64,000 bases of DNA from assembly GCF_017313225.1 (NCBI RefSeq), contig NZ_JAFLNE010000001.1:992001-1056000 (forward strand), in the 5' to 3' direction. Both the position numbers and the translations under genes were made by a program. Below are positions 1-64,000 of the stretch, in pieces (position 1 is the first letter of the stretch; every line of letters starts with the position of its first letter). The notes below the pieces were generated by a model that had not been told where the DNA came from, did no database searches, and saw nothing but the letters and a program-made list of their open reading frames with translations. The stretch is from Allomuricauda sp. CAU 1633 (lineage in GTDB: Bacteria > Bacteroidota > Bacteroidia > Flavobacteriales > Flavobacteriaceae).

Positions 1-1335
1 TTTGACACCTATGTGGAAAGGGGTATGAAACCCATGGCCCAGATTGGATTTATGCCCAAAGCTTTGTCGAAAAAGCCAGAACCTTACAGACACTTCTGGA
101 AGCCTGGGGCCAAATATGATGATATTTTCACCGGATGGGCCTATCCACCAAAGAATTATAAAAAATGGGCCGAATTGGTCTATCAATGGGTTTTGCATTC
201 TGTGGAGCGTTACGGTAAAGAGGAAGTGGAAAGCTGGTACTGGGAGCTATGGAATGAGCCCAATATTGGATATTGGAGAGGTACTACCAAAGAATATATC
301 AAACTTTACGATTACACCGCAGATGCGGTAAAAAGAGCACTTCCAACCGCAAAAATGGGTGGACCCGAAGTTACAGGGCCAGCTTGGGATGTGTCCGAGG
401 AGTTCATGAGGGAATTTTTAGACCACGTAGCAAATGGAAAAAATTATGCCACAGGAGAAACAGGTTCCCCATTGGATTTTATCACCTTTCATGCTAAGGG
501 AAGCCCAAAAGTGGTCAACGGCATAGTCCAAATGAATATGTCCAGTCAATTGCAGGACATTGATAAAGGTTTTGAAATTGTAGCCTCTTATCCACAGTTT
601 AAGGATTTGCCCATTGTTATTGGAGAGTCCGATCCAGAAGGTTGTGCGGCATGCTCAGAGGGAGACTATCCTCACAATGCCTATAGAAATGGTACCATGT
701 ACTCAAGCTACACAGCTGCCTCGTTTGCTAGAAAATACGATTTGGCAGACCATCATGGTGTTAATCTTTTAGGTGCGGTAACCTGGGGATTTGAGTTTGA
801 GGATCAAGCATGGTATGCTGGTTTTAGGGATATGGCCACCAATGGGGTTGATAAGCCTGTGTTGAATGTGTTTAGAATGTTTGGTATGATGACGGGAAAT
901 AGGGTCGCCGTAAATGGAGATTTAGCCTATGACTATCAAGAAATCACCAATAATAGTGTTCGGGGAGCTAAAACCGATGTGAATGCCATTGCAAGTAAAG
1001 ATGATGGAACAGCGGCCATCATGGTTTGGAACTATCACGATGACAATATTGAAGGAGTGCCTGCCAACGTAAAAGTAAACGTAAAAGGGTTGCCAAAAGG
1101 AAGAGTTTTGTTGCACCATTACAGAATCGACAATGAGAACAGCAATTCCTATGAGGTTTGGAAAGCAATGGGCTCTCCGCAAAACCCCTCGCCAGAACAG
1201 ATCAAAGAACTTGAAAAGGCAGGTCAGTTGAAAATGTTGACATCACCCACCTATATGACCATCACCGAAAGTACCACAACGGTAGAAATGGAATTGCCAA
1301 GGCAGGGTGTTTCCCTACTCCAGTTTACATGGTAA
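1..1335 (+). CDS. GH39 beta-xylosidase-like glycoside hydrolase, 5'-truncated by window edge
   Basis: The frame is open from base 1, so the true start lies outside the window. The fragment of about 444 codons matches the GH39 (beta-xylosidase / iduronidase clan) fold. The acid/base glutamate sits in the WNEPN motif (codon 86 of the fragment) and the likely nucleophile in IGESDPEG (codon 209), followed by an HG-rich barrel end and a C-terminal beta domain. The family releases terminal xylose or related sugars from oligosaccharides. Whether it carries a signal peptide cannot be seen. It heads a + strand run of sugar-acid catabolic genes, 62 bp before the dehydratase, so a role in feeding pentoses into that pathway is likely. 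Substrate specificity (xyloside versus another glycoside) is inferred from context. Confidence 0.85.
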   Translation, partial: FDTYVERGMKPMAQIGFMPKALSKKPEPYRHFWKPGAKYDDIFTGWAYPPKNYKKWAELVYQWVLHSVERYGKEEVESWYWELWNEPNIGYWRGTTKEYIKLYDYTADAVKRALPTAKMGGPEVTGPAWDVSEEFMREFLDHVANGKNYATGETGSPLDFITFHAKGSPKVVNGIVQMNMSSQLQDIDKGFEIVASYPQFKDLPIVIGESDPEGCAACSEGDYPHNAYRNGTMYSSYTAASFARKYDLADHHGVNLLGAVTWGFEFEDQAWYAGFRDMATNGVDKPVLNVFRMFGMMTGNRVAVNGDLAYDYQEITNNSVRGAKTDVNAIASKDDGTAAIMVWNYHDDNIEGVPANVKVNVKGLPKGRVLLHHYRIDNENSNSYEVWKAMGSPQNPSPEQIKELEKAGQLKMLTSPTYMTITESTTTVEMELPRQGVSLLQFTW

Positions 1336-1397
1336 GGAAGCAACATAATGTTACATTAAATGCCAGTCCAAACTTTATAAAACCAAATAACACATAA

Positions 1398-2567
1398 ATG
1401 AAAATTAAGAACATACGGGCAAAGCTGTACCAATGGACAGGACCCGTAAAGACCAGTGATACTATTTTCGCCACACCACTCAGCCCATTGCCATTCCAGA
1501 AGGATTCGCAGGCACCATTCCGATTTTTCAGTTGGCTAGTGGTTGAGGTTGAAACTGATGATGGCATAGTTGGTTTGGGAAATGCCGGTTTGTCCCCGGA
1601 CGTTGCCAAGTTGGTCGTCGATGCCAAACTGACTCCATTGCTCATTGGGGAAAACCCATTGAATACAGAGTATCTTTTTGAAAAAATGTATCGGTCTTCC
1701 GTGGCCTATGGACGAAAAGGAGCTGTACTGGCCGCCATAAGTGCTGTGGACATTGCACTCTGGGACATTAAGGGAAAAGCCATGAAACAGCCCATATTTA
1801 TGTTGATGGGAGGAAGGACCAAGGAAATCATCCCTACCTATTACAGCAGATTGTACACACGCGACCTTGACAGTCTCAGGAAAGAAGCGGAACATTATAA
1901 AGCAGAGGGTTTTACAGGAATGAAGCTTCGCTGCGGTTATCCGCTACGGGATGGAATCCAGGGCATGAAAAAGAACGTGGAAATGGTAAAAGTGGTCAGA
2001 GAGGTTGTTGGGGATGATGTGGATATTATGCTCGAGGCCTATATGGGATTTAACTATGCCTATGCCAGACGCTTTCTTAAGCTGTTGGAACCCTATAATT
2101 TAAGATGGGTGGAAGAGTTACTGTTGCCCGATGAAATCCATAATTTCTCCAAACTAAAAAAAGAGACAACAATACCACTTTCAGGTGGGGAACACGAATA
2201 TACAAGGTTTGGCTTCCACGACCTTCTTCAGGCGAATGCATTGGACATTTTTCAATTTGATACCAATAGGGTAGGAGGATTTACCGAAGCCTTGAAAATC
2301 TGTAACATGGCCCAATGTCATGGTGTGGAAATCATACCGCATGGAGGACAAATGCACAATCTACATGTGGTGATGAGCTCTTTTGCATCCCCAATGGCAG
2401 AATATTTTCCAAAAACGGAAATCGAAGTCGGAAATGAACTCTTTTGGTACATTTTTGATGGGGAGGCCATCGCGGAAAATGGACAACTTCAACTGGATGA
2501 CCATAAACCTGGACTCGGACTAACGCTAAAAACTGAAGATTTAACGCACTTTAATATCATTGAATAA
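1398..2567 (+). CDS. Mandelate racemase/enolase-superfamily sugar-acid dehydratase (rhamnonate dehydratase-like)
   Basis: 389 aa, the normal length for this superfamily. The N-terminal capping domain is followed by a TIM barrel with the segment around AAISAVDIALWDIKGK, the KLRCGYP strand, MLEAYMGFN and WVEELL carrying metal-binding acids, GGEHEYTR, and a C-terminal IPHGGQMHN histidine segment. The layout is closest to L-rhamnonate dehydratase-type enzymes, which dehydrate aldonic acids to 2-keto-3-deoxy acids. With a FAH-fold enzyme and a ketoglutaric semialdehyde dehydrogenase downstream, a pentonate (xylonate or arabinonate) is the likely substrate, but rhamnonate or fuconate cannot be excluded. 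Ten bases separate it from the next gene, so it is co-transcribed. Confidence 0.85.
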   Translation: MKIKNIRAKLYQWTGPVKTSDTIFATPLSPLPFQKDSQAPFRFFSWLVVEVETDDGIVGLGNAGLSPDVAKLVVDAKLTPLLIGENPLNTEYLFEKMYRSSVAYGRKGAVLAAISAVDIALWDIKGKAMKQPIFMLMGGRTKEIIPTYYSRLYTRDLDSLRKEAEHYKAEGFTGMKLRCGYPLRDGIQGMKKNVEMVKVVREVVGDDVDIMLEAYMGFNYAYARRFLKLLEPYNLRWVEELLLPDEIHNFSKLKKETTIPLSGGEHEYTRFGFHDLLQANALDIFQFDTNRVGGFTEALKICNMAQCHGVEIIPHGGQMHNLHVVMSSFASPMAEYFPKTEIEVGNELFWYIFDGEAIAENGQLQLDDHKPGLGLTLKTEDLTHFNIIE

Positions 2568-2577
2568 AAGAACATAG

Positions 2578-3354
2578 ATGAAGAACAGCATTATTGAACA
2601 ACTTAACTTACAAGGAAAAACTGCTTTAATTGTTGGAGGAAATAGGGGATTGGGCCTAGCCATCGCCAAGGCATTTGCCGAGATGGGAGCCAACATATCC
2701 ATTGCTGCACGTGATAATGAAACCAATCGTAATGCAGCGGATGAAATAAAGAAACAGTACGGGTCGGAATGTATGGTTCACAGTTGCGATGTAACTAATG
2801 AAGAAAATGTCAAGGAAACCGTTTCAAAAACAGCTGAGCATTTCGGCAGTATAGATATTCTTGTTAATTCAGCAGGAATCAATATTCGGGGAAAAATTGA
2901 TGAACTCTCTGTTGCGGAATTTAATAAGGTGCAAGAGGTAAATGTCACAGGATCATGGCTGGCATGTCGAGAAGTCGTGCCCATAATGAAAAAGCATGGC
3001 TATGGCAGAATCATCAACATTGGATCCATGCTATCCTTGACTGCAATTCCAGAAAGGACCCCTTACGCCACTAGCAAGGGAGCTATTTTGCAGCTAACGC
3101 GAAGTTTGGGTATAGAACTTGCCAAAGAAGGCGTAACGGTCAATGCCATTTTGCCTGGTCCATTTGCCACTGAATTGAATCTACCATTGCTGGAAAATCC
3201 CGAAAAATACAAGGAATTTATTTCCAAAATACCAATGGGAAGATGGGCAGAACCCCATGAAATTGGTCCGTTGGCACTATACCTCGCAAGTCCCGCCTCT
3301 GGATTTGTTACAGGGGCAGGATTCTCAATAGATGGTGGCTGGATAGCGCAATAA
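2578..3354 (+). CDS. SDR-family sugar/sugar-acid dehydrogenase
   Basis: 258-aa classical short-chain dehydrogenase/reductase. The cofactor loop is GGNRGLG at residues 20-26, NSAG follows at about 92, the catalytic serine is near 150-153, and Tyr163/Lys167 form the YATSK motif. The C-terminal PMGRWAEPHEIG and GFVTGAG segments are typical of gluconate 5-dehydrogenase-like enzymes. In this operon it may oxidise the pentose to its lactone (the entry step of the Weimberg route) or act on the keto-deoxy acid, as in the rhamnose/fucose 4-dehydrogenase routes. The sequence does not decide between them. It lies 10 bp after the dehydratase and 33 bp before the FAH-fold gene. Confidence 0.85.
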   Translation: MKNSIIEQLNLQGKTALIVGGNRGLGLAIAKAFAEMGANISIAARDNETNRNAADEIKKQYGSECMVHSCDVTNEENVKETVSKTAEHFGSIDILVNSAGINIRGKIDELSVAEFNKVQEVNVTGSWLACREVVPIMKKHGYGRIINIGSMLSLTAIPERTPYATSKGAILQLTRSLGIELAKEGVTVNAILPGPFATELNLPLLENPEKYKEFISKIPMGRWAEPHEIGPLALYLASPASGFVTGAGFSIDGGWIAQ

Positions 3355-3387
3355 GTTGGCCGAACTAAACTAAAACTGAAAAATTAA

Positions 3388-4404
3388 ATGACCTCGAATA
3401 AATTACATCTGGTGCAGCTTCAGCATCCGAAAAATGGTAGGGCCATAGCCATGGTAAAAGAACCCAATCTTGTTTTGATTGATGGATTTACCTCTGTGTA
3501 TGATTTGGCCTTGACCGCTATTGAAAATGAAGACTCCATACAATCCATTGTTCAGTCCAAATTGTCCAATGATACGTTGGATTATGATTCCATTTATAAG
3601 GGAAACAGCGATTGGAAATTACTTCCCTCGTTTGATCACCCCGAAGACCCTTTGAAATGTATGGTCTCTGGAACTGGACTTACACACCATAACAGTGCAT
3701 TGAACCGACAGATGATGCATCAATCGGAAAAAACAACTCCAACGGACAGTATCAAGATTTATGAATGGGGGGTTCAAGGCGGCTTCCCTAAAAAAGGTGA
3801 GATTGGGGTTCAGCCCGAATGGTTCTACAAAGGCAATGGAACCGTATTAAAAGGCCATGGCGATTCCCTTGAGATTCCAGCCTATGCTGATGATGGAGGG
3901 GAAGAACCCGAATTAGCGGGTATCTATGTCGTGGATAAAAACGGACGGCCTTGGAGAATTGGACTAAGTGTTGCAAATGAGTTCTCCGATCATGTTATGG
4001 AAAAAAAGAACTATTTGTACTTGGCACCTTCCAAGATACGGCAGTGTGCTATCGGACCAGAAATTGTGATAGATGCTGATTTTTCCGAATATACCGGGGA
4101 AGTAAGTATTATCAGAAATGAAAAAATCCTATGGCAATCCCCTATAAAAACTGGCGGCACCAACATGTGCCATAGTTTGGAGAATCTGGAATATCATCAT
4201 TTTAAATACGCTTCGCATCGGATTCCCTTTCAGGCCCATGTTCACTTTTTTGGAGCAGATGCCTTTAGCTTCGGAAACCAAATAGTTTTGGAGCAGGATG
4301 ATACAATGACCGTGGCTTGGAATGGTTTGGGGAGACCTTTGCAAACCAAGCTAAATCAGGTTACGGATAAGGAAAAGATGATTTCGGTAAAATCCATAAA
4401 ATAG
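3388..4404 (+). CDS. Fumarylacetoacetate hydrolase-fold protein (GguC/AraD1-like), probable 2-keto-3-deoxypentonate dehydratase
   Basis: 338 aa. The second half has the FAH-type beta-roll with acidic metal ligands (IYEWGVQGG, PEWFYKGNGTVL, DDGGEEPELAGIYVV) and a late GGTNMCHSLENLEYHHF segment. Length and motif order resemble the GguC/AraD1 group, proposed to dehydrate 2-keto-3-deoxypentonates to alpha-ketoglutaric semialdehyde. The semialdehyde dehydrogenase three genes on supports this. FAH-fold enzymes also hydrolyse 2,4-diketo-3-deoxy sugar acids, so a hydrolase role with the upstream SDR as 4-dehydrogenase is the main alternative. No signal peptide is seen, so it is cytoplasmic. Confidence 0.75.
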   Translation: MTSNKLHLVQLQHPKNGRAIAMVKEPNLVLIDGFTSVYDLALTAIENEDSIQSIVQSKLSNDTLDYDSIYKGNSDWKLLPSFDHPEDPLKCMVSGTGLTHHNSALNRQMMHQSEKTTPTDSIKIYEWGVQGGFPKKGEIGVQPEWFYKGNGTVLKGHGDSLEIPAYADDGGEEPELAGIYVVDKNGRPWRIGLSVANEFSDHVMEKKNYLYLAPSKIRQCAIGPEIVIDADFSEYTGEVSIIRNEKILWQSPIKTGGTNMCHSLENLEYHHFKYASHRIPFQAHVHFFGADAFSFGNQIVLEQDDTMTVAWNGLGRPLQTKLNQVTDKEKMISVKSIK

Positions 4405-4431
4405 GTCCTTGCCCTAAACAAAATGTGAATT

Positions 4432-6675
4432 ATGAAACTTTTCTATACAAACACCCATATTCAAACCGTAATGACATGCTTTTTAGGAGCCATGGTTCTC
4501 TTGACCAGCGGCTGCATGGAAAGTGGAAAACAGGGGGTTGATGAGATTTACCTTGATTACGAACGCCCTGTTGATGAGCGTGTCCATGATTTGATGTCTC
4601 GTATGACCTTGGAAGAAAAGGCCACATTTTTGAATCATCGAGCGCCTGAAATTGAACGCTTTGGGATTATCTCCGATAAATGGAACCAATGCCTGCATGG
4701 CGTGGTTTGGGACAGGCCAACCACCATGTTTCCGATTTCCACGGCTGCTGCAGCAACCTGGAATCCCGAGTTGATGTATGAAGTTTCTTCGGCAATTTCC
4801 GATGAAGCCAGAGCTATATATAATGGCTGGCATCAAAGCCCCGATTTTGAAGGCGATAAAAAGGGGCTTATTTATCGTTCCCCGGTAATCAACATTAGTC
4901 GTAATCCCTATTGGGGAAGAATCAACGAAACCTTTAGTGAAGATCCTTTCTTAACAGGTAGAATTGGTGTGGCATACGTTAAAGGTCTTCAAGGAAATCA
5001 TCCTAAGTACAGAAAATTAGTATCTACCTTAAAACATTACGCGGTGAACAATGTTGAGGCCAATCGACAATCACTTTCGGTAGATGTTAGTGAGCGGATG
5101 CTACATGAATATTGGTTGCCGCATTTTAAGGAATGTATTATTGAAGGAGGGGCACAATCCATAATGGCATCATATAATGCCATCAACGGCACGCCCAATA
5201 ATATAAATAAACTCCTTCTCACAGATATTTTAAAAGACCAATGGGGATTTGATGGTTTTGTGGTTTCTGATTTGGGTGGCGTAAAATCAATGGTTGAAGG
5301 ACACGAAAAAGGACAGATGACCTATGAAATTGCGGTGGCTGAATCTTTGAATGCAGGGGTGGATTTTTCGGATAAGGAGTTTATGGAATACATTCCCAAT
5401 GCAGTTAGACAAGGCTTGTTGCCAGAGTCGCGCCTAGACGATGCCGTTTTTCGGGTGATGAAGGAACGCTTTCTTTTGGGTGAATTTGACCCTGCGGAGC
5501 AGGTTCCTTTCAGTACCATTCCTATGTCAATCATTGGTAGCGAAAAACATCTGCAACTTGCTTTGAAGGAAGCCCAGGAATCCATGGTATTGCTCACTAA
5601 CAAAAACAATTTGTTACCGTTTGATAAAACCAAATTGAACAGCATTGCTGTTATTGGCCCTCATGCCGATATATTTGTCTCAGGAGGGTACAGTGGACTT
5701 CCTACAGAGGTTGTCACTCCGATTGAGGGAATTAAAAATAGTGTAGGGAAAGGGGTCAAAGTTACTTTTGCCAAAGGATGTGAACCACCACCACCAAGTC
5801 GATGGTCGTTGGAAGATTTCCCTGAAGCGGAATGGTTGATGGGAGAAGAAATTGCCGATGAGAATTCAGCTTTAGCTGAAGCAGTCAAGGTGGCCAAAGC
5901 GGCTGATGCCGTATTGCTGTTTGTAGGTACCACGCTGGGAATTGAAAGAGAAGGGCACGATAGGGAAAGTCTTCATCTTCCTGAAAATCAAGAAAAATTA
6001 ATCGATGCAGTCATGGAAGTCAACCCAAATACAGTGGTTGTACTAATGAACGCGGGACCTTTAGCCATTCCAAAAGTAAAGGAAAAAGCCCCAGCCATAT
6101 TGGAAGCCTGGTGGGCCGGTCAGCAGGGTGCGCCCGCCATCGCAGATGTGATTTTTGGAGATGTGAATCCGGGAGGGAAACTGCCTTATACCGTTTATGC
6201 TTCCGAAGCCCATGTGCCTTCACAGGACGAGTACGATATTACCAAGGGATTCACTTATATGTACCTTGAAGAAGAGGCCTTGTTTCCTTTCGGGCATGGA
6301 TTGAGCTACACCAAATTTGACTATGCCAATCTACAGGTTTCCAAAACACAAGTTTCGGAAGAAGATGAATTGATGGTCAGTGTGGATGTCACCAATTCAG
6401 GGGAAAGGGCTGGCGATGAAGTGGTGCAGTTTTATGTGCATGATGTTGAATCCAGCGTAAAAAGACCCATCAAAGAACTAAGGGGATTTGAGCGAGTTCC
6501 ATTGGAACCAGGAGAAACAAAAACAATCACTTTTTCCTTACCGGCGGGCAAACTTTCATTTTATGACGAGAAATCCCATGACTTTAAGGTGGAACCGGGC
6601 GAATTTACATTGATGGTTGGAAGCTCATCCGAAGATATAAGACAGCAAACACAAATAGAAGTCGTAAAAAAATAA
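4432..6675 (+). CDS. GH3 beta-xylosidase/beta-glucosidase lipoprotein
   Basis: 747 aa. The N-terminus has a hydrophobic stretch ending LLTSGC, a lipobox that predicts a lipid-anchored envelope enzyme. The GH3 N-terminal barrel follows, with KHYAVNN and the catalytic nucleophile Asp280 in VVSDLGG. A GH3 C-terminal domain (residues about 380-610) contains the EREGHDRESL loop, and a fibronectin type III-like end (about 645-735) has the EVVQFYVHD signature. GH3 enzymes remove terminal beta-linked glucose or xylose; the pentose-oxidation neighbours favour xylosides. Its TAA shares its last base with the ATG of the next gene, indicating translational coupling. Confidence 0.9.
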   Translation: MKLFYTNTHIQTVMTCFLGAMVLLTSGCMESGKQGVDEIYLDYERPVDERVHDLMSRMTLEEKATFLNHRAPEIERFGIISDKWNQCLHGVVWDRPTTMFPISTAAAATWNPELMYEVSSAISDEARAIYNGWHQSPDFEGDKKGLIYRSPVINISRNPYWGRINETFSEDPFLTGRIGVAYVKGLQGNHPKYRKLVSTLKHYAVNNVEANRQSLSVDVSERMLHEYWLPHFKECIIEGGAQSIMASYNAINGTPNNINKLLLTDILKDQWGFDGFVVSDLGGVKSMVEGHEKGQMTYEIAVAESLNAGVDFSDKEFMEYIPNAVRQGLLPESRLDDAVFRVMKERFLLGEFDPAEQVPFSTIPMSIIGSEKHLQLALKEAQESMVLLTNKNNLLPFDKTKLNSIAVIGPHADIFVSGGYSGLPTEVVTPIEGIKNSVGKGVKVTFAKGCEPPPPSRWSLEDFPEAEWLMGEEIADENSALAEAVKVAKAADAVLLFVGTTLGIEREGHDRESLHLPENQEKLIDAVMEVNPNTVVVLMNAGPLAIPKVKEKAPAILEAWWAGQQGAPAIADVIFGDVNPGGKLPYTVYASEAHVPSQDEYDITKGFTYMYLEEEALFPFGHGLSYTKFDYANLQVSKTQVSEEDELMVSVDVTNSGERAGDEVVQFYVHDVESSVKRPIKELRGFERVPLEPGETKTITFSLPAGKLSFYDEKSHDFKVEPGEFTLMVGSSSEDIRQQTQIEVVKK

Positions 6676-8297
6676 TGATACGGAACATGGAAATTGAAAT
6701 GAAAAGTACACAGTTGACAGGCGATAATTATATAGGATTCAAAAAAAGCGGTAAGGGGAACAGTGTGTTTCAGGCTGTGTCACCAAATGATGGTGTTGCA
6801 CTTCCCGTTGAATTTAAAAGAGCCACTGATGAGGAATTTGAGGAGGCCTTATCCTTGGCGGAAGAGGCATTTCCAATCTATCGCTCCATTTCGAATGAAA
6901 AACGCGCCAATTTTTTAGATCGCATTGCTGATGAAATCATGGCATTGGGCGATGTTTTAGTGGAGAGATGCGCTTTGGAATCAGGCCTGGGAACACAGCG
7001 AATAACTGGGGAACGGGGAAGAACCTGTAATCAGTTAAAATTATTTGCGCAACTTTTGCGTGACGGGAATTGGGTAGATGCCCGAATTGATAAATCAAAC
7101 CCTGATAGGCAACCCGTACCCAAACCAGATGTTAGGCGAATGCTTATTCCAGTTGGCCCTGTGGCAGTCTTTGGGGCAAGTAATTTTCCGTTGGCATTTT
7201 CAACTGCAGGCGGGGATACTGCATCAGCGTTGGCAGCAGGTTGCCCTGTGGTAGTTAAATCCCACTCATCGCACCCTGGAACCAATGCATTGGTTTCTTT
7301 CGCTATTAATAAGGCTGCACAGGAAACTGGGATGCCTGAAGGGGTTTTCTCTTCGATTTATTTATCGCATGAGTATTCCGTTAAACTTGTGGAACACCCA
7401 ATCATAAAATCTGTAGGGTTTACAGGTTCGCGCTCTGTTGGTATGACGCTTTTCAAAGCGGCGATCAATAGACCAGAACCTATATCCGTTTTTGCGGAAA
7501 TGAGCTCCATAAACCCAGTTGTTTTACTGGAAAATGCCATTAAGGCAAAGACGGAGCAATTAGCTGAGTCTCTTGTTCAATCGGTTACCTTAGGGGTTGG
7601 CCAGTTTTGTACCAATCCAGGTTTGGTGCTATTAATCAAGGGAGAGACAAGTCAAAAATTTCTTCAGACCTTTTCTAAATCTCTGGAAAAAGCTGCTCCT
7701 GGGGTAATGCTGAACAAGAACATTGCTAGTTCTTACAGAAATGGAGTGGAATCACTTCAGAAAAATGGACAAGCAACCTTACTGGCGGAATCGGCTGTGA
7801 AAGGTAAAGAATTAAATACCATGGGAAGTCCTGCTGCTTTCACCGTAAGTGGAACCCATTTTTTACAGGATAATGCATTTTCGGATGAAGTTTTTGGTCC
7901 GGCTTCTGTATTTGTTCTCTGCAATGACCATGCACAACAATTGAAGGTTTTGGAGTCTTTTGAAGGGCAATTAACGGCTACCGTTCATGCTGAAAAAGGA
8001 GATGAGCAAGCATTGCCATCAATAATTGAACTTATAACACAAAAGGCAGGGAGGGTTATTTATGGAGGATTTCCAACTGGTGTAGAGGTATGCCATTCCA
8101 TGCAGCATGGAGGTCCTTTTCCCGCGACCACCTTTGCCAACTCCACCTCAGTCGGTACAGATGCCATACGGCGCTTTGTTCGTCCCGTGGCCTATCAGGA
8201 TTTTCCAAATGATTTCCTGCCTAATGAACTTAAAAATGACAATCCCTTGCAATTATTAAGATTGGTGGATGGGAATTGGACCAAGGACAAAATTTAA
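6675..8297 (+). CDS. Alpha-ketoglutaric semialdehyde dehydrogenase (NADP+ aldehyde dehydrogenase)
   Basis: 540 aa aldehyde dehydrogenase of the long KGSADH subgroup. Features are GPVAVFGASNFPLAF, KSHSSHPGTN (cofactor-binding lysine), the GFTGSR Rossmann loop, and the catalytic Cys312 in GVGQFCTNPG. The family oxidises alpha-ketoglutaric semialdehyde to alpha-ketoglutarate, the last step of oxidative pentose degradation, and so gives the operon its exit to the TCA cycle. The start at 6675 overlaps the GH3 stop (TAATG). Internal Mets at 6687 and 6699 would give an N-terminus closer to family members (LTGDNYIGF), so the exact start is uncertain. Confidence 0.88.
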   Translation: MIRNMEIEMKSTQLTGDNYIGFKKSGKGNSVFQAVSPNDGVALPVEFKRATDEEFEEALSLAEEAFPIYRSISNEKRANFLDRIADEIMALGDVLVERCALESGLGTQRITGERGRTCNQLKLFAQLLRDGNWVDARIDKSNPDRQPVPKPDVRRMLIPVGPVAVFGASNFPLAFSTAGGDTASALAAGCPVVVKSHSSHPGTNALVSFAINKAAQETGMPEGVFSSIYLSHEYSVKLVEHPIIKSVGFTGSRSVGMTLFKAAINRPEPISVFAEMSSINPVVLLENAIKAKTEQLAESLVQSVTLGVGQFCTNPGLVLLIKGETSQKFLQTFSKSLEKAAPGVMLNKNIASSYRNGVESLQKNGQATLLAESAVKGKELNTMGSPAAFTVSGTHFLQDNAFSDEVFGPASVFVLCNDHAQQLKVLESFEGQLTATVHAEKGDEQALPSIIELITQKAGRVIYGGFPTGVEVCHSMQHGGPFPATTFANSTSVGTDAIRRFVRPVAYQDFPNDFLPNELKNDNPLQLLRLVDGNWTKDKI

Positions 8298-8320
8298 TCG
8301 ATACAGAGATTATTCACTAC

Positions 8321-9370
8321 ATGACCATACAATTTTCGCATACTAAATTCTTGGCAGCTCTTGTTCTGGTGACATTGGTTATTGCTTCGTGCAAGAACAA
8401 TGATAAAGGAGGAAAAACATCCAAGCCTGAACTCAGATTTAGGTTGGCCTTGGAAATGAAGCCTGAGACCAAGATTTGGGAAGTGGCGAATCTCTTTCGG
8501 GAAGAATTACAAAAGGCCTCACCTGAGCATGGGATAAAACAGGGTGAAATTGTAGTGGATTTTTATGATCAAGGGTCAATCGGAACAGAACGTCAATTAT
8601 TGGAGGCCTGCAGTTTTGGCGTGGTAGAAGTAGTACAGGTAAACTCTGCGGTGGTGACTACCATAGAACCATCCTATGCCATTTTAAACCTTCCCTACCT
8701 TTTTTCCGACAAATCACACCTTCAGAAGGTGTTGAATGGCCCAACGGGGAAAGAAATGTTAGATATGCTCTCAAAGCATGATTTGCAAGGGCTGGGATTT
8801 TATAGTGCAGGTTTTCGGAGTATGTTCTTTACCTACCCTAAAGACCGCCCATGTGCTTCTACCCCAGAAGAATTTAGGGGACTTAAAATTCGCGTAATGG
8901 AAAGTCCCACAATGATCAATACCATCAATGCCATGGGGGCGAGTGCATCGCCCTTACCGTTCTCGGAGCTTTATCAGGGCATAAAAACTGGTGTGGTGGA
9001 CGGTGCGGAGAACAGCGTAAAAGTATTTGCTTCTTATCGATATCAAGAAGCAGGGTGCAACTGTTTTTCCCTTACGGAACATTCCGCTGACCAGCACGTT
9101 CTTATTGTCAACCAAAAATGGTTGAATGATTTGGAGCCAAAGTACAGGGAGAGAATTAAGCAGGTGGCTTCAGCCATAACCCCAAAATATAATGCTATTT
9201 GGGACGCCACAAGCAAGGAGGCTATGGAATATGTGGAACATAACTCGGTCCGTATACAAGAAGTGGACAAAACAGCTTTTATGGAATCCGTGACTCCTGT
9301 TTATGATGAATTTTTTGAGATATATCCGAATGTCTCCAGAGCTCTATTTAATCGAATAAAAAATAAGTGA
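8321..9370 (+). CDS. dctP: TRAP transporter substrate-binding lipoprotein DctP
   Basis: About 350 aa. The start at 8321 is preferred because it places a signal peptide ending LVIASC (lipobox) directly at the N-terminus; the frame is open back to 8276 but that would overlap the previous gene. The rest is a DctP-type periplasmic binding protein, with the GLKIRVMESP segment holding the carboxylate-binding arginine and the PFSELYQGIKTGVVDGAEN signature. TRAP systems import acidic sugars such as uronates and aldonates with sodium. That fits a pathway running through sugar acids, and suggests pentonates or uronates may be taken up directly. It is followed by dctQ with a one-base TGATG overlap. Confidence 0.9.
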   Translation: MTIQFSHTKFLAALVLVTLVIASCKNNDKGGKTSKPELRFRLALEMKPETKIWEVANLFREELQKASPEHGIKQGEIVVDFYDQGSIGTERQLLEACSFGVVEVVQVNSAVVTTIEPSYAILNLPYLFSDKSHLQKVLNGPTGKEMLDMLSKHDLQGLGFYSAGFRSMFFTYPKDRPCASTPEEFRGLKIRVMESPTMINTINAMGASASPLPFSELYQGIKTGVVDGAENSVKVFASYRYQEAGCNCFSLTEHSADQHVLIVNQKWLNDLEPKYRERIKQVASAITPKYNAIWDATSKEAMEYVEHNSVRIQEVDKTAFMESVTPVYDEFFEIYPNVSRALFNRIKNK

Positions 9371-9840
9371 TGAAACGCATAATAGATAAAATGGTGGACG
9401 GACTTTTGGCGTTGATATTGGGGTCGATGTCGCTCATCGTGGCGGCTAACGTTTTCTTTAGATTTGTGCTGAATGCCTCACTCTATTGGGTAGATGAGGT
9501 TGCGCAGATACTTTTGGTGTGGCTTACATTTATTGGAGCCGCCTTAGCCATTCGGGAAAAGGCACACTATGTCCTTAATTTTCTGAGCGAAAAATTAAAG
9601 GGCAAGGCCCAACGCCCATTTTATATCCTTCAGCAAGTACTCATTTTGTTTTCCATAATCCTACTGCTGTATTATGGCTCCATAGTGGTATGGAAGATTC
9701 GATATTGGGTCATGCCCGCCACAGAGATTTCCAGGATGTTTGTCTACATCGCCTGCCCTTTGGGATGTGCCTTAATGTTGTACTATGCCCTTTGGGGAAT
9801 TCGATCGGAATACATCAATAAAAAGGAAGACTTGGAATGA
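9370..9840 (+). CDS. dctQ: TRAP transporter small permease DctQ
   Basis: 156 aa with four predicted membrane helices (about residues 10-32, 45-63, 84-104, 124-145). It has the YWVDEVAQILLVWLTFIGAA signature of small TRAP permeases. The ATG at 9370 overlaps the dctP stop by one base and is preferred over the GTG one codon earlier. It forms the membrane complex with DctM, which starts 63 bp after its stop; a slightly longer gap than elsewhere in the operon, with no obvious terminator inside. Confidence 0.9.
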   Translation: MKRIIDKMVDGLLALILGSMSLIVAANVFFRFVLNASLYWVDEVAQILLVWLTFIGAALAIREKAHYVLNFLSEKLKGKAQRPFYILQQVLILFSIILLLYYGSIVVWKIRYWVMPATEISRMFVYIACPLGCALMLYYALWGIRSEYINKKEDLE

Positions 9841-9903
9841 CAAGCTGAGGAAACTAATACAAAATGAAGCGAGCTTAAATACAATGATTAATAAAATGTT
9901 TTA

Positions 9904-11244
9904 ATGGGAACCATACTGATAATTACTTTTTTGATTTTACTGCTTTTAGATGTGCCAGTGGCTTTTTGTATGGTACTATCTTGTTTTGCGGCCTTATTGT
10001 ATGTTGGTGTAGATCCCATTATGGTAGGATTGGAAACTACCCGGTCCCTATCTTCTTTTTATTCATTTTTGGCCGTTCCTTTTTTCATCCTAGCGGGAGA
10101 ACTTATGAATTATGGAGGACTCTCCCAAAGATTGATAAGGCTGGTAAAGGCATTGATTGGGCATTATAGAATTGGATTGCCTGCGGTGACCACGGTCTCT
10201 TCGCAAATGTTTGGAGCAGTGTCTGGTGCCTCTGCGGCCACTTGCGCCGCTGTTGGTGGAATTATGATTCCGGCATTGGAGAAAAATGGATATAACCGAG
10301 CTTTCAGTACGGCATTGGCTGCATGTTCAGGAACTACAGGGGCATTGATTCCTCCGAGTATCCTACTGCTCATATATGGTACGTTGGCCAATGTGTCCAT
10401 TGAAAAACTATTCATAGGTGGAATTATTCCAGGAATTCTTGTTGGCATCAGTATTATAGTCATTAGCAGCTATATGACCCGGAAAATGACCATTGTGAAG
10501 GAACCTAAAGCTGACCTCAAGGAAATAAAGGAAAGTTTTATAGGAGCCCTGTTTCCAATAGGGCTGGTAATTGTGATTTTTGTGGGCATCATGGGTGGTT
10601 TTTTTACGGCCACGGAAGCGTCCGCAGTGGCAGTGGTCTATGCTGCTTTGGTGGGCTATTTTGCATATCGAAAACTAAAATTGAAAGATCTTCCAAAAAT
10701 TCTATTGTCCTCGGCCAAGACAACGGCAGCTTTGAGTTTTTTGATTGCCTGTGCAAGTCTGTTTGCATGGACTTTGGCCATTGGTAAGATTCCTGAGATG
10801 ATTACAGGGGATTTAATTGGATTTTGTGACAGTTTGATAACATTTTCAGGTATTGATTTTTCACCCGATACCTTGGCAAGTGTCCGTGTATTTTTGGTGC
10901 TCATCGTGCTAAATATCACTTTATTGTTTGTGGGGATGTTCATTGATGCGGGTCCAGGCCTGCTTATTGTTGTGCCGGTCGTATTGCCCATTAGCCAGGC
11001 TATTGGGATGGACCTTGGACTTGACGCCGTGCATTTTGGGATTCTCGTGGTTTCCAATATGATCATAGGGCTGGTTACGCCACCAGTGGGTTCCACACTT
11101 TTTGTGGCCAGTGCCGTTGGAAAAGTGTCCATTTCTAAAATGACCCCCTATGTATTGAAGTTTCTTTTGGCCATGATCATTATTCAACTCCTAATTACCT
11201 ACTGGGCGCCGATAACAACATTTTTACCATCATTAATGCCGTAG
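9904..11244 (+). CDS. dctM: TRAP transporter large permease DctM
   Basis: 446 aa, very hydrophobic, with about 12 membrane segments and the DctM-type motifs GAVSGASAATCAAVGGIMIP and CSGTTGALIPPSI in the first half and NMIIGLVTPPVG in the second. It is the channel-forming subunit of the sodium-coupled TRAP importer made with the two upstream genes. The stop is followed by 252 bp of non-coding DNA holding two hairpins, so the operon probably ends here and GH51 is transcribed separately or by read-through. Confidence 0.92.
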   Translation: MGTILIITFLILLLLDVPVAFCMVLSCFAALLYVGVDPIMVGLETTRSLSSFYSFLAVPFFILAGELMNYGGLSQRLIRLVKALIGHYRIGLPAVTTVSSQMFGAVSGASAATCAAVGGIMIPALEKNGYNRAFSTALAACSGTTGALIPPSILLLIYGTLANVSIEKLFIGGIIPGILVGISIIVISSYMTRKMTIVKEPKADLKEIKESFIGALFPIGLVIVIFVGIMGGFFTATEASAVAVVYAALVGYFAYRKLKLKDLPKILLSSAKTTAALSFLIACASLFAWTLAIGKIPEMITGDLIGFCDSLITFSGIDFSPDTLASVRVFLVLIVLNITLLFVGMFIDAGPGLLIVVPVVLPISQAIGMDLGLDAVHFGILVVSNMIIGLVTPPVGSTLFVASAVGKVSISKMTPYVLKFLLAMIIIQLLITYWAPITTFLPSLMP

Positions 11245-11298
11245 AATCATAATCATGATAAAATCAAAGCATATAAAATATATACAAAAGTGCAAGTA

Positions 11299-11412
11299 AG
11301 TTAGTTTAGTTTAGTTCTTTTAGTGAAAAGTGAAGCGTAAAGCTGAGCTTTTCAAGTGTTAGTTTTATTCAGTTGATTAGCGAAAAGCGCAGTGTAAGAG
11401 CTGCGCTTTTTA
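11299..11412 (+). repeat. Tandem pair of diverged hairpin units between dctM and GH51
   Basis: Two units of about 56 bp (about 11299-11354 and 11357-11412) align along their whole length with one indel. Each starts GTTAGTTT and ends in a hairpin. Unit 1 pairs GAAAAG (11325-11330) with CTTTTC (11348-11353); unit 2 pairs AAAAGCGCAG (11383-11392) with CTGCGCTTTT (11401-11410). This looks like a duplicated transcription-termination or RNA-stability element. Confidence 0.6.
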
Positions 11413-11416
11413 AAAA
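11383..11416 (+). terminator. Rho-independent terminator after the TRAP operon
   Basis: A perfect 10-bp stem with an 8-nt loop. The 3' arm ends in four T and the flank is A/T-rich. It sits 139 bp after the dctM stop and 81 bp before the GH51 start. Confidence 0.6.
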
Positions 11417-11496
11417 CAACGATTCTAAACAGCTGCACTGAATTTTTTTATTCCTATAGTAATCAATCAAAAAAAAATAGTAAAACCAAAATAACC

Positions 11497-13140
11497 ATGA
11501 AATTCGATTTCAATCAAAAAATAGGTGTAACCCCAGCTTTAACAAAGCTTGTAATTTGTTGTTTGATGATTGCAGGTTTGCAAACTAAAATAACCGCACA
11601 ACAGAAGGCAAAAATCAAAATCGACACTGATCGTGTTATCGGAGACATAAGTCCGTTGCTCTATGGAAATTTTGTGGAACATTTGGGCAGATGTGTTTAT
11701 GGAGGTATTTATGATCCGGGATCACCGTTGGCAGACGAAGATGGATTTCGTAAAGATGTTTTGGAAGCTGCAAAGGATTTAAACGTGACCATCACAAGGT
11801 ATCCAGGCGGAAACTTTGTGTCCAATTATCATTGGGAGGACGGTGTGGGACCAAACCGAGTACCTAGAATGGAGTTGGCATGGTCTCGATTGGAAACCAA
11901 TCAATTTGGAACCAATGAGTTTATGGACTTCGCTAAAAAAATGGGGACGGAACCCTATTTTTCGGTCAACATGGGTACAGGGACCATTGAAGAGGCCCAA
12001 CGATGGGTAGAATATACAAATGTTAAGGGCAATTCATATTACGCAAAGCTAAGGGAAGAGCATGGGTATCCCGAACCGCACAACATTACCTATTGGAGTT
12101 TGGGTAACGAAATGGACGGATTTTGGCAAATGGGACATTTAAATGCCGAAGACTATAGCAAAAAAGCCAGGGAAGCCGCAAAGCTGATGAAGTTAACGGA
12201 CCCTAATATCAAATTGATAGCTGCGGGATCTTCAAATTACCGTCCTTTTGCCGACCCTAATGAATGGAATGCAACAATCTTAAAGGAACTTAGGGATGTT
12301 GTGGATTTTTTGGCCATCCATATGTATGTCGGAAATCCAGATGACAACTACTATAATTTTTTGTCAACTCCCTTGGTCATGGAGCAACGGACAAAACTCA
12401 TTAAAGGTCTTATAAATGTTGAGATGCAAAAGGCGGATAGAGGGGAGAGGGATCCTATTTATATCGCCTGGGACGAATACAATGTTTGGTATAGGGCAAG
12501 ACGGGGAGCTTCTTCCAAAGGGGAGAGAGCCTTGGAAGAACATTATAATCTTGAAGATGCCTTGGTGATTGCAGGATTCCTAAATAGTTTTATTAGGAAT
12601 GCAGATGTCGTTAAAATGGCAAATATGGCTCAATTGGTCAATGTTATTGGTCCAATGTTCACTAATGAAGAAGGCATGTTCAAGCAAACCATTTATTATC
12701 CACTTCAATTATTTTCCCAAAATATGCATGGTACGGCATTGGATCTATTTGTGGATTGTGGGACATACGATACGGAAGAGTTCAATATTGGTCTGGGGGA
12801 GCAGATGACACAACAAAGTAACGTTCCTTATTTAGATGTTTCAGCAGCAATAAATGGGGATGAAATTATATTAGCGGTTGTTAATCGACATCTAACGGAG
12901 TCGATATCCACGGATATTGTTTTACAGGAAGGAGCTTTTAACGGTAATGTTGAAGTTGTAGAGGTCAATGGCCCCAATGTAAAAGCGCAAAATACATTTG
13001 GGAATGAAATTATTAAAAGTAAGAATGTCAAAAATTCAAAAATCTCAAAAAGTAGTTTCACATATAACTTTCCCGCCCATTCATTTACCATGATCAAGGG
13101 TAAGTATAAAAAAATGGGGGGAGATAACCTGAAAAATTAA
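11497..13140 (+). CDS. Secreted GH51 alpha-L-arabinofuranosidase
   Basis: 547 aa. An N-terminal hydrophobic segment ends near TAQQ, a signal peptide for export. The GH51 barrel follows, with YPGGNFVSNYHWEDGVGP, the acid/base Glu205 in SLGNEMDG, the nucleophile Glu327 in IAWDEYNVW, and a C-terminal beta-sandwich domain. The family removes L-arabinofuranosyl side chains from arabinoxylan or arabinan. Together with GH39 and GH3 in the same strand it makes a debranching plus exo-acting set for pentose polymers. It is the last gene before the att-like repeat at 13319. Confidence 0.92.
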   Translation: MKFDFNQKIGVTPALTKLVICCLMIAGLQTKITAQQKAKIKIDTDRVIGDISPLLYGNFVEHLGRCVYGGIYDPGSPLADEDGFRKDVLEAAKDLNVTITRYPGGNFVSNYHWEDGVGPNRVPRMELAWSRLETNQFGTNEFMDFAKKMGTEPYFSVNMGTGTIEEAQRWVEYTNVKGNSYYAKLREEHGYPEPHNITYWSLGNEMDGFWQMGHLNAEDYSKKAREAAKLMKLTDPNIKLIAAGSSNYRPFADPNEWNATILKELRDVVDFLAIHMYVGNPDDNYYNFLSTPLVMEQRTKLIKGLINVEMQKADRGERDPIYIAWDEYNVWYRARRGASSKGERALEEHYNLEDALVIAGFLNSFIRNADVVKMANMAQLVNVIGPMFTNEEGMFKQTIYYPLQLFSQNMHGTALDLFVDCGTYDTEEFNIGLGEQMTQQSNVPYLDVSAAINGDEIILAVVNRHLTESISTDIVLQEGAFNGNVEVVEVNGPNVKAQNTFGNEIIKSKNVKNSKISKSSFTYNFPAHSFTMIKGKYKKMGGDNLKN

Positions 13141-13340
13141 TTTAGACTTCTATTTACAGTTGAATTAAAAGTACTCTTAAGAAGATGATTTAAGGGTATC
13201 CTTATTAGTTAGAATAGGGCAATCTTGATTTTAGGCTCAACGGGGTTTTCTATTTCTTTTGCTATGGAGAAAGGATTTGTTTCGAAACAATAGATGTGCC
13301 TTAGGACAGCCTAATCTTAAGGCGCGTTTCATGTCAAAAA

Positions 13341-13361
13341 CGTGTACGGTACCGTGTACTG
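13341..13361. repeat. CGTGTACGG direct-repeat pair (outer left copy)
   Basis: CGTGTACGG at 13341-13349 and CGTGTACTG at 13353-13361, with a 12-bp period. The same arrangement occurs at 13536-13556 and 46500-46520. Paired short repeats near both ends of an integrase element are the usual form of integrase or excisionase arm sites; the binding role is inferred. Confidence 0.5.
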
Positions 13362-13442
13362 TCCGTAAAAATAGGGAAACATTGGGCATAAAAAACGGAT
13401 TGCTGGTACACAATCCGTTGATTCTTGGCTGTTTAGCCCTTG

Positions 13443-13484
13443 TAGCGGGAACTGGACTCGAACCAGTGACCTTCGGGTTATGAG
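13443..13484 (-). pseudogene. 3' fragment of initiator tRNA-fMet (att core)
   Basis: 42 nt identical to the 3' part of the intact tRNA at 46603-46644: the T arm, variable loop, 3' anticodon stem and most of the anticodon loop. Homology stops within the loop, at TTATGAG on the + strand; beyond it the sequence differs (TTCCACC). This is the footprint left when a tyrosine recombinase element integrates in a tRNA gene. Confidence 0.88.
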
Positions 13485-13535
13485 TTCCACCAAACCCCTT
13501 ATTTTATGCTATTTAGGGTGTATTTTGCCAAAAAA

Positions 13536-13556
13536 CGTGTACGGTATCGTGTACGG
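13536..13556. repeat. CGTGTACGG direct-repeat pair (inner left end)
   Basis: Two exact CGTGTACGG copies (13536-13544 and 13548-13556) with a 12-bp period, about 52 bp inside the left crossover point. They are flanked by runs of A and T as in the right-hand copy. This is a candidate recombinase arm site for the left end of the island. Confidence 0.5.
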
Positions 13557-13814
13557 TTATTTTGGTCTAAAATAGTCAAAATACCTTAATTGATTAAACT
13601 ATTATTCAATGCTTTAGGATTGGCTTATTCTTCTTAGAATTGGATTTTCTACAATAGTAAATGACTTCTATCTGAATTTTGAAGTATTTATTTCAGGTTG
13701 TTTAAAATAATCAGGATACTTCGATTTCCGGTATTTGATATTATTAAGAGTGGATCATCCTTTTCAAATAAAAACAATAATGAATTTTATCTTCTGAGTT
13801 ATGACAAAATCATA

Positions 13815-14153
13815 TCAAGTAATGTTTTGAGCATCCAACACTGGGTGAATATTGATAAAATTACAAAAAAGAAGAGGACATTTGGAGGCAATGGAAAAGG
13901 CCTCTTGATAATCTTTGCACTTAAGTTTGATAAACCCTGTTATGAAATTACTTCCTTCTTCAAAATCTTCAATGGAATAGATAGAGCAAGAATCATTGAT
14001 ATTGATATATCTTTTTTCAAAAGGGCAACCTTCCAAGTATTTCCCCAATTTTTTTAAATGATTGCTCCATTGTAAATACTCTTGCATAACAACTTGCATT
14101 TCTTTAGGGGAGGGTTCAAGACCGTTACTTGAAAGTAGTAACACAAAATCCAT
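13815..14153 (-). CDS. YCII-related (DGPF-type) small protein
   Basis: 112 aa. It starts MDFVLLLSSNG and follows the pattern of YCII proteins: FILLI-type strand, a helix with EYLQWSNHLKKLGK, and the FITGFIKLKCKDYQEAFSIASKCPLL segment. It is a divergent paralogue of the + strand gene at 14315. YCII/DGPF proteins of unknown biochemistry are the standard neighbours of ECF42 sigma factors. The chosen strand is supported by this homology; the + strand frame over the same DNA has no recognisable features. A shared promoter motif lies 26 bp upstream of its ATG. Confidence 0.75.
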   Translation of the reverse strand: MDFVLLLSSNGLEPSPKEMQVVMQEYLQWSNHLKKLGKYLEGCPFEKRYININDSCSIYSIEDFEEGSNFITGFIKLKCKDYQEAFSIASKCPLLFCNFINIHPVLDAQNIT

Positions 14154-14178
14154 AACATCACTTTATAAGTATATTTAA

Positions 14179-14206
14179 TTACAAAAGGTTTTAGGGAAAG
14201 GGGACA
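14179..14206 (-). promoter_or_regulatory. Candidate ECF-sigma promoter for the minus-strand YCII gene
   Basis: On the minus strand TGTCCC (14206-14201), then 18 nt, then GTAA (14182-14179). The same -35-like box with 18-nt spacing to a GT-box is found at 14249-14276 and 16230-16257. The predicted start of transcription is 15-25 nt before the ATG at 14153. Confidence 0.5.
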
Positions 14207-14248
14207 TTAATATTATTGCTATTTTTAACTTAATTTCAACATTTATTT

Positions 14249-14276
14249 TGTCCCCTCTTATGTTTGAAGTCTGTTC
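14249..14276 (+). promoter_or_regulatory. Candidate ECF-sigma promoter for YCII-sigma operon
   Basis: TGTCCC (14249-14254), 18 nt, GTTC (14273-14276). It faces away from the mirror copy at 14201-14206, so one short region serves two divergent YCII genes. It lies within the upstream extension of the next reading frame, which argues that translation begins at 14315 rather than at the earlier TTG. Confidence 0.5.
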
Positions 14277-14314
14277 TAGTCATTGTAAATAATTTTTTAT
14301 CTAAAAATCATGGT

Positions 14315-14659
14315 ATGAAAGAATTTATTCTGTTGATACATGGTGATAGCTATCACGACGAATCCCCTCAAGCTCTGGAAGAGCATATGCAAAAATATGT
14401 TGAGTGGATGAAAGACTTAAAAAATAGAAACTTGTTTGTAAAAGGTAACCGGCTTGAAAATGACTCTCGAGTTGTTCGACCTAAAACAATAATTGGTGAT
14501 GGACCCTATGTTGAGCCAAAAGAAATAATAGGGGGGTATATCATACTAAGGGCCAATAATTTGGGCGAGGCCGAAGAACTGGTGCTAACTTGCCCTTTGA
14601 GTAACGAATTTTTCATAACAGTAAAGCCTTTGATGCCAGATCCATCCGAGTTTATCTAA
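14315..14659 (+). CDS. YCII/DGPF-family protein
   Basis: 114 aa from ATG 14315, giving the usual MKEFILLIHGD start; the frame is open from a TTG at 14264, but that would add an atypical leader and overlap the promoter motif. It contains the GDGPYVEPKEIIGGYIILRA stretch with the DGP core that names DGPF proteins. The gene ends 4 bp before the ECF sigma gene, so the two are one operon, the arrangement known for group ECF42. Biochemical role unknown; a link to detoxification or antibiotic stress is proposed for the family. Confidence 0.85.
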   Translation: MKEFILLIHGDSYHDESPQALEEHMQKYVEWMKDLKNRNLFVKGNRLENDSRVVRPKTIIGDGPYVEPKEIIGGYIILRANNLGEAEELVLTCPLSNEFFITVKPLMPDPSEFI

Positions 14660-14663
14660 TTTC

Positions 14664-15899
14664 ATGCAGGAAGATGTAAATCAACTTGTGGATAATTTAT
14701 TCAGGACCGAATATGGTAAAATGGTGTCGTATCTCACCTCGAAATTTGGAATCAATTTTTTGGAGGAAGCGGAAGATGTAGTTCAAGACACCTTGGTCAC
14801 CGCCTACCAAAATTGGACCTTTAACGGTGTGCCGGAAAATCCACAAGCTTGGATATTTGTTGTGTGTAAAAATAAAGCAATCAATATCCTAAAAAAAAAG
14901 AGCAAGTCAGTTAATATTGATAACTATCAGAAATATTTTTCGATTCCACCGGTTTCTACCAAACTAGAACAGGAAATCGAAGATAGTATGCTGAGGATGA
15001 TTTTTAATTGTTCTCTAGTCCAAATTGACGACAAGAGTTCTATAATTTTAATTTTAAGCACTTTATGCGGTTTTAGCCGAAAGGAAATTGCCCAAGCCTT
15101 GTTGATTGAGGAAGAGGCGGTTAAAAAAAGGCTTTATCGTGCAAAAAAACGAATTCGTGAGACCCATCTCAACTTTGATTTGAAAAAAGGTGTCGATCTT
15201 CAAGATAGACTTTCCGTAGTTTGTGATACCCTATACCTGCTTTTTAATCAAGGTTATAATTCTTCAAGTCAAAAGGAACTTATTAGAAAGGATATGTGTC
15301 TAGAGGCACTAAGGCTGACCGATTTGCTCTTGCAATCCTTTCCAGGCGAACCAAAAATAAATGCTTTGATGTCTTTAATGTGCTTTCATATAGCCAGATT
15401 TGAAAGTAGAATTGATGATAGAGGGGCTATTGTTCTACTCAAAAATCAGAACAGGGATTTATGGAACAAGGAAATGATTAATGGTGGATTACGTTATTTA
15501 TCTGCCTCTGCTTCAGGTGAAATTTTAAGTACTTTTCATATAGAAGCTGGTATTGCCGCCGAACACTGCTTATCCGACGATTTTAAAAGTACTAACTGGT
15601 TAAAAATAAGCGAATTATACCAGTTGCTTTATCAATATAAGCCATCTCCAATTATTTTGTTGAACCAAGCAATAGTTAAGTGGCAACTTGGCTATCAAGG
15701 AGAAGCAATTGACGATTTGAACTCACTTAAGGAAGATGACATTTTGAATGGTTATTATCTTTTACATGCAACCTTGGGAGAGTTCTACGCTGTTACGGGA
15801 AAACCTAATTTGGCGTTGGAATCATATGTTATTGCAAAAAATCTTACTTCTTCTAACCTGGAGAAAGAACTTATTCATCGAAAAATGGATTCCCTTTAA
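14664..15899 (+). CDS. ECF42-type RNA polymerase sigma factor with C-terminal TPR-like extension
   Basis: 411 aa, twice the length of a basic ECF sigma factor. Residues about 10-85 are region 2 (AEDVVQDTLVTAYQNW and the PQAWIFVVCKNKAINILKKK promoter-melting part). Residues about 105-165 are region 4 (GFSRKEIAQALLIEEEAVKKRLYRAKKRI). From about 180 to the end lies the SigF/DUF6596 plus TPR-like extension (DRLSVVCDTLYLLFNQGY, then helical repeats) that characterises ECF42 and is needed for its activity in other bacteria. These sigma factors lack an anti-sigma gene, and none is present here. Its likely targets are the two YCII genes and others with the same promoter motif. Confidence 0.9.
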   Translation: MQEDVNQLVDNLFRTEYGKMVSYLTSKFGINFLEEAEDVVQDTLVTAYQNWTFNGVPENPQAWIFVVCKNKAINILKKKSKSVNIDNYQKYFSIPPVSTKLEQEIEDSMLRMIFNCSLVQIDDKSSIILILSTLCGFSRKEIAQALLIEEEAVKKRLYRAKKRIRETHLNFDLKKGVDLQDRLSVVCDTLYLLFNQGYNSSSQKELIRKDMCLEALRLTDLLLQSFPGEPKINALMSLMCFHIARFESRIDDRGAIVLLKNQNRDLWNKEMINGGLRYLSASASGEILSTFHIEAGIAAEHCLSDDFKSTNWLKISELYQLLYQYKPSPIILLNQAIVKWQLGYQGEAIDDLNSLKEDDILNGYYLLHATLGEFYAVTGKPNLALESYVIAKNLTSSNLEKELIHRKMDSL

Positions 15900-16050
15900 A
15901 TTATTACTTTCTTTCATTCTTCCCAAAGCATGTAACTTCATGAGGCATGTACGTAGAACCATTCTATGATATATTGCGGTAGAACACCTATTCTATCCAA
16001 GAACTTTGAATTGTAGAAGCACACAGTACCAGTTTTGCACTATTCCCGTA

Positions 16051-16081
16051 CATTCAAAACAAAATAGTGTTCATTCGAAAC
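16051..16081 (+). promoter_or_regulatory. Candidate LytTR-type direct repeat
   Basis: CATTCAAAAC (16051-16060) and CATTCGAAAC (16072-16081) repeat with a 21-bp period, the two-turn spacing usual for LytTR-domain regulators. A related pair lies upstream of susC at 18918-18950, next to a LytTR regulator gene. Binding is inferred. Confidence 0.35.
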
Positions 16082-16182
16082 ATACATCCTCTAACAGTAT
16101 GGTTATTGATTAATTTTAATTAGAATTTTTGATGAGAAGAGAAGTTTTGTTCTCATTCTAAAATTTTTGAATTAGCTAAATG

Positions 16183-16208
16183 AAAGCCGGTTGACGCCGG
16201 CTTTTTTA
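16183..16208 (+). terminator. Rho-independent terminator
   Basis: AAAGCCGG (16183-16190) pairs with CCGGCTTT (16197-16204) across a 6-nt loop, followed by a run of T. It probably ends the sigma-factor transcript, 284 bp past the stop, or a short RNA from this gap. Confidence 0.75.
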
Positions 16209-16229
16209 TTCTCATCGATTACACAACGT

Positions 16230-16257
16230 CGTCCCCTTTGACCTTTCTGGATTGTTC
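16230..16257 (+). promoter_or_regulatory. Candidate ECF-sigma promoter before the 160-aa gene
   Basis: CGTCCC (16230-16235), 18 nt, GTTC (16254-16257), the same spacing as the two YCII promoters. The 3' neighbour starts at 16292, leaving a short leader. Confidence 0.45.
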
Positions 16258-16291
16258 TTTTAAAACAATACCGTAAAACAAAGTAAGAATC

Positions 16292-16774
16292 ATGAAGGAA
16301 CTTAAATTGGAGTTTGAAATCCTTAAGCCTCATAGCGATTGTTGGGATTATCTGATTGAAACGGAACCCTTTGGTTTTTTGGAGGAGGTTAAACAGCTCT
16401 ACAAACCGTCAAAAAAAACAGTTGAGCTTGGCGACATATTTATGTTTCAGCTCAATCTAAGGAACATTTTATTAGAGGTAATAGATAAGGTCGAGAATGA
16501 AACGATTACATATATAGTTAGGTGCGGAGAGAATGGAAATGAATTTAAAATTTCCATTAATCTGAAATATTTGAACCCAGTAAGGTCCAAAATTATTGTT
16601 ATCTCGACACCCGTCAAAAAAAAGGGAAATAGCAACTTTCTCTTGAAGGTTTTATGGCAAACAAGAGTGAAAAAGTTAATAAAAAATGAGGTTTATAACT
16701 ATCTATTGCTCAAAAAAAATAAAGAGGAAGAAAGTTATTCTAACTTGGAGTCAGTGCTGACATTAAAGCATTAA
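16292..16774 (+). CDS. Hypothetical SRPBCC-like protein, paralogue of the gene at 27366
   Basis: 160 aa, no signal peptide or membrane segment. The pattern of an early FEILKPHSDCWDYL helix, long beta strands (FMFQL, ILLEVIDKV, TYIVRCGENGNEFKISINL) and a basic C-terminal helix (WQTRVKKLIKNEVYNYL) suggests a START/SRPBCC-like ligand pocket, but I do not recognise the family firmly. The minus-strand protein at 27366-27797 aligns along its length (FEV start, CKNSGYEFRLSFKLY, WNYRYKKLFKSWISEYL). It is convergent with the histidine kinase gene and preceded by an ECF-like promoter motif. Confidence 0.65.
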   Translation: MKELKLEFEILKPHSDCWDYLIETEPFGFLEEVKQLYKPSKKTVELGDIFMFQLNLRNILLEVIDKVENETITYIVRCGENGNEFKISINLKYLNPVRSKIIVISTPVKKKGNSNFLLKVLWQTRVKKLIKNEVYNYLLLKKNKEEESYSNLESVLTLKH

Positions 16775-16866
16775 AGTAGATGTAATATATCACATAAGAA
16801 ATTCTGTCACAAGCATCTTTTTTGGAAAGTATTTTTTTCTAGGCTTAAATACTTATAAGAATAAAA

Positions 16867-18015
16867 TTACAGTTTTAGACTACTCCTTTTATCAAAGCTC
16901 TTTTTAACTAATTCTGGAATGATAATTTTTGAAACAACACCGGATTCATCCTTCTTATTTTTGACATGAAAATAAAAATTGTCACCATAAAGATTTTCCA
17001 ACCTTTTGCGAATATTGATTAGAGCTGTTCCTTTTGCAAACCTTCGTTTGCCAATAGAGGTTTGTATCGGTTTACCATTGTTCGAGACCAAAATATGAAT
17101 ATATTCATTTTCAAAGAATAGTTCGATAATGACCAAGAGCTTTGGATGTCTTTCAGAGAACCCATGTTTTATGGAATTCTCTACAAGTGGTTGCAAAACA
17201 AAGCTGGGGATTTTCTTATTCAATGTTTGCTTTTGAATCTTGGTCTTGAAAAAAAAGTCATTGTCAAATCTTGTCTTAATTAGACTCATGTAGTCCTCCA
17301 AGAAGTGAATTTCTTCACTGACTGTTTTCAATGAGTTCCTTTCATTTTTAAATGACTGCCTTAGAAATGAGCTTAAATTATTTAGAACTTCTTGCGCCTT
17401 TATTTTGTCATCCTCTACGAGGGCTGAAACACTATTTAGGGTATTGAATATAAAGTGTGGTTGTATTTGTGCTTTCAAAGCATTGAATTTTGCTTCATTC
17501 AATTGAGCTTCCAACCTTGATTTAAGAAACCTATTAGCCCTATAACCATCAAAATAATTATAGATATAAATAATACTGGCCATCGAAAAATAGACCAAGA
17601 AATTGAGGTCAGAAAGGAGTATTACCTTGTTTACAATTATCCAAAGGTTATTTTCCATGATAGGCAGTTTATCAATGGCCTTTAAAATAAAGTAACTGGT
17701 AGTCATAATGGCAAATCCTATCAAAATGGACAAAAACAAGTGTTTTATTACAAACCATACCAAAGTTCTACTGGAATTAAAGGCATCTTTTGGCGTGGTC
17801 AGTGCTACTAAGCCCATGTAGACCAAAACCACAAACCAATCAACCAAAAATACTTCCCAGAAGTCTAGCGGGTTTCTTTTTGTTGGATTGATCGAAGTTT
17901 TATAAGCGAACAAGTTTTTAAAAAAGGATATTAACTCAAATACGGAGTAGAAAAGTACCAAAATGACCAGAAGTCTTTGATAAAAAGGGTTTTTTAATTT
18001 TTGTAGTAAGGTCAT
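16867..18015 (-). CDS. LytS/YehU-type sensor histidine kinase
   Basis: 382 aa. Four predicted membrane helices in the first about 155 residues are followed by a coiled linker and the HisK domain, with phospho-acceptor His in QIQPHFIFNTLNS. An ATPase domain follows, with LVENSIKHGF (N box) and a NGKPI / GTALINIRKRLENLYG (G box) region. It has no periplasmic sensor domain beyond short loops, as usual for this family, so the signal is probably membrane-borne or from a partner. The ATG overlaps the regulator stop by one base. The pair stands divergent from susC, suggesting control of that operon. Confidence 0.93.
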   Translation of the reverse strand: MTLLQKLKNPFYQRLLVILVLFYSVFELISFFKNLFAYKTSINPTKRNPLDFWEVFLVDWFVVLVYMGLVALTTPKDAFNSSRTLVWFVIKHLFLSILIGFAIMTTSYFILKAIDKLPIMENNLWIIVNKVILLSDLNFLVYFSMASIIYIYNYFDGYRANRFLKSRLEAQLNEAKFNALKAQIQPHFIFNTLNSVSALVEDDKIKAQEVLNNLSSFLRQSFKNERNSLKTVSEEIHFLEDYMSLIKTRFDNDFFFKTKIQKQTLNKKIPSFVLQPLVENSIKHGFSERHPKLLVIIELFFENEYIHILVSNNGKPIQTSIGKRRFAKGTALINIRKRLENLYGDNFYFHVKNKKDESGVVSKIIIPELVKKSFDKRSSLKL

Positions 18016-18800
18016 TACATTCCTAAATTTCCCAAAAACTTTTTTCTATAAGACTTACTTACCCTAAAAAGCTCACCATCGTTCATCTTTACATCAATTT
18101 CATAGTAACTGCTGGTAATCACTTCCTGAATATGGTCAGAGTTTATAATTGTGGAACGGTGGATTCTTATGAATTTTGTTTTGTCAAATTTTTTTAACAA
18201 GCTTGATAAGGAGTCTCTGAGTGCCAACATTCTATCCTCCATGTGGAGCTCGGCATAACTGCCGCTGGCCAAAATATATTTGATGTTGTTACCCTTTAAC
18301 AACATGGTTTTGGTTCCTATTTTTATTGGTACCTTTTTGAGTGATTTGTGAATGGTTGGGTACTCACTTCCACTATTTGAAAGATTATTTATTAGATCTT
18401 TGAGTTGTTCACGACTTAGGATAAGTTCTTTTTTTTCAAGAATAGTGATGCAGCGTTGTATACTTCTATCCAGCCTCTCCTTTAAAAAAGGTTTAAGCAA
18501 AAAGTCCACAGCCTGTACTTCGTATGATTTAATGGCATATTCATCAAATGCGGTAATGAATACAATGAGGGGAAAGTTTTTCATCTGTTTCAACCCATTC
18601 AGTACATCGAACCCGGTTAAATCCTTCAACTGGATGTCTAGGAAAAGTATGTCCGGTTGAAAGTGTACTATTTTTTGTATAGCATCTCCAGCATTATTGG
18701 CGTGGTCCAAAACCTCTATTTGATTCCACGATTCCAGCAAGGAAGAAATTCTTTTCCTTGCCAAGGCCTCGTCATCTACAATTAGTGCACTATATCCCAT
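18015..18800 (-). CDS. LytTR-family response regulator
   Basis: 261 aa from the ATG at 18800, which places the receiver start MGYSALIVDDE at the N-terminus; the frame is open to 18881 but the extra residues do not fit the family. The receiver domain has the phospho-acceptor in ILFLDIQL and the conserved Lys in LLKPF. A LytTR DNA-binding domain fills residues about 160-258 (KFIRIHRSTIINSDHI, FRVSKSYRKKF). It is the partner of the downstream kinase, and probably binds the direct repeats in the 237-bp gap before susC and regulates both directions. Confidence 0.93.
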   Translation of the reverse strand: MGYSALIVDDEALARKRISSLLESWNQIEVLDHANNAGDAIQKIVHFQPDILFLDIQLKDLTGFDVLNGLKQMKNFPLIVFITAFDEYAIKSYEVQAVDFLLKPFLKERLDRSIQRCITILEKKELILSREQLKDLINNLSNSGSEYPTIHKSLKKVPIKIGTKTMLLKGNNIKYILASGSYAELHMEDRMLALRDSLSSLLKKFDKTKFIRIHRSTIINSDHIQEVITSSYYEIDVKMNDGELFRVSKSYRKKFLGNLGM

Positions 18801-18917
18801 CTTATTTTGATTAGTCCATATTATATGTACATCAAAATGCCATTGTGGGGACGCTAGAATAGAAGTATTCGTTCTATCCATGCAAGATTTTCAAATCCTC
18901 TGCAAAAATTGTATTAC

Positions 18918-18950
18918 GTCCATTCATAAATATATCAGTCCGTTCAAAAC
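18918..18950 (+). promoter_or_regulatory. Candidate LytTR operator upstream of susC
   Basis: GTCCATTCATAAA (18918-18930) and GTCCGTTCAAAAC (18938-18950) repeat with a 20-bp period between the divergent regulator and susC genes. The second half-site plus its flank (TTCAAAACAAATAAGTGT) resembles 16053-16070. The size and period fit LytTR operators. Confidence 0.4.
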
Positions 18951-19037
18951 AAATAAGTGTGCACTTGCCACAATAGACGGGGGGTGGGAGGTTATTTGTG
19001 ATAATTTCCGCCCTTACTAACTAATTCAAATTTAAAT

Positions 19038-22000
19038 ATGAAAAGAACATTTTTGTTGCTGTGCAGTTTATTGTGCTTTGAGCTGGTTATTGGCCAGGAC
19101 AAAGCAATCACAGGTACTGTTACGGATGCCGACGGCCTTCCGCTGCCTGGGGTCAACATTGTCGTCGAAGGGACCACCAACGGTACCCAAACAGATTTTG
19201 ATGGTAACTATTCAATCAGTGCAGGTCAAGGTCAAACACTGCTTTTTACCTATATAGGGCAAAGGGCCACAAGTAGGCCGGTTGGTGCAGGGAATGTGAT
19301 CAATGTCCAGATGGAAGAGGACACCCAGGCCCTTGAGGAGGTCGTTGTGACCGCCCTTGGTATCAAAAGGGAGAAGCAGGCTCTGGGATATGCCGTCGCC
19401 GAGGTAAGCTCCGAACAATTGGAGGAAAAGGCCGAAGGTGATCTTGGACGTGTCCTTATGGGCAAGGCCTCCGGGGTGAACATCACCCAGCAGAGCGGTC
19501 TTTCCGGATCGGGTACGAACATTATCATCCGGGGTTTCAACTCCTTTAGCCAAAGTAACCAGCCCTTGTTCATCGTGGACGGTGTTCCTTTCAACGGGGA
19601 TACCAACCCATCAGGAAGACAAGGTAGCCGTAATGACTTCGTTAATGGTAACAATGGTTCCAGTAGGTTCTTGGACCTTGACCCGAACAGTATCGAGAGC
19701 GTGAACGTGTTGAAAGGTCTTGCTGCCTCCACACTATACGGATCCTTGGGTAGGAACGGTGTGATCTTGATCACCACCAAGGCCGGATCAGGAGGAGAAG
19801 GAGCGAAGAAGACCGAGATCACGGTGACCTCCTCCATGTTCTTCAACGAGATTGCCTCAACGCCAAAATATCAGAATGAATACGGTAACGGTTTCGACCA
19901 GGCCTTTGGATGGTTCTATAGTAATTGGGGACCTGCTTTTAGAAGGGAGGGAATAGCCGGTTGGGGGAACAGCAGTTCCTTCGATTCGAACGGAACACTG
20001 CCCCACCCATACTCCACTTCAACATCGGCCATCCAGGCGGCCTTTCCTGAATTTCAGGGAGCTCGTTATGAGTGGAGACCCTACAATAGCTTTCAGAATT
20101 TTTTCAAAAAGGGAACGGTCACCAATACCTCCATCAATGTTGCAGGGGCCTCCTCAGATGGCAAGGTATCCTACAATGCCAACTACGGGTATTTGAAGGA
20201 TCAGGGTTTCACCCCCGGCAACAGTTTGAACAGGAACAACTTTGGTATCGGTGGTAGAGCCGTATTGAGCAACAAGTTCACCGTATCCGGTACACTTAAC
20301 TATGCACGTACCAAGTTCATCTCCCCTCCCGTGGCATTGAGCCAGGGTAACGGTGCCACCGGTAGCGGTTCCTCCGTATTCGGTGATCTGTACTTTACGC
20401 CCCGTTCCGTAGACGTTCTTGGACTACCGTACCAGGATCCCATTACGGGAAGTAGCGTTTACTATCGCCAAGACAACTCCATCCAGCACCCCTTGTGGAC
20501 CGTGAACAACTCCGGTACCCAGCAACAGACCAACAGGGTGTTCGGTAACATGGGGGTCCAATACGATATTAGCGAGAACCTGAACATCGTGTACAGGGTC
20601 GGTATCGATAACTATAGTGAGAACAATACCAACTACCAGAACAAAGGTGGTGTGAACAGTAACAGTAACGATATCAGGCTGCAGAGCGGTGTCTACGAGA
20701 CCTGGAACAACACCAACACCATCTGGGACCACAACTTTGCGATCAACGGTGACTTTGATCTTACCGAGACCATTGGTAGTACGTTCAACGTCGGTTTCAA
20801 CGGAAGAAGGGAAATCTTCAACCAGACCGGTGTATCCAGTGACGGCCAACAGGTGTTCGGGGTGCTTCGCCACTTCAACTTCTTGAACAACAATGAGATC
20901 CAGCTCACTTCCGAGCGTAACGTGATCGGTCTCTACGGACAGGCGGAATTCGACTATGACAACTTTGTCTTCGTCACCTTGGCCGCAAGGAACGACTGGG
21001 TATCCAACTTGACTACAGAAAATAGGGCATTGTTCTATCCCAGTGCGAGTCTCTCCTTTGTTCCGACCACGGCGTTTGACGGTCTGAAGAGCGAGGTGTT
21101 GAACTATCTGAAGATAAGGGCCGGTTACGGTACCTCCGCAGGTTTCCCAGATCAGAATTCCGATTCCTATCCTGTAGCTTCAAGATTACGATTGGATACC
21201 CAAGATTTCCAAGATGATACAGGTAGAAATATCGTGACCAACACAAGCCCTCTTACACTGGGTAATCCGAGCCTGAAACCAGAGCAGGTCTCGGAGATAG
21301 AGCTTGGTATTGAGTCAAGATGGTGGGACGGACGCATCACTTTGGATGCCTCCATTTATAATCGGACCACCACCGATCTTATCGTGAGCCAGCCTTTGGA
21401 TCCGGCCTCTGGTTTTTACAGAACAACCACGAACATTGGCAAGATCCAAGGACAGGGATTGGAGATAGACCTTGGACTGAACCTTATTAGAAGTGATAGC
21501 GATGGGGTCAACTGGAGGTCCAATGTGAACTTCAGTGCTGCTGAGACAGAAGTCAAGGACCTAGGACAGGATACTGATTTAATTGTTTACTCGGCTTTTG
21601 GTAATTTAGGCAATGCAGCGATTGCAGGAGAGCCCTTGGGGGTCATCTATGGTAGCCGTGTGCTCAGGGACGATACCGGTAACTTGGTGATCAACTCTAC
21701 TGGAGATTATGTTTTTGATTCACAAAATGGAGTAGTCGGTGACCCGAACCCGGATTTCATTGCCAACTTCAACAATACCTTCTCCTACAAGAACTTCAAC
21801 TTTGGCTTCCAGTTCAACTGGACACAGGGTGGTGACATCTACTCCAGTACCATTGCCACACTTTTGGGTAGGGGCCTCATCGAAGAGACCGTTGACAGGG
21901 AGAATACTTTTGTCTTAAAAGGTGTTAAACAGAGTAATGGCGAGCCAAACGACATCCAGATAAACAACTCCGACTATTTCTTCAACAACATTCTTTTTGG

Positions 22001-22280
22001 CCCTGATGAGCTTCTGATTTATGATGCCACTCTACTTAGGTTACAGGAGGTTTCCCTGGGCTATTCGGTTCCCAAGAAGTTCTTGGACAGGACTCCTTTC
22101 GGAACATTGTCCTTCACGGTCTCCGGGTTCAACCTATGGTATGATGCCATAAACACCCCTGACGGTGCGAACTTGGATCCAAACACATCCGGTACAGGTG
22201 TCGGTAACGGGTTCGGGTTCGATTTCTTGAACGGGCCGAGCTCCAGAAGATATGGATTCAGTGTTAAAGCAACATTCTAA
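19038..22280 (+). CDS. SusC/RagA-type TonB-dependent outer membrane transporter
   Basis: 1080 aa. A signal peptide ends near VIGQD, followed by a carboxypeptidase-regulatory-like beta domain (residues about 24-100), a TonB-box region (EEVVVTALG, about 104-112), the plug (GVNITQQSGLSGSGTNIIIRGF, PLFIVDGVPF, SVNVLKGLAASTLYGSLGRNGVILITTK) and a beta-barrel to the C-terminal F. It imports oligomers across the outer membrane with the SusD lid encoded 2 bp on. Codon use is strikingly biased to C/G-ending codons (AAC, ACC, TTC) compared with the AT-rich genes around it, as in highly expressed surface genes. No glycosidase accompanies it, so the substrate may be non-carbohydrate. Confidence 0.95.
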   Translation: MKRTFLLLCSLLCFELVIGQDKAITGTVTDADGLPLPGVNIVVEGTTNGTQTDFDGNYSISAGQGQTLLFTYIGQRATSRPVGAGNVINVQMEEDTQALEEVVVTALGIKREKQALGYAVAEVSSEQLEEKAEGDLGRVLMGKASGVNITQQSGLSGSGTNIIIRGFNSFSQSNQPLFIVDGVPFNGDTNPSGRQGSRNDFVNGNNGSSRFLDLDPNSIESVNVLKGLAASTLYGSLGRNGVILITTKAGSGGEGAKKTEITVTSSMFFNEIASTPKYQNEYGNGFDQAFGWFYSNWGPAFRREGIAGWGNSSSFDSNGTLPHPYSTSTSAIQAAFPEFQGARYEWRPYNSFQNFFKKGTVTNTSINVAGASSDGKVSYNANYGYLKDQGFTPGNSLNRNNFGIGGRAVLSNKFTVSGTLNYARTKFISPPVALSQGNGATGSGSSVFGDLYFTPRSVDVLGLPYQDPITGSSVYYRQDNSIQHPLWTVNNSGTQQQTNRVFGNMGVQYDISENLNIVYRVGIDNYSENNTNYQNKGGVNSNSNDIRLQSGVYETWNNTNTIWDHNFAINGDFDLTETIGSTFNVGFNGRREIFNQTGVSSDGQQVFGVLRHFNFLNNNEIQLTSERNVIGLYGQAEFDYDNFVFVTLAARNDWVSNLTTENRALFYPSASLSFVPTTAFDGLKSEVLNYLKIRAGYGTSAGFPDQNSDSYPVASRLRLDTQDFQDDTGRNIVTNTSPLTLGNPSLKPEQVSEIELGIESRWWDGRITLDASIYNRTTTDLIVSQPLDPASGFYRTTTNIGKIQGQGLEIDLGLNLIRSDSDGVNWRSNVNFSAAETEVKDLGQDTDLIVYSAFGNLGNAAIAGEPLGVIYGSRVLRDDTGNLVINSTGDYVFDSQNGVVGDPNPDFIANFNNTFSYKNFNFGFQFNWTQGGDIYSSTIATLLGRGLIEETVDRENTFVLKGVKQSNGEPNDIQINNSDYFFNNILFGPDELLIYDATLLRLQEVSLGYSVPKKFLDRTPFGTLSFTVSGFNLWYDAINTPDGANLDPNTSGTGVGNGFGFDFLNGPSSRRYGFSVKATF

Positions 22281-22281
22281 G

Positions 22282-24033
22282 ATGAAAAAAATAGTTATAA
22301 AAATGAAAAACATAAGCACATATATAGCATCGATATTGTTTGTAGGATCATTGATGGTATCCTGTGAGTCCACGGAACTGGACCTTACACAGGATCCCAA
22401 CTTTTTGAGTCCCGAACAGGCAAGCCCGGATTTCTTCCTGAACTCGATCCAGGAGGATTTTGCAAGACTGATAGAAGGAGACGCTGATAACGACCCAAAT
22501 GACAATTTTGTTGGAGGGGGTAATGTAAGTGGGGATGGATTCTCAATATTGGGAAGCGAACTTACCCGTTTGATGCCGTTTGGTGCAAGAGATTATAGGG
22601 GAGGTTATCAGGACATCGATACGGACGATGAATGGGACAATGCATATAGGGGCATCCTTTTTGATATCCGTCTTATGACCCCGGTAGCTGAGGAATCTAG
22701 TTTGACACACCATTTGGGAATTGCCCAATTCATTGAGGCCTATACCCTTGTCACCTTGGTGGATTTCTTTGGGGACATCCCTTATTCTGAGGCCCTTCAC
22801 GCACCTGAGATATTGAACCCGACGCTGGACAGTGGTGAGTCCGTGTACGCTGCGGCGCTATCACTATTGGACCAGGCAATTTCAAATTTTTCTTCTGACT
22901 CAGCTTCAGAGCCTCCTACAGATTATTTTTATGGAGGTGATTATGACAAATGGGTGAACGCTGCAAACACCTTGAAGCTCAAGATCTATGTGCAGACCCG
23001 TTTGGTGGATCCGTCAGCGGCCGCAAGTTTCAATGCCATCATCAACTCCGGAAACTATATCATGGACACGGCAGATGACTTTGATTGGTTCTGGCCGGGC
23101 ACTAGTGCCTCCCAGCCCGATGTTAGACACCCACGTTTTGGTATCAATTATGCATCAGCAGGCGGTACCGATTATATATCTAATTGGTTAACAAACCTCA
23201 TTGATACAAGTGGAGATCCCAGATTGAGATATTACTTCTATCGCCAGACCTTGGATGTTCCAAATCAAGATGGTTTCCCACCGGACGAGGAGCTGTTGAC
23301 CTGTTCCTTGCAGACTCCACCGGCCCACTATGTAAGCGGAGGGTTCACCTTCTGCGCACTGCCCAATGGCTATTGGGGGAGGGACCATGGTGATGATGAG
23401 GGAACACCTCCAGACGGCCTCTTGAGAAGCACATTTGGGGTATATCCTGCTGGTGGTCGGTTTGATGATGACAGTTTCAGTGAAATAGCACAAAGTAACA
23501 ATACAGATTCCTTCGGGGCAGGAGGTGTTGGTATCACCCCGATACTGGATGCCTTTATGGTGGACTTTTGGAGAGCGGAAATGGCCTTGGCAGCTAATCA
23601 GCCCGGTGCTGCGGCCACGCATCTAGAAAGTGCTTTGACCAAGCAGATTGCAAAAGTACGGTCCTTTGTTTCCAATGATGGTGGAGCCGACCTTTCCTTC
23701 GAGCCTACCTCCACCGATGTGACCGACTTTATCGATGCCACTGTGGCGGCCTTCAACGGGGCCTCTGGAGATGACCAATGGGATGTATTGGCCGAGCAGT
23801 ACTTCGTGAGCCATTATGGAAACGGTATTGAGACCTACAACTTCTATAGGAGAACGGGGTACCCGACCACCTTGCAGCCCAACAGGGAGCCAGATCCGGG
23901 AGCGTTCATCCGTTCCATGTACTATCCCAACCAGGCTGTGACCAGTAATTCCAACATCACCCAAAAATCAGATCAGACGGTCCAGGTGTTCTGGGATACG
24001 AATCCAGCTAGTGGGTTCCCATTCTCTAACTAA
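22282..24033 (+). CDS. SusD/RagB-type surface lipoprotein
   Basis: About 583 aa. Starts at 22282 or 22303 (MKNIST) are both plausible; the frame is open into susC but that is not the start. The signal peptide ends LMVSC, giving lipidation. Features are the early helical region with FLLNSIQ-like repeats, FDIRLM, AYTLVTLVDFFGDIPYSEAL and the late EQYFVSHYGNGIETYNFYRRTGYPT, typical of SusD/SusD-like proteins. It forms the ligand-capturing lid on the SusC channel and shares its codon bias. Confidence 0.94.
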   Translation: MKKIVIKMKNISTYIASILFVGSLMVSCESTELDLTQDPNFLSPEQASPDFFLNSIQEDFARLIEGDADNDPNDNFVGGGNVSGDGFSILGSELTRLMPFGARDYRGGYQDIDTDDEWDNAYRGILFDIRLMTPVAEESSLTHHLGIAQFIEAYTLVTLVDFFGDIPYSEALHAPEILNPTLDSGESVYAAALSLLDQAISNFSSDSASEPPTDYFYGGDYDKWVNAANTLKLKIYVQTRLVDPSAAASFNAIINSGNYIMDTADDFDWFWPGTSASQPDVRHPRFGINYASAGGTDYISNWLTNLIDTSGDPRLRYYFYRQTLDVPNQDGFPPDEELLTCSLQTPPAHYVSGGFTFCALPNGYWGRDHGDDEGTPPDGLLRSTFGVYPAGGRFDDDSFSEIAQSNNTDSFGAGGVGITPILDAFMVDFWRAEMALAANQPGAAATHLESALTKQIAKVRSFVSNDGGADLSFEPTSTDVTDFIDATVAAFNGASGDDQWDVLAEQYFVSHYGNGIETYNFYRRTGYPTTLQPNREPDPGAFIRSMYYPNQAVTSNSNITQKSDQTVQVFWDTNPASGFPFSN

Positions 24034-24063
24034 AATTGGCACTGAACGTAAAAAATTAAAAAC

Positions 24064-24984
24064 ATGAAAAATTTGAAAAAACATATAACACTGCTTTTTT
24101 TCGTTTGCATTGCTTTTTCCTGTAGCGAAGAGAAGCTGATCGATGAGATATTTGATGATACCACTAGGGGGCTTGTCCTGAGAACGGTCGGTTCCGTAGG
24201 AGTTGAATTTGACATCAATAATCCTGACTCCGTTTGGGGGGTCACCCTTGAGGCCCAGGATGCAGAGGGTGGGTCTCTGCTTTCCGAGGTACGTGTGTAC
24301 GCGGCCTATGTTGACACAGATATTCCCGATGGGGGAACCGATGTGACCACTCCCGAGGCGTTGATCATGACCGTTTCCGCTTCCAACTTTTCTCCAGGGC
24401 CCTTTGGGTACCCGAGAGGGGATGTTTCCATGACCTATGCGGAGGCCATCGCAGGAACAGGGATTGCTGATGCCGATATCGAGGGGGGCGATGTGTTCGC
24501 CATCCGTTTGGAAGGCGTGCTCACCGATGGTAGGGTATTCACCAACAACGCCAATGGTACTATTACCGGTGGATCTTTCTTTAGATCTCCATATGCCTAT
24601 ACCTCGGCGATAGTTTGTCCCCCGGTTCCCCCTACAGCTGGGACCTGGACAATCAATATGCAGGATTCCTACGGTGATGGCTGGCAGACCAGTGACACCA
24701 CTGCGGGTGACCCCGTTACAGTGACCTTGGATGACGGTACCGTTATCGAGTTCGGGATGTGTTCTCCTTACGGACCATCTAGCTACACTTGTACCCCTGG
24801 TACAGATTCGGCCTCGACCACCATTGAAATTCCTGTAGGGACCACAACGGCCGACTGGTATTTCCCAGGTGATGCCTATGGAGAGATCTCCATGCAGATC
24901 TATACCCCCAATGGAAACTTGGTCGGTAGTGTGACCGCTGGTACAACCGCAGGACCAATCACCATAGATTTCTGTAGGCCTTAA
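24064..24984 (+). CDS. Third lipoprotein of the SusCD operon
   Basis: 306 aa. The signal peptide ends CIAFSC, so it is lipid-anchored. The first part (about 30-185) has beta-rich Ig-like strands. The second part contains the motif DSYGDGWQTSD, seen in many secreted flavobacterial proteins, and short repeats of T/G-rich strands. I do not recognise a named family. It probably acts as a surface-exposed accessory binding protein for the SusCD complex. It lies 30 bp after susD and is closed by a strong terminator, so susC-susD-this gene form one transcript. Confidence 0.75.
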   Translation: MKNLKKHITLLFFVCIAFSCSEEKLIDEIFDDTTRGLVLRTVGSVGVEFDINNPDSVWGVTLEAQDAEGGSLLSEVRVYAAYVDTDIPDGGTDVTTPEALIMTVSASNFSPGPFGYPRGDVSMTYAEAIAGTGIADADIEGGDVFAIRLEGVLTDGRVFTNNANGTITGGSFFRSPYAYTSAIVCPPVPPTAGTWTINMQDSYGDGWQTSDTTAGDPVTVTLDDGTVIEFGMCSPYGPSSYTCTPGTDSASTTIEIPVGTTTADWYFPGDAYGEISMQIYTPNGNLVGSVTAGTTAGPITIDFCRP

Positions 24985-25029
24985 TGGTCTCAGTGATATA
25001 CAGTGAAAATTGGGATATATTAAATAAGA

Positions 25030-25060
25030 AAGCCACCATATATTATTGGTGGCTTTTTTT
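25030..25060 (+). terminator. Rho-independent terminator of the susCD operon
   Basis: AAGCCACCA (25030-25038) pairs with TGGTGGCTT (25047-25055) across an 8-nt loop, followed by seven T. Confidence 0.9.
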
Positions 25061-25178
25061 CAAAGATTACACTCAAAATGTTTGTTTAACGATAGGGATT
25101 TTCCAAGGTTGAATCCGTACATATTGCTTATTTAATGGATGTAAATGTTGGTTCAGATATAATAATTCCAATTGGACT

Positions 25179-26435
25179 ATGAGAAATATCAAACCACAAA
25201 TGGTAAATACATGTTTAAATGGATTTAAAATGAATACCAATTTACAGTTGTCAGTTACTAGTACTTGTGTTGAAGGATTAGGTTACAAGAAATTGGGGTC
25301 ATTGTACTTCTTGCTAATGGTGTCCTTGGTAATGATATATTCAATACACGGGCAGGAATTGAAGAAAAAGTGGAATACTGACTTGGGAGGAAGCATCCGA
25401 TCTGCCTTTACACTAAAAGATTCAATTCTATATGGAGGAACAAATCAAGGAATGTTTTTTGCTATTGATGCTAGTTCAGGCAGCAAACTTTGGAGTTATA
25501 AATGTAAGGGTCTTATCTCATCATCACCAGCATTAACTGAAGATGGGGTTCTGTTCGAAGCAGGAAACAAAGTATATAAATTATCCTATCAAGGTAAAGT
25601 TAAATGGATGTTTGATCCTGGATTGAAGCCAAAAACTTTTATTTTGGGATCTAAACGATTTCAATATCAAATTGATCCTTTTGACTTTAAAAGGCCCGAT
25701 ATAGTGGTTAAGAAGGATTCGGTCTTTTTTGCAGCCCATAATGGAACTATCTATGTTTTGGATGTTGGCAATGGTATTCTCAAAGATTCAATATCAATTC
25801 CGAATGGGACTGCAATTCGAACAACACCTTTAATATGGAAGGACAAAATTATTTTTGGTGATTGGAATGGTACTGTGCACTGTTATCAATTGTCCGATAT
25901 GACATTGGTTTGGAATGGAAAAACTTTTGACTATGAGAAGCCTTATGAGACATTTGGAGGTATTGTAGGTCATTTTGAGATTAACGATAGTATATTGTTT
26001 TTTGGTGCAAGAAATAATACAGTCAATGCTTTGGATGCGGACTCAGGAGGTATTTTGTGGAGCTTCATAGAGGAAGAAGGTGGTTGGATGTGGGGAGATC
26101 CTTTGATTTTAGAAAAGACATTATATATAGGGGGTTCAGACAATCATTCTCTATACTCATTTGATTTAGAAACAGGAGAACTCATATGGTGCTATAAGGG
26201 AAACAAGAACATCGTAGGAAAACCAATTCTCTATAATGGGGAAATGGCATTCACCGCCAGTAACGTATACAATCTAAATGAACCTGGGAGTTTGGTCTTT
26301 TTAGATTGGGAATCTGGAACTTTAGAGAGGCAGTTTGAGTTGGAAGAAGGTACTATAGCCACTCCCGTGCAATATTTGAACTCCATAATTTTATTTGGAG
26401 TCAACGGTAATCTGTTCAGCTTTGAGTTGAACTGA
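25179..26435 (+). CDS. Secreted PQQ-like/BamB-like beta-propeller protein
   Basis: 418 aa. Repeating blades have the pattern ...G..FAIDASSGSKLWSY, NALDADSGGILWSF and SFDLETGELIWCY, typical of PQQ-enzyme-like repeats without the dehydrogenase active site. A hydrophobic segment (LYFLLMVSLVMIYSIHGQ) is preceded by about 40 residues from the first ATG; a start at 25230 (MNTNLQ) would shorten this, so the start is uncertain. Such propellers usually scaffold protein-protein or polysaccharide interactions outside the cytoplasm. It sits 118 bp after the susCD terminator, so it is probably transcribed on its own. Confidence 0.78.
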   Translation: MRNIKPQMVNTCLNGFKMNTNLQLSVTSTCVEGLGYKKLGSLYFLLMVSLVMIYSIHGQELKKKWNTDLGGSIRSAFTLKDSILYGGTNQGMFFAIDASSGSKLWSYKCKGLISSSPALTEDGVLFEAGNKVYKLSYQGKVKWMFDPGLKPKTFILGSKRFQYQIDPFDFKRPDIVVKKDSVFFAAHNGTIYVLDVGNGILKDSISIPNGTAIRTTPLIWKDKIIFGDWNGTVHCYQLSDMTLVWNGKTFDYEKPYETFGGIVGHFEINDSILFFGARNNTVNALDADSGGILWSFIEEEGGWMWGDPLILEKTLYIGGSDNHSLYSFDLETGELIWCYKGNKNIVGKPILYNGEMAFTASNVYNLNEPGSLVFLDWESGTLERQFELEEGTIATPVQYLNSIILFGVNGNLFSFELN

Positions 26436-26483
26436 AAATATGATGAAACATCTCACATAATCAATTTTCCCTGTTTAAGTAAT

Positions 26484-26513
26484 AAAAATGGGTTGGGATT
26501 AGTCCCCATTTTT
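26484..26513 (+). terminator. Terminator after the beta-propeller gene
   Basis: AAAAATGGG (26484-26492) pairs with CCCATTTTT (26505-26513). The T run is part of the stem, so it may act in both directions. Confidence 0.55.
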
Positions 26514-26551
26514 CGGGTTCAGGTGTTAGTTTATTATAAAAATTAAATACA

Positions 26552-27172
26552 ATGAAAAATAGCATATTGATTATTTCCATGATTATGGGTGTTATTGGGT
26601 TTTCACAAACTAAAAAAATATTGGATGAAAGAAAGTTTGCATACGATTTGTTGGAGCAAACGTATGTTGAGCTAGAAAATACAGTTGGAAAGCTTTCTGA
26701 GGAAGAATTGAATTATATTCCCAAAGATGGTGGTTGGAGTGCGTTGAATTGCCTGGAACACATATTTATTACCGAACCAGTACTTATATTAAAAGTAAAA
26801 AGGATGATTGCGGAGGGTAATTTGCAAACCGACAAAGATTTGTCCTTCAATGACTGGAAGGTGGTTACTCAAGTTACGGATAGGACCAGGAAGGTTGATA
26901 CTGCAGAGCCATTTAGACCTAAACCGGAGAATGCCAAGAAAACCAAAGATGACTTCTTGGCTGCTATAAAATCGGATAGAGATGAACTCCTCAATATTCT
27001 TTATTCTTCGGAAGCAGATTTACGTCACTTGTTCGCACCTTACCTATATGGCGAAGCAGATGCTATCCAACAGGCGATTATTGTCGGAACACATTGTTAT
27101 AGGCATACGATGCAGATTAATGAAATAATAGAGGAACTGTATCCAGAAGGAGAAGAGAATATCCAGAAGTAA
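26552..27172 (+). CDS. DinB-superfamily protein with signal peptide
   Basis: 206 aa. A short hydrophobic leader (MGVIGFSQ) suggests export. The remainder is a four-helix DinB-like bundle with the metal-ligand histidines in CLEHIF and GTHCYRHTMQI, and the WSALNCLEHI segment typical of DinB_2 proteins. The family includes thiol-transferase-like and stress-induced proteins; the substrate is unknown. It stands alone, convergent with the SRPBCC-like gene at 27366-27797. Confidence 0.8.
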   Translation: MKNSILIISMIMGVIGFSQTKKILDERKFAYDLLEQTYVELENTVGKLSEEELNYIPKDGGWSALNCLEHIFITEPVLILKVKRMIAEGNLQTDKDLSFNDWKVVTQVTDRTRKVDTAEPFRPKPENAKKTKDDFLAAIKSDRDELLNILYSSEADLRHLFAPYLYGEADAIQQAIIVGTHCYRHTMQINEIIEELYPEGEENIQK

Positions 27173-27365
27173 AATAGGAGGTACTAATTATAGAATAATT
27201 AGCTGTTTACTACAGAGCGTTACAAAATGTTGTTCAAGTGCACTATTTCTGTCAAAGGATAAAGTTTGTTTAAACCGAAGAACAAACTAAAAAGCTAAAT
27301 TAAATTTGAATAAAGATTAGCTCAAACTGTCCAGTTCCTAAGACAGAAGGATGAGTTTTGGAAAG

Positions 27366-27797
27366 TTAGTTACAGTTATCCAAATATTCTGAAATCCAGC
27401 TTTTAAAAAGTTTTTTATACCTATAGTTCCATTGAATCTTTTGGATGATTAAGGGTCGGGTCTCTTTTATCAAGGGAAAAGTATACAAGACAATTCTGCA
27501 ACTGCCTGGACTCACAGAATACAATTTGAAGCTTAAGCGAAATTCATATCCAGAATTCTTGCATTTGGCTAAATATTCGATTTCTATGAGTTCCATGATC
27601 TGAATGACTATAAATTCCATATCGAATTCATGGGAAGATGCAAGGGAGAAGGAATCTCCTTGGGTTAGTTGCTTTTGGTCTTGTATGATTTTAAAATAAG
27701 GTCTTAAAACAAATTCTAATTTTTCTTGACTTGTTAGGAATTGCCAGCATACATATAGGGACAATTTTTTGTCAACTTCAAAACTAAGGGCCTTCAT
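27366..27797 (-). CDS. Hypothetical SRPBCC-like protein, paralogue of the gene at 16292
   Basis: 143 aa, soluble. It aligns over its length with the protein at 16292-16774: an N-terminal FEV strand, a central CKNSGYEFRLSFKLYSVSPGSCRIVLYTFP block, and a final basic amphipathic helix. The two copies bracket the LytSR-SusCD-propeller-DinB block within the island. Function unknown; a ligand-binding START-like fold is a guess from the strand/helix pattern. Confidence 0.6.
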   Translation of the reverse strand: MKALSFEVDKKLSLYVCWQFLTSQEKLEFVLRPYFKIIQDQKQLTQGDSFSLASSHEFDMEFIVIQIMELIEIEYLAKCKNSGYEFRLSFKLYSVSPGSCRIVLYTFPLIKETRPLIIQKIQWNYRYKKLFKSWISEYLDNCN

Positions 27798-28132
27798 GTG
27801 TTTGATTTTTTATTCTAACAATTACCAACCCGTTTAGGGGACTTATTAGGGAGGAGGATTCCCAATTAAAACTGGAAGTTCTTTTGTTCTGTCTCTAGTA
27901 TTCTAGGTAAAATTGAATTGGAAAAGAACACAATGTTTACCAGTCTAATATGATGTTAAGGATCTTTCTATATTGAAAATGTGCTAATAAATAACAGATA
28001 TGAACATTTTTTGTCCCCATTACTATGGAAAGAATTGTTATAGACTTCTAGACTCAGCACTGGGTATAGGTTTGATTAATACACCGGACGTTGAGTTTTT
28101 AGAAAGAATTAACCTTTTAAAGCCTTATAAAT
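27798..28132. other. 335-bp non-coding gap
   Basis: AT-rich and divergent between the SRPBCC-like gene and a lipoprotein gene. Apart from the TGTCCCC motif at 28012 I see only a weak overlapping frame (28000-28203) that I reject as a gene. Confidence 0.5.
28012..28040 (+). promoter_or_regulatory. Weak ECF-like promoter motif
   Basis: TGTCCC (28012-28017), 19 nt, GTTA (28037-28040). This is one base longer than the three 18-nt sites, so it is a weaker member of the set. It lies 93 bp before the lipoprotein gene. Confidence 0.3.
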
Positions 28133-28609
28133 ATGAAAATGACACTTCAAATTCTAACTCTTTTTCTTCTATGCGTTGTTGTTTCTTGCAAACAGGCAGG
28201 TGACAAAAAAAAAGTTGCCAACAACAAGGTTTTGGCCTTGAATGATCAGATTTTAGGGACATGGGAAAATGTTTCCATGCAAATTCAGTTTTACACCAAT
28301 GATTCTATTTTTAATGTTCCCAAGGGTGAATGGGAAAATATCTTAAAAATCAAACCCATTAAAACTACATATTTGAAAGATGGCTCCTATGAATCTAAAT
28401 ATTTTGATTTGAACGATTCCCTTTTATTTGCCATGAAGGGTAAATGGAAGATTCAATCTGACAGTTTATACTTAATCTCTACAGAAGGGACAAACGCCTA
28501 CAAATTTGATGTCAGCGGTTCATTGGCAACTTTCACAGGTATACTGGATTGGGACGGAGATTCTTTGGCCCAGGAACTGTATAAAGGTGTTCAGAAAAGA
28601 TTGGAATAA
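28133..28609 (+). CDS. Small lipocalin-like lipoprotein
   Basis: 158 aa. The signal peptide ends LLCVVVSC with a lipobox. The mature part begins with a Lys-rich spacer, then ILGTWENVSMQIQFY and GKWKIQSDSLYLIS, the repeated G-x-W strand pattern of lipocalin-like domains found in many Bacteroidota lipoproteins. Probable periplasmic or surface binding protein of unknown ligand. A candidate ECF-type promoter lies upstream. Confidence 0.7.
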   Translation: MKMTLQILTLFLLCVVVSCKQAGDKKKVANNKVLALNDQILGTWENVSMQIQFYTNDSIFNVPKGEWENILKIKPIKTTYLKDGSYESKYFDLNDSLLFAMKGKWKIQSDSLYLISTEGTNAYKFDVSGSLATFTGILDWDGDSLAQELYKGVQKRLE

Positions 28610-28719
28610 TCTTTGACTCACCACTCAAATCTTGACGTATAATTATATTGTAAAGCAGAAAATTTGGACTAATGAATTATGCTTGATCGATGTCCCTTTG
28701 TAGCAAAGTGTTTTAGCAT

Positions 28720-29052
28720 ATGGATAAAAAAGTAATAATCGCAAGAGCTTACTTTGAAGCTTTTCATAATGGAAATCTTGATAAAGTATTTACCTATTTG
28801 GCGCGAGACTGTGCATTCCGTTACGGTAAACAGGAATTGGGGCTGGCTAGAGAAGAGTTCCTTTCGAACAAAGAGATGATTTCAAAATTAAAATTCGAGA
28901 CCCATGGTTATTATTTGTCGAATGAAACGAACAACGTACTGATTGATTTTTCATTTACAACGCAGGATAGTATTGTGACAAGAGCTGTGGACATTATAGA
29001 ATTTAACTCTGGGGGTAAAATTTCAAAAATAACAGTTATTCCAAATGGATGA
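28720..29052 (+). CDS. SnoaL/NTF2-like protein
   Basis: 110 aa. The start has the helix IIARAYFEAFHNGNLDKVFTYLARDCAFRYG, followed by strands ending VDIIEFNSGGKISKITVIPN, the SnoaL-like NTF2 cone fold. Family members are small enzymes or binding proteins; no catalytic set can be assigned. No signal peptide. A TGTCCC sits at 28691-28696 but is too near the ATG to be a normal -35 box. Confidence 0.75.
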   Translation: MDKKVIIARAYFEAFHNGNLDKVFTYLARDCAFRYGKQELGLAREEFLSNKEMISKLKFETHGYYLSNETNNVLIDFSFTTQDSIVTRAVDIIEFNSGGKISKITVIPNG

Positions 29053-29603
29053 CTAAAGTTTCATATTGCTCTCTATTGGAAGCAGAATATTAGTGGTACG
29101 TTGCCTTAATAATTATGCGCATTTAATAAGATTTACATCTATACTTTTTATTTGATTGGAATTCTCTGACTTATTACCTAAATAGCGGTATCCTTTCGTT
29201 CAATGGACACAGTGACAGTAATCCCAACTCCAAAAATTCATACAGATATGTTAACTTTCACATAGAATTTCGGTTAACCATTGTATTTACTTCAATCGAG
29301 AAACCTAGTTTTAATAGGAGTTTTAGGGACTCTATCAAATTAACAATTTCAGTAAAAATGAAATCCTCGATATCTGCGAAGTTAGTGCCAATGAAGTTGT
29401 TTTGTATTCTAATTACGTTTTAAGCATTCGTTCAGGTATCTAATTGATTCATGCCTGGATTGATGAGGTCATTAAGATTAATCAAGAAATTTTGTTTCCA
29501 AAGATTTAAAACCTATTTTAGATAGTAGGGTTAGTTATATTGACCTATCCATAGCATCCAATTGGCTCAGGAACAATTTTGAATACTTAACATAAATACA
29601 TTT
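29053..29603. other. 551-bp gap, possible decayed coding DNA
   Basis: No intact frame. Translating around 29345-29590 gives coding-like stretches (for example SKNEILDICEVSANEVVLY, then after stops SIASNWLRNNFEYL) broken by stop codons and frame changes. This looks like an eroded gene, family not recognised. Confidence 0.35.
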
Positions 29604-30422
29604 TTGGCTGGACATAAGACTCACATCCCAATACCGGAAATATCAAAGTACGTAGAGGTCATCCATTACAATAAGGATTATCATCCTGAGCATGTCATGG
29701 ACAAGTATTTGCCGGATGGCACCATGAATATTGTTTTTGAGCTTACAGGAAGTCCCAAATATATTTTTGATAATGCAACCAAAGAAGTCAAACAAGAATG
29801 TTCGGATGTTTGGTTTTCTGGGGTATTGAAGGACTATATCACCATAAGTTCTCACTCTGAGGAAATGATGGTTGTAGTATTTAAGCCAGGCGCTGGATAT
29901 CCATTATTGCATACCCCCGCTTTCTTATTTACTGATAAAGTGGTGCCAGCTCAAGAAGTGTTTGGAGAAGCTGTTTTGAAACTTCATAAGAAACTCAAAT
30001 TGCTTGATGGCCCAGAACAAAAGTTTGATGAAATAGAAAAATGGTTAAAAAACCGATTAAAGAAGGACGACTTATATACTGATATCATCCAGTTTGCCTT
30101 GGAACAGATAGAAAACTCCCCCACGGAAATGAGCATCGGTGAAATTACAGCAAAAACAGGCTATTCACCAAAGCAGTTTATCCAAATATTCAAAAAATAT
30201 GTAGGTATTACTCCTAAGCAATTTCATAGAATAAAACGCTTCAACGAAATTCTTACCGCTGTGGAAAATGATGAAAAAATATCTTGGACCATCATAGCAG
30301 CTGATTGCGGTTATTATGACCAAGCCCATTTTATTAAGGATTTTCAATCTTTTTCTGGTTTAAATCCAAGTAGATACTTAAGCGATATTGGAGAATTTCC
30401 AAACTACTTTCCAGTAAAGTAA
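29604..30422 (+). CDS. AraC-family transcriptional regulator
   Basis: About 272 aa from a TTG at 29604. No ATG is available between the in-frame TGA at 29580-29582 and MDKYLPDG, so a TTG or ATA start is needed. The N-terminal DUF6597-like domain (YLPDGTMNIVFELTG, WFSGVLKDYITI) is followed by two HTH units (MSIGEITAKTGYSPKQFIQIFKKYVGITPKQF, then IAADCGYYDQAHFIKDFQSFSGLNPSRYL) of the AraC/XylS type. Probably regulates the following DUF1761 gene, 63 bp on. Confidence 0.85.
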   Translation: MAGHKTHIPIPEISKYVEVIHYNKDYHPEHVMDKYLPDGTMNIVFELTGSPKYIFDNATKEVKQECSDVWFSGVLKDYITISSHSEEMMVVVFKPGAGYPLLHTPAFLFTDKVVPAQEVFGEAVLKLHKKLKLLDGPEQKFDEIEKWLKNRLKKDDLYTDIIQFALEQIENSPTEMSIGEITAKTGYSPKQFIQIFKKYVGITPKQFHRIKRFNEILTAVENDEKISWTIIAADCGYYDQAHFIKDFQSFSGLNPSRYLSDIGEFPNYFPVK

Positions 30423-30485
30423 ATTTTTTACAATTTTTTTTAAGAACGTTCAATTTCCTTTGTTTTCCAATAAAAATCAAACTTC

Positions 30486-30893
30486 ATGGAAAATATGGTA
30501 ATCAACCACTGGGCAGTTTTAACCTGCGCAGTGTTTAATCTAATTTGGGGGGCATTCTGGTATTCCCCAGTACTCTTCTACAAGGCGTGGAAAACCGAAA
30601 ATAATTTAACAGATGATCAAATTAAAAGTGCAAGTCCGGCAAAGACTTATGGGGTAACTTTCGTTCTTGCATATCTTATTTCGTATAATATGGCTTTTTT
30701 TTTGGGAGATGCAGGTACAACATTCGAATGGGGCTTAACAGCGGGATTTTTGACCGGTTTTGGATGGGCCGCTGCAATATTTACAATTATTGCATTATTT
30801 GAACAAAGAAGCTGGAAATATATTTTAATAAATGGGGGGTATATTGTTATTTATTTTACGGTAATAGGTGGAATATTAGGTTTTTGGAGATAA
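30486..30893 (+). CDS. DUF1761 membrane protein
   Basis: 135 aa with four membrane segments. It has the NLIWGAFWYSPVLFYKAW start typical of DUF1761 and a polar loop with NNLTDDQIK. Function is unknown for the family; AraC regulators of this type often sit next to such genes. Inner-membrane location is expected. Confidence 0.8.
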   Translation: MENMVINHWAVLTCAVFNLIWGAFWYSPVLFYKAWKTENNLTDDQIKSASPAKTYGVTFVLAYLISYNMAFFLGDAGTTFEWGLTAGFLTGFGWAAAIFTIIALFEQRSWKYILINGGYIVIYFTVIGGILGFWR

Positions 30894-31038
30894 AGGTGGG
30901 CTAAGAATTTTAATAAGAGAGTTCATATCCTTAATGAGTCGTGACCCTAAATAATTTATAGTATTCAAAAGAATTATATAGGCCGAGTTTAAACTAACAA
31001 ATATTATGAGATAAGACTTCGGGAAAGTTCATGTTATC

Positions 31039-31977
31039 TCATTGAATGAAAGAACCTTCTCTCTCAATATGAGTGGGGACATATTTTTCAATAATGTATT
31101 CAGTAATTTCATCAAGTGTTTTACCTGTAATGGGGTGTAACCCAGGAGAGGTAAAGTATTCAATCTCTTCATCCCTGTTTTTAAAGTACCAAATTATTGG
31201 CTTGCCATCCTCTGTAAAAAAATTTGTGGACATTGTTACTTCAACTTTCTTGAAATTCTTCAATTTAACGGGGTCTAGGGGCTCTACCGCTGTACCAAAT
31301 TTAGAGTAGGGTTTGGTAGTGCAAGAGACTTCAACATATATTGTATCGGCCCAGGTCATGCATTTTTCCCTTGTAATGGATTGGGTGTCATTTTTAAGGT
31401 TTGTTGAAGAGTTGCTGTTGTCACTTGGTATTTGATTTTTCAAAATCAAGGAAGTTGCTAAAATAGCAGCAAAAGAGATACTAATGGTTATGATTAGCTT
31501 CCGTCTGGAAGGCTTTGTACTTTCTTTTGTATTATCTGTTTCCTTGATATTCTTCGCCTCTTCAATAATTTTGGATATTGGTGGATTAATTGGTGATTCC
31601 GAAATATTTGAATTATTGGATTTTGAATACTCTTCGTAAGGTCGGGGATGAAAATCAATAAGCCAGCTTATCAAATTAATATTCTTGGTACTGGTCGTTT
31701 TGATTTTTCCTTTTAGGAATTTTTCAATTGATTTAAACTTTCCAATTCCATGGGTTTCTATTTCTCTTTGCTTATTATCATTACTCTTGAATTCAAAAAA
31801 ACGATTAAGAATATAATCGTCATTCTTTTCATTTCTTCTTCCTAATAGATAAATACAAGCATCTCTTATTTGACTACATGTTGGCTTAGCGAGATAACCT
31901 CTCATTTCTCCCCCTTTTTCCCTTTTATATTTCTCTAAAACCGCTTCTTGGTAGCTTTTACTTGTTCTTGGTTCCAT
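31039..31977 (-). CDS. Hypothetical single-pass membrane protein
   Basis: 312 aa. Residues 1-110 are a soluble, charged domain with Cys at 34 and 41. A low-complexity Ser/Asn linker follows, then one membrane helix at about 165-185 and an external domain of about 125 residues with three Cys (CMTWADTIYVEVSC) and FTSPGLHPITGKTLDEIT. The order suggests a cytoplasmic domain joined to a periplasmic one, an anti-sigma or sensor-like layout, but I do not recognise either domain. An 11-bp repeat pair lies just upstream of its ATG. Confidence 0.65.
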   Translation of the reverse strand: MEPRTSKSYQEAVLEKYKREKGGEMRGYLAKPTCSQIRDACIYLLGRRNEKNDDYILNRFFEFKSNDNKQREIETHGIGKFKSIEKFLKGKIKTTSTKNINLISWLIDFHPRPYEEYSKSNNSNISESPINPPISKIIEEAKNIKETDNTKESTKPSRRKLIITISISFAAILATSLILKNQIPSDNSNSSTNLKNDTQSITREKCMTWADTIYVEVSCTTKPYSKFGTAVEPLDPVKLKNFKKVEVTMSTNFFTEDGKPIIWYFKNRDEEIEYFTSPGLHPITGKTLDEITEYIIEKYVPTHIEREGSFIQ

Positions 31978-32006
31978 GGTTGGCTCGGAATTTCTGAAAT
32001 TCTTCT

Positions 32007-32036
32007 GGAATTCTTGGGAATCATTGGAATTCTTGG
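32007..32036 (-). repeat. GGAATTCTTGG direct repeats next to the membrane protein gene
   Basis: Exact 11-bp copies at 32007-32017 and 32026-32036 (19-bp period), with a degenerate third, GGAATTTCTGA, at 31987. They lie 10-60 bp before the ATG of the minus-strand gene, as an operator would. Confidence 0.4.
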
Positions 32037-32170
32037 AATCACCTATAAAGATAACCGTTAAGCACTAATAATTTTACATCCAAAGATGAATTCCGCTATG
32101 CTTTGCTAACATAGCTTTTCTAGAAGATTCATTTTTATGGGATTCTGTAATGCGGCTAGTATTTGGTCCG

Positions 32171-32214
32171 TTGGAAAGTAGCCAAGTCTGCCGCTTACAG
32201 TTTCCACTTTCCAA
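32171..32214 (+). other. 9-bp inverted repeat with 26-nt loop
   Basis: TTGGAAAGT (32171-32179) and ACTTTCCAA (32206-32214). It is about 100 bp upstream of the 56-aa lipoprotein and could be an RNA hairpin in its leader or a protein-binding dyad. Confidence 0.3.
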
Positions 32215-32317
32215 AAACAAAGGAGTACTCCAACACTCACGGGTGGCTGAAAAGCAAAACAAATCTGGGAAAATCCCGGACAGTCACCCCTTTGTTTAAT
32301 GTAAAAATTTCATAAAA

Positions 32318-32488
32318 ATGAAGAAAATTTTTTTGGCCTTGATAGCCGTTGTTTTGAATGTGTTTATGTTTTCTTGTACTACAGAAGACATAGCCGATAC
32401 TGAGACCTTTTACCATACTGTGGCAACGGAGGGGGATGATGGGAACCCACCGCCCCCACCCCCACCACCACCTCCTGGTGACAAGTAG
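32318..32488 (+). CDS. 56-aa poly-proline lipoprotein
   Basis: ATG 32318 to TAG 32486-32488. A signal peptide of about 19 residues ends NVFMFSC (lipobox). The mature part is about 37 residues: an acidic stretch (TTEDIADTETF), then GDDGNP leading into ten consecutive prolines and GDK at the end. A clear 9-bp terminator starts 22 bp after the stop. It directly precedes a TPR histidine kinase gene, and I infer it may be an envelope ligand or reporter for that kinase. No function is known for such peptides. Confidence 0.7.
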   Translation: MKKIFLALIAVVLNVFMFSCTTEDIADTETFYHTVATEGDDGNPPPPPPPPPPGDK

Positions 32489-32510
32489 TAAGGATTATTT
32501 TCACTAATTT

Positions 32511-32540
32511 GAGCTATACTTTCGGGTATAGCTCTTTTTG
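32511..32540 (+). terminator. Terminator between the small lipoprotein and the kinase
   Basis: GAGCTATAC (32511-32519) pairs exactly with GTATAGCTC (32526-32534) across TTTCGG, followed by TTTTT. It separates, or attenuates between, the two genes. Confidence 0.88.
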
Positions 32541-32557
32541 GTTTTTATATAAATCTA

Positions 32558-34510
32558 TTGTCCTTGAAAAAGTTTCTGATTTTAACTTTTATTGGTTTAA
32601 GCGTTTGCTGTACCCCTAGTGGCAAGAAACCTATTTCAAGAGCTGCCGATAATATTAAAGACAGTGTTTTACACTACTATTATCAATCCTTGGATAAGAA
32701 TCTTTCCCTGGTACAAAAACAGCAAAAGATTGATAAGTCCTTTTTCCTTGCAAAAAATCACCTATATGATTCTATTTATAGTCAAATTTTGTATCAAAAA
32801 AACTCCCTTCACCTTGCTTCCCAAGAATATGATAGTTTGCAGATTTATAATAAACTCCTAATTAATCATGCTTTAAAAATAGGTGATGACCATATGCTGG
32901 CTTATCAATATTACTTGATGGGTTATTATTTTGCTGAGAGAGCCCATAATTCAGAAGAAGCATTTCAAAATTATACACTTTCAAAAGGTTACTTTGAGCA
33001 AATTGGTGATAGTAGTGGAGTAGGTAGGAATCTTTTAAATATGGGTACAATTCAAAAAGATTTCAACGATTTTTTTGGCAGCAAAGAAACCCTTACTGAG
33101 GCATTACAGTATTTAGTGCCTGAAAATGATACTGTGTACATTGCCCAATGTTATAATCTATTAGCCACAGATCATCGAAAACTTCTGAATTATGATGACG
33201 CGATTATATATTATTTAAAGGCAATCAATACCACTAATTCGATAGAAGATAGATTAATATACAAGAATAATTTGGCTGCTACCTATATTGATGATGCTCG
33301 CTATAGGCAAGCCGTTCATTTACTGGACAGTATTGCCACTGAATCCTTAATCATGAAAAACGGGTATGAATATGCCCGTGTATTGGACAATCTTGCATAT
33401 GCTAGTTGGCTTTCGAGAAAGGAAAAAGCCGTAGATCCTTTTTTACAAGCTTTAGAAATACGTCAACAAAACAATGATAAGAGAGGACAAATTGCCAGCT
33501 ATACCCATTTGGGTGAATTTTTTTCCAAGAATCAACATCAAAAAGCACAAGCATATTTTGATACTGTGATCAATCTGTCCAAAACCATAAAAATGCCACG
33601 GGCAGAAAAGGATGCATTAAAATTCTTGATGCATTTAGAGCCTACAAATTTTCAATTGCGTGATCGCTATGTTTTTTTGCAAGATAGTCTATATGAGCAA
33701 GAGCTGAAGGTGAAGACCCAATTTGCCAAGTATAAATATGATGATAAACTCAAGCAAGAATCCATTTTACGGCTGGAGAAGGAAAATGCGGAAAAAGAGT
33801 TGGAAGCAAGCAGACAACGTAACCAGAAAATCATTTATCTAGGAGGTTTCCTTTTTGTAATATCCGTTTTGGGCCTGTCTATATATAGTTTTGGACAACG
33901 AACCAAAAGGTTAAGGCAAAAAAACAAAACGGATAAATTAATGGCCACCCATGAAACGGAGGCCGAATTGTCCAGAAGATTGCACGATGGTTTTGGGGCA
34001 GGACTCAACCAAACCATGTTGATGGTGCAAAATGATATGGACAAATCAACATTGTTGGATACTTTGGAAGGCCTCTACAACCAGAGTAGGGACTTTTCTC
34101 GAGAAATCAATGAAGTAAACACTGGATCCAAATTTAGAGAAGAGTTTTTTGAAATGCTCCGGTTTAGGACACCGCTGAATGCAAAGCTGCTCATTACGGG
34201 AAGTAAGGAAATCAATTGGGCAGAGATTGCTCCATTGACCAAGACGGTACTTTACAAGGTGCTTCAGGAATTAATGATAAATATGGGTAAGCACAGTGAA
34301 GCGACTTTGATTACCATTTCATTACAAAAAGTAGATAAAATGCTGAAAGTAGACTATATCGATGATGGGGTTGGAGCTTCTGTTGAAGATTTGAATGCCA
34401 AAAATGGACTTCGAAATACAGAAAAGCGTATTCAAGCCTTGGGGGGAACCATTACATTTGATTCAGGAAAAGGTGATGGCTTTAGGGCCAACATCATCCT
34501 ACCGAAGTAA
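32558..34510 (+). CDS. TPR-containing sensor histidine kinase (NarL-partner type)
   Basis: 650 aa from a TTG at 32558 (or TTG 32564); no ATG fits, and the start lies 18 bp after the terminator T run, so the transcript may begin very close to it. The signal segment ends SVCC. About ten helix pairs (residues 80-370) form TPR repeats, followed by a coiled coil, one membrane helix at about 427-448, and a cytoplasmic kinase with a dimerisation segment LSRRLHDGFGAGL (HisKA_3-like His) and an ATPase with LQELMINMGKHSEAT and DDGVG. The following response regulator begins 15 bp on. The sensor domain is periplasmic. Confidence 0.88.
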   Translation: MSLKKFLILTFIGLSVCCTPSGKKPISRAADNIKDSVLHYYYQSLDKNLSLVQKQQKIDKSFFLAKNHLYDSIYSQILYQKNSLHLASQEYDSLQIYNKLLINHALKIGDDHMLAYQYYLMGYYFAERAHNSEEAFQNYTLSKGYFEQIGDSSGVGRNLLNMGTIQKDFNDFFGSKETLTEALQYLVPENDTVYIAQCYNLLATDHRKLLNYDDAIIYYLKAINTTNSIEDRLIYKNNLAATYIDDARYRQAVHLLDSIATESLIMKNGYEYARVLDNLAYASWLSRKEKAVDPFLQALEIRQQNNDKRGQIASYTHLGEFFSKNQHQKAQAYFDTVINLSKTIKMPRAEKDALKFLMHLEPTNFQLRDRYVFLQDSLYEQELKVKTQFAKYKYDDKLKQESILRLEKENAEKELEASRQRNQKIIYLGGFLFVISVLGLSIYSFGQRTKRLRQKNKTDKLMATHETEAELSRRLHDGFGAGLNQTMLMVQNDMDKSTLLDTLEGLYNQSRDFSREINEVNTGSKFREEFFEMLRFRTPLNAKLLITGSKEINWAEIAPLTKTVLYKVLQELMINMGKHSEATLITISLQKVDKMLKVDYIDDGVGASVEDLNAKNGLRNTEKRIQALGGTITFDSGKGDGFRANIILPK

Positions 34511-34524
34511 AACAGTTGCCTACT

Positions 34525-35190
34525 ATGTTCAAAAAAGTTTTGATTGCCGAAGATTTTCAAGATACCAATCAAGGTATTATGGATACGCTTCGCACTAAAT
34601 TTAGCATCCCCATTGTTCAGGAAGAGTTGTATTGTGACAAAGCCTACAACCGTCTTAAATTGGCTCATGTCCAAGACGAACCATACGAATTATTGATTAC
34701 CGATCTTTTATTTAAGAAAGACCATATGGATCGCAAACTTACCTCAGGTTTGGAACTCATAAGAGCTGCAAGGGAAATTCAGCCTGATTTAAAGGTTATC
34801 ATCAATTCCATGGAAGACAATCCCGTAAAGGTGAATAACCTTTTTAAGGAGGAAAACATAAATGCTTACGTCTGTAAAGGTCGCCATGGCATGTTGGAAT
34901 TGGTAAAGGCCATACAGGAAGTGTACCATAACCGTACTTTCGTTTCACCCCAGATTAGCCTGAACGTCTCCGACAATGTGTTTGAACTTGACGAGTTTGA
35001 CCGTATTATTTTGAAAGACCTTGCCAATGGTCTCACCAAGAAAGAAATCTCGGAAAAGCTCAAACAGCAAAACATTACCCCAAATAGCGAAAGCACTATA
35101 GATAAAAAAGTAAGCAAGTTATTTGATGAGTTTGGGGCAAAAAATACACATCATTTGATAGCCAAACTGGTTAGGGAAGGTAAGATCTAA
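34525..35190 (+). CDS. Response regulator with C-terminal LuxR-like HTH
   Basis: 221 aa from ATG 34525; a TTG three codons earlier is less likely. The receiver has acidic residues at IAEDFQD, the phospho-acceptor in LLITDLLF, and a Lys region at YVCKGRHG. The C-terminal HTH (IILKDLANGLTKKEISEKL, STIDKKVSKLFDEFGAKN) is LuxR-like but diverged. It is the partner of the TPR kinase 15 bp upstream. The target is unknown; the small lipoprotein gene is the natural candidate. Confidence 0.86.
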   Translation: MFKKVLIAEDFQDTNQGIMDTLRTKFSIPIVQEELYCDKAYNRLKLAHVQDEPYELLITDLLFKKDHMDRKLTSGLELIRAAREIQPDLKVIINSMEDNPVKVNNLFKEENINAYVCKGRHGMLELVKAIQEVYHNRTFVSPQISLNVSDNVFELDEFDRIILKDLANGLTKKEISEKLKQQNITPNSESTIDKKVSKLFDEFGAKNTHHLIAKLVREGKI

Positions 35191-35221
35191 GCAGAGACCT
35201 TTCTTTTTTCAAACAAATTGT

Positions 35222-35256
35222 AATCCCTTACAGATTTCTGTAAGGGATTGTTTTTT
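35222..35256 (+). terminator. Strong terminator after the LuxR-type regulator
   Basis: AATCCCTTACAG (35222-35233) pairs exactly with CTGTAAGGGATT (35238-35249) across ATTT, followed by G and six T. Confidence 0.9.
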
Positions 35257-35300
35257 AATGGGGTTAGGTTTGACATGTGATAATCTTAAAAAAAACAGTC
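35238..35300 (+). repeat. Duplicated leader, copy 1
   Basis: From the CTGTAAGGGATTG arm to the ATGGC start, this segment recurs at 36911-36970 with scattered changes. It includes a Bacteroidota -7 box, TAGGTTTG, at 35265-35272. Both copies stand directly before a small-protein gene that starts ATGGC. Confidence 0.6.
35265..35272 (+). promoter_or_regulatory. Probable -7 promoter box of the 48-aa gene
   Basis: TAGGTTTG matches the TAnnTTTG consensus and is conserved in the second leader copy (TACGTTTG, 36938-36945). No clear -33 TTTG lies at standard spacing (an ATTG is 14 bp upstream), so strength is uncertain. Confidence 0.4.
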
Positions 35301-35447
35301 ATGGCAAAAACAGCTCCTTTTTACAGTATCAATTCCAATGTACACCACAATAATACTAGATGTACTGAAGGAAATAACATAGAACCAGAAAATAGAAGGT
35401 CCGGTACTGGAGGCAAACCATTGTGTAGTCATTGTGCTCGACTTTAG
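35301..35447 (+). CDS. 48-aa small Cys/His protein
   Basis: ATG 35301 to TAG 35445-35447. The composition is NVHHNNTRCTEGNNIEPENR, then GTGGKPLCSHCARL. The His/Cys at 15-16 and 21 with the C-terminal CxxC suggest a zinc-binding knuckle. Short proteins of this pattern occur widely in Bacteroidota without assigned function. It has its own leader and is followed 56 bp later by the nuclease-like gene. Confidence 0.7.
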   Translation: MAKTAPFYSINSNVHHNNTRCTEGNNIEPENRRSGTGGKPLCSHCARL

Positions 35448-35503
35448 ATAAAAATTGGAAAAACAGTCATAAAGAATTTTCCTTTTTCAGAATTAAGTTA
35501 ACC

Positions 35504-36556
35504 ATGGAACTCCAAAACCAACTCAAAACCCTGGCCGAAAAAGTGGTCAAGCTAAAAGGACAGATTGATACCGAGGAATCCACCAAACATGCCTTTGTGT
35601 TACCATTCATCAACCTTTTGGGGTACGACACATTCAATCCAACCGAAGTAGTGCCGGAGTTTACGGCCGATTTGGGCCTAAAAAAAGGGGAAAAGGTGGA
35701 TTATGCCATTTTCCAGAATGGGGAGCCCATCATCATTATCGAATGTAAAAACTGGAAGGAAAAGCTCACGGCGCACAACTCCCAACTGTTTCGGTATTTC
35801 CACACCACCAAAACCCGGTTTGCACTCCTTACCAATGGTATAGAATATCAGTTTTATACGGACCTGGAAGCGGCCAATAAGATGGACGAAAAGCCCTTTT
35901 TGGAGTTCGATATTACCCAGTTAAAGGAAAACAGCATCAATGAGATTGCCAAGTTCCACAAATCCAATTTCAATATCGAGGAGATTGTGGACAATGCTAG
36001 CTCCCTCAAGTATACCAAGGAGATAAAGAAATTGATTGCAGAGGAATTGCAAGCTCCATCATATCATTTTGTCCGGCTGTTTGCTGGAGAAGTGTATTCT
36101 GGCCGGCTTACTGAAAAGGTGATGGGGGAATTCACTGATTTGGTAAGCAAGGCCTTTACCCAGACCATTAGTGAAAAGGTGAACGATCGATTAAATTCAG
36201 CTCTTAACAAAGAAGCCGAAAAACAGCAGGAAGAGCACAAAGAACCTGAAAAAATCAGTAAGGTGAACACTACGGAGGAAGAACTGGAAGGCTATCGGAT
36301 TGTGGTGGCCATTTTGCGGAGAAAACTTCCTGTTGAGCGTATTGTACACAGGGATACCCAATCGTATTTCGGGATTTTGTTGGACGACAATAACCGAAAG
36401 CCCCTGTGTCGTCTCTATTTTAACGGGAGCAATAATTACTTGGGAATTTTTGGCGAGAAAAGAAAAGAAACTCGACACTTAATACAAGCTGTGGAAGAAA
36501 TATACCAGTTTGAGGAAGAATTGCTAAAAAGCATTGATTATTATGAAGGCAACTAA
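35504..36556 (+). CDS. Solitary HsdR-N-like nuclease-domain protein
   Basis: 350 aa from ATG 35504, which gives the standard start (MELQNQL); the frame is open to 35432. Residues 22-140 match the N-terminal nuclease domain of type I restriction HsdR proteins, with a PD-(D/E)xK-like set: Glu24/25, Asp66, and the Glu80-Cys81-Lys82 motif in IIIIECKNW. There is no helicase domain and no methylase or specificity gene nearby. The C-terminal half (about 255-350) has a small conserved domain with LCRLYFNGSNNYLGIF. This makes it either a standalone DNA-acting defence nuclease or a non-restriction nuclease fold protein. Next gene overlaps by 14 bp. Confidence 0.8.
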   Translation: MELQNQLKTLAEKVVKLKGQIDTEESTKHAFVLPFINLLGYDTFNPTEVVPEFTADLGLKKGEKVDYAIFQNGEPIIIIECKNWKEKLTAHNSQLFRYFHTTKTRFALLTNGIEYQFYTDLEAANKMDEKPFLEFDITQLKENSINEIAKFHKSNFNIEEIVDNASSLKYTKEIKKLIAEELQAPSYHFVRLFAGEVYSGRLTEKVMGEFTDLVSKAFTQTISEKVNDRLNSALNKEAEKQQEEHKEPEKISKVNTTEEELEGYRIVVAILRRKLPVERIVHRDTQSYFGILLDDNNRKPLCRLYFNGSNNYLGIFGEKRKETRHLIQAVEEIYQFEEELLKSIDYYEGN

Positions 36557-36773
36557 AGCCATCTTAATACCATTATTCTATTTGGGTTTCACCAGTTTCT
36601 TTGCTCCCTCAAAATCTGACAACAATGTCTTCCTCTGCATGGGAAAAGGCAGCAAAAGATATCACTATATCAAAAACTGTCGGGGACTTTCCAACTGTTC
36701 TACCAAGATTTACGAAGTCACTTTAAAAAAAGCCAAGGAAATGGGTCGCACCCTTTGTGGTTGGGAAGACTAA
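36543..36773 (+). CDS. Small secreted Cys-rich protein
   Basis: 76 aa from ATG 36543, overlapping the stop of the nuclease gene by 14 bp. A signal-like hydrophobic stretch (ILIPLFYLGFTSFF) precedes the mature domain CMGKGSKRYHYIKNCRGLSNCS, then VTLKKAKEMGRTLCGW. The Y-H-x3-C ... A-x3-G-x3-C pattern is shared with small exported domains found beside nucleases and competence-type proteins, probably metal- or nucleic-acid-related. The overlap suggests joint translation with the nuclease. Confidence 0.65.
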   Translation: MKATKAILIPLFYLGFTSFFAPSKSDNNVFLCMGKGSKRYHYIKNCRGLSNCSTKIYEVTLKKAKEMGRTLCGWED

Positions 36774-36910
36774 AACTCTTGTTTTCTTCAATAAATCACA
36801 GATTTCACATCGAACGTACTGGAGATGTAACATGAATTCTATACAAATATCGGTTCTAGACTGAAATTGAACGAAAAAGTTTTATTACCACTTTTTATAT
36901 TACGGAAATC

Positions 36911-36970
36911 TGTAAGGGATTGTGTTGTAATGGGTTTACGTTTGAAATGTAAATTATTAAAACCAATATT
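36911..36970 (+). repeat. Duplicated leader, copy 2
   Basis: Counterpart of 35238-35300: CTGTAAGGGATTG, TAATGGG, TTTGA(A/C)ATGT and TTAAAA in the same order before ATGGC. The 5' arm of the hairpin is missing here, so it is not a terminator. It carries the promoter box TACGTTTG. Confidence 0.6.
36938..36945 (+). promoter_or_regulatory. Probable -7 promoter box of the nine-gene operon
   Basis: TACGTTTG (TAnnTTTG consensus), 25 bp before the DUF1508 start. Conserved in position with the copy at 35265. Confidence 0.45.
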
Positions 36971-37156
36971 ATGGCATTTCCAAAATTCGTTATCTCAAAA
37001 AGTAGAAACAATCAATTTTACTTTAATCTATTTGCCTCAAATGGTAAAGTGATTGCAACAAGTGAAATGTATGTTTCCAGGCAAGGTTGTGAAAATGGTA
37101 TTTCAGCCGTTAAGCGTGATGCTCTGGTTGCCGGAGTGGAGGATACAACCTCATAG
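36971..37156 (+). CDS. YegP/DUF1508 family small protein
   Basis: 61 aa, one DUF1508 repeat: FYFNLFASNGKVIATSEMYV, then GCENGISAVKRDA. Longer members carry two copies; this is a single-repeat form. The role of the family is unknown. It opens a run of nine genes on the + strand with gaps of 2-21 bp, ending at 43387. Confidence 0.85.
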   Translation: MAFPKFVISKSRNNQFYFNLFASNGKVIATSEMYVSRQGCENGISAVKRDALVAGVEDTTS

Positions 37157-37177
37157 TTTTCGAAAGTTAGCTAATAC

Positions 37178-37603
37178 ATGGCCACCATTCTCTTGTTTAC
37201 CGTCCTCATTTTAATTCTGGTCGATATCTTTTTGGCCTATGAGGTCCCAACACATGTAGCTTACATCTTGTTGACCGTCATTATTGTGCTGACACTGGAT
37301 GGTGGCCCGGTGCATAAGATACTTCTCGGGGGATTACTTTGGTTTGGATTTTTGGTATTTCATTACCTCGTTTGGAGAAGGCTTATTGAAAAGATTCATG
37401 ATAAGATAATTGCACCACAAAGACATACAGGAGGTATAGAAGGTTTGATTGGAAAAAGTGGGATTGTAAAAGAAATAGGAGGGACAAAATTCATTCTTGT
37501 CAATGAAGAACTCTATGAATTTGAGAACACTGGAAATAAGGACATCATTACAGGAAATACTTATAAAATAGTAAATACATCATCAAACAAGCTAATCATT
37601 TAA
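37178..37603 (+). CDS. NfeD-like membrane protein
   Basis: 141 aa. Two or three membrane helices (residues about 3-20, 26-42, 48-66) are followed by a short C-terminal OB-fold domain (GLIGKSGIVKEIGGTKFILVNEELYEF). NfeD proteins pair with stomatin/SPFH proteins and help assemble or quality-control membrane microdomains. The partner starts 10 bp downstream. The serine-protease part of long NfeD forms is absent. Confidence 0.85.
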   Translation: MATILLFTVLILILVDIFLAYEVPTHVAYILLTVIIVLTLDGGPVHKILLGGLLWFGFLVFHYLVWRRLIEKIHDKIIAPQRHTGGIEGLIGKSGIVKEIGGTKFILVNEELYEFENTGNKDIITGNTYKIVNTSSNKLII

Positions 37604-37613
37604 AAACATTGTT

Positions 37614-38441
37614 ATGGCTATCATTTATACCGTACCGCAGAACCATGTAGTGCTCATTAAACGTTTTGGAAAGCATTCAAGAATACAAAAAGAAGGTATC
37701 CGATTTAAGGTTCCTCTCATAGACGAAATCAAATATGTATACAACTGGAAAGGTGTTGCCAACAAAGGAGGACGTTTTATCGAGCTATCAGAGCAGCAGA
37801 GCGATACACCACCGAGGCAATGTCAGACCCTTGATAATGTTACCATGGAGGCCAATGCATCTATTTATTGGCGAATCCTAGATCCTGTGAAGGCAGTGTA
37901 TGATATTGACATTTTGCCTAAATCCATCACAGACATTGCTCTAAATGCTTTACGGGCCAATATTGGAAAATTGAAGTTGGATGAGGTGCTGTCAGAAAGG
38001 CAAAACCTCAATCAAAAAATTGCGGCTGAACTCATTGAAGTAGCATCAAAATGGGGAGTTACGTTTACCAGGGTAGAGATTCAAGAAATCAAATATTCCA
38101 AAGACACGGCCGATGCCATGATGCAGGAAATGACGGCAGAAAGAAAAAAACGCGCTCTGATTGCAGAAGCAGAGGGCATGGCCAAATCTGAGCTGACCAG
38201 GGCTAAGGCAGATGCGGAAGCAAATTTGATAAGGGCCAACGCCCAAGCTGAGGCACTCAAGATTATCGCAGAGGCAGAAGGTAATTATATTCTTAAGCTC
38301 AGAGAGCAGACCAGCGAAGAAGCCGCAAGTAAAATTATCCTCTCGCAGAAATATTTAGATGGGATGAAAATCATTACACAGAATCCCAGTAACAAGGTTT
38401 TTTTGCCTGATGGATTCATAGGAAGATATGAAATAAACTAG
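37614..38441 (+). CDS. Stomatin/SPFH (band 7) protein
   Basis: 275 aa. The SPFH domain (about 5-180) shows KRFGKHSRIQKEGIRFKVPL and the VTMEANASIYWRI strand. It is followed by a long Ala/Glu/Lys-rich coiled coil (about 180-245, with IAEAEG and ADAEANLIRANAQAEALKI). It lacks an obvious N-terminal membrane helix, so membrane attachment is likely through the NfeD neighbour or hairpin insertion. It forms oligomeric membrane scaffolds; the family is linked to membrane stress and lipid domains. Confidence 0.92.
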   Translation: MAIIYTVPQNHVVLIKRFGKHSRIQKEGIRFKVPLIDEIKYVYNWKGVANKGGRFIELSEQQSDTPPRQCQTLDNVTMEANASIYWRILDPVKAVYDIDILPKSITDIALNALRANIGKLKLDEVLSERQNLNQKIAAELIEVASKWGVTFTRVEIQEIKYSKDTADAMMQEMTAERKKRALIAEAEGMAKSELTRAKADAEANLIRANAQAEALKIIAEAEGNYILKLREQTSEEAASKIILSQKYLDGMKIITQNPSNKVFLPDGFIGRYEIN

Positions 38442-38448
38442 ATCGTCC

Positions 38449-38823
38449 ATGAGCAAAGGATTTTTTGACTATTTCGTATCTGTAATCTCGGCTTGTTGTG
38501 CCTTGCTTCTGTTCATAGCAGTTTTAAAAGCTTCCCGAGAATATTATTGGCTGCTACGTACGGTGATTTTCATTGGGGCATTATTGGTTATTATCAAAAA
38601 CAGTAATCATTTATATTGGGGGCTCTTGTTTGGATTGGTAGCCATACTCTTCAATCCCATATTTCCCATATTTCTCTACAAAAAAATGTATTGGGTTCCC
38701 CTGGATATTTTGACTGGAATGTTGTTTCTCATAGAGGTCATCATCAACCGTCCCAAAAAAGTAAAACCTGTACCTACTACTAAAAAGAAGGTGAAGAAAT
38801 ACGAACGAGACCGAATGTACTAA
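38449..38823 (+). CDS. Small membrane protein (DUF6804-like)
   Basis: 124 aa with four membrane helices (about 7-25, 35-49, 56-72, 82-96) and a strongly basic tail (RPKKVKPVPTTKKKVKKYERDR). It lies 7 bp from the stomatin gene and 18 bp from the TerB-like gene. I do not know its function; the basic tail could bind membrane lipid or a partner. Confidence 0.65.
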   Translation: MSKGFFDYFVSVISACCALLLFIAVLKASREYYWLLRTVIFIGALLVIIKNSNHLYWGLLFGLVAILFNPIFPIFLYKKMYWVPLDILTGMLFLIEVIINRPKKVKPVPTTKKKVKKYERDRMY

Positions 38824-38841
38824 CCAAAACTATATTAAAGT

Positions 38842-39246
38842 ATGCAAGAAATTACCATAACTGCAGAATTGAAAAGTCATTTTTTAAGGTTATATCAAAT
38901 CGCCCTTTCTGATGACAATTTTGATGTACTTGAAATGCAAATGTTATATGAATTTGCCAAAGATAGAGGGGTCTCAAAAGAACAGTTAAACAATCTACTA
39001 TTGAGTCCCACAAATCAATCTGCCATACCTGAAACCCAGGAAAAGAGAGTTGAATATTTATATGACCTCGCCGTAATGATTTGGGCAGATGGGAAAGTTA
39101 CTGAGGATGAGTACAATACCTTGAAAAAGTACTGTAAAAAATTTGAATTTCTTGAGGATAACATTGTTCAAATAGTAGACTTCCTTTTGGAGAGTGCAAA
39201 AAACAAAAAGGGGAAGGAAGAGATTCTAAAAAACCTTAACACCTAA
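38842..39246 (+). CDS. TerB-like protein
   Basis: 134 aa all-helical. The core AVMIWADGKVTEDEYNTLKKYCKKF matches the A-D-G-x(4)-E signature of TerB (tellurite resistance) domains, with a first half-repeat around YQIALSDDNFDVLEMQMLYEF. TerB domains are cytoplasmic, acid-rich and metal-linked, and in known ter-type systems occur with VWA and membrane proteins, as here. Confidence 0.75.
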   Translation: MQEITITAELKSHFLRLYQIALSDDNFDVLEMQMLYEFAKDRGVSKEQLNNLLLSPTNQSAIPETQEKRVEYLYDLAVMIWADGKVTEDEYNTLKKYCKKFEFLEDNIVQIVDFLLESAKNKKGKEEILKNLNT

Positions 39247-39251
39247 ATAAC

Positions 39252-40514
39252 ATGGAAAATATCAAGAAACTCTTTACGCTTAAAAAAAGCACGGCCAAGG
39301 ATGACATAAAAGAAAATCCCGAAGAATCAAAAGAACAAATAAGGATTACATATTACCAGAGTGGATATGGTGCTTCCACCAAGGCTTCGGGTGAGCCAAT
39401 GACCTTTGGAGTTGGATTAAAGAACCTGTACAACAGTTTTGAAGACCAGTGTAGAAAACAACTACATGAGCAAAAAAAATTAAAACAACCCTATATCGAG
39501 GAACAAGAAAAATACAAAACTGAGCTTAAAAAAAGAGAAACGGCCATTGGGATTCTTGAAGAGCAAATCAACAATACTTCTTCGGCGATAGAAGAAAAAA
39601 AAGCTGATATGATAGCGGTTAAACAAAGTCCTGAAAAATATGGCATTGATGCCGATAAACGCCCAAAAGCTCAATTTTATATAGGTCTTCTGCTATTGCT
39701 TCCAATTACAATCTACCTGTTTGTATTCTACATTTCGGCCTCTTATTCAGGGTTTTTTAAAGATTTTGAGACAGATAGTCTAACAGCTGCAATTTTTGAT
39801 GCTAATGCATTGAGCAAGGCAATTTCAGATGGAATGTTGGAAGCGATATTCGTCGGGACCATTCCATTTGTCTTCATGGGACTTGGATATTTGGTTCATA
39901 TGTTTCATAAGATAAAAGGATGGCAAGCCATTCTAAAATTAGTATCCCTTTTTGTGTTAACCTTCATTTTTGATGTAATACTTGCTTACTTGATCGAAAA
40001 GAAAATATTCTTGTTTGATGCTGTGGTTGGGCAACAGTTTACCCCGACCGATGCAATACAGAGTGTTAATTTTTGGGGGATTATATTTGCAGGCTTCGTA
40101 GTTTATATCATTTGGGGATTGGTGTTTGATTTTGTAATGAAAGAGCATGAAAATGTTGACAAAATCAAAGCTTTCATACGAGCTAAAAAAGATGAAATAA
40201 AAAACCTTGCGCTCATTCTTGAAGAACTCAATGGCAAAATTGATAAGGCCAGACATGACATAACCTTGTTCCAAGGTAAAATTTCAGAGCTACAGTCCAA
40301 AATAGATGGATTTATTTTTCCTGTAAAAGAATACCTGCATTACCATTATCAGTATAAAGAGGGGTGGTACCAGGCAATAAATGCGGAATTGGCATTGCCA
40401 AAAAAAGAAAAAGATGAACTCCGGGAAAGCTGTGAATCTATAGCAAGCCAACATCTGCAAAGCCTCAATTTAACAGAGATGGACTTCCAAAACTTAATCT
40501 TCACAACAAACTAA
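39252..40514 (+). CDS. Coiled-coil membrane protein of unknown function
   Basis: 420 aa. Cytoplasmic N-terminal coiled coil (about 60-130), four membrane helices (about 142-165, 195-216, 222-246, 270-295), then a second coiled coil (about 305-355, EHENVDKIKAFIRAKKDEIK onwards) and an acidic end. The two coiled coils flanking the membrane part suggest a large cytoplasmic scaffold. No transporter motif (Walker, permease) is visible. It sits 5 bp after the TerB-like gene and 3 bp before the VWA-like lipoprotein. Confidence 0.65.
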   Translation: MENIKKLFTLKKSTAKDDIKENPEESKEQIRITYYQSGYGASTKASGEPMTFGVGLKNLYNSFEDQCRKQLHEQKKLKQPYIEEQEKYKTELKKRETAIGILEEQINNTSSAIEEKKADMIAVKQSPEKYGIDADKRPKAQFYIGLLLLLPITIYLFVFYISASYSGFFKDFETDSLTAAIFDANALSKAISDGMLEAIFVGTIPFVFMGLGYLVHMFHKIKGWQAILKLVSLFVLTFIFDVILAYLIEKKIFLFDAVVGQQFTPTDAIQSVNFWGIIFAGFVVYIIWGLVFDFVMKEHENVDKIKAFIRAKKDEIKNLALILEELNGKIDKARHDITLFQGKISELQSKIDGFIFPVKEYLHYHYQYKEGWYQAINAELALPKKEKDELRESCESIASQHLQSLNLTEMDFQNLIFTTN

Positions 40515-40517
40515 AAA

Positions 40518-41420
40518 ATGAAACCATATATATATACAATATTCACTTTGGCTTTGTTCTTATTTGCTTGCAAAGGGGATAATAAAAATGAGATTTCTGA
40601 AGCGAAAGATAAATACAATAAGATAAAAAAAGAGGATGTGAATCTCAATATAAGTCTCTTGTTGGATTTGTCAGACAGAATAGACACTACCAAATACCAT
40701 AACGAGGCATTGGAGTTCTATTTGAGGGATGTAGGGTATATAGAGTCCATTGCCAATTCTTTTGTTGAATATTTAAAGGTTAAAAGGATACGTGCGATGG
40801 ACGATAAAATTGCAGTTTTCTTTGATCCGGTACCCCAAAATCCGAAAATAGATAGGATTTCGGAAAGCTTGAAATTCCATGTAACCAGAAACAATGCTTC
40901 ATTGGATTTATTTGAAGACATAAAGGATACCTATAAAAGTAAATCAAGGGAAATCTATGAACAAGCTTTATCAGATGGCAAGTATGTGGGGTCAGACACC
41001 TGGAACTTTTTTAAAAATAAGGTTAAGAGTTTTTGCATTGAAGAAAATTCCAGCAATCTCCTCATTATTTTAACAGATGGCTATTTGTATCATGAGAATA
41101 ACCTAAGAAAAGAAGGGAACCTGTCAACCTATTTAACCCCCCAATTCATAAGAACCCATAAACTTAATGACTCTAATTGGAAAGAAAGATTTGAGGGTGA
41201 CGGATATGGTTTTATTCCCGCTTCAGGAAACCTTGAAAATTTACAAGTTTTGGTTTTAGGGATAAATCCCAATAAAGGCAATGTTTATGAAGATGATGTA
41301 ATAAAAGCTTATTGGAAGGAATGGCTTGAGGAAATGGAGGTTGGGTATTATGAAATTAGAAATTCGGAACTACCATCGGACATGGACAAAATCATCCGGA
41401 ATTTCATCCTAAACAAATAG
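40518..41420 (+). CDS. VWA-like lipoprotein
   Basis: 300 aa. The signal peptide ends LFLFAC (lipobox). The mature part has von Willebrand A features: a first strand with DLSDRID (Asp50, Ser52; the DxSxS motif is imperfect), a central LLIILTDGYLYHENN strand with the TDG turn, and LQVLVLGINP. The MIDAS site may be partial. VWA proteins with TerB and membrane partners are known in stress/defence systems. The frame starts with MKPYIYTIF, 3 bp after the previous stop. Confidence 0.7.
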   Translation: MKPYIYTIFTLALFLFACKGDNKNEISEAKDKYNKIKKEDVNLNISLLLDLSDRIDTTKYHNEALEFYLRDVGYIESIANSFVEYLKVKRIRAMDDKIAVFFDPVPQNPKIDRISESLKFHVTRNNASLDLFEDIKDTYKSKSREIYEQALSDGKYVGSDTWNFFKNKVKSFCIEENSSNLLIILTDGYLYHENNLRKEGNLSTYLTPQFIRTHKLNDSNWKERFEGDGYGFIPASGNLENLQVLVLGINPNKGNVYEDDVIKAYWKEWLEEMEVGYYEIRNSELPSDMDKIIRNFILNK

Positions 41421-41422
41421 TC

Positions 41423-41938
41423 ATGGCGTTCCGATTTCACAAAAGGGTTAAACTGGGAAAAGGTTTTGGGGTTCATATCAGTAAATCTGGAATTACGCCA
41501 AGCTATAGGGGGAAGCGGGGTAGTTTAAGCTCAAAAGGATATTCCATTAGGACCGGAATTCCTGGGTTGACTTATCGTAAAACTTTTTCAAAAGCAAAAA
41601 ATAGTGGGTGTTTGGTTGTGTTCTTTGTTGTATTTGTCATTGCTTGTACAGCTGTGGAAAGCGAAAGAATAGATGCTGAAGAAACCTTAGGTTGCAGGGA
41701 TACAAATTGTGCCAATTATACTTCACAGGCTGCAGCCCAAGCTGCGTACAATGCCGACCCAGAATGTAGGAACGATTTAGATGCTGATAAAGATGGTATC
41801 GCCTGTGAAGAACCCGGTAATAGTGTGAAAACCTGTGCTACAACTTCAAATTGCGGATGCTCCAACAAGAACAAAGCCCCTTGCCAAGCCGACCCTTGTT
41901 GCAGGTGGGTCGTGGGGGAAGGGTGTAGGTGCAATTAA
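41423..41938 (+). CDS. DUF4236-TM-Excalibur chimeric protein
   Basis: 171 aa. Residues 1-55 match DUF4236 (FHKRVKLGKGFGVHISKSG, GIPGLTYRK), a small basic domain. A membrane helix follows (about 62-78, SGCLVVFFVVFVIACTAV). The external part holds a Excalibur-like calcium-binding motif (DADKDGIACE at about 122-131) and a Cys-rich end with about ten Cys. I know of DUF4236 and Excalibur separately; the fusion is uncommon to my knowledge. It is the eighth gene of the operon. Confidence 0.7.
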   Translation: MAFRFHKRVKLGKGFGVHISKSGITPSYRGKRGSLSSKGYSIRTGIPGLTYRKTFSKAKNSGCLVVFFVVFVIACTAVESERIDAEETLGCRDTNCANYTSQAAAQAAYNADPECRNDLDADKDGIACEEPGNSVKTCATTSNCGCSNKNKAPCQADPCCRWVVGEGCRCN

Positions 41939-41959
41939 ATAAGGTGGTAGGTAAAAACC

Positions 41960-43387
41960 ATGAAACAGTTTTTGAGATATTGGTTCTTGGATGAGGAAAA
42001 TCCAAAAAAATACCTGTTGGATGTCTTCATTGCCTCAATGATTCTGCTTTCCATTGTGCTCATCTTTTTTCAAAATGAACACCAATATCTTTCCAAGGAT
42101 TTGGAGTATGTGGATAAGGTTGTGCTCCTATTTTTTATTGCGGAATATGGAATCCGTTTCTATATCTGTTCGGATTTTAGGGACGATTGCCATGCCAAGG
42201 GCCTGCTTTTTGCGACAAGGCAAAAACTTTATTGGATGGCCAAACCAACATCGTTGATTGACCTATTGGCCATTTTGCCGTCCTTGGGGTTCTTTAGGGC
42301 CTTTCGGATGCTCCGCCTTCTGCGCTTTTTAAGGTTGTTCCGTTTGGTAAGGGCCTTCAAAATATTTCGCCAAATAGACAAGCTACACATCATTCTCCAG
42401 GGCATGAAAGAGCACAACAGGATGTTCTATATCTTTTTTTCGGTAACGCTCTTTATTCTATTGGTGTTGAGTTTTGGCTTATATAGTGTAGAACACAATC
42501 AGGACAGCGAAGCGTTTTATAGCTTTACCAATTCCTTTTGGTATTCCCTTGAATTGATAGAATTGGCCGATACTACCCCCAAGACCGTTTTTGGAAAGCT
42601 TCTTTCCGTCCTACTGCTGATTTTCAACATGGCCATTTTTGGCTTTTTTATCTCGATTATCCTCAATAAAATCACTTTGGTCATGAATGCTATTACTTCT
42701 GGGAAAATATCTCGCCTCAACATCAAGAACCACGTTGTGATATGTGGTTACACCAAATCTGCGGAAAAGGTCATACAAGACTTGCTTCGAGACAAAAGGT
42801 ATTGCAATAAGATTGTCCTGATTACCCAAAAACCCATTGCCGATAAAGACGGACTCATTTACGTAAATGCTGATTATACGGATTACAATACCTTAAAGTT
42901 AGTGCAGATAAAGCATGCCAAATTTGCCATTGTCTTTGCAGAATTTAATGAGCATGATACCATTCGGGATGTAGACCTGAGAACAGTAATGACTGTTTTT
43001 CATATTGAAAAGGAGGCCCCTGAGACCCATACTATTGCTGAAATAAACGATGAGGTCAACGCGGAGATCATCAGGGACAAGATCATGGGAGATGAAATCC
43101 TGTTCAAGGAGTTGATCGATGCCAAGATTATCTCTACCTGTATAGGTCATCCCAATGTTTCCAATTTGTTCTACCAACTCTTTGGTGAGGGAGGAGAACG
43201 GGTAAAAAGTCTAAAACCGACCGAATTGGGGCTTTCTGTTCCAGTGATGATCAAGGATATAAAACTACTTTTACTGGAAAAAAATGAAACTCTTTTGGGT
43301 GTGATCAACCATCAAAATGAATCGGTATTGTCACCAAAAAATGATATGTTGGTAGATGATAGTGATCGGTTGGTCTACCTGTCGTAG
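41960..43387 (+). CDS. Voltage-gated-type ion channel with TrkA-N domain and altered selectivity filter
   Basis: 475 aa. Six membrane segments; the S4-like helix (about 111-140) has Arg/Lys every third or fourth residue (FRAFRMLRLLRFLRLFRLV). The pore region between S5 and S6 reads SFWYSLELIELADTTPKT (192-209) and lacks the TVGYG filter, about three residues shorter than in K+ channels. S6 is followed by a TrkA-N/RCK domain (about 255-400, HVVICGYTKSAEKVI) and a TrkA-C-like end. A potassium or other monovalent-ion regulatory role is expected from the RCK part, but ion selectivity cannot be predicted. Confidence 0.82.
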   Translation: MKQFLRYWFLDEENPKKYLLDVFIASMILLSIVLIFFQNEHQYLSKDLEYVDKVVLLFFIAEYGIRFYICSDFRDDCHAKGLLFATRQKLYWMAKPTSLIDLLAILPSLGFFRAFRMLRLLRFLRLFRLVRAFKIFRQIDKLHIILQGMKEHNRMFYIFFSVTLFILLVLSFGLYSVEHNQDSEAFYSFTNSFWYSLELIELADTTPKTVFGKLLSVLLLIFNMAIFGFFISIILNKITLVMNAITSGKISRLNIKNHVVICGYTKSAEKVIQDLLRDKRYCNKIVLITQKPIADKDGLIYVNADYTDYNTLKLVQIKHAKFAIVFAEFNEHDTIRDVDLRTVMTVFHIEKEAPETHTIAEINDEVNAEIIRDKIMGDEILFKELIDAKIISTCIGHPNVSNLFYQLFGEGGERVKSLKPTELGLSVPVMIKDIKLLLLEKNETLLGVINHQNESVLSPKNDMLVDDSDRLVYLS

Positions 43388-43394
43388 GAGAGTT

Positions 43395-44210
43395 CTAGTT
43401 CAATCTAAACCTCAAAAACACCGGCAAATGATCTGATAACTTTCTGGCCTCTTCTAATTGATCACAAAACCTGACAAAGTCGATTACACCCCCTTCTACC
43501 TTGTGAATACTTTTCGAATAAAAAATATTGTCAATGGGGTAGTTGAGGTAATTGGTTCGTTCACAGCTCCGTTTTAAAGTGGTCTTTTGGTCGGTAATGG
43601 CCGTTTGGTAACCTGATTTTTTCAAAGTGTTGAAGACGGGCATTTTTTCATCCACATTAAAATCCCCTGCAATGATCACTGGGGTCTTCAAAGAATCAAT
43701 AACAAACTTGGAAAGGGCTTCAATTTCACTCTCTGGGTCCTTGTTGTAGGGTCTTGAATGATAATCGACCACTGTAAATTGTTTCCCATCTATATAAAAG
43801 TGCAACAAAAAGGGTTCCCTATCGATTAAGGAATCCAACTCCGAAATGAGCCAACCCCGGTTCTTGATCTTTATCCTATGGGTCTTCCAAATAAAGGCGT
43901 AACGTTCGGTAACGTACTTTGGACTATTGGTGGGGTCGCTGATGACATAGTCCCATTTAGCTCCTTTTCTATTCAGGATATCTGTGAGTTTGGCAACAGC
44001 CTGGGCACCACCAAAACCGGCCACTACTTCTTGAATGGCCAAAACATCGGTGTCATTTACAATTTGGGCAATCCTATTCAGTTCCTCAGTGTTCTTTGTT
44101 CTTCCAAAGTCTTTTATGTTCCAAGAGATTAAGGTGACTTCATCCTGTTGGGAAAAAGCAGGATAATACGAAACCAGCAGTAGTACTACTAAGGTTATTC
44201 TTTTTAGCAT
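43395..44210 (-). CDS. Secreted endonuclease/exonuclease/phosphatase-family protein
   Basis: 271 aa. A signal peptide ends PAFSQ. The EEP (DNase I-like) fold has SWNIKDFG, the metal Glu in VLAIQEV, the VVDYHSRP segment, AGDFNVDEK and the terminal SDHLPV histidine motif. All key catalytic residues are present. Likely an exported nuclease or phosphodiesterase. Its stop faces the stop of the channel gene, 7 bp away. Confidence 0.88.
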   Translation of the reverse strand: MLKRITLVVLLLVSYYPAFSQQDEVTLISWNIKDFGRTKNTEELNRIAQIVNDTDVLAIQEVVAGFGGAQAVAKLTDILNRKGAKWDYVISDPTNSPKYVTERYAFIWKTHRIKIKNRGWLISELDSLIDREPFLLHFYIDGKQFTVVDYHSRPYNKDPESEIEALSKFVIDSLKTPVIIAGDFNVDEKMPVFNTLKKSGYQTAITDQKTTLKRSCERTNYLNYPIDNIFYSKSIHKVEGGVIDFVRFCDQLEEARKLSDHLPVFLRFRLN

Positions 44211-44334
44211 GGGGTTGGTCTTGATTGCTCCTCAATTTATGAAAAATCTTTTCGTGATATTATGGATTTCCGTAACGATGTTACTTGAAGAAATAAAGAA
44301 GCCATAATACCCTACTTTGAAAACCCTTTTTTGA

Positions 44335-45114
44335 TTATTTGGGTTTTGTGTCTCCCTTTGACCCAAAAACATTTTTCAATAAATAATCAAGGGCCTCTTC
44401 ATCAGATAGAACAGAAGTTTTCTTGATCTTGGGTATGGTCTTCTTAACTTGATTTGGTTCTTCAAATGTTTTTTCTTGTGGCACGGAGAAAGGATTGGCC
44501 TCAAAACCATAGGAATGGTTCAGGGACAACAGGATCTTCAGGGCCGTTTCAAAATCAATGAAATGCCCCAATGTTTTATCATTGCCAACAAGGTCAATGG
44601 AGAAATGACCCTCATCCCCCATTAGGTAGTGGTCCAAGAGCTCACTATTTGCGAGATTATCCTTCAATGTGTTCCGTTGCCCATCCAACATTTCCAATTT
44701 CCCGATGTTGCTGACGGACTCGATACCACTTTTGTCCTTTTGGACACGGATGAACCTGATGCTCTTGGTGATCATGGAATCGGCCAACAGGGTATAGTAT
44801 TGTAGGGCCAGTTTTTTGGATTTCTTCTTCCCAAGTCCGAATATCTCTTCATTGAAATCATGGAAGAAACCCAAGAAAGGCCCATCGATTAGGTCAATGT
44901 ACCGGTCCAACAAAAAAGAGTGCAGGGCAATGGTGGGATGTTGGGTGTACCGCATCACGGGAGGGCCCGTCGGTGGAAACACCTGTTTGGGCTCAGCTGT
45001 CAGGGCAATTACATGAATTGGCTCCATGAGCCCATGGGACAATAGGAGCCGTTGCCGGTCCATTGGGTCCATATTGGTCAGGTCGTGTCCTTTCAACAGT
45101 CCGAAGGGGTCCAT
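44335..45114 (-). CDS. Hypothetical protein next to the integrase
   Basis: 259 aa, soluble, no recognised domain. It carries the block MDPMDRQRLLLSHGLMEPIH, a central alpha-rich region (GLGKKKSKKLALQYYTLLAD) and a basic C-terminus. The gene starts 75 bp after the integrase stop on the same strand, a position often filled by accessory genes of tyrosine-recombinase elements (excision or regulatory), so an element-linked role is inferred from position alone. Confidence 0.65.
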   Translation of the reverse strand: MDPFGLLKGHDLTNMDPMDRQRLLLSHGLMEPIHVIALTAEPKQVFPPTGPPVMRYTQHPTIALHSFLLDRYIDLIDGPFLGFFHDFNEEIFGLGKKKSKKLALQYYTLLADSMITKSIRFIRVQKDKSGIESVSNIGKLEMLDGQRNTLKDNLANSELLDHYLMGDEGHFSIDLVGNDKTLGHFIDFETALKILLSLNHSYGFEANPFSVPQEKTFEEPNQVKKTIPKIKKTSVLSDEEALDYLLKNVFGSKGDTKPK

Positions 45115-45189
45115 AGGGGTATAAATATGTGTAAAACAACGAAATTTTACCCTAATATGGGGTATGGCAATGGGGCCAATTGCCCTTTT

Positions 45190-46491
45190 CTATCTTTCGA
45201 ACAGGTGGGAATAGTCGTCCGGCAGTTCGGCATCGATGTCACGGAGGTACTTCTCAAGGGCGTCCATGGTGCTGTGGCCGGTTATGGGCAACAGTTTGCT
45301 CTTGGCCACGAAGGAGGGGTTGTCCTTTGCAAGCTTTCGATAAAGTTGGGTGATGTAGGTGTGCCTGAAACTGTACAGGCCATATTCCTTTCCGAGCCCC
45401 AGTTCTTCCTTCACCCTTTTGAACCGGTTTGTGAAATACCCCCTCTTGTTCTCCTCCGAGGTGTCCCAGACCCCTCCGATGCCCTCAGGGGTGAAGAGGA
45501 AGTGTTCCGGGTCCATTGCGGAAATATCCGGCAGTTCCCCCAAAAGGATGTCGGGGATTATCTTGGTCTTGTCGAGCTTGGTCTTGGTGCGCAGGTACAG
45601 CTTTTTGTCCCTTACATCGATGTCCCTTACCCTCAGCCTACACACCTCTATGGGCCTTAGGAAACAATAGGAGACAAAACGGACAAAGAGCAATAACAGG
45701 GGGTCATTTTTGCCCATATGCCCCTCTACCTTGGCAAGGAGGTCGGGGGCATAGGTCTTGTTTCTTTTTGGCTGGGTGCGCAGTTGGGGTATCCCCTTGA
45801 CAACGTTCCTGGCAATGATGTCGTTGTCCTCCAAGGTCTGGAACAGGGAGCTCAGGTCGGCCCTGGCATTGTTCCGGTTCCGTGCACTGGTGCGCTGCAA
45901 CACCTCGTTGAGGTACTCCATGACCGTTCTTTTGTCCAACAGTGCAACATTGTGGCCTTTGCCAAAACGTTGCACTGCCCACTCCCCGAAACGGTTGGCC
46001 CTGCTCCTGAACTTGATATAGGTCGATTCCCTTAGGGTCCTCTTTTTTATGGAAAGGGCCATTTCAAGGGCCTCCGTGACCCCCATTGGGGCATCCCCCT
46101 CCTTTGTTCCAATGGTCACCCGTTGGGGCCGCTCCTTTTCAATGGGGGCAATTGTGCCCTTATCCGGCACCCCTTCCTTTTTGCTAAAGAGCTCCCCCTC
46201 CAGTTCGGTGTTGTCGGCATAGGGACTGAAACCGGCCTCCAGGAGCATGGAAAGGTTCCTCTGGATGGTCCTCAGGTGGGCATAGCGCTGCCGCTTTGTC
46301 CCATATCGGTTGGCACCTGCCTTGATATTGGGCTGTCTCTTGAGCTTTCAGGTAGCTGGGTCACGGAAGGAATAGTAGACGTACCAGTCCCTGGCAAGGG
46401 CGTCCCTTTGCTCTTTCCTGGGGAGCTTGGACCAGCTTTTCGCATCGGCCCCACCTGTGTATATCCTGGGTTCTGAGAAGGCGCGTTTCAT
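45190..46491 (-). pseudogene. Tyrosine recombinase (integrase), interrupted by in-frame TGA
   Basis: Full frame from ATG 46491 to 45190, about 433 codons. A TGA at 46350-46348 falls where a Gly is expected (DPAT-stop-KLKRQP), one base from GGA. The 3' 352 codons form an open frame from an internal Met at 46248. Downstream domains are intact: SAM-like core-binding region (about residues 120-210), catalytic Arg in FLRPIEVCRLRV, HTYITQLYR box, GH in LPITGHS and the nucleophile Tyr in EKYLRD. The gene starts 112 bp downstream of tRNA-fMet. Readthrough, reinitiation at 46248 or inactivation are all possible. Confidence 0.88.
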
Positions 46492-46499
46492 GTCAAAAA

Positions 46500-46520
46500 C
46501 GTGTACGGTACCGTGTACTG
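46500..46520. repeat. CGTGTACGG direct-repeat pair (right end)
   Basis: CGTGTACGG (46500-46508) and CGTGTACTG (46512-46520), the same 12-bp period and flanks as at 13536-13556. Lies just upstream of the integrase start, so it could also serve its autoregulation. Confidence 0.5.
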
Positions 46521-46547
46521 TCCGTAAAAATAGGGAAACATCGGGCA

Positions 46548-46579
46548 TAAAAAAACGGATTGTATGTACACAATCCGTT
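46548..46579 (-). terminator. Terminator of tRNA-fMet
   Basis: On the minus strand AACGGATTGT and ACAATCCGTT form a 10-bp stem with a 6-nt loop, followed by a run of T. It lies 24 bp past the tRNA 3' end and separates the tRNA from the integrase. Confidence 0.88.
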
Positions 46580-46602
46580 GATTCTTGGCTGTTTAGCCCT
46601 TG

Positions 46603-46675
<73 letters not shown>

Positions 46676-46685
46676 ATGTGGACGG

Positions 46686-46718
46686 CAAATATACAACTCT
46701 TTTCGGGTCATTTCCAAA
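46686..46718 (-). promoter_or_regulatory. Promoter of tRNA-fMet (Bacteroidota type)
   Basis: On the minus strand TTTG (46718-46715), 21 bp, TATATTTG (46693-46686). This fits the -33 TTTG and -7 TAnnTTTG consensus at correct spacing, and starts about 11 bp before the tRNA 5' end. Confidence 0.75.
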
Positions 46719-46789
46719 CTAAATTCAATATTCCTAATATCATTGGGGGCAATCCAGCCTAAAATCCATAAATTCGGATTTTTGACTTT

Positions 46790-48154
46790 ATGGAAGCCAT
46801 CAACAAATTTATATCCTCCATGCTGCCCTACACGGAGTGGCCCATGTTCATCCTGCTGATTGGAGGTGGACTTTTTCTTGCATTTTACTCCAAATTTGTA
46901 CCATTCCGGTATTTTGGCCATGCGATTGCCGTGGTATCGGGAAAGTATGATGATAAAAATGCCAAAGGGGATGTGACTTCCTTTCAAGCGCTGTCAGCCG
47001 CGGTTGCAGCTACAGTGGGATTGGGAAATATCTCAGGCGTAGCCATAGCCATTCACGATGGGGGACCCGGTGTGGTATTTTGGATTTGGATGACGGCGCT
47101 TTTGGGAATGGGCATCAAGTTTTACTCTGGCAGCCTGGCCATCATGTTCCGTGCAACGGACCCCGACGGAAAACTTCAGGGAGGCCCTATGTTTTATATC
47201 ACCCAAGGCATGGGGAAATGGGCCAAACCCATGGCCATATTTTTTAGTATTTGTGGGCTTTTCGGATTTTTAGGGGTCTTTACCGCCAATCAATTCACTG
47301 AAGCCTTTATGGGTGTAGTGCAACCTCATGAAACACTTTTGGCGACCAGTGAATTCAACTGGAAATTGGGTATTGGTTTCTTTTTGGCAATTGTTACCTC
47401 CATTGTAATTTTCGGCGGTCTCTCAAAAATAGCTAAGGTAGCTTCGGCTATTGTACCCTTTATGGTAGGGATTTATCTGCTTGCCGTATTGTTTGTGATG
47501 ATCAACAACGCTTCCGAAGTGATTCCAGCCTTAAAAATGATTTTAGTTGAAGCTTGGAATTTTGATACTGTTGTTACGGGAGGATTTTGGGGCTTGGTGA
47601 TTATTGGGGTACGAAGAGCTATGTTTTCCAACGAAGCAGGTTTGGGTAGTGCGCCTATGTATCATGGTCAATCCAGGAATGATGAACCTACCAAGGAAGG
47701 ACTGGTGGCCATGTTGGGCCCTTTTATCGATACCATAATGGTCTGTACGTTTACTGCTGTGGTGATTATTTTGAGTGGTGCCTATCTTGAGGACGGTAGT
47801 GGAATCACCATGACCATGTCCGCTTTTGAGAAAACCCTCTTTGGCTTTGGAGATACCCTTTTGATGGTGATTGTTACGGCTTTTGCACTATCCACATTGT
47901 TTACCTATTCATACTACGGGGTAAAGAGCCTTTCCTTTTTGACCACGCCCAAAATTGGCAAATGGTACAATGTTTTCTTCGTAATCATGATTATTTTTGC
48001 AGCAGTGGCTTCGTTACAATTGGTGAAGAATCTTATAGATCTTTCATACGCCCTCATGGTGATTCCCAACATGATAGCCGTATTGTATCTTTCACCAAAG
48101 GTGAATGAAGCATCAAAAAAATACCTTCAAAAAATGAAACAAGGTGGCGCATAA
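46790..48154 (+). CDS. AGCS alanine/glycine:sodium symporter
   Basis: 454 aa, about 11 membrane helices. It has the AGCS signatures ATVGLGNISGVAIAI and RRAMFSNEAGLGSAPM. It imports alanine or glycine with sodium through the inner membrane. The gene overlaps era by 11 bp, unusual for two unrelated functions, and follows the tRNA on the opposite strand. First non-tRNA gene of the core chromosome after the island. Confidence 0.93.
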   Translation: MEAINKFISSMLPYTEWPMFILLIGGGLFLAFYSKFVPFRYFGHAIAVVSGKYDDKNAKGDVTSFQALSAAVAATVGLGNISGVAIAIHDGGPGVVFWIWMTALLGMGIKFYSGSLAIMFRATDPDGKLQGGPMFYITQGMGKWAKPMAIFFSICGLFGFLGVFTANQFTEAFMGVVQPHETLLATSEFNWKLGIGFFLAIVTSIVIFGGLSKIAKVASAIVPFMVGIYLLAVLFVMINNASEVIPALKMILVEAWNFDTVVTGGFWGLVIIGVRRAMFSNEAGLGSAPMYHGQSRNDEPTKEGLVAMLGPFIDTIMVCTFTAVVIILSGAYLEDGSGITMTMSAFEKTLFGFGDTLLMVIVTAFALSTLFTYSYYGVKSLSFLTTPKIGKWYNVFFVIMIIFAAVASLQLVKNLIDLSYALMVIPNMIAVLYLSPKVNEASKKYLQKMKQGGA

Positions 48155-49025
48155 AGCAGGTTTTGTAAATATTATCGGTAATCCCAATGTGGGTAAATCC
48201 ACCTTGATGAATGCCTTTGTGGGCGAAAAACTGTCCATAATCACCTCCAAGGCACAGACCACCCGTCATCGAATTTTGGGCATTGTGAATGGGGATGATT
48301 TTCAGGTGATCCTTTCCGATACTCCCGGAATCATTAAACCTGCTTATGAGCTTCAGACCTCCATGATGGATTTTGTAAAATCCGCTTTTGAAGATGCTGA
48401 TGTATTGCTCTATATGGTTGAAATTGGGGAAAAGGCTTTGAAGGACGAAGCGTTTTTCAAAAAAATACAGAACAGTAAGATTCCCGTTTTGCTATTACTG
48501 AATAAGATTGATACTTCGGATCAAGAAGCCTTGGAAGCACAAATGCAACACTGGCAAGGTTTGTTGCCCGAGGCGGAAATCCATCCCATATCGGCCTTGG
48601 AAAACTTTAATGTAAGGGAAGTTTTTGAACGAATTTTGGAATTGTTGCCCGAAGCACCTCCGTATTACCCCAAAGACCAATTAACGGATAAACCCGAACG
48701 TTTTTTTGTCAATGAGACCATTCGCGAGAAAATATTACTTCACTATAAAAAGGAGATTCCGTATTCCGTGGAGGTAGAGACCGAAGAATTTTTGGAAGAT
48801 GATAACATCATCCGAATTCGGTCCGTGATTATGGTGGAGCGCGATACCCAAAAAGGAATCATCATTGGACATAAGGGAAGTGCCTTAAAAAAAGTAGGAG
48901 TGGAGGCCCGAAAAGACTTGGAAAAATTCTTTGATAAACAAGTCCACATCGAACTCTATGTAAAAGTCAACAAAAACTGGCGGAGCAATTCCCAACAACT
49001 CCGGCGATTTGGGTATAACGGCTAA
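48144..49025 (+). CDS. era: GTPase Era
   Basis: 293 aa. The GTPase domain has GNPNVGKST (P-loop, residues about 12-20), the TTRH switch I, DTPG and NKID motifs, and the C-terminal KH domain has the GIIIGHKGSALKK RNA-binding loop. Era binds 16S rRNA and acts in 30S assembly. It begins with GTG (48144) inside the end of the upstream symporter gene, so translation is probably coupled to it. Confidence 0.95.
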   Translation: MAHKAGFVNIIGNPNVGKSTLMNAFVGEKLSIITSKAQTTRHRILGIVNGDDFQVILSDTPGIIKPAYELQTSMMDFVKSAFEDADVLLYMVEIGEKALKDEAFFKKIQNSKIPVLLLLNKIDTSDQEALEAQMQHWQGLLPEAEIHPISALENFNVREVFERILELLPEAPPYYPKDQLTDKPERFFVNETIREKILLHYKKEIPYSVEVETEEFLEDDNIIRIRSVIMVERDTQKGIIIGHKGSALKKVGVEARKDLEKFFDKQVHIELYVKVNKNWRSNSQQLRRFGYNG

Positions 49026-49029
49026 AAGG

Positions 49030-49533
49030 CTACCCCTGCTGAAACCCAGAAATCTTCTTTCGGATAAATGTTTTTAACTGCTCCATTTGTGGTTTTCCCT
49101 TGGCTCTCCCCATGCGGCCAAAAGCATAGAGCGAAAACCAAATCACCACCAAAAAGAACATGCCCACCATCCAAAAAGTGACATCTTTGCCCAAAGAATG
49201 ATTGGAATACGCAAAAATGCCTAAGATGATAAACAGAGTACCCACCCCAAAATGCAGGAACATAAAAAATGTCCAAAGCGTTGGATTGGGGCCAAAAACC
49301 CCATGGATTTTACTCACACCCTTTTCAAATGAAGTAAGTTCCAAATGCAGTTGGGGCGACCAAAAGGTATTTTCTGAGTTCCGGAACTTAATGTAGATAT
49401 GTTCGTCCAACCGTTTGATCACAAAAGATTCTTCTTCCGATTGGTCAAAAATGGCTTTTAATTGGTCCATATCGGTTTTTAGGGCGACCTGAAATCGGGG
49501 ACGCAATACAATTTCGTTGGTGAAATCGCTCAT
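49030..49533 (-). CDS. Conserved membrane protein, often near era/der
   Basis: 167 aa. A soluble N-terminal part (about 85 residues) with the WSPQLHLELTSFEKG strand is followed by two membrane helices (about 88-108, 115-140) and a basic tail. It lies convergent with era (4 bp) and divergent from der. I recognise no catalytic motif, and the function is unknown. Confidence 0.75.
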   Translation of the reverse strand: MSDFTNEIVLRPRFQVALKTDMDQLKAIFDQSEEESFVIKRLDEHIYIKFRNSENTFWSPQLHLELTSFEKGVSKIHGVFGPNPTLWTFFMFLHFGVGTLFIILGIFAYSNHSLGKDVTFWMVGMFFLVVIWFSLYAFGRMGRAKGKPQMEQLKTFIRKKISGFQQG

Positions 49534-49585
49534 AACATATTGAAATAGATGAAAAAAGGTATCATTTTTTCTTCATAATAAATGG

Positions 49586-49593
49586 TACTTTTG
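49586..49593 (+). promoter_or_regulatory. Probable -7 box of the der promoter
   Basis: TACTTTTG matches TAnnTTTG, 16 bp before the ATG. A clear -33 TTTG is not seen. Confidence 0.4.
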
Positions 49594-49609
49594 CCAAAAA
49601 TTAAGGCAG

Positions 49610-50911
49610 ATGGGAGCTATTGTGGCCATTGTGGGGAGACCCAACGTAGGAAAGTCTACATTTTTTAATCGATTGATTCAGCGTCGGGAAGCCATCGTGG
49701 ATGCCGTGAGTGGTGTCACCCGTGATCGTCACTATGGAAAAAGCGACTGGAACGGCAAAGAATTTTCTTTGATTGATACGGGCGGCTATGTCTTAGGAAG
49801 CGATGACGTTTTTGAAAAAGAAATCGATAAGCAGGTAGAGTTGGCCATTGATGAAGCGGATGCCATCATTTTTATGGTGGATGTGGAGTCTGGCGTAACC
49901 GGAATGGATGAAGATGTGGCCAAGCTGTTACGAAAGGTTGATAAACCCGTTTTTTTGGCCGTGAACAAAGTGGATAACGCCCAGCGAATGGCAGACGCCG
50001 TTGAGTTTTATGCTTTGGGGCTGGGAGAGTATTTCACGTTGTCCAGTATTAACGGTAGTGGAACGGGAGACCTTTTGGATGCCTTGGTCAAGGTGCTTCC
50101 TGAAAAAATTGAAGAAGAGAGTGAACTCCCACGTTTCGCCGTGGTGGGTAGGCCCAACGCCGGAAAATCCTCCTTTATCAATGCTTTGATTGGGAAGGAC
50201 CGCTACATTGTGACCGATATAGCAGGTACGACACGGGACAGCATCGATACCAAATACAATCAGTTTGGGTTTGAGTTCAATTTGGTGGATACCGCAGGTA
50301 TTCGAAGGAAATCCAAAGTGAAGGAAGATTTGGAATTTTACTCCGTAATGCGTTCCGTGAGGGCCATTGAGCACTGTGATGTTTGTATATTAATGTTGGA
50401 TGCGACCCGAGGTTTCGACGGACAGGTAGAGAATATTTTTTGGCTTGCCCAGCGTAATAATAAGGGTATTGTGATTCTGGTCAATAAATGGGATTTGGTG
50501 GAGAAGGAAACCAATTCGGTAAAGGAGTATACCGCCAAGATAAAACAAGCTATTTCACCTTTTGAGGACGTCCCTATTCTTTTTATTTCGGTATTGAACA
50601 AGCAACGGATTTTCAAAGCGATTGAAACCGCAGTGGAGGTCTATAAAAACCGTTCAAAGAAAATCGTGACCCGAAAATTGAACGATATCATGCTACCCAT
50701 TATTGAGCATACCCCGCCTCCGGCCTACAAGGGAAAATATGTGAAAATCAAGTTTTGTACACAACTACCGACACCCTATCCGCAGTTTGCTTTTTTCTGC
50801 AATTTGCCGCAATATGTTCGTGATCCCTACAAGCGCTTTTTGGAGAACAAACTCCGGGAACATTTTGATTTTACGGGAGTGCCCATCACCATTTTTATGC
50901 GGAAGAAATAG
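49610..50911 (+). CDS. der: GTPase Der (EngA)
   Basis: 433 aa with two tandem GTPase domains (P-loops GRPNVGKST at about 8 and GRPNAGKSS at about 180; DTGG/DTAG and NKVD/NKWD motifs) and a C-terminal KH-like domain. It acts in 50S ribosome assembly. Length and motif order are normal. Confidence 0.96.
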
Positions 50912-50927
50912 TAAATGATTTAACCCG

Positions 50928-51437
50928 ATGGCAAATAGGAATCTATTTTATGTTAAACGTATGGACAATTGGGATTTCTATTCTATTTTCATCTACGTCG
51001 CAATTAGCTTGATAATATATTTTGACCCCTACGGTTTGATAACTAAGGAGATGGTTTTGTTTTATGCGTATTTAACTCCTCTTTTTCTTTATTTGTTCAA
51101 TTACAAGTCATTAAGAAAACTTAATGTCTGGATAATCTGGACTATAATCTCCTTATTGGATATAGTTTTATATTATGAAATTTCTGGTATTGAGAAGTTC
51201 ATGTTTGTTAGAGGGCCAGCCTCAGGATTTTTAAGGTACACATGGATATTCTTATTATTATTTCAATTGCTGAGAGTTATTTCATTTAAGTTTCAGGAAA
51301 TGGAACTAGTTGCACCTAATAAGGGTTCCATAGATATTTGGGATAACAGGAGACTTACATTTGTTGACAACATATGTTTCATTATATATGGAGGGATATT
51401 TGTTTTTATGGGTGTAGCTGAACAGGTTTTCAATTAA
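50928..51437 (+). CDS. Hypothetical AT-rich membrane protein
   Basis: 169 aa with four or five membrane segments (about 17-37, 42-62, 70-84, 98-116, 146-162). It is more AT-rich in codons than der or pbpC, and I recognise no family. It starts 16 bp after der, possibly read through from it. The codon use suggests a recently acquired or fast-evolving gene. Confidence 0.6.
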   Translation: MANRNLFYVKRMDNWDFYSIFIYVAISLIIYFDPYGLITKEMVLFYAYLTPLFLYLFNYKSLRKLNVWIIWTIISLLDIVLYYEISGIEKFMFVRGPASGFLRYTWIFLLLFQLLRVISFKFQEMELVAPNKGSIDIWDNRRLTFVDNICFIIYGGIFVFMGVAEQVFN

Positions 51438-51502
51438 TAATTTCGATGTGGGTTTTTGGCAAAATGATTAAAATATTAAACTGCCAAAACTTTATTAAAC
51501 AA

Positions 51503-53875
51503 TCAATCCCCCGAAGCACGTCTTACTTCCATCTGTTGCTGCATCCGGTTTCCTTCGCTATCCACTACCGTTAAAGTATATTCCCCCGGTTGAATGTCCA
51601 AAAGGAGTTCATGGAAATTTTCGGTCTTGCCCACATAAGTTTCATCCAAATACCAATACACTACGGAGTCAGATTGTTGGTGGGCCAATTTCAGGATAAC
51701 GTCTGAAGTGGTGTTGCCCAAATCCTTAGGAAGGAGCACCGCTTCATTTTTCTTTGGATACATAAATTCCATACGCTGGTTTTCCAAGGAGGAACATCCT
51801 TGCAAATAGGGCGGTAAGGGCTTGTAATTGGGATTGGAAGTAGCATAATAGTATTCCAAAACCGGAGGAAGTACAAACCAGTTTTTAGTCACCATGTTTT
51901 CCAGTGGATAGCAATCCGAATTCACCCTGAATTTTTCCGAAGCATCCAAAAACAATTGCTGGTGATAGGGGCAAGGCCCACTTCGGGTACCGTGGGTGGG
52001 GACGAATTCTTTTTTCGTTGTATCGCAATATAAAGAAGCACGATACCCACTTTCGGCACAGACCTCCATTTCCACTAAATCATCAAAAGGTTCTGGGAAC
52101 CAACCGCTGTGAGGCAGCGCATCCAAAACATCAAAAAATAATGGTGCTGCTGCAGTGATTCCAGTTAGTCCGGGTCTTCCTTCACCATCTGCGTTTCCGG
52201 CCCAGACCCCAATGGCATATTTTGGGGTCACCCCAATGGCCCAAGCATCCTTAAAGCCGAAACTGGTGCCTGTTTTCCAGGCAATAGGCTGGGAAGAATC
52301 AAAAAAGTGCCAGTTCTCACCCCCTTCAGGGCGGTTGACCTCATACATGGATTGAAACGTGCTATAAATGGCCCCAGCTCCCAAAATAGGAGGGTCAAAC
52401 CGTTGCTCGCCAAAATCAATGGTTTGGTTTGCTAAATAGGTGGGTGCCACAAACTCATTTGGGAAATAGGTGCTACTGTTGCTTACAAAATGATTTAAGG
52501 TGGATGCCAGCGAAGCATAGGTATGGGTGACTTCCCAAAGGGAACTTTCCGCTCCGCCAAGAATTAGCGATAATCCGTAATACGATGAGGGCTTATCTAG
52601 GGATTCCATTTGCATTTTGTGGAGCTTGTTATAGAATTTTTGGAGTCCATATTCTCGTAGTAATCGAACTGCAGGAACATTCAACGAACGAGAGAGTGCC
52701 CGACTCACTGGAACGGCCCCCGCATATTTTTTATCAAAATTTTGAGGGTTGTACCCATTAATGACGGTGGGGACATCTTCCACTAAACTATGGGGTAATA
52801 CCTGACCTTCATCCAACAATGATGCAAATAGAAAGGGTTTCAACGTACTGCCGGTACTCCGATTCTTAGTAATGATATCCACATAATTGCCATGTGCTTT
52901 TCCCGAAGGGGAATTCCCCACATACCCCAAAACCTTTCGGGATTCCACATCCAAGACCAAAATGGCTAAGTTGTGGATTTCATTGCTTTTTAATTGCTGA
53001 TAATGGCGTTCTGCCAACAAGTTGAGTTGTTGCTGCAACGGTCTTTGAATAGAAGTGGTGATTCGCTCTCCCGGATGTTCAATCCGAATACGTTCAGTGA
53101 GGTGCGGAGCAACATCAGGTAACGGGAAAGGTTTTTGGGGTAGTGGTTCGGCCACCGCCAAATCATACGTGGTTTGGTCTAGCGTGCCTTTATCCCTTAA
53201 CTTTTCCAGTAGTCGGTTTCGCTTTTCGAGGAATTCTTGTTCATTTCGTCCAGGGAAAATCAAGGCAGGGGCGTTGGGCAATACGGCAAGTGCCGCGGAT
53301 TGTCCCCAACTGAGTTCGTGAGCCGGAATCCCAAAGTATCGCCAGGCGGCAGTTTCTAATCCTACCACGTTTCCACCATACGGGGTATGGGAGGCATACA
53401 AGTTTAAAATTTCTGACTTGGAGTGACGTAATTCCAAGCGAGTGGCCATAAAAATCTCAATGCATTTTTCCCAATAAGTACGACTTTGATTCTTTCGACT
53501 CAACCGAATGACCTGCTGGGTAATGGTACTCCCGCCCCTTCTGGTCTCTTTAGTGAGGTTATGACCAAGGGCCTTGATAATGGAAATGGGATTGAAGCCC
53601 GGATGTTTGTAAAAATATTCATCCTCAAACAACAAAATGCATTGCTCAAATCGGTGTGGGATGGAATCCAATTGTGGAAACCGCCATTGTCCATCATCGG
53701 CAATCCGAGCTCCGATCAAACTCCCATCAGCAGCATTGACCACCGTTGAGGCTGGGTCTTCAAACAGATTTTTGGGTAGGCAGACCAACCACAAAACCAA
53801 GAGGATGCCTAAAACACCCAGCTTGATTTTGTGGTTTGCTGCTTTCTTTTTTACTGGCGACCAAAAATCCTTCAT
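51503..53875 (-). CDS. pbpC: Penicillin-binding protein 1C
   Basis: 790 aa. One N-terminal membrane helix is followed by a GT51 glycosyltransferase (EDEYFYKHPGF, RGGSTITQQ), a transpeptidase with the active serine in STGSTLKPF (about residue 342), SRSLN and KTGTS, and a C-terminal BiPBP_C domain. It polymerises and cross-links peptidoglycan. It lies 15 bp after the alpha-2-macroglobulin gene on the same strand, the classical pair. Confidence 0.95.
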   Translation of the reverse strand: MKDFWSPVKKKAANHKIKLGVLGILLVLWLVCLPKNLFEDPASTVVNAADGSLIGARIADDGQWRFPQLDSIPHRFEQCILLFEDEYFYKHPGFNPISIIKALGHNLTKETRRGGSTITQQVIRLSRKNQSRTYWEKCIEIFMATRLELRHSKSEILNLYASHTPYGGNVVGLETAAWRYFGIPAHELSWGQSAALAVLPNAPALIFPGRNEQEFLEKRNRLLEKLRDKGTLDQTTYDLAVAEPLPQKPFPLPDVAPHLTERIRIEHPGERITTSIQRPLQQQLNLLAERHYQQLKSNEIHNLAILVLDVESRKVLGYVGNSPSGKAHGNYVDIITKNRSTGSTLKPFLFASLLDEGQVLPHSLVEDVPTVINGYNPQNFDKKYAGAVPVSRALSRSLNVPAVRLLREYGLQKFYNKLHKMQMESLDKPSSYYGLSLILGGAESSLWEVTHTYASLASTLNHFVSNSSTYFPNEFVAPTYLANQTIDFGEQRFDPPILGAGAIYSTFQSMYEVNRPEGGENWHFFDSSQPIAWKTGTSFGFKDAWAIGVTPKYAIGVWAGNADGEGRPGLTGITAAAPLFFDVLDALPHSGWFPEPFDDLVEMEVCAESGYRASLYCDTTKKEFVPTHGTRSGPCPYHQQLFLDASEKFRVNSDCYPLENMVTKNWFVLPPVLEYYYATSNPNYKPLPPYLQGCSSLENQRMEFMYPKKNEAVLLPKDLGNTTSDVILKLAHQQSDSVVYWYLDETYVGKTENFHELLLDIQPGEYTLTVVDSEGNRMQQQMEVRRASGD

Positions 53876-53890
53876 TCAAATCCTATCACA

Positions 53891-56800
53891 TCATTGCACC
53901 ACTTTTATCCAATTTCCTTTGTTCCGTGCTTGGTAGTTGTTATCATACATGGCTTCAACCTGAGCTCCGGGCAAATAGTAATCGCCCAAGAAGGAGGCAT
54001 TCAGCTTAATGGTAAAAGTCTTGGATTTTCTCGCACCAAGGTCAAAATACAGATGAGTACGGTCATCCCGCGTATCCACGTAATCGGCTTTAGTGGCATT
54101 GGGATTATCGCCATTCGTATACGAAGTATCCACAATTTCCCATCCACTGGGAACAATGTGGGTCAGGGCCAAGTTGTCCACATAATCGTTGGAGCTGTTA
54201 AAGACTGTAATTTGGGCCTGAAGTTCGGTGCCTTGTCGCAATTCATTCACATTGATGGAATTTCCAATGGCATCCAAATACGCGACAGAAAGGTTTAGGT
54301 TTTGTTGCTGGGCCAATTCTTCGCCTACAGGTAATTTCCCAGTCTGCGTTAGGGTGGCATAAATAGTGTTTCCTTGCTTGTTTTTCACCTGAATTTCCTC
54401 TTTGAATGATGAAATGGTAATGCTTCGTTGCGCAATGGCCCTATCGGTTTTTACTGAAACTTCCTTACCATTGTTGGTAAAGGTTAAATCGATGGACTTT
54501 CCGCCATTTTTTTGCACCATTTTTGCCATGGATAAGAGGGCAAAGGCTGTTTCTTGGGTGCTGTACCAGCTTTGGGAGGAAAGGTTTTTCGCCAAGGAAA
54601 CTGCCATTTCCCTTTGTTGGGCATTACCCAAAATTACCATGGTTTCCAATGCCATTGCTCTATTTCTGAATACAGAACCATAGGTTCTATAATTGTAGTT
54701 GTTGGGTGTAAAATTAATGTTCGCCTTTTGTGCAATAGCTTGAGCCACTTCCTTCTTGCCCACCAAAGCGTAGGCAGCCGCTAGTCTCCATTTTGCCTCA
54801 TTGCTCAAGTTTTTGGATTCACGAAGTCGGTTCATGGAAGCCAACTCGGGTTGTTGTGCCAATGCCAAGGTGTACAAACGGTAGGCTTGTGCAATATCAT
54901 TATTGTAGTTGGTAGCGGCATTGCTCCATTGGCGGGCAGCATTTTTCTGGTATCTCAACCAGTTGCTCAAGAAAGTTAATGGCAATTGGTAGCCTTGTTG
55001 TTTGGCTTCCAACATAAAATGACCAGCATAGGAGGTTCCCCAATTATCGGCACTGCCATAGCCGGGCCAATAACTTAAGCCGCCACTTGGGGTTTGAAAA
55101 TCGCCCAGTCTACGGATGGCGGCTTTCACATTCTCTTCGATTTTCTTTTTTCGTTCAAAAGTGATGTCCAGCACATCCCCCAAAAATAATTGCGGAAATG
55201 CTGCTGATGTGGTCTGCTCCACACAGCCATGGGGGTAGCGGAGCAAATAATCCATCCGCTTTGAGAAATCCATTGGGGGTAAGGTGGAAAATTCAATAAA
55301 GGCCTCATTGGTGCCTGAAGTACCAAAAGTTTCCATGGAAATGGTCTGGGAACCATTGGCATCAATGGTGTATAATTCGCTTCGTGTGGTGATGGGGTTA
55401 GGATTTTCGACATCAATTTCGGTTTCACTGCTGGCACTTTCCCCAGCGCCCGAAGCGGTCACTTTTATGGTTTGGAATACAGCTGCCGGATTGACCTTAA
55501 AATCAAAATTCACAATCTGCTCTCCAACCGAATTGAACGTAATATTTTTAGACGTATCACCAATGGGCTCCAAAGCCTTGCCCGCATTGATGGAAACTTT
55601 CACATTTTTCACTTTGGACTCCATGGCAAATACCGTCACGGGAATGGTTACCATTTCTCCGGGAGATAGTTTCCTTGGAATAGAAGTCAATACCATCAAC
55701 GGTTTGCGCACAGGCGTAGTTTTTTCGGTATTGCCGTAGGCGCTGTTTTGGTTACCTGCCACAACCATGGTACGGACGGAGCCCATATAATTGGGCATGT
55801 TTATGGTGTGTGAGGCTTTTTCACCGGGTTTTAGGGTAAATGGGCCCAAATAAGTGACCACAGGTTTAAACCGTTGTGCTTTTCTGTTTTCGGCACCAGC
55901 ACCAATGCCACCGCCACCAATAGCGTAGATATTATCCACACTGATGGAATAGGCGCCCATAACATCATCAAAAATATCAAAGGTTTTTACCCCAAGTGCC
56001 TGTCTTGCATAAAAAGAACTATGGATATCGGGGGTTTGGAAACGGGTCAAATCCAAGAGTCCTTCATCCACAACCGCCAAGGAATACGTCATGGTTTTTT
56101 TATTGGCTTCGGAAACGGTCACCTTAAAGGATTTTTCTGGCTCCAAGATATCTGGCATGGAAAGCTGAGGTTCCAAGAACGTAGCTGGGTCCTCAACCAA
56201 AAGCGGGACTACCCCATATAGTCGGATGGGTAAATCGTTGGCCACTTGTCCGTGTGGCTGAAGCAATGAAATATTGATAAAGGCATTCGGTGCCATTTCA
56301 GCTGTAATGGGAATTGTGGCCTTAGTTTCTTTGGCCGAAGTTTCTATCCATTGCTGGGACAATACTTCGGTGCCATTTTCTATACTGATTAGGGCACGGC
56401 CACCTCGGTCTGAAGGGAAGGTGACAATAGCTTCTTCACCCAACTTGTACTTTTCTTTATCCGCTGAGAAAATGAGGATTTTGGAACTTTCAGTGTCGTT
56501 GGAAGCCGGTCTTCGCCACCAATTGCGATAGAAATAAGCAGTACGACCTGTTGCGTGGCCAGAAACTTCATCAATAACCCGAATCAAGAATCGCCCTCCA
56601 TCGCCATCAGGGACATTAATATTGAAATTGGCTTTTCCATTAGCACCTGTGGTAATGCTCATTTCTTTGAAGGGACGATGCACGGTGGCATTTTCGTATC
56701 GGGAGAGATTGTCGTAACCCCGGTTCCACCACCAACGCCATTCAATTTTAAAAATTTGGACTTTTAGTTTTCGATTGCTGGATGTGTTTCCTTGGGAATC

Positions 56801-59449
56801 CACACTGACCACATCAAAAGAGGTGTTTTCATCAGTTAAATAAGAACCATATTGGCGTGCTTTTGGAGAGCGAAGCCCCACAAAATGGGAAAAAGGAGCC
56901 AAATTTTTGGAAAATACATCGATGGAAAAATCGCCACCACCTTCAAAAACCTTGGTGGTAAATGTAGCCTGAAGCATTCCAGGAGCGTTGCCATTCACAT
57001 TGATTTTTTCATTAATGTTTAAAACGCCATTGGCATCCAATTTGGAGGAAATCCATTGCAATTCGGTCTCGTTGAAACTACGCACAGGATCTTGAAAGAC
57101 GTAGTCTTTAAATTTTGGGAAAGCGGTATTGGTTTGCTTTAAGGTGGCATTGATATCGATTTTAAGATTGCGGGCAGGAGCGCCATGTAACCATTGTACA
57201 GTGGCTTTCCCCCGATTGTTGGAGTTGGCGGTCAAAACTTCATCATCAAACGAAAAGTCCACTTTTAAGCGATTGGGCTTTACGGTTGCGATTTTTAAAC
57301 TTTTGTTGAATTGGGCACCTCCTACCACAATTTTGGCATTCCACGTTCCGGTTGGGGAATTGGCTTGGGTGGGAACTGGGAAATAATAGAATTTTTCCTC
57401 CTTTTTGGCGTACAAGCCGTCAGATACTGGAAGGGTTTCTTCTGTAAGTACATTGCGCTGCACCAATTTGCCATGGGCATCGGTGACCTCCAATGTTACA
57501 GGATGACCTTTAGGCAATGGGTTGGCCGAGTCATCCAAAACAAAGGTTAGGTGGGCCACATCGCCTGGTCGGTGCACCCCTCTTTCGGTATAGATAAAGC
57601 CTTGAAGTCCGCTTTGCAGTTCTTCCCCAGAAACATCAAACTTGCTTAGGGAAAGGGCATTGCCATCCATTAATTTGGCATAGGCAAAATTGTTGCCGTT
57701 TTGGGCCACGGCAAAGGCAATATTTTTATCGCTGTCAAAAACTGCAAATCCGGAAGCGTCAGTGGTTATCTCTCCCAATAATTGTTGTTGGTAATTGTAT
57801 AGTTTGATATTGGTGTTGGCCTCAGGTTTGGTTGTCAATAGGTTGGTGGCTGCAAAATGGTATGATCGGTTGTTCCCTTTTTTGGCAATGAGCCCCAAAT
57901 CACTGCCCAACAGGTTGGTATAGGCGATACGAGTGTCGTTATAATAGGCCGAATGGCATGGATTGTCACGTTCTTGCCAATTATAGTCATACTCTCGCCA
58001 ATAATAAATCTCGTTATCCCAGTAGCGCTCTTCCAAAGCCTCATCATTGGAATTTTGCGAGGCATAGTCAATTGATGTTTCTTCGATGGCTTCGGAATCA
58101 CCACAATCATAGGTAGTATGTTCTTTTTTAAAGCTGAACTCGACCCTGTACAACGATCCTGGATGAATTTTAATCAATTCGGAAAGGTCCAGGGCATGGG
58201 CTTTCCAGTAACTGGAATTTTCTTCCCCCGTTTCAGATAGTGGAATGATTTTGTAGGCCACCCTACGACCCACGGGTCTTAAATCGGATAAATATTCCGT
58301 ACCAAAATTATTATTTTGAAGGTACTGCAGCATATTATTTTCGTAAACCTGAATAACACGTACCTCCACGGCGGAGAGGTTCACGGTTTCAAAATAAATG
58401 GGTGTTGATGCTGCATTGGGTAAAACAGTACCTTTGGAAATCAATCGGACATTGGGTTTCAATTGCTCAAAAGAAACCAGCTCTGAGAAGGTTTTGCTTA
58501 GTGTAAAGCCGTATTCGCTCTTTATGCCTTCAAAGGCATTCACCCGAACTTCGCCCAAAATACGGTTGGAAGGATAGACTTTGAGCACATTGCCATCAAT
58601 TTCGTATCTAAGGCTTTCAGCATTTTCAATGGTCACTAACCCATTCAAGTTTTGGCTTTGTTGCAAGGGTTCGGAAAAATTCAAGGTCAAAACCGCATTT
58701 GGGGCAGAGGAGGTGTTTGCATCCACGATTACAAATTTGTTGAGTCCCGGAATGTTATATTTTTCAGAGCCTTCGTTGTCAATGCCCAATGTTTTTCCCG
58801 TCCAGTTGATGGTAAGCTCATCATCTTCTGTTTTACGGGAAATACTGTCGATTTTGAAACTGTAGTATTGGGCGTTATCGGAGGTGTTGTCCCATTTTAC
58901 CGAAACCTTCTTGCCGTCTTGTTGTACCGAGAGCACACTGTTGATTTTAGAGGCTTCCAAAATATCGGAGGCATCCAAGGTCCCAGTCAAATATTGCCAT
59001 TCCCGGCTGTAAGATTGTAGGTTGCCTAGATTGATTTTAAAGTTTGGCGAGATGGTCTTAAAGCTGAAAGTGTATTTTTTAAAATCACTCTCAACGTCCT
59101 CCATGAGTCTGTTCAAGGATAAAGTAACTACATACTCCGTATCGGGTTTTAAATATTCGGAAGGCTGAAAGGTAAGTTCCCTGCCATTTTCGATCATCAA
59201 TGTTCCCTCAATGCTTGGCGAAATTTTGAGGTACTCCGCAGGAAGTTCTTGATTCACCTCATATTGGGTCAATTGTTGGGCCAAAACAATTTTAATGGGG
59301 GTTGAGATGCTTTGATTTCCGTGGGTGTGGTAACTAATGTAATCCTTGAATTTAAACAGGTTGTCCGTTTCGCCTTTACCCGTCTTTTTTTTGCAGGAGA
59401 CAACAAAAATCAATAGAAAAACAATGGAAATTCTGAGAAGCCTTGACAT
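53891..59449 (-). CDS. Bacterial alpha-2-macroglobulin lipoprotein
   Basis: 1852 aa. A signal peptide ends IFVVSC (lipobox). A chain of MG-like beta domains is followed by a bait-like region and the thioester motif CVEQ (Cys1409) in HGCVEQTTS, then the alpha-alpha barrel and receptor-like end. These proteins trap proteases that damage the periplasm, working with PBP1C in cell-wall repair. Longer than E. coli YfhM (about 1650 aa). Confidence 0.93.
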   Translation of the reverse strand: MSRLLRISIVFLLIFVVSCKKKTGKGETDNLFKFKDYISYHTHGNQSISTPIKIVLAQQLTQYEVNQELPAEYLKISPSIEGTLMIENGRELTFQPSEYLKPDTEYVVTLSLNRLMEDVESDFKKYTFSFKTISPNFKINLGNLQSYSREWQYLTGTLDASDILEASKINSVLSVQQDGKKVSVKWDNTSDNAQYYSFKIDSISRKTEDDELTINWTGKTLGIDNEGSEKYNIPGLNKFVIVDANTSSAPNAVLTLNFSEPLQQSQNLNGLVTIENAESLRYEIDGNVLKVYPSNRILGEVRVNAFEGIKSEYGFTLSKTFSELVSFEQLKPNVRLISKGTVLPNAASTPIYFETVNLSAVEVRVIQVYENNMLQYLQNNNFGTEYLSDLRPVGRRVAYKIIPLSETGEENSSYWKAHALDLSELIKIHPGSLYRVEFSFKKEHTTYDCGDSEAIEETSIDYASQNSNDEALEERYWDNEIYYWREYDYNWQERDNPCHSAYYNDTRIAYTNLLGSDLGLIAKKGNNRSYHFAATNLLTTKPEANTNIKLYNYQQQLLGEITTDASGFAVFDSDKNIAFAVAQNGNNFAYAKLMDGNALSLSKFDVSGEELQSGLQGFIYTERGVHRPGDVAHLTFVLDDSANPLPKGHPVTLEVTDAHGKLVQRNVLTEETLPVSDGLYAKKEEKFYYFPVPTQANSPTGTWNAKIVVGGAQFNKSLKIATVKPNRLKVDFSFDDEVLTANSNNRGKATVQWLHGAPARNLKIDINATLKQTNTAFPKFKDYVFQDPVRSFNETELQWISSKLDANGVLNINEKINVNGNAPGMLQATFTTKVFEGGGDFSIDVFSKNLAPFSHFVGLRSPKARQYGSYLTDENTSFDVVSVDSQGNTSSNRKLKVQIFKIEWRWWWNRGYDNLSRYENATVHRPFKEMSITTGANGKANFNINVPDGDGGRFLIRVIDEVSGHATGRTAYFYRNWWRRPASNDTESSKILIFSADKEKYKLGEEAIVTFPSDRGGRALISIENGTEVLSQQWIETSAKETKATIPITAEMAPNAFINISLLQPHGQVANDLPIRLYGVVPLLVEDPATFLEPQLSMPDILEPEKSFKVTVSEANKKTMTYSLAVVDEGLLDLTRFQTPDIHSSFYARQALGVKTFDIFDDVMGAYSISVDNIYAIGGGGIGAGAENRKAQRFKPVVTYLGPFTLKPGEKASHTINMPNYMGSVRTMVVAGNQNSAYGNTEKTTPVRKPLMVLTSIPRKLSPGEMVTIPVTVFAMESKVKNVKVSINAGKALEPIGDTSKNITFNSVGEQIVNFDFKVNPAAVFQTIKVTASGAGESASSETEIDVENPNPITTRSELYTIDANGSQTISMETFGTSGTNEAFIEFSTLPPMDFSKRMDYLLRYPHGCVEQTTSAAFPQLFLGDVLDITFERKKKIEENVKAAIRRLGDFQTPSGGLSYWPGYGSADNWGTSYAGHFMLEAKQQGYQLPLTFLSNWLRYQKNAARQWSNAATNYNNDIAQAYRLYTLALAQQPELASMNRLRESKNLSNEAKWRLAAAYALVGKKEVAQAIAQKANINFTPNNYNYRTYGSVFRNRAMALETMVILGNAQQREMAVSLAKNLSSQSWYSTQETAFALLSMAKMVQKNGGKSIDLTFTNNGKEVSVKTDRAIAQRSITISSFKEEIQVKNKQGNTIYATLTQTGKLPVGEELAQQQNLNLSVAYLDAIGNSINVNELRQGTELQAQITVFNSSNDYVDNLALTHIVPSGWEIVDTSYTNGDNPNATKADYVDTRDDRTHLYFDLGARKSKTFTIKLNASFLGDYYLPGAQVEAMYDNNYQARNKGNWIKVVQ

Positions 59450-59669
59450 GTCAAAAAGGAATTAATTACACAATACATTTAGCCAAAGCCAAGATAGCCA
59501 AAAATAGATAGGGGGCTTGTTCTGTTTTACGGATGGTGCATTAGGATTTACGAATGGATGTTCTGGTAAAGATTTCTCATTGTGAAACATTTATGATTTT
59601 TCTAAGAAGGATGAAGTGATAAAAGAAATATATTCATTCCATCAACAACAATCAAAAAACAATCACATC

Positions 59670-60083
59670 ATGATGCCAAAACACATTCTCCTTTTTTTAT
59701 CAGTATTAGCTTTTGGAACTACGCAAGCCCAGTCGGATTATCAACTGGTTGAACAAACTGTAAATTACTATTTGGATGGAGGGACCAACAATGATTTTGA
59801 AACCTTAAAAAAGGCCTTCCATGAAACGGCTACCATGAAGTTTATAGGGCAAGATGGCTACACCGAGGTAAACGCCATTGATTTTTTTCAAAAAGGTATG
59901 AAACCAGGCCCTAAGCAAAATAGAAAAACTAGGATAGCAGACATCACCATTGCTGGAAACGCGGCCAATGCCCGTTTGGAAATTGATTATCCCGATTTCA
60001 CCTTTATCGATTTTATGAATCTATTGAAAGTTGATGGGGAATGGAAGATTGTGAGCAAGATTTTCTATAGAAAAGTGGATTAG
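59670..60083 (+). CDS. Secreted lumazine-binding-like (NTF2-fold) protein
   Basis: 137 aa from ATG 59670 (or 59673). A signal peptide ends TTQAQS. The NTF2-like fold has VEQTVNYYLDGGTNNDFETL, AFHETATMKF and GEWKIVSKIFYRK, typical of Lumazine_bd_2 proteins. The role is unknown; these often occur as single genes in Bacteroidota. Confidence 0.78.
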   Translation: MMPKHILLFLSVLAFGTTQAQSDYQLVEQTVNYYLDGGTNNDFETLKKAFHETATMKFIGQDGYTEVNAIDFFQKGMKPGPKQNRKTRIADITIAGNAANARLEIDYPDFTFIDFMNLLKVDGEWKIVSKIFYRKVD

Positions 60084-60087
60084 GGGA

Positions 60088-60882
60088 CTACCACCCTCCC
60101 GAGGCACCACCACCTCCAAATCCGCCGCCTCCAAAGCCGCCACTGAAACCGCCTCCACCACCAAAACCGCCGCTTCCGAAACCACCAGAGGAGCCAGAGC
60201 TACGCCCCATATTGCTCAAGATGATCATATCCCAAATATCCAAACCTCTACCATGGCGTCCACCACCTTTGCCACCGCCCTTGTTTTTACGACTCCAAAG
60301 AATGACCATAATCACAATGAAGACGATGATGAGAAAGAACATTTTTTTTGGAAATTCGGAGTTTCGGTCAAATGAACGGTCTTCTTTGAATTCCCCGTTC
60401 AGTACTTGAAAAATAGCGTCTGCGCCTTTGTCCAAGCCGGTATAGTAATCCCCTTTCTTAAACTCAGGTATGATAACGGATTCAATAATACGTTTGGACA
60501 TAAAATCGGTGAGGGAACCTTCAACTCCATAACCGGTGTTGATGGCGATTCGTCTATCGTCCCTGGCCAGAAGCACGAGTACGCCGTTATCTTTATCAGC
60601 CTGACCTATGCCCCATTTTTGGCCCCATTGCGCTCCTAAATAGTTGATGTTTTCTCCTTCAGTGGAACTGATGATGGCGATTACAATCTGGGTTGAGGTA
60701 CTATCGGAATACCGAATCAATTTTTGTTCCAGTGCATTGCTTTGTGAAGAAGATAGGAGGTTTACATAATCATAGACGCTGGTCTGTTTTTTGGGCTTTT
60801 CGGGTATGGTATACTGCCCCCAGCTTATGGAAACACATAAAAAAGCAAGTACAAAAAGGCTAGCCTTTGGATATAGCATCAC
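60088..60882 (-). CDS. TPM-domain protein with Gly-rich tail (YgcG-like)
   Basis: 264 aa. The signal peptide ends SISWGQ. TPM domain at about 30-160 (VNLLSSSQSNALEQKL, TGYGVEGSLTDFMSKRI), then one membrane helix (about 180-197) and a long glycine/phenylalanine-rich C-terminus (GGFGSGGFGGGGG). Overlaps the upstream TPM gene by 23 bp. It belongs with LemA in a known membrane-linked module of uncertain function. Confidence 0.88.
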   Translation of the reverse strand: MMLYPKASLFVLAFLCVSISWGQYTIPEKPKKQTSVYDYVNLLSSSQSNALEQKLIRYSDSTSTQIVIAIISSTEGENINYLGAQWGQKWGIGQADKDNGVLVLLARDDRRIAINTGYGVEGSLTDFMSKRIIESVIIPEFKKGDYYTGLDKGADAIFQVLNGEFKEDRSFDRNSEFPKKMFFLIIVFIVIMVILWSRKNKGGGKGGGRHGRGLDIWDMIILSNMGRSSGSSGGFGSGGFGGGGGFSGGFGGGGFGGGGASGGW

Positions 60883-61297
60883 TCAACTCATTGGTGTCAT
60901 TATGGTCCCATGGAAAGTGGGATTCCAATTCCTTTCCAGCCATCAAGATGCCTTCAACAATACCTTGTTTAAACTGTCCTTTTTTAAAGTGGGAAGCCAT
61001 GACGTCTTTAGTGGTGTTCCAAAACCCTTTGGGAACAGCACGGTCAATGCCGGTATCGCCGTAGATTACAAATTTTTTATCGTCGACAGCAACATAGATC
61101 AACACGCCGTTGCTTTCTTTGGTATTGTCCATTTTGAGGAAATGAAACAGTTGCTGGGCCCTGCTAAAATGGTCTATTTTGGCGACACCCTCAATATGCA
61201 CACGAATTTCTCCGGAAGTGTTCTTCTCTGCCTCCAAAATGGCATCGATGATTTCCCGTTCCTCTTCTGCGGTTAAAAACTCTTCAACATGCGACAT
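60860..61297 (-). CDS. Short TPM-domain protein
   Basis: 145 aa, TPM domain without signal peptide or tail: ILEAEKNTSGEIRVHIEG, VLIYVAVDDKKFVIYGDTGI. It is the middle gene of the LemA-TPM-TPM group. Starts 3 bp after the lemA stop. Confidence 0.85.
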   Translation of the reverse strand: MSHVEEFLTAEEEREIIDAILEAEKNTSGEIRVHIEGVAKIDHFSRAQQLFHFLKMDNTKESNGVLIYVAVDDKKFVIYGDTGIDRAVPKGFWNTTKDVMASHFKKGQFKQGIVEGILMAGKELESHFPWDHNDTNELSDAISKG

Positions 61298-61299
61298 GT

Positions 61300-61899
61300 C
61301 TAATCGAAGTCAAAATTAACATCAGGGGCGTTCTCTGCGCCGGGATTAGCTTCAAAGTATGTCATTTTTTCAAATCCAAAAATATTAGCCAACAAATTGT
61401 TAGGGAAGTTGCGTACATGTTCGTTATAAGGTTGAACAGATTGATTGAACTTGTCGCGAGCTATATTTATTCGATTTTCCGTGCCTTCCAACTGGGATTG
61501 CAGTTCCAAGAAATTTTGATTGGCCTTCAGCTCAGGATAACGTTCAACCACTACAAGCAACCTACTAAGTGCATTGGTAAGACCACTTTGAGCTTCGTTG
61601 AAAGCAGATAATTGTTCAGGGGTAATATTTGTGGGATCAATATTTACAGATGAAGCTTTGGCCCGCGCTTCAATGACATCTGTCAAGGTGCCTCGTTCAA
61701 AATCGGCCGCCCCTTGAACTGTCTTGACCAAGTTTCCAATGAGATCGCTCCGTCGTTGATACGTGCTTTCCACATTGGCCCATTCTTGTTTAGTAGTTTC
61801 TTCCAGATTAATAGTCTTGTTGTAGAAGCTTTTGGTCCAACCAAATATTCCGACAGCTATAATTGCAATTACAATTAACGAGATTAGCCATTTTTTCAT
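61300..61899 (-). CDS. lemA: LemA family protein
   Basis: 199 aa. One N-terminal membrane helix (about 4-22), then the LemA helical domain: NLEETTKQEWANVESTYQRR, IGNLVKTVQGAADFE, RYPELKANQNFLELQ. Membrane-anchored; co-occurs with TPM proteins here as in many bacteria. Confidence 0.92.
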   Translation of the reverse strand: MKKWLISLIVIAIIAVGIFGWTKSFYNKTINLEETTKQEWANVESTYQRRSDLIGNLVKTVQGAADFERGTLTDVIEARAKASSVNIDPTNITPEQLSAFNEAQSGLTNALSRLLVVVERYPELKANQNFLELQSQLEGTENRINIARDKFNQSVQPYNEHVRNFPNNLLANIFGFEKMTYFEANPGAENAPDVNFDFD

Positions 61900-61923
61900 T
61901 TTCTATGGTTTTAGTGTTTCTGA

Positions 61924-62253
61924 TTATAGCTGTTCCTTGATCTTCAACAGTTCGGCCTTTACCTTTTGGAGTTTCTGAACGACTTCGAAGGTGGAAAGCG
62001 TTTTCTGTTTTTCTTCTTTCAGATGGGTTTTAGCACCTTCCAAGGTAAAGCCACGTTCCTTTACCAAATGATAGATCAATTGAAGGTTGTGGATGTCCTG
62101 TGGTGTAAATTTCCGATTGCCCTTGGCATTTTTTTTGGGCTGGAGCACATCAAACTCTTTTTCCCAAAACCGAATCAGGGAAGTATTCACCCCAAATGCT
62201 TTGGCTACTTCGCCAATGCCATAGTACCGTTTTTCGGGAAGATCTACGTGCAT
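61924..62253 (-). CDS. MerR-family regulator
   Basis: 109 aa. Winged-helix YYGIGEVAKAFGVNTSLIRFWEKEF, then KFTPQDIHNLQLIYHLVKERGFTLEGA, and a short coiled coil. No ligand domain, so it is a minimal form. ATG overlaps the stop of the M23 gene by one base, and it precedes lemA by 24 bp. Confidence 0.88.
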   Translation of the reverse strand: MHVDLPEKRYYGIGEVAKAFGVNTSLIRFWEKEFDVLQPKKNAKGNRKFTPQDIHNLQLIYHLVKERGFTLEGAKTHLKEEKQKTLSTFEVVQKLQKVKAELLKIKEQL

Positions 62254-63230
62254 TAATCCAAGGATTGGTTCTCTTGATTGGCAAACTTGAGCATATTTTC
62301 AAACTCTTCCGCTGTTAAACTTCCGTAGTAGAAGTTAATGGGATTGATTCGCTCTCCATCCTTGAACACCTCATAGTGAACATGGGGGGCTTCGGAACGA
62401 CCGGTGCTGCCAACAAAACCAATGAGGTCTCCTCTTTTCACCTTTTGGCCTACCGTAACATTATACTTGCTCATGTGGCCATATAATGAAATATAACCAT
62501 AGCCATGATCTATGCGAACGTGTTTTCCGTAACCGGATGATCTATTGTCGGCACGTGTTATCTTTCCATCTCCTGAAGCATAAATGGGCGTACCCCGTGG
62601 AGCGGTAAAATCCATCCCCCAGTGCATTTTTCGTGCTTTGGTAAAGGGGTCCGAACGCCATCCGTAACCAGAAGCCATTCTGGTAAGGTCTTCATTGTTT
62701 ATGGGTTGTATGGCAGGAATGGAAGCCAAGAGTTTCTCCTTTTCCTCCGCCAGTTTGGCAATCTCGTCCAACGATTTGGATTGGATCACCATCTGTTTCT
62801 GGATAATGTCCAACCGTTGTGTAGCATTTATGATGATTTCAGAGTTATTGAAACCTTCCAAGGATTTGTATCGGTTGATTCCTCCAAAACCTGCTTTTCG
62901 CTGCTCTTCTGGAATGGGATTGGCCTCAAAGTACAAACGATAAATGTTATTGTCGCGATCTTCAATATTGGCCAAGACCTGCTCCATCTGCTCCATTTTC
63001 CGGGTCAGGATGTCATATTGGAGTTCATAGTTTCGTACTTCACGTTCCAAAGAAAGCTCCTTGGGCGTATTTACCCATTTTGTGTTCAATAGTATAATGA
63101 GACCTAGAAAACCAAACAAGGCCGAACCCACCAGAAACAGAAAGAGATTCCGGTATCGTTTAGATTTCTTCGGCTCAATTTTCCGATAGGAAAGTGTATC
63201 CGGGTCGTAATAGTACTTAACTTTAGACAT
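62253..63230 (-). CDS. M23-family metallopeptidase (LytM-type)
   Basis: 325 aa. One membrane helix (about 31-47), a coiled coil (about 60-100) and a C-terminal M23 domain with HWGMDFTAPRGTPIYASGDG, LYGHMSKYNV and the HVHYEV end; the metal ligands (H, D, HxH) are present. A peptidoglycan hydrolase or a regulator of one. First gene of a 5-gene minus-strand run (63230 to 60088). Confidence 0.92.
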   Translation of the reverse strand: MSKVKYYYDPDTLSYRKIEPKKSKRYRNLFLFLVGSALFGFLGLIILLNTKWVNTPKELSLEREVRNYELQYDILTRKMEQMEQVLANIEDRDNNIYRLYFEANPIPEEQRKAGFGGINRYKSLEGFNNSEIIINATQRLDIIQKQMVIQSKSLDEIAKLAEEKEKLLASIPAIQPINNEDLTRMASGYGWRSDPFTKARKMHWGMDFTAPRGTPIYASGDGKITRADNRSSGYGKHVRIDHGYGYISLYGHMSKYNVTVGQKVKRGDLIGFVGSTGRSEAPHVHYEVFKDGERINPINFYYGSLTAEEFENMLKFANQENQSLD

Positions 63231-63353
63231 GAAGGGATTTTATCCTATTTTTGCTCACTTATCTGCCAACGGGCAGGCTATTTTTATCAAAACAAGCAAA
63301 TATAAAAATTGTTTTGTTTAAAGTGTTAAATTTAAGAAAACCCTAGGAATTCA

Positions 63354-64000
63354 ATGACATCCCAAGAAATTAGGACTCAATTTTTAAACTTTTTTAAAGA
63401 AAAGAACCATAAAATAGTGCCATCGGCACCTATGGTGATGAAGAATGACCCCACGTTGATGTTCACCAATGCAGGCATGAACCAGTTTAAGGAGTTTTTC
63501 TTGGGAAATTCTGTTCCAAAGTCAAAAAGAGTCACTGATACCCAAAAATGTCTTCGGGTTAGTGGAAAGCACAACGATTTGGAAGAAGTGGGCAAAGACA
63601 CCTACCATCATACCATGTTTGAGATGTTGGGCAACTGGAGTTTTGGGGATTATTTTAAAAAGGAAGCCATCCAATGGGCATGGGAATTGCTGACGGAGGT
63701 TTACAAAATAGACAAGGAAAGCCTTTACGTTTCGGTTTTTGAAGGGAGTGAGGATGATAACTTGGATTTGGACCAAGAGGCGTACGATTTGTGGAAAGCC
63801 ATTGTTCCTGAAGACCGTATCATCATGGGGAACAAAAAAGACAATTTTTGGGAAATGGGAGACCAAGGTCCCTGTGGTCCCTGTTCTGAAATCCATGTGG
63901 ACCTTCGTTCCAAAGAAGAGAAAACGAAAGTTCCCGGAGCTACTTTGGTGAACCAAGATCACCCGCTTGTGGTAGAAATCTGGAATTTGGTTTTTATCCA
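63354..64000 (+). CDS. alaS: Alanyl-tRNA synthetase, 3'-truncated by window edge
   Basis: The first 215 codons. It has the class II motif 1 and 2 region ([63 protein letters not shown]) and the CGPCSE signature typical of AlaRS. It charges tRNA-Ala. The rest lies beyond the window. Confidence 0.95.

Follow-up and report, generated by a model that had tools for sequence, protein, structure and literature searches.

Genes and layout of the island

The locus lies in a window of 64,000 nucleotides, the whole stretch of Allomuricauda DNA that was analysed, where it is carried on a 33-kb island at a tRNA-Met gene. A preliminary description had placed the genes on a mobile island, and 79-bp direct repeats, the tRNA-Met and a tyrosine integrase are all present:

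13406..13484, no strand: left direct repeat (att-like) of the 33-kb island, 79-bp identity with 46566-46644
46566..46644, no strand: right direct repeat (att-like), overlapping tRNA-Met 46602-46675
45190..46248, minus strand: tyrosine integrase of the island (Phage_integrase, 33.7 bits, cut-off 27.1)

Within the window a 24-bp piece of the repeat has two copies, and across the entire genome from which the window comes a 22-bp piece likewise has two. With integrase, direct repeats and tRNA site, the element is an integrative island.

The same description reported an operon of nine genes at 36971-43387. Nine open reading frames do lie there on the plus strand, separated by gaps of 21, 10, 7, 18, 5, 3, 2 and 21 bp as its range of 2-21 bp required, but the boundary is too short and the true start lies upstream at about 31042. 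The nine genes are only the visible portion of a larger, exchangeable flavobacterial locus spanning approximately 31042-44210, which is composed of a divergent gene F3, a leader RNA, the small gene F9 and genes for a histidine kinase with TPRs and for a regulator of LuxR type, followed by swappable small genes. The latter lie 3' of this regulatory head and mostly share one orientation; some of the genomes also carry the triad g5, g6 and g7 behind the head. The nine genes are:

36971..37156, plus: g1, DUF1508 cassette (Pfam DUF1508, 68.7 bits, cut-off 22)
37178..37603, plus: g2, NfeD-like membrane protein, rare cargo (NfeD, 18.7 bits, below the cut-off of 29.1)
37614..38441, plus: g3, SPFH/Band_7 protein, rare cargo (Band_7/SPFH, 119.1 bits, cut-off 23.6)
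38449..38823, plus: g4, DUF6804 membrane protein (DUF6804, 67.5 bits, cut-off 27)
38842..39246, plus: g5, TerB-like protein, core (TerB PF05099, 25.1 bits, cut-off 24.4, marginal)
39252..40514, plus: g6, membrane protein, core (two coiled-coil regions flanking four to five hydrophobic segments)
40518..41420, plus: g7, VWA-fold lipoprotein, core (DLSDR and LTDGY motifs)
41423..41938, plus: g8, DUF4236-Excalibur cassette (DUF4236, 27.2 bits, cut-off 27; Excalibur, 23 bits, cut-off 22)
41960..43387, plus: g9, RCK channel, rare cargo (Pfam Ion_trans and TrkA_N)

The domains first assigned to these genes are thus recovered over cut-off for DUF1508, SPFH, TerB, DUF4236-Excalibur and the channel, whereas NfeD is reached only below it. 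g6 has no Pfam match over cut-off, and its structure model is poor overall (mean pLDDT 67.3, pTM 0.41). The model nevertheless contains two long confident helices, at about residues 49-125 and 272-352, which fit the coiled coils and have the hydrophobic segments between them, in keeping with its first reading as a coiled-coil membrane protein. A total of 1417 relatives of g6 were found; several of the 120 listed carry doubtful names such as 'ABC transporter permease'.

g7 likewise lacks a Pfam match over cut-off. Its model has a mean pLDDT of 84.7, and a fold search with it returned ten PDB matches (E ≤ 0.001). Most of these are integrin I domains or VWA domains of other proteins, and the TM-scores are low (0.30-0.41 by query length). 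By predicted fold g7 is VWA-like, so that its early designation as a VWA-like lipoprotein is borne out by the fold search and not by Pfam. Profile searches of PDB chains with g7 and F3, and a sequence search with the TerB-like protein, gave nothing useful.

Conserved core and exchangeable cargo

The main locus set comprises 108 distinct triad loci. In all 108 g7 adjoins g6 and is read in the same direction, in 106 g5 directly precedes g6, again in the same direction, and both g6 and g7 are strongly conserved across relatives. The conserved co-occurrence of TerB-like, coiled-coil membrane and VWA-like genes, which had been proposed as a check, is therefore found. The nine-gene set as one fixed system was rejected, as it is not kept across loci: the NfeD, SPFH, channel and other genes vary and the triad alone is conserved. 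Scattered occurrence with no conserved order had been named as the outcome that would count against a nine-gene system; this is how the genes outside the triad behave, and they are thus interchangeable cargo. Only the window and one other locus (L133) have both an NfeD and an SPFH gene in the operon, and in a further genome (loci L027 and L111) the SPFH gene is on the opposite strand. The DUF1508 gene is present in 14 of the 108 loci, DUF6804 in 19, a DUF4236-type gene in 53 and the channel family in five. The turnover of the small cassettes, and of six genes out of the nine, from locus to locus might suggest a chance run of short genes with no shared function, but the constant order of the triad, the confinement of certain cassettes and the covarying RNA described below contradict this for triad and head and make it extremely improbable.

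Further cargo flanks the nine genes:

35277..35447, plus: possible small Cys/His protein of 56 aa (counted in 2 of 110 loci; no Pfam match)
35504..36556, plus: F15, HsdR_N/PD-(D/E)XK-like protein (HSDR_N, 61.1 bits, cut-off 25.1; 31 of 108 loci)
36543..36773, plus: u2, probably exported Cys/His protein (YHxxxCRGLxxC..LCGWED; 65 of 108 loci)
43395..44210, minus: F20, probably exported protein of endonuclease/exonuclease/phosphatase fold (Exo_endo_phos, 41.9 bits, cut-off 24.5; 22 of 108 loci)

Among 199 genomes, u2 is no more than 16 kb away from F3 or from the triad in 16 of the 20 places matched at E < 1e-18 (20 of 25 places were counted, five weaker ones being omitted), and F18 cassettes are largely confined to F3 or triad loci (12 of 15 places, 15 of 16 being counted). 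The SNase, EEP, HsdR_N and Excalibur cargo could be taken to mean that exported nucleases and Cys/His proteins use or take up DNA from outside the cell, g6-g7 being the platform for its transport. This is improbable, since the nucleases are variable (F19 and F20 each in 22 loci, F15 in 31) and the triad constant, and several F3 heads are followed by no such nuclease.

In an even sample of 397 genomes of the family, g6 was found in 38, all of which also hold g7. This sample is the fairer denominator, because the 80 loci from the contig search are the best 80 of 169 by similarity, 46 of them titled Flavobacterium. In Flavobacterium many copies lie amid the recurrent flanking genes F16, F17, F21 and F24, and these copies resemble a resident regulon more closely than they do a defence island. 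None of 50,697 phage records matched g6, on which ground a phage origin of g6 was rejected; one plasmid record did, distantly.

The regulatory head and its leader RNA

The head was overlooked in the preliminary description and is more widespread than the triad. In the window it comprises:

31042..31977, minus: F3, divergent protein of 311 aa (one transmembrane segment predicted by hydropathy, residues 161-179)
32138..32317, plus: structured leader RNA, about 180 nt (long hairpin P1, pseudoknot P2, P3, P4/P5)
32318..32485, plus: F9, lipoprotein-like peptide of 55 aa (lipobox, polyproline tail)
32488..32541, plus: terminator-like hairpin with a T run in the F9-kinase gap, visible in the leader alignment
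32558..34510, plus: histidine kinase (N-terminal hydrophobic segment, TPRs, transmembrane segment 425-443, RRLHDG, HATPase_c)
34516..35190, plus: response regulator, receiver and LuxR-like helix-turn-helix (Response_reg and GerE, both below cut-off)

F3 has no Pfam match but is present in 98 of the 108 triad loci. Of 19 genomes with g6, 18 also hold F3 (one of the 18, G179, by a weak match on another contig), against 36 of the 180 genomes of the family in which g6 had no match (p 8.8e-11). G078, one of these 36, does hold a divergent g6. The HATPase_c domain of the kinase scores 28.0 against a cut-off of 26.4, and the TPRs are likely extracytoplasmic. The regulator reaches 20.8 against 30.2 for Response_reg, with D10, D60 and K118 invariant in 13 rows, and judging from these domains the two proteins form a predicted two-component system. 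The kinase family is found in 94 and the regulator family in 93 of the 108 loci; the pair lies upstream of the triad on the same strand in 90, in 88 of which F3 is also present, divergent and at most four genes before the kinase. In 83 loci only co-directional genes separate the regulator from g6, while in 18 no kinase-regulator pair lies upstream within the stretch covered.

In 76 of the 108 loci the kinase gene is preceded, at a distance of no more than three genes, by an F9 or F10 gene. A hairpin comparable to that in the window occurs in 48 of 127 F9/F10-kinase gaps and is not universal, and one promoter pattern tested on 141 upstream sequences gave no match. A small, variable, lipid-anchored peptide encoded beside its likely receptor could be a peptide signal for the TPR kinase in interbacterial conflict or contact signalling, the operon then holding conflict and immunity functions among its highly variable cargo. 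There is little likelihood of this: many F9 tails retain the proline-rich form, g6 and g7 are strongly conserved, and toxin families are absent among the Pfam matches of the proteins scanned.

The structure of the leader was derived from per-sequence folding and then counted on an alignment, A6. RNAalifold found little in the leader alignments because MAFFT misaligned P1 and because P2 is a pseudoknot, formed by pairing of the P1 loop with the 3' flank. In A6, 93.3% of cells are paired, 113 cells are changed on both sides against 44.9 when shuffled, and covariation is 0.584 against at most 0.208 when slid. The A6 rows were picked from leaders with P2, so that their 100% figure for P2 is biased and 48 other rows serve as the test; in these, 322 of 331 P2 cells are paired. 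The model that retrieved them contains the P2 letters as plain sequence but does not encode their pairing. In 20 of 141 leaders the search for P2 gave no clear match. P4/P5 was tested on the 80 of 119 distinct tails that have the tail motif.

Model R1 gave 73 matches on 100 sources and matches 32138-32247 of the window at 80.6 bits, a row that is also in its training set. In 199 genomes there are 44 leader-model matches at E ≤ 0.0016, a cut chosen after the list of 52 was seen, of which 40 lie within 1.8 kb of F3 and four directly before F9-kinase-regulator. At E ≤ 0.01 there are 52; the additional eight are weak and none is near F3, and the six inspected all lack an adjoining F9-kinase head. 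Rfam 15 gave seven matches in 31900-32700 at E up to 5, all under the gathering score, and at the gathering score only tRNAs in seven loci. The RNA may also be an ordinary leader.

Proposed function and comparison with known systems

Outside the family, g6 and g7 were found in eight contexts, three with type III CRISPR genes and two with a Csx20-type ring nuclease, the five of eight being a raw count. In Runella a g6-g7 fusion lies within a type III-B CRISPR locus, one context (G700) contains Card1, a Csm6-type ring nuclease, Cas6 and Cas1, and another (G534) a Csm5-like RAMP and Cas1. The Csx20-type contexts are G598 and G596; in loci L289 and L290 the Csx20-type gene alone was recognised, in L290 below cut-off. 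It appears that the g6-g7 pair has been recruited by type III CRISPR loci in other Bacteroidota, and these neighbours lend the defence role suggested at the outset indirect support. The link points to shared recruitment and does not identify the trigger, since g6 and g7 have no CARF or SAVED match by Pfam and no recognisable cyclic-nucleotide sensor, though they may contain one of an unrecognised kind, and Csm1 or Cmr2 (Cas10) gave no match in six genomes with the flavobacterial locus. No cas family was found among the window proteins scanned with Pfam. L145, a divergent pair inside the family, is without the head and, in the little that was scanned, without a defence gene.

Ten proteins searched against PADLOC-DB gave no strong system match. 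Membership of a PADLOC system was rejected, the matches being weak: PDC-S48 for the TerB-like protein (6.6e-6), Cas12 for g6 (0.0035 and 0.054) and a restriction enzyme for F15 (0.0026). When 91 of the 362 distinct flanking proteins were searched in this way, they matched 99 families, again a raw count; the 25 of these listed, each from one protein, include Hachiman, PD-Lambda-1, Old, PDC-S48 and type II methyltransferase.

The locus may encode a defence or stress system not described before. For the architecture laid out above, the function inferred, at about even confidence, is that of a mobile, two-component-controlled membrane effector locus acting in phage defence or upon envelope damage. 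From its place in the envelope, F9 would signal the condition of the envelope, or damage to it, to the kinase's TPR domain, while the leader RNA would set the amount of F9 and the frequency with which transcription passes into the kinase gene. The phosphorylated regulator would turn on the operon. g7 would be lipid-anchored and g6 would span the inner membrane with its coiled coils in the cytoplasm, the two acting as one membrane effector that TerB may tether or gate. Under phage attack or envelope damage the cell would alter its membrane or halt growth, and the nucleases and Cys/His proteins might contribute further action.

A bolder proposal, tentative and short of an even chance, is that of an undescribed innate immune system in which leader RNA and F9 arm the two-component sensor, with its extracytoplasmic TPR domain, of a g6/g7/TerB effector, the pair having been captured by type III CRISPR and once fused, so as to serve both RNA-guided immunity and a Cas10-free envelope-sensing pathway. 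It is somewhat doubtful, yet possible, that the locus is instead an envelope or ionic stress regulon with no role in defence, whose kinase senses misfolded or displaced lipoprotein and in which g6, g7 and TerB, with occasional NfeD/SPFH and channel genes, stabilise the membrane. The envelope-rich cargo (lipoproteins, SPFH, NfeD-like, channel and the YidD-like F13), the lipoprotein-like F9, the stress-system themes of TerB and VWA and the frequent resident location in Flavobacterium are consistent with this, but the patchy presence in 38 of 397 genomes, the island carriage in the window, the nuclease cargo and the CRISPR or ring-nuclease neighbours outside the family argue against it.

The membrane effector reading makes testable proposals: that the leader is a structured RNA that is new, restricted to this lineage and linked with a single receptor system, that a peptide-sized lipoprotein is the likely partner of the TPR kinase, and that a two-protein membrane effector without a Pfam family occurs both in a two-component locus and in neighbourhoods of type III CRISPR. 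On this reading g6 and its relatives would gain a role, and there would be a place for orphan small domains (DUF1508, DUF4236, DUF3892, DUF4177-like and YjzC-like proteins). If the bolder proposal is true, one membrane effector operates in RNA-guided immunity and in an envelope-sensing pathway that needs no Cas10.

The preliminary description knew of no described system with its gene set, and within the literature searchable none was found for the triad either; in titles and abstract openings of open-licence literature, neither the locus, the RNA nor the g6-g7 pair was recognised as already described. In two surveys of type III systems (PMC11229360, PMC12409355) the words 'VWA' and 'Willebrand' are absent from the main text. 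The pair could stand as an unnamed cluster in other neighbourhood surveys of type III accessory proteins. The type III CRISPR membrane effectors Cam1, Csx23 and CorA are also small membrane proteins encoded beside antiviral genes, but g6 and g7 differ in having no CARF or SAVED domain by Pfam, and only distant relatives of the window locus lie in type III loci.

Ter-type stress systems combine TerB with the VWA protein TerY, and TerB and VWA are themes of stress systems. Here too a TerB-like protein is encoded near a VWA-fold protein, which however is a lipoprotein; TerB is over its cut-off, marginally, and membership was rejected, the TerC and TerD families giving no Pfam match among 37 window and cassette proteins. 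As in SPFH-NfeD microdomain pairs, NfeD-like and Band_7 genes lie side by side in the window, but such a module was rejected, the pair being present in two of the loci seen, cargo and not core, with NfeD below cut-off. Flavo-1, Bacteroidales-1 and GUCCY-hairpin are among the bacteroidotal structured RNAs named in PMC2864571. The leader RNA is lineage-specific as they are but has no Rfam 15 match at gathering score, a comparison that does not extend to GUCCY-hairpin, which carries no Rfam accession in the table of PMC2864571. The head shares with TPR sensor-kinase two-component systems a kinase with TPRs, a transmembrane segment and HATPase_c and a receiver-LuxR-like regulator, and is distinguished from them by its recurrent partners F9, F3 and the pseudoknotted leader RNA.

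The nine-gene run and its conserved core

The preliminary description had claimed nine open reading frames, and all of them were found, co-directional and with 2-21 bp between neighbours.

36971..43387, + strand: nine-gene run, encoding in order DUF1508 (g1), NfeD-like (g2), SPFH (g3), DUF6804 (g4), TerB-like (g5), coiled-coil membrane (g6), VWA lipoprotein (g7), DUF4236-Excalibur (g8) and RCK channel (g9) proteins

The protein assignments made at that stage agree overall with Pfam, except that the fourth gene encodes DUF6804 and the NfeD match lies under the cut-off. The Pfam scan places neither g6 nor g7 in a family above cut-off. An AlphaFold model of g7, built from 15 sequences (mean pLDDT 84.7), resembles VWA folds in the PDB, including integrin I domains and BatB, with E values down to 7.6e-6 and low TM-scores. 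Two motifs of g7, DLSDR (residue 50) and LTDGY (residue 185), lie C-terminal to its lipoprotein signal and resemble those that form metal sites in VWA proteins. In g6, residues 144-297 contain four to five hydrophobic segments, and the g6 model, uncertain as a whole (pTM 0.41), contains two long confident helices at about 49-125 and 272-352. No Pfam match of g6 supports the public names found among the 120 relatives of g6 listed, which include ABC transporter permease, BAR domain protein, Asp23/Gls24 family and gas vesicle protein.

A total of 118 g6 loci were gathered, comprising 80 from named records (the best 80 of 169), 37 from the Flavobacteriaceae, sampled evenly, and the window, and 108 of these are distinct by g6 sequence. 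The Flavobacterium hibernum DSM 12611 type strain is among the carriers (L038). g7 directly follows g6 in all 108 distinct loci and g5 directly precedes it in 106; these three genes are referred to as the triad. A same-strand pair of TPR histidine kinase and LuxR-type regulator lies upstream in 90 of the 108 loci, and in 88 of those 90 a gene pointing away, F3, is located at most four genes before the pair. A small lipoprotein gene, F9 or its Flavobacterium counterpart F10, is found no more than three genes ahead of the kinase in 76 of the distinct loci, and the interval from regulator to g6 is wholly co-directional in 83 of the 90. The other small genes behind this head are exchangeable cassettes, and the window and L133 are the only loci whose operon holds NfeD and SPFH together.

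Occurrence of cassette genes in the 108 distinct loci
u2: 65
g8: 53
F8 (Excalibur): 53
F12: 35
F13 (YidD-like): 35
F15 (HsdR_N): 31
F14 (DUF4177-like, under cut-off): 30
F19 (SNase): 22
F20: 22
F18: 21
g4: 19
g1: 14
g9: 5

Among the 397 genomes of the even family sample, g6 was counted in 38 and g7 in 42, and all 38 carry both. Of the four additional genomes with g7, two (G078 and G002) hold a divergent g6 adjoining it and the others short g7 fragments. One of these fragments, in locus L212, lies between g4 and g8, where the genus mate L133 has the triad, which L212 has likely lost. Five divergent g6-g7 pairs occur within the family, of which those in L146, L147 and L202 lie behind a kinase-regulator pair and that in L145 does not; L220 is a 4.8-kb contig. 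By eye, an HsdM-like gene (F37) is seen near the loci L017, L135, L196 and L203 and a C5-type methyltransferase-like gene at 13384-15084 of L146, and restriction-modification-like genes neighbour several such loci.

The head and its leader RNA

F3 is present in 54 of 199 family genomes, namely in 18 of the 19 with g6 versus 36 of the 180 others (Fisher p 8.8e-11). F3 loci were retrieved from 33 of the 36 F3 genomes without a g6 match, and the order F3, F9, kinase, regulator is complete in 25 of them; the remaining eight lack one or more head genes or reach a contig end. Many of these triad-free heads continue into the same cassette pool (e.g. L186, L193, L201 and L207). Of the 20 strong u2 places in the 199 genomes, 16 lie no more than 16 kb from F3 or the triad, and 12 of the 15 F18 places lie no more than 8 kb from F3; these two cassettes are mainly a feature of this locus type. 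The head is most likely a module for sensing and control, and the triad a large effector that often follows it.

In the Flavobacterium records L034, L036, L042, L043, L047, L049, L051, L054, L070 and L073 (right-hand parts), the first locus is followed, no more than 8 kb downstream, by another F3 gene and, behind that, a kinase, mostly with an F10 peptide between these two; the second head of L054 has its own regulator with cassettes behind it. Heads seem to duplicate in tandem. In L255-L258 the F3-like form that faces the same RNA-F9-kinase head is shorter (117-188 aa).

The leader ahead of F9 follows a recurrent plan comprising a long interrupted hairpin (P1), a pseudoknot (P2) between a GGGAAGT-like heptamer in the apical loop of P1 and ACTTCCC immediately 3' of P1, a small hairpin of nearly palindromic sequence (P3), and, near the start codon, an arm (P4) carrying a hairpin (P5). 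In an alignment of 25 leaders, 93.3% of the 492 cells are paired compared with 75.2% in shuffles, both-side changes affect 113 cells against 44.9, and the covariation score is 0.584 versus 0.257 when shuffled and at most 0.208 with partners slid. As these leaders were picked with P2 in view, P2 pairing among them is biased; in 48 further leaders, retrieved by a model without the P2 pairs, 322 of 331 P2 cells are paired, and three positions show G-C to A-T exchanges. Among 80 tails, P5 reaches at least 5 bp in 91% versus 6% of shuffles and the full 7-bp P4 is formed in 42.5% versus 0.6%.

The leader has no Rfam match. Its covariance model gave 52 matches at E <= 0.01 in the 199 genomes, and of the 44 at E <= 0.0016, 40 lie at most 1.8 kb from F3 and the remaining four directly ahead of F9-kinase-regulator; the RNA is therefore specific to this head. 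None of the eight weaker matches is near F3, and the six inspected all lack an F9-kinase head. The gap between F9 and the kinase holds a terminator-like hairpin in the window, and similar hairpins occur in 48 of 127 gaps. The leader may control F9 and readthrough, and F9 could serve as a ligand or load sensor of the kinase TPR domain.

CRISPR neighbours and the integrative island

A protein search of plasmids yielded one distant g6, on pSP2_2 of Runella sp. SP2. This 704-residue protein joins a g6-like part (residues 47-403; profile comparison probability 99.0, E 3.6e-18) to a g7-like part (554-702; 97.8, E 1.2e-12), and its gene neighbours are annotated as cmr4, cmr5, cmr6, csx2, cas1 and cas2. 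The Runella protein then served as query against 198 genomes of the phylum. Over all searches, eight g6/g7 contexts were observed outside the family.

The g6/g7 contexts outside the family besides Runella
G475: kinase, regulator, triad
G666 (L292): kinase, regulator, triad; two tandem regulators between kinase and cassettes
G434: g5-g6 at contig end
G534: Csm5-like RAMP, Cas1
G700: Card1, Csm6-type ring nuclease, Cas6, Cas1 joined to a reverse-transcriptase-like part
G598: Csx20-type ring nuclease, above curated cut-off
G596: Csx20-type ring nuclease, under curated cut-off

CRISPR genes thus accompany three of the eight (Runella, G534 and G700) and a Csx20-type ring nuclease two (G598 and G596), which make the weaker case among the five. 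At 1444-2436 of L290 (G596) a DprA-like protein adjoins the Csx20-like gene and the g6-g7 pair. Csm1/Cmr2 had no match in six genomes with a flavobacterial locus, that of the window included, while the same models matched control genomes; so the pair is shared with the CRISPR side and its trigger in the window must be another. g6, g7 and the TerB-like protein may form one membrane machine. That it acts as an effector of defence or damage is about an even call, and a purely envelope-stress role carries about a third of our belief.

The locus is carried on a 33-kb integrative island, as 13406-46644 is bounded by a 79-bp perfect direct repeat whose right copy overlaps tRNA-Met near a tyrosine integrase, and a 22-bp piece of this repeat occurs just twice in the whole genome. 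The island looks composite. Within it, 18900-25000 of the window is GC-richer (0.42-0.51) and by eye contains an apparent SusC/SusD pair; the rest up to 44 kb is at about 0.32-0.42.

No description of the locus, the leader RNA or the g6-g7 pair was found in the literature searched, including passages of PMC2864571, PMC11229360 and PMC12409355. None of the families tested fits, except in the presence of a two-component pair and carriage on an integrative island. The parts of the system, namely the two-component pair, VWA, TerB and small nucleases, are of known kinds.
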